A stretch of DNA of 64,000 nucleotides from Notolepis coatsorum (lineage: Eukaryota > Chordata > Actinopteri > Aulopiformes > Paralepididae): assembly GCA_963971535.1 (NCBI GenBank), contig OZ020593.1:21789670-21853669 (forward strand). The letters run 5' to 3'. Of this stretch, positions 1 to 64,000 are shown piece by piece. Positions within the stretch are counted from its first letter, which is position 1. Every line of letters starts with the position of its first letter. The translations under genes and the position numbers were made by a program. The notes under the pieces were generated by a model. The model saw nothing but the letters and a program-made list of their open reading frames with translations. It had not been told where the DNA came from and ran no database searches.

Positions 1-282
1 TTTGACTAAATGTATTTCAGGTGGGCCACCACCCGAGAAGTGTGTATCTATCCGCAGGTTTGTCTCTTAATGTGGATGTGTTTTTTTTAATCCCGTCTAG
101 TTTGTGGCGATGACACACTGTCTGCACCCCCCCCCCTCCTCCTCCTCCTCCTCCTCTATAGCAGGTGCCCCATTGGAGCAAAGTTCTCAAGCATGACGTC
201 ACCGGGTCCTCTGGGAAAATCTTGACAAATAACCGACTAATGATGGAGTGGTCGACTGCTCGGGGTTCCCTCCCATGTCCTC

Positions 283-490
283 CTCGGTCATGAATGAATG
301 AATGAAAACTTTATTTAACAGATTGCAGAATGGGTACAATACAGTACGGCTCAATACACACAATTGTTAAGGGGATGCAGACCAGAGAAAGACTTTTGTC
401 TTGTTTATTACATCAGGGTCCCCCATTTTCAATTCATAGTGATATCAAAATACATAGTCATCGCGTTGTGCATTGTGTAAAAAGCATCAC
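283..490 (-). mobile_element. 5'-truncated LINE 3' end, (TTCA)n-tail family
   Basis: It starts with gaatgaatgaatgaatg followed by the reverse complement of the 3' end of the LINE at 22.3-24.7 kb (polyA-signal region, then tgcagaatgggtac). It is an inverted, 5'-truncated copy with no coding sequence. Other tails of the family lie at 18.65, 31.2, 32.1, 33.8 and 45.3 kb. Confidence 0.8.
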
Positions 491-828
491 GAGTGGTTTT
501 GTTTCGAATGCCATACACACAGAATATGAATTAAACAACTTATTTTCAATGTGACTGACAGCTAATGAGTAATGTTTTTAAGATGTAAAATATCGACTTG
601 CTTCATATTCATCATCATCATATTGTTTATAAACACATATTGTAAACATACTATGCGTGAAATTTGCTAAAAGAAAAAGATTAATTGGAACTTTGATAGA
701 AGCACTGCACATGTAACAGGTGTAAAACTCACTCCCCAGAGGCATACAAACTGAGCGCTTAGAAGGGAATTCCTTTCTTGGCCACTCAAGGCATGGTCGA
801 ATTCGTGGCAGGGGCGAGTTGCCTCTGT

Positions 829-884
829 TACACACACACCTTCACACAGACACACACACACACACACACATAATAATAATGTGA
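829..884. repeat. (CA)n / (TAA)n microsatellite
   Basis: An interrupted CA run (829-871) is followed by a short taataataat tract. It is simple sequence with no gene. The flanking 490-1320 shows AT-rich DNA with no recognisable coding region. Confidence 0.85.
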
Positions 885-1334
885 TATATTTGGGTCGAGG
901 ATATGTTGGCATATCGTCAGTGGATAGAGAACAATAACAACTGTCCGATATAACCTATAATAGTATAATGTATGTCTTCAGCTTGGCACTGACTGTCTTG
1001 CACCGTCAGGCTAAATTAACTTGCGCTGTGTTGTTGTGGTATTGTCCATTTCACAAATGAAATTATTATGGTAACAAATCAAATTTAGGCAGGGACTACA
1101 GATGAAAACTAGCTCATTAGCTAATTCTGGCACATTTACATTGATGTGGAAACTGAATATGTTGATTAATGTGCTCTGTCCCTGGGTAAAAAAGAAAAAA
1201 TAAATAAACTTAAACTTAAATGTAGAAATAAGCATTTTTTAAGAAATTGCAATATAGTCCTATGCAAAACACAGCCTATTAGCTATATACTCTTTTTTTG
1301 TTGCTTCTTTTGCTGTACTGTCAACATCATCATC

Positions 1335-1880
1335 ATCACCACTTCTTAGGGACCTGCACTGGCTCCCCATTGCTGCACGTATCCGCTTCAAGGCCCTCGA
1401 CCTAGCATACCGTGCGGCAAAGGGAACCGCTCCCGCCTACCTCCGGTCAATGGTCTCTAACTACACACCCTCAAGACCCCTACGCTCTGCATCTTCTGGC
1501 CGCCTCAGACCTACTCCTATCCAAGCTCCCGGAGGGTCATCAAAGAGAAGCCGCCTATTCTCAGTCCTTGCCCCACAATGGTGGAATGAACTACCCATCC
1601 CAGTTAGGACAGCCGAATCCCGTCCAATCTTTCGCCGTCGACTAAAGACTCACTTCTTCAACCATTATCTGAAATGATTATAAAAAAACCTAACCCTGAC
1701 TAACTGTACTGTCATGCACTTGTCCTAATAAACGAACCTACACTGTAGCACTCAACACTTTGATGAACATTGTTACTCAGCTGATATAGTTGTACCCTTC
1801 TTGCTGTCTTGTCGTACAGAACTTGTAAGTCGCTTTGGATAAAAGCGTCAGCTAAATGACTAAATGTAAATGTGAATGTA
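1335..1880 (+). mobile_element. L2-type LINE, C-terminal RT-ORF fragment and 3' end
   Basis: Translation gives the C-terminal tail typical of L2-type fish LINE polyproteins: RDLHWLPIAARIRFKALD, then GTAPAYLRSM, then a region ending WWNELPIPVR and FRRRLKTHFF, stop at about 1675. The 3' end (gtcgctttggataaaagcg, then taaatgactaaatgtaaatg) is the usual terminus of such elements. The catalytic RT domain and endonuclease are absent, so this is a dead 5'-truncated copy. Confidence 0.85.
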
Positions 1881-1881
1881 A

Positions 1882-1945
1882 ATCATCATCGCCACCACCA
1901 CCATCATCTTCATCATCATCATCACCACCATCATCAACATAATCA
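1882..1945. repeat. (ATC/ACC)n trinucleotide microsatellite
   Basis: Imperfect catcatcaccaccatcatc tract immediately after the L2 tail at 1880; it may have grown from that tail. Non-coding. Confidence 0.8.
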
Positions 1946-2199
1946 ATAACATACAACAGTTCCAATGCGCCCTCTGCTGGTTAATCGCAGCAAGTATTTG
2001 GTGGGAAAGGAATGAGTCATGTATCATGTTGTATTATTTGTATGTACAGATAAAAAGCCAAATAATAAAAAGGAACACTACTAGCTAATCATATAAGGTT
2101 AAACGGAAATAAAATCGAGATTTGTGGTTTTATTTATATATATATAATTTTATTTTGAGCACTAGTGTAAATAGTTGCACCCCCCTACTTGTCGGATGT

Positions 2200-2557
2200 T
2201 TCCGCCGGACACAATTTGACGATGCACATTACGGACGTACACAATTCAGCATGGCTTACAAGTAAACATGCGTTACAACTTCAACAGCAGTGTATATACA
2301 GATCTTAGCTTGTCAGTATCGGGTTGAATTACTCATTTTATAGTTTGCGAGAATTTACAACTATTGACGAGACGATAACGTTATTGATCGTAGCATGTTA
2401 GGGCTATTTTAGTTAAGGCAGCTAGCTATCTGGTTAGCACGTCTCTGCAGCAGCGTGTGATCTGGATAGCAGGAGGAGGACTGGTGGCAGATACCAGATA
2501 TTTGCAGGATTATATTAATTTATTGGAGGATTCCACACATCTGTTCCATTATTACTG
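2200..2557 (+). promoter_or_regulatory. Probable REXO4 promoter and 5' UTR
   Basis: This is non-repetitive sequence between upstream LINE remnants and the first REXO4 ATG, and is where promoter and 5' UTR should lie. No TATA box or CpG island is obvious by eye. The assignment is positional only. Confidence 0.4.
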
Positions 2558-5500
2558 ATGATAATGTCACAGGTGAAGGTGAACAAACCGGGCAGCAGCG
2601 CTCCTGCTGTCGCTGCTAAAGCCGTGAAACCTGCACCAGCAGGGAAGAAGCATTACAAGAAATACAGCAAACAGAAGTTTCCAAAGAAGAAGCCTCCAGC
2701 CTCCAAGGAGCAAGAGAAGGCTACCACTCTGCTGCGACCCCCAACAGATCCACAACAGTTCTCTGCCAATTGGAAAACTCTTATGGAGGTGAGTCACACG
2801 TCTTAACTAGTCTTATGTATACAACTATTTAAGTGGCCTTGTAATATTAAGATAAGACATTCCTTTATTGATCCCCTTGGGGAAATTCGGGCAGCATGGG
2901 CGAGGGGGATGGGGGGTACAGGTATGGGCAGGCTAATAGTAGAAACACGTAAATAATATATCATCATAGTCAATAAAATTATATCTGAATACAGAAATAT
3001 TAGAAAAATAAACACTGTAAACAAAGGTGCAGATGATGAGGGTCTGTATGCTGCCATATATATGTTACAATAGATATAGGCTATAACCAATTTGAATTTG
3101 AATCTGAATTCAGATTCAGACAACTTTATTGATCCTGCGTGGGGCAATTCATATTTGTAGCTTCACAAGTAACAAAAACATACTATGAGTAAGAGTAAAA
3201 GTAAACGGTACAAGGTAACCTAACCGGCATGATATGTCATATGTTGTAGTCCATGCAGGTTTAGGTGGTTAAGACTGAGTCAAACACACTTAGTGGTCAG
3301 ACATTCCTAATAGTTTCCCCTAATATTTGGGTGTTTGCAACAGTCATCTCTGTGATGATATGATGAATTCACATTGTACTGATAATTAATCTCTATTTGC
3401 CACAGGTGTTAAAGACCAGTGCACCTGAAAAGAGCCAACCTACCAAGACTCAACCTACCAAGACTCAACCTACCAAGACTCAACCCACCAAGACTCAACC
3501 CACCAAGACTCAACCTACCAAGACTCAACCTACCAAGACTCAACCCACCAAGACTCAACCTACCATGACTCAACCAGCCCAGCAGAAGAAGCACAGTTCA
3601 CATAAAGTGGAGGTGCAGGAAAAACCCCAAACCCAAAAAGACATATCTGGGGAAAATGGCGACCGTGTGCAGGACGTGGACACTGGGAAAGTGATAAAGA
3701 ACAAAACTGTTCCCAGCAAAGTCGCCTCGAAGGCAGCCTCTCTGATGAACGGAAAGGATCCGTCTGCCTCGGAAATGGAACAAAACCCAAAAGGGACCAA
3801 GAAGAAGAAGCGGGAGGCCGCTGGAAAGGCCAACCGTGAGCTGGCGGCGAAGAGGAGGAAGAAGGTGGAGGTGGAGCCCAAACCCCCCACAGAGTATGTA
3901 TAGAATCCACACTCGACACTAGTCACAAATGAAAGGTGCCAAAGTGTTTTTTTTTAGTTGTTAAAACAAGTGGTCTACATGTTGAAATAATAGCTCTACA
4001 TTCCGACAGCCATCACTGATTATAGAGTGTCTGGTCAGTAACATGGGTCTCCCAGTCCCTCCGCTCTGCAGTAAACACTACAGAGAATTCATTTTCTGGT
4101 ATCCCCTTTCCACTTTATCCAATCAGGAGAGAGAACCGCCACAGTGCAAAAATGGTCTGACAAAAATAAGAAATAAAAACTAGTTTTAAGCAAATGTGTC
4201 CTTGAAACATTATGGTTTATAAGATTTCTTGAAATAAGTAACAAATTATAAAAAAAAAAATCTATGGTTTTCTCTCTCCTGATTGGATAAAGTTGGAAGG
4301 GATACCAGAAAATGTATTTTGTGTTTACTGCAGAGTGGAGGGACTGGGAGACCCATGTATGTTACTGACCAGACACTCAGAATGTAGAGCTATTTAACAC
4401 TTATCTTAACAAAAGAAATACCACTTACTGTACCTTTTTTAAAGTTGCTTATTAATATGGATGTATTCTGCTTCTGCGTTTCCATACTAAACCTTTCTGT
4501 TGCTCTTCTACTGCTCATGCCAGACCAGATCTGAAGAGGGTCTCCCCGCTGCTGTCTGCGACAGGCGACACACTGACTGCACGTTTCTCCCCTCTGTCCT
4601 TCCAGGGCGGACCTCTGGTTCGACGACGTGGACCCTGACGACATCGAGGCGACCATGGGGACGGAAGCGGCCGACATCATGAGGAAGATGCAGGGGCTTC
4701 ATAAGACCACGGCCGAGGACACCGAGAGCGCCCTCGTCAAGGAGAAGGCGTTCGAGGGGTGAGAGTCAGCGAATACGCCACTTTACTGCTTCCTCATGGC
4801 TCGTACACGTACAGTGTGTGTGTGCATAAAAACAGAACTAGCGTTGTCGGGGTACCTGCATGGTCTTTCAAAGTATTAAATTCATAATTTTCAATTTAAG
4901 GTATTAGTAAAAGTCTTACATTTCATTTGCACAGGTCAGGTATTACATTTTTGGGGGGCCAGCCCGGCTGTCGTAAGATGAAATAATATTAAATATATTA
5001 AATGTTGGGCGGCTAGGTGGTGTAGTGGGCAAGGCACTCGCCACCAGTGTGGAGACGCTAGGATTCGCGTGTTCGAATCCAGCTCTCCACATTGTTTTCA
5101 GTTTAGCTGGTCGTCCGCAGTAATACACATTGGCCGTATTACGGGGAGGGAAAACTGAAGGGTGGGGATCGAACGTTGTGAACAAGCGACTCCTACAAGT
5201 CGGTTGGTGCGCCTGCGCAGTAGAATCAGGAAGTGTCGGGGGCAGCGTGAGCCTCCCACGCGTTACTCCTCGACACTGATAGATCGAGCTGCGCAGGTGA
5301 AAAGATGCGACTGCTGTTACCTCAAGTACCGGAGGGGACTTGTGCTATGTATGACTTAGTCCACATTGCAGCCGGCTTGTGGGAGGCAAGAAACAGCGTT
5401 CGTGACAGGGGAGGGTTGAATTGGATGATACGAAATTGGGATGGGAGAAAATATAGAAAAATGGGAGAAAAAGTGGATCAAAAAAAAAAATATATTAAAT

Positions 5501-6528
5501 GTTTTTGTATTTAAGTCATTGTTTTTTTTTGCGGGGCTACCGGGAGCTTGGTGCGTCTGGCGAGAGCTTGTATGGAAGAATTTAAATTGGCGCGCAAGTG
5601 CAGCCGCCAGGTCAGTGTCGCTGTGTGCTTTTTTCTTCTGCTAGTATGATCGTGATTTTTTTTTTGCTTAAATGATCGTGTAATCTCCGTCTTTACAACA
5701 GCTCGGGACGTGAGCTTACCTTGTGTGTAGCATGCGAGTACATTGCTTTTAGAAAGTGATGCCTAGCTGCTAGTAACCAAGGCTCCTCTCTCCTCTCTCC
5801 CTCTCCACCGTGACGACCACCAGCCTGACCAGAGCCGTCGCCATGGACTGTGAGATGGTGGGAGTGGGTCCTGACGGAGAGGACAGCATACTGGCGCGGG
5901 TGTCCCTCGTCAACCACTTTGGGAAGTGTATCTACGACAAATACGTCAAGGCCACCGAGGAGGTGACAGACTACAGGACAGCAGTCAGTGGCATCCGACC
6001 AGAAGACATTATAGACGGTGAGACATCAAATCCATTGTCATCATGCAGCATAAGTACGGTACAATGAAAAGAAGTTTGGCATCCAACCAGAGTGCAAATT
6101 TAACAGTAAAGTGCAATAGTAATATACAATGTACAGGTGAACTGGGTATAAAATATATAAATTGGTACTACTGGGTGTAGTCAAGTGCTAATCAGATGTA
6201 TGTACAGAGTTGTAATACTAAAATGTACAGTGATACAGGTATAAAGACAGTATGGGCGTAGTCATACTGGCCAGCAGCGTAACTAGTAAGACTAGGTAAG
6301 GGATATATATAGATATAGTATATCTACAGATATGTAAAAATGATTATATGCAGGTATGTACAGGCATAGATATACTGTATATACGGTAATACTAAATATA
6401 TATATATATGGTATATACAGCATTATTGTACATGCTATCATGCAGAGTTATATGGGTTATTTACAGGTGTATAAGTAGGTAGGAGTACACAGTAGGAGGA
6501 TTATATGCCGGTATATTCAGACAGATAT

Positions 6529-6582
<54 letters not shown>

Positions 6583-9077
6583 TGAAAATATAAATATATA
6601 TTATGCGGTATATACAGCACTGTTGTACATGCTATCATACAGAGTATATGGGTAGACTCTAGTGAGGGAGAAGATATTATTATAATATTATAACGGTAGC
6701 TTTATGACGTGATGTGTTCCGTGCCGTTCTGTGTTGCAGGGGAGGACGCACAGAAGGTCCAGAGGGAGGTGGCGGAGATCCTGCAGGGCAGAATACTGGT
6801 TGGCCACGCCGTACACAATGACCTCAAGGTAGCCTGCATCTACAGTCGGCGACCGTTGTCATTTTAGAATCGCATTCGGCTCCAATAACTTACTAATAAC
6901 TGAAATCATCTTTTCAGATTTTACTCTTGGATCATCCCAAAAAGAAAACCCGCGACACCCAGAAGTATAAACCTTTCAAGAGGGCCGTGAAGGTACTGAC
7001 ACTTTACCACATGAATTGAAGAAGATTGTCAGGGTTCCCAATAGGGCTGGGCAATTAATCGAAAAAATCGCGATCTCGATTCATAGACCTATGCAATCTC
7101 ATTTCTAAGTTATGATGTTTTTCTTTTTATTAAAAAAAAAAGTTTATAAATTTTTTTTACTTTTACTTTACTTTTTAAATGATTTTATTGAAAAAATACG
7201 AATCGTGAGAGAATCGTGATCTCAATTCTTAGAGAGAAAAATTGTGATTAACATTTTAGCAAGAATCGCCCAGCCCTAGTTCCCAACTTCCCACTCCTCC
7301 TGGAAAACCACGAAATTCAGAGACTAGATTTCCAAACCTGGAAAATGTACGGTACTAAAATGACCAAATATCCAGGGGAAAAAAGTATTGTCCTAGAAAT
7401 TTTTTTGTATTGTATTTGAGCCCCTAGGTGTGTATTTAGTTTGAAACTCAACTGTTTGTAGGATTATAGCAGTGTGTCGCCCAATTTGGGGCCTGCAGGC
7501 CACGTTTGACCCACGCTCCCTTCGTTTTGGTCCAACATGGTATTTGACAAGCACATGCTTATTCTCCTTATTTAAAGTGCTGTAAAATCATAACCGTAAT
7601 GACTACAAAACGTACATTTTGTGACGGGTGTAGCAGTCGCCTGTAATGAACGTGAGACCCTTCATCATGAACCCATCGTTAAAAAAGGAGGAATAAAACT
7701 GGGGTTGAATGTGTTGATACCAGGAAATGATATGACCGTTTGTGAGCAAGAGTGTGGAACCCTGATTGTGTTTTTCTGTCTGCGAGGAGGATTTGTTTTC
7801 TAACGAGGTGTTTTCCTCCCGTTAGAGCGGTCGACCCGCGCTGAGGGTCCTGTGTAGAGAAATCCTCAACGTGAAGGTCCAACAGGGTGAACATTCATCT
7901 GTGAGTTTCCTCCAAACACTGTCCTATTCACGTCGTAGATCATAAGATCTGTCTCACTTGTTGCCCATTTAAAGGCCTACTTCGCCGATTTGAATCCTTA
8001 TCTCGATGCATTCGTCACAGTACGACACGCTTACATACTGTACATGTAAGCGTGTCGTCACTCTGTATCTCAGAAGTAGGCTCTATGTTCACCACCCTGG
8101 TCACTCCCTTCACAGGCCGGGCGGCCTGAGTTGCGTTTCTCCTGGTTTTAAATTGTGTTTTCGTGGTTTGCGAATCTCACCAGTGATTTGAAACCAGGAA
8201 ATCGAACAGGGTAGTCACTCTTTAGTGCTTTCGCCTGGCCCGTGACACAGTCATCGGGCGTACGATTTGGGAGGCGATGAATGAGCCCGCCTCTGAGATA
8301 CAGAGTGATTGATTATTACATAGAGATATGGTTTTGTTAAAATAAGTGGTCTACATGTTAAAATAATAAGCTGGAGAGAGAGGTCTGACAAAAATAAGAA
8401 ATACATTTTAATCAAATATGTGCTTGAGACAAGTAAAATAATCTGCCAGTGCAGTAAGCAAATCTGCCATGGCAATATTTATTGAAATAAGTATAATAAT
8501 TAAAAACGTCTAGTGTTTTGTGTGTATTTGCTTACTGCACTGGCAGATTACATGTTTCAAGGACACATTTGCTTAAAACTCGTTTTTTTATTTCTTACTT
8601 TTGCAGTGTGGAGTTCTCTCCCCTGATTGGATAAAGTGGGAACACGATACCAGGGGGGGAAAAGTAGTCTGTTTACTGCAGAGCGGAGCGACTGGGAGAC
8701 TCATGTTACTGACCAAGCACCCTAGATCAGTGATGGCTGTCGGAATGTAGAGCTATTTAACACTTATTTAAACAAAGAAGTACCACTTACAGCACTTTTT
8801 TTTTTTTTTTTTATATAAATGTCATCACAACTAATCCCACAGAAATGCATTGACGGGAAAGTCTGACACATTATATCTTTCGCTAATAATCGCCCCTCAT
8901 CATCATCATCGCCCCTCCTTCTCCCCTCCTCTTCATCTGCAGGTCCAAGACGCACAGGCCACCATGAGGCTGTACACCATGGTGAAGAAGAAGTGGGAGG
9001 CGGAGATCAAAGATGGCCATAGCAAGAAAGAGTCAAACTTTGTTGCGCGAAAACCCAAGAGCCCCGCGAAGAAGTGA
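2558..9077 (+). CDS. rexo4: RNA exonuclease 4 (REXO4), 8 coding exons
   Basis: Coding exons: 2558-2788, 3406-3893, 4606-4758, 5824-6017, 6740-6828, 6918-6992, 7826-7900, 8943-9077. They join to 1440 nt, 479 aa plus stop, all with GT-AG introns. The REX4-type DEDDh exonuclease domain fills the C-terminal half: Exo I AMDCEMVG (D299, E301), Exo [10 protein letters not shown] (D383) and Exo III EHSSVQDA (H433, D438, split by intron 7). The N-terminal 290 residues are Lys/Ala/Pro-rich and low complexity, as expected for a nuclear or nucleolar protein; exon 2 holds a KTQPT pentapeptide array. The family acts as 3'-5' exonucleases linked to pre-rRNA processing, and the vertebrate protein is also known as XPMC2H. 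Human REXO4 is about 422 aa, so this protein is longer, mainly because of the repeat. Start: ATG at 2558 or the in-frame ATG at 2564 (M-I-M); the choice is open. All catalytic residues are present, so it is probably functional. Confidence 0.96.
2845..3215 (-). mobile_element. LINE-type 3' ends in REXO4 intron 1, reverse orientation
   Basis: The segment ttcctttattgatcccct is the reverse complement of the terminal signature found at 26.8 kb (ggggatcaataaaggaa). A second unit, acaactttattgatcctg, begins near 3120. The body (2990-3210) matches in reverse the sequences at 26.5-26.75 kb and 43.1-43.3 kb. No ORF is left. It fills most of intron 1. Confidence 0.65.
3422..3575 (+). repeat. In-frame coding minisatellite (KTQPT array) in REXO4 exon 2
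   Basis: A 15-bp unit, caacctaccaagact with C/T changes at one Pro codon, repeats about nine times and encodes about nine Gln-Pro-Thr-Lys-Thr pentapeptides just after the exon 2 acceptor. The last unit carries Lys to Met (QPTMT), followed by QPAQQKK. The unit is a multiple of 3, so copy changes keep the frame. It lies in the disordered basic N-terminal region, away from the nuclease domain. Confidence 0.95.
3945..4430. mobile_element. Fold-back MITE, copy 1 (REXO4 intron 2)
   Basis: A large imperfect palindrome. The left arm has agtggtctacatgtt, a tagctctacattccgac box and ctcccagtccctccgctctg. The right arm has the same boxes in reverse (cagagtggagggactgggag, then gaatgtagagctatttaaca). The family recurs at 8.34-8.79, 16.02-16.10 and 33.40-33.66 kb, all between genes or in introns. 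Non-coding; the transposase superfamily is unknown. Confidence 0.8.
4846..5700 (+). mobile_element. Dispersed repeat interrupted by a SINE (REXO4 intron 3)
   Basis: The left part (4846-5006; ggtacctgca, attaaattcataattttca) and right part (5491-5690; gcggggctaccgggagcttg, then cagccgccaggtcagtgtcgc) both match the ends of the hAT-like element at 10.2-11.6 kb. It is therefore a second copy of that family, split by the SINE at 5007-5490. Non-coding. Confidence 0.6.
5007..5490 (+). mobile_element. tRNA-headed SINE, copy 1
   Basis: The head gggcggctaggtggtgtag resembles a Pol III A box and gtgttcgaatcc a B box, so it is tRNA-derived. A body near 480 bp ends in aaattgggatgggag and an A-rich tail. 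Flanked by direct repeats aaatatattaaatgtt (left up to 5006, right from about 5488), a target-site duplication typical of LINE-mobilised SINEs. Close copies lie at 20.43 and 36.60 kb. Confidence 0.88.
6025..6735 (-). mobile_element. Reverse copy of a dispersed retroelement 3' region with (AT)n core
   Basis: It runs from just after the exon 4 donor (tgcagcataagtacggta, gaaaagaagtttggcatcca) and fills REXO4 intron 4. The same sequence appears at 21.17-21.35 and 38.27-38.47 kb and in opposite orientation at 14.9-15.46 kb. It contains an (AT)n run at about 6530-6580. No ORF. Confidence 0.7.
7042..7278. mobile_element. Short non-autonomous hAT-like element in REXO4 intron 6
   Basis: The ends are inverted (TAGGGCTGGGC...GCCCAGCCCTA) and flanked by a perfect 8-bp duplication GTTCCCAA at 7034-7041 and 7279-7286, which is the hAT target-site length. 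It is 237 bp, AT-rich inside, and has no transposase. Confidence 0.9.
8335..8790. mobile_element. Fold-back MITE, copy 2 (REXO4 intron 7)
   Basis: Same family as 3945-4430 (agtggtctacatgtt...gaatgtagagctatttaaca). This copy has an extra internal hairpin: ctgccagtgcagtaagcaaa at about 8441 is mirrored by tttgcttactgcactggcag at about 8528. Non-coding. Confidence 0.8.
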
Positions 9078-9365
9078 GACCGTCTCACTGGGGTCGTGGA
9101 TTCACCACGATGCCAGTCGACTACAACCAGACGTTATGTCTGCTGCTCTGGACCGCAGGTCACGGGAGGGTTGGACGTGGAGCCGTGTGTTTGTTTGCAG
9201 AAGACAAAAGAGCAATATGTAAACGTGTCGGGGCTTATTATACAGTGGTCCTGCTGAGGAGTGATCTTTTTTAGACTTCATTTAGGCGGTTTACTCTTTT
9301 TTTTATTTTATTTTATTTTTTAAACTCTTTTTTCCCCTACTTTTTTCCGATTTTTCTCCCATCCC
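9078..9365 (+). other. REXO4 3' UTR region
   Basis: Unique sequence after the TGA at 9075-9077, running into a T-rich stretch. I see no clear AATAAA before the SINE at 9366, so the polyadenylation site is undetermined. Confidence 0.5.
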
Positions 9366-9790
9366 ACTGTTAGTCGTTATGCCAATTCCCAACCCCCTTC
9401 CTGGTTGTTGCGCACCCCCCCCATACTGTTGGTCCGGGAGGCCGGAGACTGTCACATGCTTTCCTCCGACACATGTGCAGCCAGCCGACAGCCAGCCTGG
9501 CAGCGCAGATTCTCACCGGGAGAGTGTAACATGTGGAAAGTCGCACTACCTCTCTCCAGATCCTACCCTCACTGTGCAGGCGCCCCGACCGAACTGTAGG
9601 GGTCGCTGTCCACAACGCCCAGGACCCACCCACGGCTTCCCTCCCCCTAACCCAGCCAAAACGAGTTAGTATAGCGATCAGCCCAAGCCAAGGCAATGCT
9701 GACTCTCTGGGAGTCGAGACCGCAGCCTCTTGCATTGGTGAAGAGCACAATCTCCGCTACGCCACCTGTCCGCCCACAGCGGTTTACTCT
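9366..9790 (-). mobile_element. tRNA-headed SINE, divergent subfamily, minus orientation
   Basis: On the minus strand it starts near 9785 with an A-box-like segment (acaggtggcgtagcgga) and a B-box-like segment (ggtctcgactcc). The middle (gcgttgtggacagcgac, then gcgcctgcacagt) and tail (aattgg...gggatgggagaaa) match the SINEs at 5.0, 20.4 and 36.6 kb, while head and inner body differ. Open frames here are chance. Confidence 0.75.
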
Positions 9791-10209
9791 TTAAACATTT
9801 CCTGGAGTTAGTCAAGGAAACTATAAAAGAAGGAAGGCTCATCATCCCGTCACTGTGTAGCTCAAGTGTGGGAACTTTCATTTCGGCCCACATGGAGTTG
9901 AACGGTATCGCCGTCTCGTTTATGACACGTCATTTAAACAGGTTATATTACCTCAGATGTCGGAATCATCTGTAATTTGTTGCATTGTTAACGAACTAAC
10001 GTTTGATATATTGTTCGATGTATATTTCCTCAGGTACCGGTAGCTGGTATATTTTTTATAGGCTTCAATAGAACTGGCACTACCAAGCATAGCATTATTC
10101 TGACGTTATGACCCTTCCTTCTTATATTATAGTTTCCTTGGAGTTAGTTAATAATCAATAGGTTAATATTCATGTCACAAAAGACTATCCGATACATGTT
10201 TTTATTCAT

Positions 10210-11593
10210 CAGGGTATCTGCAGGGTATTAAAAAGTCTTAAATTCATAATTTTCAGAAGTTTCGACCTAAAAGTACATGCCCAAGTAAATGGAAGATTGC
10301 TCCACTTCTACAAGGTCACTTAGCATGTTCTTGGTATCTAGGAACATCTATGGACCTCGGGAATGTATCCCCAGTGTCAGAAATATTGTGTCTGTTACTA
10401 GGCTTGAGTAAATTGTGATGAAACAAAGGAGAATATAAATTAGGAATGTCTGTCGGTGAATAACACCATGTTAAAATTGTGCTGCCTCCGACCTCGCTCA
10501 CTGAGCTCATTCAGCACCTTCTTGAGATCAAGTGTATAAAAAAATCAAAGCAAATTAATAAAGGGAAGATGATTAAACAGAAGGATTTGTAGATACAGTA
10601 ATAATTATAATCCATTTGAATTATACATTCAAAATTGTATTATGAACTATAAATTACCTTATTATGGCCAAATCATGCATCTATGGATAGGGGGAAAGCT
10701 CCTCATTCCAATGGCAGTGTTAAATCTGGATTTAGTCATTTCCTTGCGGTTTTATGATACAAGAGAGAATTTGCATTATTCCGATAAATTCTTATTTTCG
10801 GAAAAACTTTTAAAACATCGGTAAACAAACGTAGTGCTGAAAATATACACTTTGCCTGCTATTTTGATAGGGTTAAGGTCTTTACTCTTGGCTACATTTG
10901 AAAAAGAAACAACATTAATTAATAGTCTGTATTGATCGATTTATGATAAAACAGCAGGATCCCCCAATTGGGCGACCCTACAGTAAATGTTGGGGTGTAA
11001 AGGTACACGTATCCGTACCGAACTGAACAAGGTTCAGTGTGTACCGTACCGAACGGCTGTGTAGTGTACCGAACGAATACAACGGTATGTTAACCACTAA
11101 CGACCGCCCACCGGGGGCTGTTTTTTTTCACAATCTAATATAATTATTATTTTTGTATTTTACAAGTCGATTATTAATTTCAATATAGAATATTCGTTGA
11201 CAGCCCTACAAGTACAATTAGTTACTGAACACTACATCACCCCTGAGTGGAACATGGAAAGCCAAACTTTCCCCCACTGTACCGAAAACCGTACCGAACC
11301 TTGACTTCAAAACCGAGGTACGGGGGGGGGGGGCTGTCGGGAAATTAAATATTAGATTTATGAAATGTTTTTGTGTTCAAGTCGTTTTTTGCGGGGCTAC
11401 CAGGAGCTTGGTGTGTCTGAGCTTGTATGGAACGCACACGAATTTTTATTGGTGTGCAGCCGCCAGTTCAGCGTCGCTATGTGTTTTTGTTTTCATTTGC
11501 TAGTTAAGTATGATCATGAAATCTTTATAAAAAGGTAGCTTCAAGTGATTATTAAAAAGGTCTCTTAACGTGTTGAAACCTGCAGATACCCTG
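10210..11593. mobile_element. hAT-like element (CAGGGTATCTGCAGG termini) with a nested insertion
   Basis: The left end CAGGGTATCTGCAGG (10210) is mirrored by CCTGCAGATACCCTG at the right end (to 11593). The bases outside do not give a clean 8-bp duplication, so the superfamily is inferred from the ends. The right part (11345-11540) matches 5500-5690. No transposase frame; at about 10985-11335 it contains another element. Confidence 0.6.
10985..11340. mobile_element. Nested hAT-like fragment with GTACCG-rich subterminal repeats
   Basis: Begins ggggtgtaaaggtacacg and has repeated accgtaccgaac motifs at both ends in inverted order (right side: aaccgtaccgaacc, then aaccgaggtacgg and a 14-G run). 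This pattern is seen at the ends of short hAT elements. Boundaries are approximate. Confidence 0.5.
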
Positions 11594-14214
11594 TTCGTGA
11601 ATATACAGTACAATGGACCTGCACTCTTGGCTTTATAAGCTTTGGCCCATAACATAGATTATGTTTTGTCTTGAGCATCTGGTTTTACATATTGTCTGTT
11701 TTATAACTTCCATACCCATGGTATAGTAACAGCTGCTTCAGTCCCATGTGTTGTTTTGGAAGGGGGTGTGCCTTATGTTGACCTTTGGAAACCTGATCAT
11801 TAAAAAAAAGTAAATATGTTCATTGTACATTCACATGACAACTCTGTTTTAGTGAGGACACTGCTATCTACCGAAAGCTATATGGAGTAGTCTCACTTTC
11901 CATTTAACAGTTAAGAGGACACTGTTGCAAAAAGGCAGGATATTTAATTGTATATGATGGGGGAACAAAAACATCACAGAGCAAACATGGTAAGTAGCAA
12001 GTCTGTTTGATCTTCCACGCTTAACACCATTACCTAAGAAACCTACAAACCACTCTAAAGTGTTCACATCACTTGATTCTGCACACAACCCTTACAGCAA
12101 ATTACAGGTTGCATCAACAAACGCAACGCCTGCAACCGTGGGATCAAGACTACAGGGACTTGAGTGAACATTACTGTACTACTGTAAATGTGGGACACAT
12201 TTTATTTTTAGACAATTGGATTTAATTCTGTGGGAAAGCAATGCGACAATAGCTAGTTATATCAGCTACATGGTTTTAATGTACCATTATTCTAATTGAA
12301 CGGTATATGTTGTCAGAATAATAGCAGATCGCTGGTGTGCATGTAGTGTTTCGTTACTTAGTTCATAAATGCTGGTTTATGTGCAAAATTTACGTTTCAC
12401 ATCGGCTCATATGACTTGTAATCCTGTTAATACCCTGTACCCCAAGTCCAAATCAAGTCTGCTATACATGCATTGATCAACAATTTATCATCACTAGGGA
12501 TGTGTCTGAATAATCAATTATTTGATTAAAAGGTGCACAATAAGACTTTAAGATGTATACGTTGATTTGCCTTTGTGCAGACTTGGAAGCTTTAAAATCA
12601 CCGTTCATAATCATGTCTTCTCCAGAGAGAAAGAAAAGCTATCCGCTTATTTGACAGTTACAAATTCAAACCGATTAGCCCATTAACCGCACTTAAATTT
12701 GTGGTTTTCAATCGAAACAATGATAATGATTGACCACTGTGATCACGTGCGTCTAATAACCTATAATTCATGGCAAACTGATAAAAATAAATATACAAAA
12801 CCAAATAATCGATTACTCGGTCATAGCAACCAAAGAATAATCTACAGGAATCTGCAGTTGCGCATGTCATTTATCAGTAGTACCCGTGTGCTGTGCATGG
12901 TGAAGTTTCATACCTGAGAGCTGGTGGTTACGTGTGACTATTCTACTCAAGTTATTCACCGGCCAAAAGCGCAAAAACGTAAGACGCGCTGCTGTAAGAG
13001 ATATGTGCAAAACAAGCTTTCCATACGCATTCCAAACAAACACACAACAGAGGCAAGGCAACAAAAAACAACAACACAAATGGTAGCGCATTGCTGAGCA
13101 CTGCGTGTCTTGACAGACTGAGGGACCAAGGCATATATATCATGGCTCCGACAGTCGTGTGGGTTAGACACAAACGCCTATTAGTCCCTGAATCAAGACA
13201 CTTCTCTACCTCGTTAAGTTTTCACGGGTCGGAACAGAGCTTCACAAACAAGTAATTTACAGTTGTTCAGGTAACAAACTCCCAACATAAATAAGAAGGT
13301 AAAAAGCATTTCAAAGCAGCATAGCAGTTAAGCTCACATTCCTCGGTTTTTCTTCTCCTATGGTATCACACACACACACACAACCTACAACCACAGTTGG
13401 AATGCTGGCTATCTGACGAGCCAAAACATACCGTACAGTGTCACTTGACTGCAGAAAGAAGTTGGACATACTCAGATAAAAGTTGAGCTCTTTTCACTCA
13501 TGCATTGAAAGCTTTTGTTTAAAAAAAATGTATCTAAAATTTCATAGCCCATTATTGTCCTAGGTCCTGTGCTGGAAAACCTTCAGCTAAACATGCCACA
13601 ATAAATTAAGTGTATCATGATGAGAACATTAAACAAGTGGAAATGTCATTATCTTTGGGTACACTGGTTACATTCCTAATGGCAAAAATGTCCCTAATGC
13701 CCACAAATAATTCACCGCATTTTAAAAAGGTCATTAACAGATGACCTGAGGGGCGAAAAACGTGTCTTAACGTTTCACAATCACATGAAATCCCGCTCAG
13801 ATTCCCTGAAAGGCTCATAGGTCAAGAGGAGGCCATGCCCACTGCACTCGCCAGGAGAAAGGTTATCACAGATGACGGCGACAAGAAACAAAAAGATAAC
13901 AGATAATAAATATAACCCAGAAGAATAAAAACCCCGGGGAAAACACGTCTTTAACTCGTCTAACGAGTCGTTTCACTACATCTCTCACTCGACGTCCACC
14001 AAACGAGGCATTCAAATCTAAAATAAATACGTCTACTTGACGTGGAGAACACTAGGTCAGTTAAGACAACAGGGGATGCAGCACTTTCAGTAAATAAATA
14101 AACGCAGCGAACGTGTTTCAGATATAACGGAAGAGGAAGGAGGAGGATCGATGAGGAGGGCACGACGGAATATCCCTCCTGTAGGAACCCAAGGACGGAT
14201 GGGAGGCGGACGGC
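11594..14214. other. Intergenic / probable CACFD1 3' UTR
   Basis: Mostly unique AT-rich sequence downstream of the CACFD1 stop at 14215 on the minus strand. A hAT-like left end (ctagggatgtgtctgaataa) lies near 12495. Short frames in this stretch have no recognisable homology. I cannot place the polyadenylation sites of the convergent REXO4 and CACFD1 transcripts. Confidence 0.5.
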
Positions 14215-31669
<17,455 letters not shown>

Positions 31670-32060
31670 TGTGTCCGGCTAGCTTATTGAATTATTCAGA
31701 TGTCACACACACACACAACCCACCTAACACACAATAACGCTAGCTATGTCACCGTAACGAACAAGTGCCCCACCACCGCCAGCCTAAAGTGTGTTTTCTT
31801 GCCTACAATCACATGAAATAAACGAAAACCTCAGAAAAAGGTTCGATAATGTAATATTGAACTAAAGCTATAAGCTAGCTCTGTGGCTAACACACGGCTC
31901 CTCTGTTGTTCTCCTCGTCCTCTCCTCTCCAGGCTCCAGCTGTACGCGTTACATTGTGGGAGGGGTTTACCATCCTACGTCACAGTGTTTGTTTACATGT
32001 GGGGTGTGTTCCCGAGGGAGGGGGCTGGAGGTGCAGCGTTTTGTTGATGATGAACAAAAG
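31670..32060 (-). promoter_or_regulatory. Probable CACFD1 promoter and 5' UTR
   Basis: Unique sequence upstream of the CACFD1 ATG (31669-31667). It includes a CA tract near 31707 and a GC-richer part near 31900-31990. No core motif is certain; the call rests on position. Confidence 0.4.
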
Positions 32061-32099
32061 ATTATTTTACGACCTAATTTTTTGCCAATGTATTAAAGG

Positions 32100-32335
32100 T
32101 TGGGGAGGAGGAGCCTGATAATAAAAACATAACTCACAGAATTGGACGACCATATATCTATGATGACCATATGACCATATGATGAATTGAAAATGGGGGA
32201 CCCTGATGTAAACAAGACAAACGTCTTTCTCTGGTCTGCATCCCCGTAACAATTGTGTGTAATGTATTGAGCCGTACTGTATTGTACCCATTCTGCAATC
32301 TGTTAATACAATTTTCAATCAATCAATCAATGAGG
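32100..32335 (+). mobile_element. LINE 3' tail copy
   Basis: Forward 3' UTR of the 22.3-24.7 kb family (aatgggggaccctgatgtaa, ccattctgcaatctgttaat, (ATCA)n). Heavily 5'-truncated. Confidence 0.75.
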
Positions 32336-32479
32336 CCAACAACCTCTTTTGAAAGAAAGGCGATAACCAAAATACAACAAGGAGCAGATTATTATTATTA
32401 TTAGACAAATAATATAACTTTAATCATTCATTTACATGTTCATACACAACACAACATTATCCCCTCATTATACACTGAA

Positions 32480-32910
32480 TGTCACCTTAAAAATGGATAG
32501 TTCTGATTCGATTTCAGTAGATTTCAGTTGTCCCCAGCCAGCATGTACAGACAGGAGCTTGACACCCCACTGACTTTGCATTGGTTTGTGGCTAAAACCA
32601 GTGGGACACGTGATGCAAGGTAGAAGACAGCAAGAGAGTCCTTAGGGCTACTATGTAACAAGGTCCAAACCTTGTAATGGTAACCCCTTGGTGTAAACTC
32701 ACTCCTAAGTTAAATTACCCCCACCCGGTGCCACCTGAATCCAATCCTTTTCAGGTGGCGGAATGGATAAGACCGTGGTATTTAACATACGTGGTGGTCA
32801 CAGTGGTGCTGGCGAGCGGCGGGTTCGCGGTTCGAGGCCGTCGGCGGACAGGTGCCGAGCCTCTGTGTGCCTAGTGACCACCAAGTTGAAACATAAGCAG
32901 ATGAGACATT
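32480..32910. mobile_element. MITE fragment and tRNA-like SINE head
   Basis: 32485-32640 resembles the arms of the MITE at 28.4-29.7 kb (atggatagttctgattcg, tacagacaggagcttgacac). 32752-32855 resembles a tRNA gene head with an A-box-like gtggcggaatggataaga and a B-box-like gcggttcgaggcc, but it does not fold into an intact tRNA by eye. It is likely SINE-derived. Confidence 0.5.
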
Positions 32911-33060
32911 TCTTGTTCATGTGAAAGGAGACGGATAAGTCAACGAGTCTCCGCTCCTAACTGGGACATTGAGACGACCAGCTCTGTCCAGTCCTGCATG
33001 AGGCTCTGTGGTTGAGGCTCAGCCTTGGCCGCCGCCGCCGCCTCCTCCTCCTCCTCCTCC

Positions 33061-36000
33061 TCACTCCATCATCAGAGTGGACTGTATGGGCCTTAGCGTC
33101 CTCCTACTGACCCTCCTCTCATCGTCCATCATCGTCAGCTGCTTCCTCCTGAGTGCTGGTGGCGTGAAGCACAGCATGTCGTCCAGGCTCTGCTGGGTCA
33201 CCTGGCCGGACTGCTGCAGCCGCGACACCACCTCCTCCACCCGGGCCACGTGCGGCGTGTCCTCGGACCGCTGACGCAACAGAGACACCTGGGAAGGAGA
33301 GCAGCACGGAGTTAGACCAAATTTTTTCCCTCCTCTCCTCTTAAAGACGATACAATGCAATTCGAATTCAAACCGACAGAATCCATCGCAAAAATTTAAA
33401 TGTGCTGTAAGTGTTTTTATTATTATTTTTAATTTTTTTTTTATGTGTTAAATAGTTCTACATTCTTTCTTATTTTTGTCAGACCACTTTTGCAGCGTGG
33501 AGTTCTCTCTCCCGATTGGATAACGTGGGAACTGCAGAGCGGAGGGACCGGGAGACCCACATTACTGACCAAACATTCTATATCAGTGATGGCTGTCAAG
33601 AGTGTAGAGGTATTATTTTAACATGTAGACCACGTATTTTACAAAAAAAATACAACTCGCAGCATCTTAGCATCCTAGAGGCAAATCTTTCCTGTGACAA
33701 AATGGCATCCAAGGTAATAAAAAAAAGTCAACCAACGAACTCGATTCTTGTACCGGATCTCTCCTCTGGTAAACATGAATGAATGAATGAAAACTTTATT
33801 TAACAGATTGCAGAATGGGTACAATACAGTACGGCTCAATACACACAATTGTTAAGGGGATGCAGACCAGAGAAAGACGTTTGTCTTGTTTACATCAGGG
33901 TCCCCGACTCTGGCAGGAGCACTCATTCAAGGGTACTACGACTATGCTTGCACCTCATGGTACCAAAGCACCGCAAAGGCGCTAAAAACAAAATTACAAA
34001 CATCTCAAAACAAACTGGTCAGACTACTGCTTGACCTTACTCCTAGAACCCACCTGACCCGTGCCCACTTTGACAACCTAGGATGGCTTAGAGTAGACAA
34101 CAGAGTACAGCAACTTGCAATGGGCCTGGTCTACAAGATACACTACACGACCAAGGTACCCATGTACATGTCAAAATACTTCCCAAAGGTCAGTGAATAC
34201 CACGATCACAACACCAGAGGGAGCTCCACAAATCACGTTAAACCCAGATTCGGCTCAAACAAGGGACTAAACACGTTTCGCAATTATGCCACATCAATGT
34301 GGAACGCCCTACCCAAAGCTGTAAAGGAATGTGAATCACTACCCACTTTCAAAACCACTCTCAAAGAACACCTACGGGAGACTGCAATTCGAAACTGGCC
34401 CCTGTAAATGTCCTAACCCAACCCCCTCCAATGGTAAATGACCAAGTATGGTTGTCAATATTCCAATGTACAGTTTTGCTTGTACAGTTGTACAGTGTCC
34501 CCCACCCACCCCTCCTACCCAACCCACCCACCCAACCACCTCCAATGTACAGTCCCCCCCCACCCACCCACCCCAACCCCCCCAAACGTGCTGACTAGCT
34601 CTAAAAAGAGAGACCTCTGGACTAGTCAGTAACAATGCCCCTGTTACGGTGATAGGGACACCGTATAGCTGCGACTGCGAGTGCCGTCCTTCGGATGAGA
34701 CGCTAAACTGAGGTCCTGACTGAATCTCGTCGTTAAAGAACCCAGGACGCCTATCACAAAGAGTAGGGGGTTCCCCGACGTTCCTGGTCAAATTCCCAAT
34801 CAGGGCTCTCTGACATCAAGGCCACCTAATCATCCCTTGGCCGATATCAATCCCTGTCTCCTGAGCCGTTCAGCCATTGTGTAGTGTGATGTGTGCCTGG
34901 TGCCAGTGTATGGCAGCCATTGAGCCTGTGTAGCCCAAGGTTGGGTGCTACCAGCATACCTGTCAACCATCCCGTTTTTCCCGGGATTGTACTGTATTTC
35001 AACCTGCCTTCCCGCCGTCATCCCGTTAAAACATTTTCCCGTATTTTTCCAGTTTAAAAAAAATATATATATATTTTTACAAAATGGCTGCAATTCCCCT
35101 CTGTGACGACAGGTGGCAGCAGTGTAGATTAGAACGTTAGCACAGGAAGTCAGACCGGAAGACGTGCGACCCATAATCCATTGCTGTATTAGACCCATGT
35201 GCCAGTATAAAATTCAATTATGTGCCCCCCCTTCCCACGGTGTTTATAGAAAGAGACAATAAACACAAAAGTAACATAGGACACAATATACAACACACAG
35301 GACTATGTACAATATAAACAGTGCCTACAATTAAATTAATGAATGAATTAAATAAGAGATAAAAGAGAACTTAGTGTAAATATTCTTAAATTTGTGTCAA
35401 CGTTATAAAAATACTATTGTATTCAACAAATTAATTATGATACACCAACAATGTGCCCTTTCTATCTATTCTAAATCCATGGCCTCGCGATTCCACGGCT
35501 GCGCAGTGCAGACAATATTATATATAATATACATACGAGGGGGAGGAGACTACATTGGGAGGGGGCAGGGCCGGGGGGAAGGGGGCGGGGCGAAATATCA
35601 AATTTTTTCAAATCCCAATGTTGACAGCTATGGCTACCAGTGGTGGTGAAGGAGGCAATTTCCACCCTATATTGTGGGGAGCACTTTGAGTGTCTAGAAA
35701 AGCGCTATATAAATGTAATGAATTATTAATGAATTAATATTAAAAAGAGAGACCACATCCCCCCAGTTTTAGCTTCCCTTCACTGGCTCTCAGTCCAGTA
35801 CAGGATCCATTATGGTTTTATTTAGGGCTGTCCCCGACTAAGGATTTGGATAGTCGACTATGATTGGACGAAATTTGCCGTTAGTCGACTATACATTTTT
35901 TTTTAAAGTATAATATATATATATATATCTTTTTATCATTCCATTTGGGCTGTGGGGGGTGCTTAATGTCTGAAGGAGTCGACTGAAGGCTTCTTGTCCT

Positions 36001-36187
36001 CTGCAAAAGCATGCAATTGGTCCACTGATGGATACATCTTGATATTTGTCTAGTCTAGTGTGTTCATTAGATGGGTGAAATCCTCTTTCAGTTCCTCAGT
36101 GCCCGTTTTCTTAGGCAGTTAGCCTCTGGTATGCGTGCCATTAGCGTTAGCCACGCTTCTAGGCCTCTTTTCTTTTGGAAAGAATGA

Positions 36188-36233
<46 letters not shown>

Positions 36234-39200
36234 TTTAATTCGACTAAAAGGTTGGCCAGTCGACTACGGCTCCTTTCGACCGATTAGTCGACTAATAGGG
36301 GTCAGCCCTAGTTTTATTATTAGTTTTTCAAAGCCCTCAATGGCCCGGCTCCCTCTTATTTAATGGATCTCCTCTCCCCCCCATGTTGCTCCTAGATCGC
36401 TTAGGTCCTCCCGTCACTCTCTTCTGGTAGTCTCTCCATCTAGGCTGAAGTCTAAGGGCGACTGTGACTTTGCAGTTGCTGCCCCAAAGCTGTGGAATGC
36501 CCCCCCCCCCCCCCCCCCCCCCAACATAAAGTGCACTCGCAGTCTGATCTCGCACCTATCCTGTTTTATGTTATGTATTTAAAAAATTTTCTTATCCAGG
36601 GCGGCTAGGTGGTGCAGTGGGCAAGGCGCTCACCACCAATGCAGGAGACACTGGGTTCGAGCCCAGCTCTCCGCATTGCTATCAGCTTGGATGGTCGTTC
36701 GTACTAATACACATTGGCAGTATTAGGGGGTGGGAATCTGATGGGTGGGGATCGGACGTTGTGGACAGCGACTCCTACAGGTCGGTTGGTGCGCCTGCGC
36801 AGCAGAATCAGGAAGCGACGGAGGCGGCGTGCCCTCCAAACGCAGACCCCCGACGCTGAGAGATCGCGCTGTGCAGGTGAAAAGATGCGACGGCTGCTTC
36901 CTCGAGTACCGGAGGGGACACGTGATGCAAGGCTTCATCCACATTACAGCCGGCTTGTGGGAGGCATGGCCTAACAGCGATCGAGACAGGGGAGGGTAGA
37001 ATTGGACGATACGAAATTGGGATGGGAGAAAAAGTAGATAAAAAATTAAACATTTTCTTATCCTATCTGTTATATTTGTCGTATTTGTATTGCTTTCTTT
37101 ACCATGTTTTTACAGTGTTTTTATTATAGTGCCATTCGTTTGTACAGCACTTTGGTGCAACTACAGTTGTGTTTTGAATGTGCTTTAGAAACAAAAACTC
37201 ACTAATTTACTAGAATGAAAGAGAACATCGACAAGAAGAGACAAAGAGCATGTGGGTCGTCGTGGGCCATTACTTTGTTATCGGGCCACAATGGGGTACA
37301 TGTCAGCCCCAGTACTCTGAACTTACCACCTCCTGGGCAAACTGAGGCCTCTTCACTAACGTGGTCTTGGTCAGTGTGGCCGCAGATAGGACAGACGTGG
37401 CGTCGTTCACTGCTCCCGTCATCGCCAGTATCGCCACCTGTTAACGAGAGACCCAGAACTGAAGCCTTAAAGAAAACTGTAATGTACAGGGCAATGTCCT
37501 ACTGAAATAGACTTCCACAACATTTGGTTTCAATTACCAGTAAGGTGGGATTCAAGAGGAGACTACGAGTGGCTGTAATGCAGAAAGAGATTGATTTTGG
37601 TTGGGTCTAATCTGTGTCTAATGAATGGGTTCTTGTGTTGGGTTATGTGTTGATTTGGAATGCGTTTGTCTAGTGGTTATGAGGAGTATTAGAGTATGAG
37701 TATGTAATGTTGTGCTGTTTTTGAGCACGTTTTAGTTTTCTCTGAAATGTCTTCGTTTGTTGTTTTATTGATATTTGTTGTTTTATTGATATTTGTTATT
37801 GTTCTATATTAGAAAATTTGGCATACATATTCGTTTGTAGATCTGACTTTTGATTGGTTTAATGTTCTATAATTGTTTGTATATTTTATTGGTGTTTTAT
37901 TGATATTTGTTTTGTTTTTATGTTGTTTTATTGATTATTCTTGTTTAATTTGATATGTTTGGATCCAGACCCCAGGAAGAATAGTCGCTGCTGAGGCAGT
38001 GACTAATGGGGATCTGAAATAAAGAAATAAAGAAATAAAGCCAAGACGGGCATCACGGGCATCACATTACAGGGGAAAACCATAAGATATGCACTGGTTA
38101 TGCCATATATCCTTGCCTATATTACTACCAGCTAAATGACTAAATGTAAATGTATCCTTACTCTTAAATTCTGGCATATTATGCTGTCTGTATTCATGAT
38201 CTTCGAAAACAGGAATTGTGCCCCTTTGACGTCATTCTGGAAGAAAAACAGAAAGCCCATATTAGATTTACAAGTACAGTACAACGAAAATAAGTTTGGC
38301 ATCCAACCAGTGTGCAATAATAACATACAATGTACAGGTGATTAAACTGGGCATAGAATATATAAACTAGTATATCAGATGTATGTACACAGTTGTAATA
38401 TTAAAATATGTACAGTGACACAGGTATAAAGACAATACGGTAGTAAGTCATACTGGCCGGCAGTGTATCTGATGAGGTCATTTGAACATTTCACATGTCT
38501 TGATGTATGTACATAAAGAGAACTTATCGGAGGACCAACCTGTCTGAGTGCTAAAGCCACAGCGAAGCTGTACGCCAGTCTGGGGATGGAATAGTCTTCG
38601 CTCTGTCCCTCCTCCATCAGAGTAGTACAGACTCTGTACGATTCCGGAGTGTTCTGAGCGATACAAAACAGGCCATCAGTTATCTACGTGTATATAATCT
38701 GACCATACAATAATGGTAAACGGACTGCATTCATATAGTGCTTTTATCCAAAGTGCTTTACAACTTGTGCTTCACATTCACACACCGATGGCGGAGGCGA
38801 TATTTAGCTCCCTCGATAAATCAAGATGAAAGAGAAACACCAGAGAAGGCTGGCAGTGGAAGAGTAAGGCGTCACTAGGGTTGCCACGGTGATGTGAAAT
38901 CGTCCGTGACTAATCAACTCACGAACACAACACCGGTCTTACCGGTGACACCGGACGTTTTACAACACAACGCACAATATCTTGAGAGCAGTGCCTCCTC
39001 CACTGTGTCTGTGCGTTTGTAATTCATTTTCAATGACTAGTTTATCCATTTGTTGGACAGACAGATTGACGTTATGTTATCATTTAAAAATAGAACACAA
39101 CATGGGGGCAGTAGGCAAGTAATATACTCGGGGGAGCCTGAGTAACACTGGCATCACAGACTAGTACCGCGGCAAGCCTAGGTGTCACCATTTTCAAAAG

Positions 39201-42200
39201 GGGCGGAGAGGTATCTTTTGTTTTGTTGTTTTTGTGTTGCTAAAGATGACTCCTATAGAACCAGCAATGACTGTACGAATGGTGTATTGAGCGAGGTCTT
39301 ACCAGTTTGTAGCAGGTGGCATGTGACCACGTTTGCACGTACCACACTTAAACAGATGTGTCCTTCAGTTATTGGTGTAAAGTTGTGGAATTATCTCCAT
39401 AGCGAGCTTAAGGGATGTAATAGTATTTATCAATTAAAAAAAACTATAACAATTTTTTTTAGTCAGTATGAAAATCAAATGTGATCTGAATAGTGAGATC
39501 TTATCTTTTTTTTCTTTCATTTATTCTTTATTATTAAATTTTTTTCTTGTTTAACTGTGGATTGTATGTTTCTTGTATACATTATTATTTTGTGTAAATT
39601 AGGTTGTACGCCGACCATCAAGTAAATACTTGTTTAGTTTAGGAATAAGGGGCAGGTAACTATAAGATGTATTCTTCTTCCTGCTCCTTTTGTCCATGGA
39701 ATGATATTTATGATTGTGTAATGAAGAAACTCTGATTGTATTGATTCCATGTGGCAAATAAAAAACTCTGAAATAAAAACTCTGAACTGTATGGATGGTG
39801 TATTGAGCGAGGTCTGACCAGTTTGTAGCAGGTGGCATCATGTGACTGTATGGATGGTGTATTGAGCGAGGTCTTACCAGTTTGTAGCAGGTGGCATCAT
39901 GTGACTGTATGGATGGTGTATTGAGCGAGGTCTTACCAGTTTGTAGCAGGTGGCATATGCCAGGGTGGATGGTGTATTGAGCGAGGTCTCACCAGTTTGT
40001 AGCAGGTGGCATATGCCAGGGTGGACGGTGTATTGAGCGAGGTCTTACCAGTTTGTAGCAGGTGGCATGATGTGACTGTATGGATGGTGTATTGAGCGAG
40101 GTCTTACCAGTTTGTAGCAGGTGGCATGATGTGACTGTATGGATGGTGTATTGAGCGAGGTCTTACCAGTTTGTAGCAGGTGGCATCATGTGACTGTATG
40201 GATGGTGTATTGAGCGAGGTCTTACCAGTTTGTAGCAGGTGGCATCATGTGACTGTATGGATGGTGTATTGAGCGAGGTCTTACCAGTTTGTAGCAGGTG
40301 GCATGATGTGACTGTATGGATGGTGTATTGAGCAAGGTCTTACCAGTTTGTAGCAGGTGGCATCATGCGACTGTATGGATGGTGTATTGAGCGAGGTCTT
40401 ACCAGTTTGTAGCAGGTGGCATATGCCAGGGTAGCGGTGGCCTTGGTGAACGCCATACCTTGGCTCCTCATGTCTCTCAGCACCTCAAAGGCACCTGTGA
40501 TGTACATAAGATAATAATTAACCTTGAGATAACCATTATATTTCATATAATAGCCGTGTTCTTAAAAAAAGGACCACACCAGTGTTACTACTCGTCACTG
40601 TGTCTAGTGTCAACAACATTGGCCACAGTTTACTACATAAACCTTGACCATTTCCCCCCAAAATTGCTTTGAGATATTGCATTTGTTTTAGTGTGTTGTC
40701 CACATTCAATCAACTTTACAGAATGTACCTCAAAATACACTGTATATACACTTATGTACACAAAACACTTTTTAACACTACACTATATTTTATCTATGTA
40801 TTACTAAAATATTTGCACTACCTCTCTACCTAATCTTTGCATTTTGTACTTTAGTTTTACTGTATGAAGCACATTCTCAGGAGGCTCATACAGAACCAAG
40901 CATTTCACTGTAATGTACACATGTACCTTATATATGTGACAAATAAAACAAAACTTGAAAATCTGTTTAGGATATGGGGGAAATCTCTGCTAATAGCGAG
41001 AAGTAAAAATGAGACTGGTATGATCCTTTATAATGGTTGACTTACTCTCATAGCATCCCTTAGTGAATAACATGTCTATGGCGATGTTGAAGGAGGTCCA
41101 GTCGTTGAAGAATCCCCTCATATTCTGTCAGAGCAAGAGTGAGAGGAAGAGTTAGTAGCGGTCCACGTTTGTTTCCACCGACCTCTCGTCATGTTCCTCC
41201 AATGTTACTTTAAAGGAAAACTCCAACATTTTGGGAAATTCGCTTATTTGCCATCTACCCTGGAGTTAGACAAGAAGATGCATACCTTTTTCTTCTCTGT
41301 GCATGCAGTAGGAGTAGGAAGACGCGCACCGTTAGCCTAGCTTAGCGTCAGTCACTGGAAGTAGGTTCCCCCATTAGCCTAGTTCCCAACGTCTTCCTAC
41401 TCCTACTGCATGCACAGAGAAGAAAAAGGTATGCATCTTATTGTCTAACTCCAGGGTTCCCAAAATGTTGGTGTTAAGATACATACCTTTTTCTTCTCTG
41501 TGCATGCAGTAGGAGTAGGAAGACGCGCACCGTTAGCCTAGCTTAGCGTCAGTCACTGGAAGTAGGTTCCTCCATTAGCCTAGTTCCCAACGTCTTCCTA
41601 CTCCTACTGCATGCACAGAGAAGAAAAAGGTATGCATCTTCTTGTCTAACTCCAGGGTAGATGGCAAATAAGCTAATTTCCCAAAATGTTGGAGTTTTCC
41701 TTTAAAATGTTGACGGCGGTGCTGTAGTTCACAGCAGTAAATAATATAACACCTTGTCCATCAGAGTAGCAGCGGCTATCTCCTCCATGCCCTGTTCGTA
41801 ACACAGCCTCATGAAGAGAGGGCCGAACCGGAAACCTCCGAACGCCATGTTCCGATTCTCCTTGTGATACCTGGTGGTGAGGAGAACGAGACGACGATCA
41901 CAAAATAATACACGAGACGAGAGAAGAGAATTCTTGGCTAATTCTTCTTTCCAGCGGCTGGAGAACTAACGGCTGCAGAACTCGAGAACTATTAGGAGGA
42001 TTGTCTGACCACTAAGTGTGTCCGACTCTTAACGACCAAAACCTGCACGGACTACAATGTATGACGTATATAATGCCAGTTAGGGTACTGTTGTGGCTGA
42101 TGGTTGTTTAACACAGCAGGAGACGATATTTCCAATTTTAACAAGTAGGTAATTTATTTAGGAAAAGAAGTTTTAACAGCAAAAGCTATGGCTCAGTAGA

Positions 42201-42526
42201 CGGTCACCACAGTTGAAGGAAAACACTCTAACTCTCAATCCCTCTGCTTGTCCCCTAAATCCCCTCTCAGTCCTGCCCCCACATGACAGATATGATGACG
42301 TGTCATATCATGTCAGATATGACATGACGTACATTAAGATGACACGTAGATTTAACATCGGAGAGAGATAAAAACATTAAGAACATCGAAGAGAGATAAA
42401 GACATTAAGAAGAACATAGATTTAGATAAAAACATTAAGAACATCGAAGAGAGATAAACAAGATATGATGTACACACACGATATGATGTAAAACATTAAG
42501 AACATAAAGATTTAGTGAGATGTGTG

Positions 42527-42561
<35 letters not shown>

Positions 42562-45500
42562 GTATGTGTCTGTGTGTGTGTGCGTCTGTGTACAGACGTG
42601 TGTGTATTGTATGTGTGTATTGTGTGTGTGTGTCTGTGTGTGTGTGCGTCTGTGTACAGACGTGTGTGTATTGTATGTGTGTATTGTGACACAGGGCATG
42701 TGTGTGTGTGTGTGTGTCGGTGTGTATGTCTGTGCGACTGTGTGTGTCTGTGTGTGTGTGTGTGTGTGTCTGTGTGACTGTGTGTGTCTGTGTGTCTGTG
42801 TGTGTGTGCTGTGTCTGTGTGTGTGTGCTGTGTATGTGTGTGTCTGTGTGTCTGTGTGTGTGTGCTGTGTCTGTGTGTGTGTGCTGTGTATGTGTGTGTC
42901 TGTGTGTCTGTGTGTGTGTGCTGTGTATGTATGAAAGAGAGAAAAGACACAAGATTAGAGCACACGATATGATGTACTGAAATGTCCATCTGCCTATCTT
43001 GAGGTTGTTTTAAGAACATCAGCCAGACTGTCGCCCTAGTGTCTTTGAGCCCTGCTAGTTGACCTATATTAAACTAGTCAAGACTAACCCCTTTCCTACC
43101 TCCACCCCCGTATACACATTTTCCACAACAGTACCTTGTGTATACCGTTTACTTTTACTCTTACTCATAGTATATATATTCAAATTCAAATTCTTTATTG
43201 CCTATATTTATTGTAACGTATAATAATATAACCGATAGGCAGGGCATACAGACCCTCATCTGCACCTTTCTTCACACAATTTATTTTTCCTCTTATTTTT
43301 ATATTCTATAGTTTACACTGTTTCAACAACTCAACTATCCACTTTGTGCCTAGTGGCACATAAGGCCTTCACAGAGCGTTTCCACTTCTCCCGGTCAGCT
43401 GCCGTTGTTCTTGCTTCAGGCCATGAGCTCCACCCTGCCTCTTTTCTTTCTTTCTCTACTGTGCGTCTCCAGGTAGTCTTTGGTCTTCCTTTTCTTCTTT
43501 TCCCTCCTGGTGCCCATGTTGCAGTCGTTGTTGTGGTCTTGCCTCAGTATGTGTCTTATCATCTTCCATCTTCGCCACTTCACTAACTTGCTCATCGGCT
43601 TCATGTCGGCTCTTTCTAGGTAGCTCTACGGTGCTGATGCGGTCTTGCCACTGGATTCTGAGGATTCTTCTGAGGCATCTGTTATGGAACACGTCGACTG
43701 ATTTGTTTGTCTCCCTTGTTCATCTTCCATGTTTCACATCCATACAGTAGGACTGGCACCACCAGTGTTTTGTACAATCTCAGCTTTGTTCTTCTTGAGA
43801 TGCTGTTGGAGTACCAGATCTTTTTGAGTTTGATGAATGCACCTCTTGCTTTGGAGAGTCTGTTCTTTAGGTCTTTCATTACCTCCTCCCTCTTTACAGA
43901 CGGTGGCTCCCAAGTATGTGAATTGGTCTACATCCTCAATCTCTTGGTCGTTGTTGATTTTGTCATGGTTTCTTGCATTAATTCTCATGGTTTTTGTCTT
44001 TCCGGTGTTAATCTTGAGTCCCACTCGTCTGGCTTCTCTCTCCATTCTTGTAGTTTTTTCCTGGATTTGGTGTTTGGTAGAGGAGAGTAAGGTACTGTAC
44101 ATCATCTGCAAAATCCAGATCGTCGAGTTTTGATGTCAACTTCCAATCTGATTCCATTCTCGCCTTGTCCAACTGTTCTTCTCATTATCCAATCCATGAT
44201 CATTAACAATAAAAAAAAAACTGACATGTTGCAGTTCCTTGTTTGACACCGCTGTTGATGTTAAACCACTCGCATATTTCTCCTTGGTCTTCTACTGCAC
44301 ACTGGAAGTCTTCATAGAATGTTTTCACTAGTATCTGGACAATCTTCTCTGGGATTCCATATTTCTTCATAATTAGCCATAGGCTTTCATGGTGGACTGA
44401 GTCGAAAGCCTTTTTCAAAATCCACAAAGTTCAGGTGGAGTGTTGCTTGCCACTCGTTTACTTGCTCAATGATGTTCTGCAGTATGAAGACATGGCTGCT
44501 GGAGTATGGATGGTGTAAGTCTCACAAAGTAGGGATGCACTGATACTGCTGCTGGATATCGGGCCGGTAGTGGTACCAGGCTAAAACAGGGTACTGGTGT
44601 TGGATACCAGGCTAAAACAGGGTACTGGTGTTTGATATCGGGCTGGTACCACCAGGTTAACACAGGGTACTGGTGTTGGATATCGGCTGGTAACAGGCTA
44701 AAACAGGGTACATACTACTGGTGTTGAATACCAGGCTAAAACAGGGTACTGATGTTGAATACTAGGCTAAAACAGGGTACTGGTGGTACTGGGTAGTGGG
44801 TACACTACATACATCTGATTTGCACTATTAATCAGTTCTGTACAACAAGTAAGCAGGAAGGGTACAACTATGGCAGCTAAGGGGAAGTAAGATTGTTCGT
44901 CAAACAGTGTCAAACTTGAGTGCTAGTCTTGAGTGTATAGTTGTATTATTAGTATAGACTATTAGCATAGTAGGTGTAAAGATGGAATACGATTCCTTAC
45001 ACCTTTCAGTTTGGGATGTATTCCAGCCTACCTGTAGATGCCATCTCTGACTGTCACCAGCTCATCTGCAGACTGGCACAAGTGAATGAGCAGCTTCAGT
45101 TCACTTCCCAATATTAGTTCATTCTTCTTCAGTTTCTCAGCGAAAATATCAAAATAATTTCCTGGAATAAAAGAAAAAAGGTTAAATCTCAATCTCCTCT
45201 CCTATTATTTGCTTCATATAACATGACATAGACCTCCTATCTGTGATACAAAGATCACATCATGCCAGGCTCTAGGACTAGGTTACTGTTGTTGGCCCAA
45301 GAGTATGATGATCTGGTGGATTTTAGACCATAACCCCAAAATGACAGTAGTAATAGTACTGTACAGTACTAAATACCAGTATGTCATGTATGTCCCTATG
45401 CCATAAATGTCATGCATGTCATAAATGTCACTATGAATTGAAAATGGGGGACCCTGATGTAAACAAGACAAACGTCTTTCTCTGGTCTGCATCCCCTTAA

Positions 45501-45973
45501 CAATTGTGTGTATTGAGCCGTACTGTACTGTACCCATTCTGCAATCTGTTAATAAAAGTGCATTCATTCATTCATTCACTGTACCTCTTGACCCGGAGAC
45601 TAGATGAGCCACAGCAAGCTTCTTTTGTTGAAACTCTTGTAGTTTGACAACATCCTCTGACAAAAGGTGCCTTTTTGCTAGATGGAAAACAGTTGTCAGT
45701 CAGCAATAATTAGGGTAAATGCGCACATGATTAGCTGGTAGTGGGTGAAGTAAAAAATAACAACTGTGACAGGCTGACTGTGTTCACTCACAACAACATC
45801 ACAAACAACAACACAGGCCATCGGGTTCCAGTAGAAACGCCACACACGTATGCATTCTTACCCCCAATGCTGCACGCCATGCAGTCTGCTTGTAAAGAGC
45901 CAAGAAATAATCCGTTTGAGGGCATATTATGCGGTAATTTGGGGAAACATCTACTAAACCTTCCGAGCGCCAT
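33061..45973 (-). CDS. ptcd2: Pentatricopeptide repeat-containing protein 2, mitochondrial (PTCD2), 10 exons
   Basis: Minus-strand coding exons: 45973-45862, 45677-45585, 45161-45032, 41870-41753, 41124-41046, 40494-40403, 38653-38540, 38236-38162, 37437-37327, 33288-33061. They join to 1152 nt, 383 aa plus stop; the human protein is about 388 aa. The N-terminus (MALGRFSRCFPKL...) is basic and lacks early acidic residues, as for a mitochondrial presequence. Family blocks: LSEDVVKLQEFQQKK, GPLFMRLCYE, RGFFNDWTSFNI, AYSFAVALALRQ and a C-terminal VSRRTLRPIQ. PTCD2 is a matrix PPR protein that in mammals affects processing of the mitochondrial cytochrome b transcript. The intron 7 donor (GTTGGT) is weaker than the others. 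Introns 3, 6 and 9 carry most of the repeats. The exon 6 end is the source of a minisatellite in intron 6. Confidence 0.96.
33395..33662. mobile_element. MITE fragment, copy 4 (PTCD2 intron 9)
   Basis: One arm of the 3945-4430 family (agaccacttttgcagcgtgg, cagagcggagggaccgggag, ctatatcagtgatggctgtc, acatgtagaccacgta). Partial copy. Confidence 0.7.
33665..34620 (+). mobile_element. LINE copy (22.3-kb family) interrupted by an inverted copy of its own 3' tail
   Basis: 33665-33773 and 33906-34407 match the RT C-terminal region of 22281-24152 (ILEANLSCDKMAS, then TLAGALIQGYYDYACTSWY to RNWPL and stop). Between them, 33774-33905 is the same family's 3' end in opposite orientation (gaatgaatgaatg...catcagggtcccc). 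About 14 host bases are missing at the break. The 3' UTR with CCACCC repeats follows to about 34590. Confidence 0.88.
34630..35735 (+). mobile_element. LINE-type 3' region split by a hAT insertion
   Basis: 34630-34954 (ggtgatagggacaccgtata, ccttcggatgagacg, tcgttaaagaaccca) continues at 35633-35735 (agcactttgagtgtctagaa, aagcgctatataaatgtaat), a common fish LINE 3' terminus. The two parts join once the hAT at 34955-35632 is removed. Non-coding. Confidence 0.75.
34955..35632. mobile_element. hAT-like element, CATACCTGTCAAC family, copy 2
   Basis: Ends CATACCTGTCAAC and GTTGACAGCTATG, flanked by a perfect 8-bp duplication GCTACCAG (34947-34954, 35633-35640). 678 bp; inverted relative to 25066-26435, with shared inner segments (gacaggtggcagcagtgtag; cgaaatatcaaatttttt). 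No transposase. Confidence 0.9.
35823..36310. mobile_element. Non-autonomous hAT-like element
   Basis: Ends TAGGGCTGTCCCC and GGGGTCAGCCCTA with a perfect 8-bp duplication GTTTTATT (35815-35822, 36311-36318). Subterminal gtcgacta motifs occur near both ends, with a (TA)n run at about 36199-36224. 488 bp, no ORF. Confidence 0.92.
36599..37050 (+). mobile_element. tRNA-headed SINE, copy 3
   Basis: Head gggcggctaggtggtgcag, B box gggttcgagccc (closest to a tRNA consensus of the four copies), body and A-rich tail. Target duplication attttcttatcc at 36586-36597 and 37052-37063. Confidence 0.9.
37500..38042 (+). mobile_element. LINE 3' end with (AAATAAAG)n tail (PTCD2 intron 8)
   Basis: A T-rich 3' UTR ends with ccccaggaagaatagtcgct, gaggcagtgactaatgggga, then repeated aaataaag. 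This is a common fish LINE terminus. No coding frame. Confidence 0.65.
38262..38470 (-). mobile_element. Reverse copy of the 14.9-kb dispersed repeat
   Basis: acaagtacagtacaacgaaa, taagtttggcatccaacca, then gtacaggtgattaaactgg match 6.0-6.3 and 21.2-21.35 kb. It begins 26 bp upstream of the PTCD2 exon 8 acceptor and overlaps no exon. Confidence 0.65.
39277..40436 (-). repeat. About 58-bp minisatellite carrying the PTCD2 exon 6 splice donor
   Basis: Eleven units (39790-40436, steps of 56-60 bp) plus one detached unit at 39277-39330. On the PTCD2 strand each unit has about 21 nt of exon 6 end (tgccacctgctacaaactg), the donor gtaaga and about 30 nt of intron. The unit at 40377-40436 is the real exon 6 end. 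Most decoys keep GTAAGA; one has GTGAGA (about 39991) and one GTCAGA (about 39824). Confidence 0.93.
39331..39785 (+). mobile_element. LINE 3' fragment inserted in the splice-donor minisatellite
   Basis: It begins inside a minisatellite unit (after ggtggcatgtgacca), encodes a short C-terminal tail (FARTTLKQM...GVKLWNYLHS...) with stop at about 39484, then an AT-rich 3' UTR ending in aaataaaaaactctgaaata. It separates the detached unit at 39277 from the main array. Confidence 0.6.
40700..40970 (+). mobile_element. LINE-like 3' end in PTCD2 intron 5
   Basis: A segment ending aagcatttcactgtaatgta, then tgtgacaaataaaac, a typical fish retroelement terminus. No ORF. Confidence 0.5.
41205..41715. 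mobile_element. Fold-back MITE with internal tandem duplication (PTCD2 intron 4)
   Basis: Termini aaaggaaaactccaacattt and aaatgttggagttttccttt are inverted. The inside holds two tandem palindromes, each with tgtgcatgcagtaggagtag mirrored by ctactcctactgcatgcaca around a gttagcctagcttagcg centre. The element lies between exon 5 and exon 4. Confidence 0.88.
42515..42935. repeat. Compound (TG)n/(TGTC)n microsatellite
   Basis: About 420 bp of tgtgtg with interspersed tctg, tatg and gctg units, including a repeated tgcgtctgtgtacagacgtg block at about 42581 and 42646. Long Cys/Val or His/Thr frames across it are artefacts of the repeat. Confidence 0.95.
43070..44485 (-). mobile_element. LINE remnant with RTE-like RT/C-terminus, plus an unrelated LINE 3' end
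   Basis: 43345-44480 on the minus strand encodes, in several frames, WILKKAFDSVHHESLW, VKQGTA, INTGKTKTMRI, FTYLGATVCKEGG, RTKLRLYKTLVVPVLLYGCE, CLRRILRIQWQDRIST, then KMEDDKTHTEA. This order (palm, thumb, C-terminal domain) is that of RTE-like fish and invertebrate LINEs. Frameshifts and stops show it is dead. 43100-43330 is a separate 3' end shared with 26.5 kb. Confidence 0.75.
44491..44800 (+). repeat. Duplicated end of CACFD1 exon 2 plus its minisatellite
   Basis: gctgctggagtatggatggt, then gtaagtctcac and agtagggatgcactgatac repeat the last 20+ bases of CACFD1 exon 2, its donor and the start of intron 2, followed by the same ctaaaacagggtactggtg minisatellite (44541-44785). Eleven bases between two GTCTC repeats are missing relative to the source. 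It lies in PTCD2 intron 3, antisense to PTCD2. Confidence 0.9.
45285..45580 (+). mobile_element. LINE 3' tail copy adjoining PTCD2 exon 2
   Basis: Forward 3' UTR of the 22.3-kb family (aatgggggaccctgatgtaa, ccattctgcaatctgttaat, (ATTC)n). Its tail ends only about 5 bp from the exon 2 donor (45584), so the insertion abuts the splice site. Confidence 0.8.
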
Positions 45974-46384
45974 GATGCCCCCAGAATGTACCAATAAAAT
46001 GACTGCGGTCAAGTGAGCCGTCTTTTGCTTTTGCGTGGTCAAGTGAGCCGCTCTTGTTTTTCGAGTGCGCGATTAGTTCCAGGTTTACGGTAATGCATTC
46101 AAACAACCCTGGGAGGCTGTTGTAATGAACCGACGTGACTTTTGAACACAGTCTCGGAAGTAGATCTTACAGAAATACTTAATATGACATTGAATGCGCA
46201 TCGAATCAATAGGACGTTTAGTCTAATCAATAGGACGTTTCGTATGTGCAGTATTATTGAACATCGAATCAATAGGACGCGCAGTATATTCGACCACTAA
46301 ACAAAAGCTACAGACAATTCCACAGAGGAACACTTCCGGTGAGGATTTCAAAGTAAAGGATGGCATGTGGTTCATTTCTATTAT
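45974..46384 (-). promoter_or_regulatory. Probable PTCD2 promoter region
   Basis: About 400 bp of unique sequence between the PTCD2 ATG and the satellite. It has a 13-bp direct repeat gtcaagtgagccg (46009, 46039) and three aatcaataggacg repeats (46205-46279). The role is inferred from position. Confidence 0.4.
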
Positions 46385-49300
46385 TTCATAAGTAGTTTAT
46401 TACACTGCCATGTTTGTACTTAATACTTCTCAAGACTACTTGCACAAATAATATTAACTACTTTTACTGTGTACTTTGAGTAATTTGAGTTTCAAAGTCC
46501 TTTTTATAGAACAATGAGTATTTTCGACTAACTTTGATGTGGGATAAAAAAAGATTTTCCCATAAGCACTTTATGAAACTGCCATGGTTGTACTTAGTAC
46601 CTCTTAGACTACTTGTACAAATTATATGAAATATTTTTACTGTGTACTTTTTGAGTAATTTCAGTTTTAAAGTCCTCAGAATCAGCATTTTCGACTAACT
46701 TTGATGTGGGATAAAAAAAGATTTCCCCATAAGCACCTTATGAAACTGCCATGGTTGTACTTAGTACCTCTTAGACTACCTGTACAAATTATATGAAATA
46801 TTTTTACTGTGTACTTTTTGAGTAATTTCAGTTTCAAAGTCCCCAGAATCAGCATTTTCGACTAACTTTGATGTGGGATAAAAAAAGATTTTCCCATAAG
46901 CACCTTATGAAACTGCCATGGTTGTACTTAGTACCTCTTAGACTACTTGTACAAATTATATGAAATATTTTTACTGTGTACTTTTTGAGTAATTTCAGTT
47001 TTAAAGTCCCCAGAATCAGCATTTTCGACTAACTTTGATGTGGGATAAAAAAAGATTTTCCCATAAGCACCTTATGAAACTGCCATGGTTGTACTTAGTA
47101 CCTCTTAGACTACTTGTACAAATTATATGAAATATTTTTACTGTGTACTTTTTGAGTAATTTCAGTTTTAAAGTCCCCAGAATCAGCATTTTCGACTAAC
47201 TTTGATGTGGGATAAAAAAAGATTTTCCCATAAGCACCTTATGAAACTGCCATGGTTGTACTTAGTACCTCTTAGACTACCTGTACAAATTATATGAAAT
47301 ATTTTTACTGTGTACTTTTTGAGTAATTTGAGTTTCAAAGTCCTCAGAATCAGCATTTTCGACTAACTTTGATGTTGGATAAAAACAATTCTTCCCATAA
47401 GCACTTTATGAAACTGCCATGGTTGTACTTAGTACCTCTTAGACTACCTGTACAAATTATATGAAATATTTTTACTGTGTACTTTTTGAGTAATTTCAGT
47501 TTCAAAGTCCTCAGAATCAGCATTTTCGACTAACTTTGATGTGGGATAAAAAAAGATTTTCCCATAAGCACCTTATGAAACTGCCATGGTTGTACTTAGT
47601 ACCTCTTAGACTACTTGTACAAATTATATGAAATATTTTTACTGTGTACTTTTTGAGTAATTTCAGTTTTAAAGTCCTCAGAATCAGCATTTTCGACTAA
47701 CTTTGATGTGGGATAAAAAAAGATTTCCCCATAAGCACCTTATGAAACTGCCATGGTTGTACTTAGTACCTCTTAGACTACCTGTACAAATTATATGAAA
47801 TATTTTTACTGTGTACTTTTTGAGTAATTTCAGTTTCAAAGTCCCCAGAATCAGCATTTTCGACTAACTTTGATGTGGGATAAAAAAAGATTTTCCCATA
47901 AGCACCTTATGAAACTGCCATGGTTGTACTTAGTACCTCTTAGACTACCTGTACAAATTATATGAAATATTTTTACTGTGTACTTTTTGAGTAATTTCAG
48001 TTTCAAAGTCCCCAGAATCAGCATTTTCGACTAACTTTGATGTGGGATAAAAAAAGATTTTCCCATAAGCACCTTATGAAACTGCCATGGTTGTACTTAG
48101 TACCTCTTAGACTACGTGTACAAATTATATGAAATATTTTTACTGTGTACTTTTTGAGTAATTTGAGTTTCAAAGTCCCCAGAATCAGCATTTTCGACTA
48201 ACTTTGATGTGGGATAAAAAAAGATTTTCCCATAAGCACCTTATGAAACTGCCATGGTTGTACTTAGTACCTCTTAGACTACCTGTACAAATTATATGAA
48301 ATATTTTTACTGTGTACTTTTTGAGTAATTTGAGTTTCAAAGTCCTCAGAATCAGCATTTTCGACTAACTTTGATGTTGGATAAAAACAATTCTTCCCAT
48401 AAGCACTTTATGAAACTGCCATGGTTGTACTTAGTACCTCTTAGACTACGTGTACAAATTATATGAAATATTTTTACTGTGTACTTTTTGAGTAATTTGA
48501 GTTTCAAAGTCCCCAGAATCAGCATTTTCGACTAACTTTGATGTGGGATAAAAAAAGATTTTCCCATAAGCACCTTATGAAACTGCCATGGTTGTACTTA
48601 GTACCTCTTAGACTACCTGTACAAATTATATGAAATATTTTTACTGTGTACTTTTTGAGTAATTTGAGTTTCAAAGTCCCCAGAATCAGCATTTTCGACT
48701 AACTTTGATGTGGGATAAAAAAAGATTTTCCCATAAGCACCTTATGAAACTGCCATGGTTGTACTTAGTACCTCTTAGACTACCTGTACAAATTATATGA
48801 AATATTTTTACTGTGTACTTTTTGAGTAATTTCAGTTTCAAAGTCCCCAGAATCAGCATTTTCGACTAACTTTGATGTGGGATAAAAAAAGATTTTCCCA
48901 TAAGCACCTTATGAAACTGCCATGGTTGTACTTAGTACCTCTTAGACTACGTGTACAAATTATATGAAATATTTTTACTGTGTACTTTTTGAGTAATTTG
49001 AGTTTCAAAGTCCCCAGAATCAGCATTTTCGACTAACTTTGATGTGGGATAAAAAAAGATTTTCCCATAAGCACCTTATGAAACTGCCATGGTTGTACTT
49101 AGTACCTCTTAGACTACCTGTACAAATTATATGAAATATTTTTACTGTGTACTTTTTGAGTAATTTGAGTTTCAAAGTCCTCAGAATCAGCATTTTCGAC
49201 TAACTTTGATGTTGGATAAAAACAATTCTTCCCATAAGCACTTTATGAAACTGCCATGGTTGTACTTAGTACCTCTTAGACTACCTGTACAAATTATATG

Positions 49301-52300
49301 AAATATTTTTACTGTGTACTTTTTGAGTAATTTGAGTTTCAAAGTCCCCAGAATCAGCATTTTCGACTAACTTTGATGTGGGATAAAAAAAGATTTTCCC
49401 ATAAGCACCTTATGAAACTGCCATGGTTGTACTTAGAACCTCTTAGACTACCTGTACAAATTATATGAAATATTTTTACTGTGTACTTTTTGAGTAATTT
49501 CAGTTTCAAAGTCCCCAGAATCAGCATTTTCGACTAACTTTGATGTGGGATAAAAAAAGATTTTCCCATAAGCACTTTATGAAACTGCCATGGTTGTACT
49601 TAGTACCTCTTAGACTACCTGTACAAATTATATGAAATATTTTTACTGTGTACTTTTTGAGTAATTTGAGTTTCAAAGTCCCCAGAATCAGCATTTTCGA
49701 CTAACTTTGATGTGGGATAAAAAAAGATTTTCCCATAAGCACCTTATGAAACTGCCATGGTTGTACTTAGTACCTCTTAGACTACGTGTACAAATTATAT
49801 GAAATATTTTTACTGTGTACTTTGAGTAATTTCAGTTTCAAAGTCCCCAGAATCAGCATTTTCGACTAACTTTGATGTGGGATAAAAAAAGATTTTCCCA
49901 TAAGCACCTTATGAAACTGCCATGGTTGTACTTAGTACCTCTTAGACTACTTGTACAAATTATATGAAATATTTTTACTGTGTACTTTTTGAGTAATTTC
50001 AGTTTTAAAGTCCCCAGAATCAGCATTTTCGACTAACTTTGATGTGGGATAAAAAAAGATTTTCCCATAAGCACCTTATGAAACTGCCATGGTTGTACTT
50101 AGTACCTCTTAGACTACTTGTACAAATTATATGAAATATTTTTACTGTGTACTTTTTGAGTAATTTCAGTTTTAAAGTCCCCAGAATCAGCATTTTCGAC
50201 TAACTTTGATGTGGGATAAAAAAAGATTTTCCCATAAGCACCTTATGAAACTGCCATGGTTGTACTTAGTACCTCTTAGACTACCTGTACAAATTATATG
50301 AAATATTTTTACTGTGTACTTTTTGAGTAATTTGAGTTTCAAAGTCCCCAGAATCAGCATTTTCGACTAACTTTGATGTGGGATAAAAAAAGATTTTCCC
50401 ATAAGCACTTGATGAAACTGCCATGGTTGTACTTAGTACCTCTTAGACTACCTGTACAAATTATATGAAATATTTTTACTGTGTACTTTTTGAGTAATTT
50501 GAGTTTCAAAGTCCTCAGAATCAGCATTTTCGACTAACTTTGATGTTGGATAAAAACAATTCTTCCCATAAGCACTTTATGAAACTGCCATGGTTGTACT
50601 TAGTACCTCTTAGACTACGTGTACAAATTATATGAAATATTTTTACTGTGTACTTTTTGAGTAATTTGAGTTTCAAAGTCCCCAGAATCAGCATTTTCGA
50701 CTAACTTTGATGTGGGATAAAAAAAGATTTTCCCATAAGCACCTTATGAAACTGCCATGGTTGTACTTAGTACCTCTTAGACTACCTGTACAAATTATAT
50801 GAAATATTTTTACTGTGTACTTTTTGAGTAATTTGAGTTTCAAAGTCCCCAGAATCAGCATTTTCGACTAACTTTGATGTGGGATAAAAAAAGATTTTCC
50901 CATAAGCACCTTATGAAACTGCCATGGTTGTACTTAGTACCTCTTAGACTACCTGTACAAATTATATGAAATATTTTTACTGTGTACTTTTTGAGTAATT
51001 TCAGTTTCAAAGTCCCCAGAATCAGCATTTTCGACTAACTTTGATGTGGGATAAAAAAAGATTTTCCCATAAGCACCTTATGAAACTGCCATGGTTGTAC
51101 TTAGTACCTCTTAGACTACGTGTACAAATTATATGAAATATTTTTACTGTGTACTTTTTGAGTAATTTGAGTTTCAAAGTCCCCAGAATCAGCATTTTCG
51201 ACTAACTTTGATGTGGGATAAAAAAAGATTTTCCCATAAGCACCTTATGAAACTGCCATGGTTGTACTTAGTACCTCTTAGACTACCTGTACAAATTATA
51301 TGAAATATTTTTACTGTGTACTTTTTGAGTAATTTGAGTTTCAAAGTCCTCAGAATCAGCATTTTCGACTAACTTTGATGTTGGATAAAAACAATTCTTC
51401 CCATAAGCACTTTATGAAACTGCCATGGTTGTACTTAGTACCTCTTAGACTACCTGTACAAATTATATGAAATATTTTTACTGTGTACTTTTTGAGTAAT
51501 TTGAGTTTCAAAGTCCCCAGAATCAGCATTTTCGACTAACTTTGATGTGGGATAAAAAAAGATTTTCCCATAAGCACCTTATGAAACTGCCATGGTTGTA
51601 CTTAGAACCTCTTAGACTACCTGTACAAATTATATGAAATATTTTTACTGTGTACTTTTTGAGTAATTTCAGTTTCAAAGTCCCCAGAATCAGCATTTTC
51701 GACTAACTTTGATGTGGGATAAAAAAAGATTTTCCCATAAGCACTTTATGAAACTGCCATGGTTGTACTTAGTACCTCTTAGACTACCTGTACAAATTAT
51801 ATGAAATATTTTTACTGTGTACTTTTTGAGTAATTTGAGTTTCAAAGTCCCCAGAATCAGCATTTTCGACTAACTTTGATGTGGGATAAAAAAAGATTTT
51901 CCCATAAGCACCTTATGAAACTGCCATGGTTGTACTTAGTACCTCTTAGACTACGTGTACAAATTATATGAAATATTTTTACTGTGTACTTTTTGAGTAA
52001 TTTCAGTTTCAAAGTCCCCAGAATCAGCATTTTCGACTAACTTTGATGTGGGATAAAAAAAGATTTTCCCATAAGCACCTTATGAAACTGCCATGGTTGT
52101 ACTTAGTACCTCTTAGACTACTTGTACAAATTATATGAAATATTTTTACTGTGTACTTTTTGAGTAATTTCAGTTTTAAAGTCCCCAGAATCAGCATTTT
52201 CGACTAACTTTGATGTGGGATAAAAAAAGATTTTCCCATAAGCACCTTATGAAACTGCCATGGTTGTACTTAGTACCTCTTAGACTACTTGTACAAATTA

Positions 52301-55300
52301 TATGAAATATTTTTACTGTGTACTTTTTGAGTAATTTCAGTTTTAAAGTCCCCAGAATCAGCATTTTCGACTAACTTTGATGTGGGATAAAAAAAGATTT
52401 TCCCATAAGCACCTTATGAAACTGCCATGGTTGTACTTAGTACCTCTTAGACTACCTGTACAAATTATATGAAATATTTTTACTGTGTACTTTTTGAGTA
52501 ATTTGAGTTTCAAAGTCCCCAGAATCAGCATTTTCGACTAACTTTGATGTGGGATAAAAAAAGATTTTCCCATAAGCACTTGATGAAACTGCCATGGTTG
52601 TACTTAGTACCTCTTAGACTACCTGTACAAATTATATGAAATATTTTTACTGTGTACTTTTTGAGTAATTTGAGTTTCAAAGTCCTCAGAATCAGCATTT
52701 TCGACTAACTTTGATGTTGGATAAAAACAATTCTTCCCATAAGCACTTTATGAAACTGCCATGGTTGTACTTAGTACCTCTTAGACTACCTGTACAAATT
52801 ATATGAAATATTTTTACTGTGTACTTTTTGAGTAATTTGAGTTTCAAAGTCCTCAGAATCAGCATTTTCGACTAACTTTGATGTTGGATAAAAACAATTC
52901 TTCCCATAAGCACTTTATGAAACTGCCATGGTTGTACTTAGTACCTCTTAGACTACGTGTACAAATTATATGAAATATTTTTACTGTGTACTTTTTGAGT
53001 AATTTCAGTTTTAAAGTCCCCAGAATCAGCATTTTCGACTAACTTTGATGTGGGATAAAAAAAGATTTTCCCATAAGCACCTTATGAAACTGCCATGGTT
53101 GTACTTAGTACCTCTTAGACTACTTGTACAAATTATATGAAATATTTTTACTGTGTACTTTTTGAGTAATTTGAGTTTCAAAGTCCTCAGAATCAGCATT
53201 TTCGACTAACTTTGATGTTGGATAAAAACAATTCTTCCCATAAGCACTTTATGAAACTGCCATGGTTGTACTTAGTACCTCTTAGACTACCTGTACAAAT
53301 TATATGAAATATTTTTACTGTGTACTTTTTGAGTAATTTGAGTTTCAAAGTCCCCAGAATCAGCATTTTCGACTAACTTTGATGTGGGATAAAAAAAGAT
53401 TTTCCCATAAGCACCTTATGAAACTGCCATGGTTGTACTTAGTACCTCTTAGACTACTTGTACAAATTATATGAAATATTTTTACTGTGTACTTTTTGAG
53501 TAATTTCAGTTTTAAAGTCCCCAGAATCAGCATTTTCGACTAACTTTGATGTGGGATAAAAAAAGATTTTCCCATAAGCACCTTATGAAACTGCCATGGT
53601 TGTACTTAGTACCTCTTAGACTACTTGTACAAATTATATGAAATATTTTTACTGTGTACTTTTTGAGTAATTTCAGTTTTAAAGTCCCCAGAATCAGCAT
53701 TTTCGACTAACTTTGATGTGGGATAAAAAAAGATTTTCCCATAAGCACCTTATGAAACTGCCATGGTTGTACTTAGTACCTCTTAGACTACCTGTACAAA
53801 TTATATGAAATATTTTTACTGTGTACTTTTTGAGTAATTTCAGTTTCAAAGTCCCCAGAATCAGCATTTTCGACTAACTTTGATGTGGGATAAAAAAAGA
53901 TTTTCCCATAAGCACCTTATGAAACTGCCATGGTTGTACTTAGTACCTCTTAGACTACCTGTACAAATTATATGAAATATTTTTACTGTGTACTTTTTGA
54001 GTAATTTGAGTTTCAAAGTCCTCAGAATCAGCATTTTCGACTAACTTTGATGTTGGATAAAAACAATTCTTCCCATAAGCACTTTATGAAACTGCCATGG
54101 TTGTACTTAGTACCTCTTAGACTACGTGTACAAATTATATGAAATATTTTTACTGTGTACTTTTTGAGTAATTTGAGTTTCAAAGTCCCCAGAATCAGCA
54201 TTTTCGACTAACTTTGATGTGGGATAAAAAAAGATTTTCCCATAAGCACCTTATGAAACTGCCATGGTTGTACTTAGTACCTCTTAGACTACCTGTACAA
54301 ATTATATGAAATATTTTTACTGTGTACTTTTTGAGTAATTTGAGTTTCAAAGTCCCCAGAATCAGCATTTTCGACTAACTTTGATGTGGGATAAAAAAAG
54401 ATTTTCCCATAAGCACCTTATGAAACTGCCATGGTTGTACTTAGTACCTCTTAGACTACCTGTACAAATTATATGAAATATTTTTACTGTGTACTTTTTG
54501 AGTAATTTCAGTTTCAAAGTCCCCAGAATCAGCATTTTCGACTAACTTTGATGTGGGATAAAAAAAGATTTTCCCATAAGCACCTTATGAAACTGCCATG
54601 GTTGTACTTAGTACCTCTTAGACTACGTGTACAAATTATATGAAATATTTTTACTGTGTACTTTTTGAGTAATTTGAGTTTCAAAGTCCCCAGAATCAGC
54701 ATTTTCGACTAACTTTGATGTGGGATAAAAAAAGATTTTCCCATAAGCACCTTATGAAACTGCCATGGTTGTACTTAGTACCTCTTAGACTACCTGTACA
54801 AATTATATGAAATATTTTTACTGTGTACTTTTTGAGTAATTTGAGTTTCAAAGTCCTCAGAATCAGCATTTTCGACTAACTTTGATGTTGGATAAAAACA
54901 ATTCTTCCCATAAGCACTTTATGAAACTGCCATGGTTGTACTTAGTACCTCTTAGACTACCTGTACAAATTATATGAAATATTTTTACTGTGTACTTTTT
55001 GAGTAATTTGAGTTTCAAAGTCCCCAGAATCAGCATTTTCGACTAACTTTGATGTGGGATAAAAAAAGATTTTCCCATAAGCACCTTATGAAACTGCCAT
55101 GGTTGTACTTAGAACCTCTTAGACTACCTGTACAAATTATATGAAATATTTTTACTGTGTACTTTTTGAGTAATTTCAGTTTCAAAGTCCCCAGAATCAG
55201 CATTTTCGACTAACTTTGATGTGGGATAAAAAAAGATTTTCCCATAAGCACTTTATGAAACTGCCATGGTTGTACTTAGTACCTCTTAGACTACCTGTAC

Positions 55301-55615
55301 AAATTATATGAAATATTTTTACTGTGTACTTTTTGAGTAATTTGAGTTTCAAAGTCCCCAGAATCAGCATTTTCGACTAACTTTGATGTGGGATAAAAAA
55401 AGATTTTCCCATAAGCACCTTATGAAACTGCCATGGTTGTACTTAGTACCTCTTAGACTACCTGTACAAATTATATGAAATATTTTTACTGTGTACTTTT
55501 TGAGTAATTTCAGTTTCAAAGTCCCCAGAATCAGCATTTTCGACTAACTTTGATGTGGGATAAAAAAAGATTTTCCCATAAGCACTTTATGAAACTGCCA
55601 TGGTTGTACTTAGTA
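46385..55615 (+). repeat. 167-bp satellite array, forward, about 55 monomers plus one divergent monomer
   Basis: The anchor gccatgg recurs from 46581 to 55597 (9016 bp), i.e. 54 steps of 167 bp with a net loss of 2 bp (a tt deletion near 49822). The first unit (46385-46560) is divergent. Two main monomer types: A (gatgtgggataaaaaaagat) and B (gatgttggataaaaacaatt). B units sit at spacings of 6, 5, 8, 5, 8, 1, 2, 5, 5 monomers. The monomer holds the dyads CATAAG-cac-CTTATG and GTAC-tta-GTAC. No ORF. Confidence 0.97.
48373..52713 (+). repeat. Two tandem 13-mer higher-order repeats (about 2170 bp each)
   Basis: Block 48373-50542 recurs as 50542-52713. Both carry B monomers at the same spacing (5 then 8), the private variant acttagaacc (49431 and 51600) and cacttgatgaaac (about 50406 and 52577). 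The lengths, 2169 and 2171 bp, differ only by the 2-bp deletion. A partial third copy follows at about 54049-55615, with acttagaacc at 55107. Confidence 0.9.
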
Positions 55616-57500
55616 CTTGGGTTTAGATTTTTCCTTTTTCCTTTTAATTAACATTTCTATTTCGAGGTCGATTCCATGCCGTATGAGTAAAATTTTAACA
55701 TTTGGTTATTACTCTGGATATAAAATTAACATAGACAAAACAGAGGCACTGGCTATTGGGGGGAACATTTCTCAACAGGCCATATCCCTCTTCCCTTTTA
55801 AATGGCCAAGTACTGGTATTAAATATTTAGGCATACCATAACACCCACATTTGACCAATTTGTATAAAGCCAAGTACACGAGGCTTATCAATAAGATCAG
55901 AGAGGACGTGGATAGATGGACTGTTCTGCCTCTTTCCTTGATAGGGAGGGTGGAAATAATCAGAATGAACATACTCCCTAGACTACTGTATCCGTTTCTA
56001 ATGCTGGCCATCCCAATTGGTAACCACACTTTTACTAAATTTACTAAATCAATTACTCTCACGTTTAATATGGCAGGGGAAATTACCTAGTGCGTTTTAA
56101 AACATTACAGCTGGCCAAGCATGGTCGAGATTTACGATACAAATATGGAGAGCGGTCCAGAAAGAGTTCAGTTTGCCTTTAACATCGGGCCTGACCTCAA
56201 TTGGTTTCATTGGGGACTTTACACCATCAATTCTGGATGCAGGATTCAGTGGATGGAGGACAAAGGGTCTGAAATTTGTTTACCAATTTATTCACTCCGG
56301 CCAGCTTAAATCCTTCCAACAACTCAGAGTGGAGTTTAGCCTTCCTAGTACTGACTTTTTCAGATGTCTCCAATTAAGGATTTTTTTTGAAAACCAGGAA
56401 GATTGGGACAAAAAATTCGACACCCTTCTCCAATAGAACGCTTTATAGCTAATATACAAATTGATGCTTCAAAACAAAAAATTCGTTCTAAATTATATCA
56501 AAACCTAATATCAATGAACCCCAACGACTCGCTATACATTAAGTTGAAGTGGGAGGCTGAGCTCCAACAGGAGATCTCACAAGAAGAGGAGTGGTTCGAT
56601 GTTTGTACTGAATTACATAAGGTGACTAATTCTAACTCCTGGAGAGAATATATATGGAAGGTCATTAGTATGTTTTTCAAGACCCCCTTATTGACTGCTA
56701 AAGCAGGTACAACTCCCACAAGCCAATGCTGGAGGGGATGTGGTGAACAAATTAACCATACATTTTCTGGACATGCCCAAAATTATGTCACTTCTGGGTA
56801 CGGTGACCAGGTGTCCCCCTTTTGGTTGTACTGTTTCCACCATTTGAGACCGCGTCCCACGTATTGAGAGGATGTCCCTCTTTTCGAAGCAAAAATCGAA
56901 CACAAGACATTCCTGTCAAGTGATAAAGTTTGAATATTTAAAACAGATGTTAGGTGGTAACAAGCCGGCTGCCAGTGCCAAGATGAATGTGGAGAGATAT
57001 AATTCTGTATTTAATTTGTATTTATTTTGATTTAACCTTAATCTATTCGGTGAAGACGAGTTATTCTAATACAAAAATTTACATTATCTATCTGTCCCAC
57101 CAAAATCTTACTGTTGTCCTGCTTTTGGACTTTTTGCATTCAGGGATGTAAAAAAAAGTATTCGACATGGACATCCCACAAGATTTCAAAACTGCCATCC
57201 TCGGAGTCATAACGGAGGGCATTGAGGGAAGGAAAAGTGTGTATCTTCTTCAAATACTGTTAACTGCTGCCAAGAAAATTATCACACAGTCCCCCAACAC
57301 ATAACCAATGGCTAAACAAAGTTAAAGAAATTCAGGACATGGAGAGGATGACTCATCTGATCAGGTTGCAAGGTGAACAGTTCGATATAAAGTGGGCTTG
57401 TATAGAGCGTATAGGGCTATAAAGGCACTGCATTATATTTATTTTCATCTTATTTCCCATTTGATTGTCATTTTCTTTTAAAAATGTGTTTGATTTATCT
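55616..57500 (+). mobile_element. Decayed L1-like LINE fragment in the satellite spacer
   Basis: Broken frames encode SGYKINIDKTEALAI, FKWPSTGIKYLGIP, LINKIREDVDRWTVLPLSLI, GRVEIIRMNILPRLLYPF, then QFIHSGQLKSFQQLRVEFSL, WREYIWKVISMFFKTP and CWRGCGEQINHTF. This is the order of the RT thumb and C-terminal zinc-knuckle region of fish L1-type elements. Stops near 55839 and elsewhere show decay. 56795-56940 seems foreign. An L1-like 3' part (MERMTHLIRLQGE-like) lies at 57330-57400. Confidence 0.8.
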
Positions 57501-57504
57501 CACC

Positions 57505-57564
57505 AGTAATACTTACCAATGTACAGTTTTGCTTGTAGTGTTCCCCACCCACCCCGCCTAACCA

Positions 57565-57601
<37 letters not shown>

Positions 57602-57860
57602 ACCCCACCTACCCAACCTCCTCCAATGTACGTCTTTTTTACGTCAAATGTATATACTCTCTTTTCTGGACTCAACAGTACTGTATTTTTTTATCTGCAA
57701 ATTCTGGTGTACCTGTTTTTCTTTTTCTTTTTATGTTTCCCCCACGCCCCTTCCCCAAGCATAGCAGTCTCGGTACAGACATGATGTTAAACGTGTTGTA
57801 AAGTATATCTGCATATCTGTACTGTCTTGATTTTGTGCTGAATAAAAAAATATGATGAAC
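57505..57860 (+). mobile_element. LINE 3' UTR copy with long C tract
   Basis: ccaatgtacagttttgcttg, a CCACCC-rich part with a C run of about 33 (57568-57600), then aatgtatatactc: matches the 3' UTR of the element at 22.3-24.7 kb. Confidence 0.7.
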
Positions 57861-58428
57861 ATTTCTATTTCACAATGACATTGCAATTCTAAATGATTGA
57901 ATCAATACAATAGTTTTAGCAAAAAGTCATGAACTTGTAGTTGTGGAATGACTGTTTTTGATTATCTAGCACAAATGAACAGGGTTGGTTCATTATACTT
58001 TTAGACTGCATTGTCAAAATTTCACGAAACACAGTGAAAATTATTTTTGGATGTATTGCAAGAAGATATTTTAACTTTTACCTTTAAAACAGTATAACTG
58101 TAGTAGCACGTGCCAATATTAGAGTTTTTATAGTTTGTTTTTTAACTTTTGTTTTGGCTTTTGATGTTCAACTTACCTAGGTTGCTTTGATGTTGCAATA
58201 AAAACACACATACAAGCATCTTTGAAATTAGCATGATGTATTTGAAATACAAAATTACTATTTACACATATAATATCAATAAACGTAGATACTTATAACA
58301 TATATTTGAAAATAAAATGAATATGAACACCTTTAACTATATATATACATTCTACTAAAAGTAAGTAGTCATGCCAATAATAAAAATATGAATATCCAAC
58401 TAAACTACATAGATAAGCATAGGAGATG
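57861..58428. other. AT-rich spacer, nothing recognised
   Basis: No coding frame, no repeat shared with the rest of the window and no terminal inverted repeat seen. Confidence 0.5.
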
Positions 58429-59726
58429 AGCAAATATTAAAAACAAAAAATGAAAGCTTATCAACTGAAACAGTCATTCAGTGATTGTGTCTATGTATGA
58501 CAAAAACAGGCAAACAGATTGTTAAGTGTAAGTACAGTATTAATGTTTGCATGTAACTGCACTTTAACTGTTCCACAGTAAGAGGGCGCTATAGGCGTAA
58601 GGAGACGCAGCTATTGTAACTGACGTCAGGTATCAGGTATAAGGGATTGTTCCCTGCCCCTCTGTCTCTCTCTCTCTCTAGCTCTCATGGAGAGCAGGTC
58701 TAGTGGCGCAAATGTACATATTAAATAAACCACGCCAGTTAAGGCTAAAGGAGAAAATATTAAAAACAAAAAATGAAAGCTTATCAACTGAAACACTGTC
58801 ATTCAGTGATTGTGTTTATGTATGACAAAAACAGGCAAACAGATTGTTAAGTGTAAGTACAGTATTAATGTTTGCATGTAACTGCACTTTAACTGTTCCA
58901 CAGTAAGAGGGCGCTATAGGCGTAAGGAGACGCAGCTATTGTAACTGACGTCAGGTATCAGGTATAAGGGATTGTTCCCTGCCCCTCTGTCTCTCTCTCT
59001 CTCTAGCTCTCATGGAGAGCAGGTCTAGTGGCGCAAATGTACATATTAAATAAACCACGCCAGTTAAGGCTAAAGGAGAAAATATTAAAAACAAAAAATG
59101 AAAGCTTATCAACTGAAACAGTCATTCAGTGATTGTGTCTATGTATGACAAAAACAGGCAAACAGATTGTTAAGTGTAAGTACAGTATTAATGTTTGCAT
59201 GTAACTGCACTTTAACTGTTCCACAGTAAGAGGGCGCTATAGGCGTAAGGAGACGCAGCTATTGTAACTGACGTCAGGTATCAGGTATAAGGGATTGTTC
59301 CCTGCCCCTCTGTCTCTCTCTCTCTCTAGCTCTCATGGAGAGCAGTCTAGTGGCGCAAATGTACATATTAAATAAACCACGCCAGTTAAGGCTAAAGGAG
59401 AAAATATTAAAAACAAAAAATGAAAGCTTATCAACTGAAACACTGTCATTCAGTGATTGTGTTTATGTATGACAAAAACAGGCAAACAGATTGTTAAGTG
59501 TAAGTACAGTATTAATGTTTGCATGTAACTGCACTTTAACTGTTCCACAGTAAGAGGGCGCTATAGGCGTAAGGAGACGCAGCTATTGTAACTGACGTCA
59601 GGTATCAGGTATAAGGGATTGTTCCCTGCCCCTCTGTCTCTCTCTCTCTCTAGCTCTCATGGAGAGCAGGTCTAGTGGCGCAAATGTACATATTAAATAA
59701 ACCACGCCAGTTAAGGCTAAAGGAGA
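58429..59726 (+). repeat. Four tandem copies of a 323-325 bp promoter-like unit (A-B-A-B)
   Basis: The anchor gagggcgctatagg recurs at 58582, 58907, 59230 and 59554. Copies 1 and 3 read gaaacagtcattcag and gtctatg; copies 2 and 4 read gaaacactgtcattcag and gtttatg. Each unit has a CRE palindrome TGACGTCA, a CT tract, a short ATG frame, AATAAA and a G+C-richer middle. Composition is LTR-like but no gag/pol or primer-binding site was seen. Confidence 0.9.
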
Positions 59727-59992
59727 CCTCGTCGTCATGACCAGTTATTGCTCCCCATGTGACTCTGTCAACACAGATTTTCCCCCCTTTTTCTTAATTA
59801 TTCTGCCCTAGTTGCAGAGACAGCAATTCCAATTGCTTCCTGGCTTCCTGGCTTCTTGGAGTTGGTCCTGATTCACCCCCAGGCACTGCTCATGGAACCA
59901 TCTTTCACAGGTGTCACACTGTAGCTGTAAAATGAAATGAGTCACCATCAAATCTGATACATCTTGTCATCGGAAATGATGAAGTAATGAAG
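59727..59992. other. Unique spacer before the inverted satellite
   Basis: No gene or repeat recognised. Confidence 0.5.
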
Positions 59993-62900
59993 TGCAATAG
60001 AGTGCTTATGGGAAAATCTTTTTTTTATCCCACATCAAAGTTAGTAGAAAATGCTGATTCTGGGGACTTTGAAACTCAAATTACTCAAAAAGTACACAGT
60101 AAAAATATTTCATATAATTTGTACAAGTAGTCTAAGAGGTACTAAGTACAACCATGGCAGTTTCATAAGGTGCTTATGGGAAAATCTTTTTTTATCCCAC
60201 ATCAAAGTTAGTCGAAAATGCTGATTCTGGGGACTTTAAAACTGAAATTACTCAAAAAGTACACAGTAAAAATATTTCATATAATTTGTACAAGTAGTCT
60301 AAGAGGTACTAAGTACAACCATGGCAGTTTCATAAGGTGCTTATGGGAAAATCTTTTTTTATCCCACATCAAAGTTAGTCGAAAATGCTGATTCTGGGGA
60401 CTTTGAAACTGAAATTACTCAAAAAGTACACAGTAAAAATATTTCATATAATTTGTACAGGTAGTATAAGAGGTACTAAGTACAACCATGGCAGTTTCAT
60501 AAGGTGCTTATGGGAAAATCTTTTTTTATCCCACATCAAAGTTAGTAGAAAATGCTGATTCTGGGGACTTTGAAACTCAAATTACTCAAAAAGTACACAG
60601 TAAAAATATTTCATATAATTTGTACACGTAGTCTAAGAGGTACTAAGTACAACCATGGCAGTTTCATAAGGTGCTTATGGGAAAATCTTTTTTTATCCCA
60701 CATCAAAGTTAGTCGAAAATGCTGATTCTGGGGACTTTGAAACTGAAATTACTCAAAAAGTACACAGTAAAAATATTTCATATAATTTGTACAGGTAGTC
60801 TAAGAGGTACTAAGTACAACCATGGCAGTTTCATAAGGTGCTTATGGGAAAATCTTTTTTTATCCCACATCAAAGTTAGTCGAAAATGCTGATTCTGGGG
60901 ACTTTGAAACTCAAATTACTCAAAAAGTACACAGTAAAAATATTTCATATAATTTGTACAAGTAGTCTAAGAGGTACTAAGTACAACCATGGCAGTTTCA
61001 TAAGGTGCTTATGGGAAAATCTTTTTTTATCCCACATCAAAGTTAGTCGAAAATGCTGATTCTGAGGACTTTGAAACTCAAATTACTCAAAAAGTACACA
61101 GTAAAAATATTTCATATAATTTGTACAGGTAGTCTAAGAGGTACTAAGTACAACCATGGCAGTTTCATAAAGTGCTTATGGGAAGAATTGTTTTTATCCA
61201 ACATCAAAGTTAGTCGAAAATGCTGATTCTGAGGACTTTGAAACTGAAATTACTCAAAAAGTACACAGTAAAAATATTTCATATAATTTGTACAGGTAGT
61301 CTAAGAGGTACTAAGTACAACCATGGCAGTTTCATAAAGTGCTTATGGGAAGAATTGTTTTTATCCAACATCAAAGTTAGTCGAAAATGCTGATTCTGAG
61401 GACTTTGAAACTCAAATTACTCAAAAAGTACACAGTAAAAATATTTCATATAATTTGTACAAGTAGTCTAAGAGGTACTAAGTACAACCATGGCAGTTTC
61501 ATAAGGTGCTTATGGGAAAATCTTTTTTTATCCCACATCAAAGTTAGTCGAAAATGCTGATTCTGGGGACTTTGAAACTGAAATTACTCAAAAAGTACAC
61601 AGTAAAAATATTTCATATAATTTGTACACGTAGTCTAAGAGGTACTAAGTACAACCATGGCAGTTTCATAAGGTGCTTATGGGAAGAATTGTTTTTATCC
61701 AACATCAAAGTTAGTCGAAAATGCTGATTCTGAGGACTTTGAAACTCAAATTACTCAAAAAGTACACAGTAAAAATATTTCATATAATTTGTACAGGTAG
61801 TCTAAGAGGTACTAAGTACAACCATGGCAGTTTCATAAAGTGCTTATGGGAAGAATTGTTTTTATCCAACATCAAAGTTAGTCGAAAATGCTGATTCTGA
61901 GGACTTTGAAACTCAAATTACTCAAAAAGTACACAGTAAAAATATTTCATATAATTTGTACAGGTAGTCTAAGAGGTACTAAGTACAACCATGGCAGTTT
62001 CATCAAGTGCTTATGGGAAAATCTTTTTTTATCCCACATCAAAGTTAGTCGAAAATGCTGATTCTGGGGACTTTGAAACTCAAATTACTCAAAAAGTACA
62101 CAGTAAAAATATTTCATATAATTTGTACAGGTAGTCTAAGAGGTACTAAGTACAACCATGGCAGTTTCATCAAGTGCTTATGGGAAAATCTTTTTTTATC
62201 CCACATCAAAGTTAGTCGAAAATGCTGATTCTGGGGACTTTGAAACTCAAATTACTCAAAAAGTACACAGTAAAAATATTTCATATAATTTGTACAGGTA
62301 GTCTAAGAGGTACTAAGTACAACCATGGCAGTTTCATAAGGTGCTTATGGGAAAATCTTTTTTTATCCCACATCAAAGTTAGTCGAAAATGCTGATTCTG
62401 GGGACTTTGAAACTGAAATTACTCAAAAAGTACACAGTAAAAATATTTCATATAATTTGTACAGGTAGTCTAAGAGGTACTAAGTACAACCATGGCAGTT
62501 TCATAAGGTGCTTATGGGAAAATCTTTTTTTATCCCACATCAAAGTTAGTCGAAAATGCTGATTCTGGGGACTTTGAAACTCAAATTACTCAAAAAGTAC
62601 ACAGTAAAAATATTTCATATAATTTGTACACGTAGTCTAAGAGGTACTAAGTACAACCATGGCAGTTTCATAAAGTGCTTATGGGAAGAATTGTTTTTAT
62701 CCAACATCAAAGTTAGTCGAAAATGCTGATTCTGAGGACTTTGAAACTCAAATTACTCAAAAAGTACACAGTAAAAATATTTCATATAATTTGTACAGGT
62801 AGTCTAAGAGGTACTAAGTACAACCATGGCAGTTTCATAAGGTGCTTATGGGAAAATCTTTTTTTATCCCACATCAAAGTTAGTCGAAAATGCTGATTCT

Positions 62901-64000
62901 GGGGACTTTGAAACTGAAATTACTCAAAAAGTACACAGTAAAAATATTTCATATAATTTGTACAGGTAGTCTAAGAGGTACTAAGTACAACCATGGCAGT
63001 TTCATAAGGTGCTTATGGGAAAATCTTTTTTTATCCCACATCAAAGTTAGTCGAAAATGCTGATTCTGGGGACTTTGAAACTCAAATTACTCAAAAAGTA
63101 CACAGTAAAAATATTTCATATAATTTGTACACGTAGTCTAAGAGGTACTAAGTACAACCATGGCAGTTTCATAAAGTGCTTATGGGAAGAATTGTTTTTA
63201 TCCAACATCAAAGTTAGTCGAAAATGCTGATTCTGAGGACTTTGAAACTCAAATTACTCAAAAAGTACACAGTAAAAATATTTCATATAATTTGTACAGG
63301 TAGTCTAAGAGGTACTAAGTACAACCATGGCAGTTTCATAAAGTGCTTATGGGAAGAATTGTTTTTATCCAACATCAAAGTTAGTCGAAAATGCTGATTC
63401 TGAGGACTTTGAAACTCAAATTACTCAAAAAGTACACAGTAAAAATATTTCATATAATTTGTACAGGTAGTCTAAGAGGTACTAAGTACAACCATGGCAG
63501 TTTCATCAAGTGCTTATGGGAAAATCTTTTTTTATCCCACATCAAAGTTAGTCGAAAATGCTGATTCTGGGGACTTTGAAACTCAAATTACTCAAAAAGT
63601 ACACAGTAAAAATATTTCATATAATTTGTACAGGTAGTCTAAGAGGTACTAAGTACAACCATGGCAGTTTCATAAGGTGCTTATGGGAAAATCTTTTTTT
63701 ATCCCACATCAAAGTTAGTCGAAAATGCTGATTCTGGGGACTTTGAAACTCAAATTACTCAAAAAGTACACAGTAAAAATATTTCATATAATTTGTACAG
63801 GTAGTCTAAGAGGTACTAAGTACAACCATGGCAGTTTCATAAGGTGCTTATGGGAAAATCTTTTTTTATCCCACATCAAAGTTAGTCGAAAATGCTGATT
63901 CTGGGGACTTTGAAACTGAAATTACTCAAAAAGTACACAGTAAAAATATTTCATATAATTTGTACAGGTAGTCTAAGAGGTACTAAGTACAACCATGGCA
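59993..64000 (-). repeat. 167-bp satellite array, inverted, at least 24 monomers
   Basis: Reverse complement of the array at 46.4-55.6 kb. The anchor ccatggc runs from 60152 to 63993 = 3841 bp, exactly 23 steps of 167 bp. Both A and B monomers are present; B units have spacings 1, 2, 1, 5, 3, 1, unlike the forward array. The array begins in mid-monomer at 59993 and continues beyond the window. Confidence 0.97.

What the first reader, a model, noticed from the sequence alone, without database searches (positions are those of the whole stretch)
46385..64000. Inverted 167-bp satellite arrays with near-perfect period beside a gene promoter
Seen: 54 forward and 23 inverted steps of exactly 167 bp, with one 2-bp deletion in the forward array and no other net length change in 9 kb plus 3.8 kb, separated by a 4.4-kb spacer. 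A 167-bp monomer is close to a chromatosome length. Inference: homogenised recently, or held in register by nucleosome phasing. It starts only about 400 bp from the PTCD2 start codon, so it could be an edge of centromeric or heterochromatic DNA. I do not know this monomer.
Basis: partly seen in the sequence, partly recalled or inferred. Interest (0 to 1): 0.8.

Follow-up and report, generated by a model that had tools for sequence, protein, structure and literature searches.

The report
Young palindromic transposon with satellite-like arms
What looked like an inverted satellite beside a gene is one copy of a recently active jumping element, about 26 kb long, whose two ends are mirror-image arrays of a 167-base repeat; it sits 28 bases in front of the start codon of a gene read as PTCD2.

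Summary
The two opposed 167-bp arrays are the arms of one foldback-type DNA transposon, 26,259 bp long (window 46002 to 7.9 kb... beyond the window end, C27:21861929), flanked by an 8-bp target duplication, ATAAAATG. The genome holds 307 copies of the 34-bp terminus (up to 2 mismatches); the 100 listed include 37 convergent pairs, 1.7-31 kb. Of 17 elements read at both ends, 11 have perfect 8-bp duplications, 5 match at 6-7 of 8, 1 at 3. All 21 array ends compared carry the same outer sequence. Ends of the two main haplotypes differ on average by under 1 base in 395, so the family moved recently. About 7,800 monomers, about 25 per terminus, need no free satellite. A few copies carry a transposase-like gene without a Pfam match plus Ulp1-protease and PHD-finger exons. 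Ulp1 and 8-bp duplications suggest Zisupton; its KDZ profile found nothing (control also silent). Monomer order and a flipped shared centre indicate unequal exchange and recombination between arms. Nucleosome register is not supported: 45 of 811 steps differ from 167 bp. New variant of a known kind.

The parts
45994..46001 (.). 8-bp target-site duplication ATAAAATG (left copy; right copy at L009 8931-8938, beyond the window)
46002..46396 (+). outer end of the left terminal inverted repeat (395 bp, haplotype 'B'); holds two direct copies of a GGTCAAGTGAGCCG unit (46007, 46037) and three of an AATCAATAGGACG unit (within 46199-46291)
   Evidence: sharp boundary shared by 17 termini with unrelated flanks; repeats; haplotype
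46397..46570 (+). diverged first monomer, 174 bp, about 90% identical to the commonest monomer, nearly the same at the 21 ends compared
46571..55616 (+). left arm: 167-bp tandem array
55617..60001 (.). loop between the arms: LINE remnant (about 55617-57850, L1-like by eye), 325-bp tandem repeats (58428-59726), PHD exon; same as the end part of the loop of the C27:118M element in reverse, 98.3-98.7% identical; Ulp1 exons absent
59808..59966 (-). open frame with the PHD-finger exon of the element's gene, a remnant here
   Evidence: Pfam PF00628 E 4.2e-7; frame
60002..64000 (-). right arm: inverted 167-bp array, continuing to C27:21861533, then a 395-bp outer end (haplotype 'A') that stops at C27:21861929
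45863..45973 (-). first coding exon (end by eye) of the neighbouring gene read as PTCD2; start codon 45973-45971

Best explanation
The finding is one copy of a young, foldback-type (palindromic) cut-and-paste DNA transposon. SHOWN: copies have two inverted outer ends, typically 395 bp, with a sharp terminus ACTGCGGTCAAGTG, followed inward by arrays of the 167-bp monomer in mirror orientation, with or without a loop; insertions are flanked by 8-bp target duplications; a few copies hold exons that encode Ulp1-protease and PHD-finger domains and, further upstream, a transposase-like frame. INFERRED: the transposase made by rare gene-bearing copies binds the outer ends, cuts the element out and inserts it; most copies are non-autonomous derivatives that lost the gene when the arms joined. 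The arrays grow and shrink by unequal exchange between identical monomers, and the two arms pair (fold back) and recombine, which flips the centre and carries monomer types from one arm to the other. The 167-bp regularity is therefore a mark of recent copying, not of chromatin. The superfamily is most likely Zisupton-like (Ulp1, 8-bp duplication), not proven. The window copy landed 28 bp upstream of the start codon read as PTCD2.
For: Shared sharp outer terminus with unrelated flanks at 17 array ends; 8-bp duplications perfect in 11 of 17 two-ended elements, 6-7 of 8 in 5, 3 of 8 in 1; 152 + 155 termini genome-wide against 0 + 0 for the reversed control; 37 convergent pairs against 1 divergent and 0 same-strand neighbours within 40 kb among the 100 places listed; plus array running into minus array with under 10 bp between at 8 of 18 loci fetched and in the 3 short copies fetched whole; one centre identical at four loci on four contigs, so finished palindromes were copied to new places; gene exons between paired termini at C27:118M and, by coordinates, at C8:75.36M, C6:190.5M and C21:71.66M; mean differences of 0.86 (A, 14 ends) and 0.22 (B, 9 ends) bases in 395 within haplotypes; 29 distinct monomers among 125, with recurring blocks of several monomers; the shared centre lies in opposite orientation to the A and B-type ends in L019 and L025.
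Against: No movement was observed; activity is inferred from near-identity of copies. One of 17 elements (C30) lacks a duplication and five are imperfect. 26 of the 100 listed termini were not paired by my rule (at least one, C21:151567194, has its partner beyond the listed part). A third haplotype (3 ends) differs by 4 bases on average, so not all copies are equally young. The transposase role rests on position and motifs read by eye; no Pfam match up to E 10, and the KDZ profile did not match the genome (control silent too). That the arrays hold transposase sites is not supported: the outer end and the commonest monomer share no exact word above 9 bases. End polarity is mixed: the gene's 5' side is next to a B end in the C43 copy, the Ulp1 side next to an A end at C27:118M, and the L026 element has A at both ends.
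Confidence: 0.93

Rival explanations
1. A conventional satellite DNA (centromeric or heterochromatic) with an inverted junction, of which this is an edge.
For: Long tandem arrays with high identity and multi-monomer blocks look satellite-like.
Against: Arrays lie inside element ends with target duplications on 16 contigs in a capped search; 7,820 monomer hits genome-wide are about 25 per terminus, about 0.04% of the genome. Caveat: collapsed or unassembled centromeric arrays would be missed.
Confidence: 0.03
2. The period is held at 167 bp by selection for nucleosome/chromatosome phasing.
Against: Copies of one young source would show the same regularity; 188-, 165-, 155-, 168- and 311-bp steps are tolerated; the older copy L056 has steps of 175, 167, 168, 285 and 175.
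Confidence: 0.04
3. The opposed arrays are an assembly artefact (fold-back chimeric reads).
For: Fold-back reads are a known artefact of long-read sequencing (recalled).
Against: Many loci, different centres, target duplications on both sides, and different haplotypes at the two ends in 8 of 11 elements typed.
Confidence: 0.02
4. The element is a foldback transposon of the Mutator/Phantom kind rather than Zisupton-like (a rival for the superfamily, not for the foldback reading).
For: Most foldback elements have been placed in Mutator, and Tetris has 8-10 bp duplications (PMC4079207, passages read); the transposase motifs, read by eye, could be MULE-like too.
Against: No Mutator/MULE Pfam profile matched the spliced transposase exons at E up to 10; the Ulp1 exons fit what I recall of fish Zisupton.
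Confidence: 0.3

Closest known systems
Tetris, foldback transposon of Drosophila virilis (PMC4079207; passages read)
   Same: Foldback layout, tandem repeats (TIR-220) inside the inverted ends, 8-10 bp target duplications, link between transposon arms and satellite-like DNA.
   Different: Tetris has only three structurally complete copies and no known transposase; here 307 termini (about 150 copies if all are paired), arms up to about 12 kb of 167-bp repeat, and gene-bearing copies. No free satellite was seen here, whereas Tetris gave rise to one.
Galileo, P-superfamily foldback-like transposon of Drosophila (PMC4168063, PMC3688188; passages read)
   Same: Long inverted ends lengthened by internal tandem repeats; 7-8 bp duplications; copies without the gene; ectopic recombination between copies.
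   Different: In D. willistoni only the longest copy has tandem repeats in its arms; Galileo's repeats hold transposase sites, whereas here no shared exact word above 9 bases links outer end and monomer; no THAP or other Pfam match here.
Zisupton / KDZ transposons (8-bp duplications: PMC12730594, passages; Ulp1 domain and fish origin: recalled from the Boehne et al. abstract, which is cited in PMC7599744)
   Same: 8-bp duplication; many-exon gene with an Ulp1 protease domain towards its end.
   Different: No KDZ profile match (control silent); PHD finger after Ulp1; satellite-like arms of kilobases instead of 99-bp subterminal inverted repeats (the 99 bp is recalled).

Membership tests
Foldback-type DNA transposon (structural class) | Long terminal inverted repeats that make up most of the element, with internal tandem repeats | tested here: met
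Foldback-type DNA transposon (structural class) | Target-site duplication on insertion | tested here: met
   11 of 17 perfect 8-bp, 5 at 6-7 of 8, 1 at 3 of 8
Foldback-type DNA transposon (structural class) | Dispersed, separately inserted copies | tested here: met
   152 + 155 termini, control 0 + 0; 37 convergent pairs in the 100 places listed
Zisupton / KDZ superfamily | 8-bp target-site duplications | tested here: met
Zisupton / KDZ superfamily | Ulp1 (SUMO-protease-like) domain in the encoded gene (recalled for fish Zisupton) | tested here: met
   PF02902 E 4.8e-5, 23.7 bits against a cut-off of 20.7, on exons spliced by eye
Zisupton / KDZ superfamily | KDZ transposase domain (PF18758) | tested here: inconclusive
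   no match in the genome (nothing rang in the control genomes either); spliced transposase exons without any Pfam match
Mutator / Phantom superfamily | MULE-type transposase domain | tested here: inconclusive
   no Pfam match at E up to 10; motif resemblance by eye only
Centromeric satellite | Large arrays gathered in centromeres, independent of mobile-element ends | tested here: not met
   (capped); unassembled arrays cannot be seen
Centromeric satellite | CENP-A or heterochromatin enrichment | not testable with these tools
   no chromatin data

The most novel reading that the evidence does not exclude
A separate lineage of DNA transposon, with a transposase outside described domain families and an Ulp1-PHD tail, for which kilobase-long satellite arms are an inherent part: an array stands before the gene in the gene-bearing copy at C43, arrays are present in an older diverged copy, and the arms are kept alike by fold-back recombination. 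It would be a mobile palindromic satellite factory that was active very recently and scatters palindromes of up to tens of kilobases, at least once to within 28 bp of a start codon.
Probability: 0.3. Interest if true: 0.75.

Novelty: new variant of a known kind. Interest (0 to 1): 0.6.

Why it matters
Tandem repeats that look like an in-place satellite turn out to be carried about by a transposon, which gives a direct view of how satellite-like arrays can be seeded anywhere, here a few bases from a start codon. Because gene-bearing and gene-less copies, short and long arms, and ready-made palindromes coexist and many are nearly identical, the family could make the origin and upkeep of foldback arms testable in an animal genome of fish type; the listings of my paper searches showed no such case in a vertebrate. 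Long palindromes are also known as sites of breakage (recalled), so a family with 307 termini may matter for genome stability.

Tried and rejected
Free satellite: of 21 array ends compared, all carry the outer sequence; 17 reach the terminus, 1 is cut by the end of its stretch and 3 are truncated (L018 and both ends of L021). L016, the remaining locus, had no array end in its stretch. Nucleosome register: not supported by step lengths. Mirror-copied arms: monomer order differs between arms in the four elements tested, so the arms are not simple copies of each other. Fixed polarity of A and B ends: held for window, C27:118M and L024 (LINE side B), but L026 has A at both ends, the C43 copy has B on the gene's 5' side, and L019 and L025 disagree. 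KDZ profile: no match. Transposase sites in the monomer: no shared exact word above 9 bases (one outer end against the commonest monomer). I supposed that the gene on the far side of the insertion is MRPS27, sharing a promoter with PTCD2; not supported, since the MRP-S27 profile matches lie on C24 at 111.3 Mb. The PTCD2 name could not be confirmed by Pfam or PDB. Species not established. Repbase, reads and chromatin data were not available. Rows dropped: 3 of 24 ends outside 380-410 bp (L020 1724, L041 542, L042 261) were left out of the haplotype comparison.

Full report
What was claimed and what is there. The window holds a forward 167-bp array at 46397-55616 and an inverted one from 60002 to the window end. 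Counting with an anchor, the forward array has 55 steps: 53 of 167, one of 174 and one of 165 bp; the inverted array has 22 steps, all 167.

The window holds part of a larger unit. It lies at G000:C27:21789670-21853669 of a 3.42-Gb genome. The inverted array continues to C27:21861533 (L009 8534). I fetched 10 kb at each of 18 further loci that hold the monomer. In 8 of the 18 a plus array runs straight into a minus array with under 10 bp between them; the three short copies fetched later do the same. Of 21 outer ends lined up, all carry the same sequence next to the first monomer. Going outward, 17 stop at exactly the same base, ACTGCGGTCAAGTG, with unrelated DNA beyond; one was cut by the end of its stretch and three are truncated. 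In the window this terminus is at 46002, and the mirror terminus is at C27:21861929, which gives an element of 26,259 bp.

It inserts. At the window copy the 8 bases ATAAAATG stand on both sides. For 17 elements read at both ends, 11 have a perfect 8-bp duplication, 5 match at 6 or 7 of 8, and one (C30) at 3 of 8. Eleven of the 17 came from the array loci and six were picked from the terminus list. By eye the duplications share no consensus.

How many. The 34-bp terminus with up to 2 mismatches occurs 152 times forward and 155 reverse; the reversed control gives 0 and 0. The tool lists only 100 places; among these, 37 adjacent pairs are convergent and within 40 kb (74 of 100 places), 1 pair is divergent, none same-strand; sizes 1,731-30,940 bp, median 10,527. 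The other 26 places were unpaired by this rule; some may have a partner beyond the listed part, as C21:151567194 has. A 33-bp monomer pattern with up to 2 mismatches occurs 3,430 + 4,390 times, control 0 + 0: about 25 per terminus, about 1.3 Mb, 0.04% of the genome. The assembly therefore has no need of a free satellite, though collapsed or unassembled arrays cannot be excluded.

How old. Thirty outer ends (3 of the 24 found left out for length, 9 added) fall into haplotypes. Two ends of haplotype A (14 ends) differ on average by 0.86 bases of 395, of B (9 ends) by 0.22, of B' (3 ends) by 0, of a fourth (3 ends) by 4.0; one end is single. By recalled vertebrate rates the A and B groups are well under a million years old; the rate is not from a call. 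Of 11 elements typed at both ends, 8 have one A and one B or B' end, 3 have two A-like ends.

How the arms behave. The window's 125 complete monomers are only 29 distinct sequences; blocks of several monomers recur, and 10 types occur in both arms, but the order differs between arms. Three other elements tested also differ in order between arms, with 8, 4 and 3 shared types. This is what unequal exchange plus some exchange between arms would leave. A palindromic centre identical in L013, L015, L019 and L025, on four contigs, shows that a finished palindrome was itself copied to new places. In L019 the order is A-end, centre, B-end; in L025 it is B'-end, centre, A-end. That flip is best explained by recombination between the paired arms (inference). 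Across the loci examined, 766 of 811 steps are 167 bp; the others include 155, 165, 166, 168, 188 and 311, so length is not strictly held. An older copy (L056, C8:74.87 Mb) has monomers 0.88-0.92 identical to the young type with steps of 175, 167, 168 and 175, and one step of 285: arrays were already present in an older lineage.

The loop and the gene. In the window the loop (55617-60001) is a LINE remnant (by eye), four 325-bp repeats and a PHD exon. It is 98.3-98.7% identical, in reverse, to the end part of the loop of the element at C27:118369501-118388731. That element has the duplication CACTCGTT, arrays of 2.9 and 6.1 kb, and a 9.4-kb loop whose exons, spliced by eye, match Peptidase_C48/Ulp1 (E 4.8e-5) and PHD (E 7.6e-7), both over the curated cut-offs. 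Six places hold the first Ulp1 exon. In the copy at C43:57.98 Mb the sequence upstream of Ulp1 is kept, and contains a 408-aa open frame with DATG, CDG and CxxH-like motifs, which I read, by eye, as a transposase. Neither the frame nor 607 aa of exons spliced by eye matches any Pfam family, its one PDB match is at E 1.6, and the KDZ profile finds nothing in the genome, with a silent control. Parts of the frame occur at 8 places (19 matches); two, on C43, are full-length, identical and face each other. One, at C8:75357000, lies between paired termini. In the C43 copy at least 6 kb of array stand before the gene, 1.9 kb beyond it were not read, and the terminus follows at C43:58001615.

Best reading. 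A young foldback-type cut-and-paste transposon with few gene-bearing and many gene-less copies. Shown: ends, duplications, copy number, near-identity, gene exons within elements. Inferred: that the gene product moves them, that arm pairing causes the flips, and that the superfamily is Zisupton-like. A Mutator/Phantom origin is the main alternative for the superfamily; most foldbacks have been placed there (PMC4079207, passages). Galileo's internal repeats hold transposase sites (PMC3688188, passages); I found no shared site here.

The neighbour gene. The insertion point is 28 bp upstream of an ATG (minus strand 45973) of an exon read as PTCD2. I could not confirm the name by profile or PDB. 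Whether expression is changed is unknown.

Novelty. Foldback transposons with tandem repeats in their arms are known from flies and other organisms. The listings of my paper searches showed no such element in a fish or other vertebrate, but the library is incomplete, I opened only a few papers, and Repbase was not available. Hence: new variant of a known kind.

Noticed in passing
window 58428-59726; L029 about 160-2430: A 325-bp tandem repeat inside the element's loop, four copies in the window and visibly more in the C27:118M copy; its copy number changes between copies as that of the 167-bp arrays does.
   Followed up: partly
L027 17-2968 (C1:146M element): A 983-aa open frame, by eye a LINE-type reverse transcriptase, sits in the loop directly at the end of the array, so retrotransposons seem to insert into these elements.
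   Followed up: no
window 22275-24152 and 33856-34407: A 625-aa open frame that looks like a LINE reverse transcriptase and a partial near-copy of its end.
   Followed up: no
C43:57942641-57943864 and C43:57982880-57984103: Two identical transposase-like frames facing each other about 39 kb apart: a recent inverted duplication or two neighbouring insertions.
   Followed up: no
reverse complement of L057+L058, 12313-13497: Upstream of the transposase-like frame a 395-aa open frame made largely of a 27-aa tandem repeat.
   Followed up: no
window 28842-29699, 39786-40422, 41275-41658: Other minisatellites: 43 bp x 20, 59 bp x 10.9, 201 bp x 1.9.
   Followed up: no
L009 9145-9203: On the far side of the insertion a short frame starting with ATG GCA GCG, about 0.2 kb beyond the target duplication, could be the start of a divergent gene; the MRP-S27 profile matches lie on C24, so it is probably not MRPS27.
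   Followed up: partly
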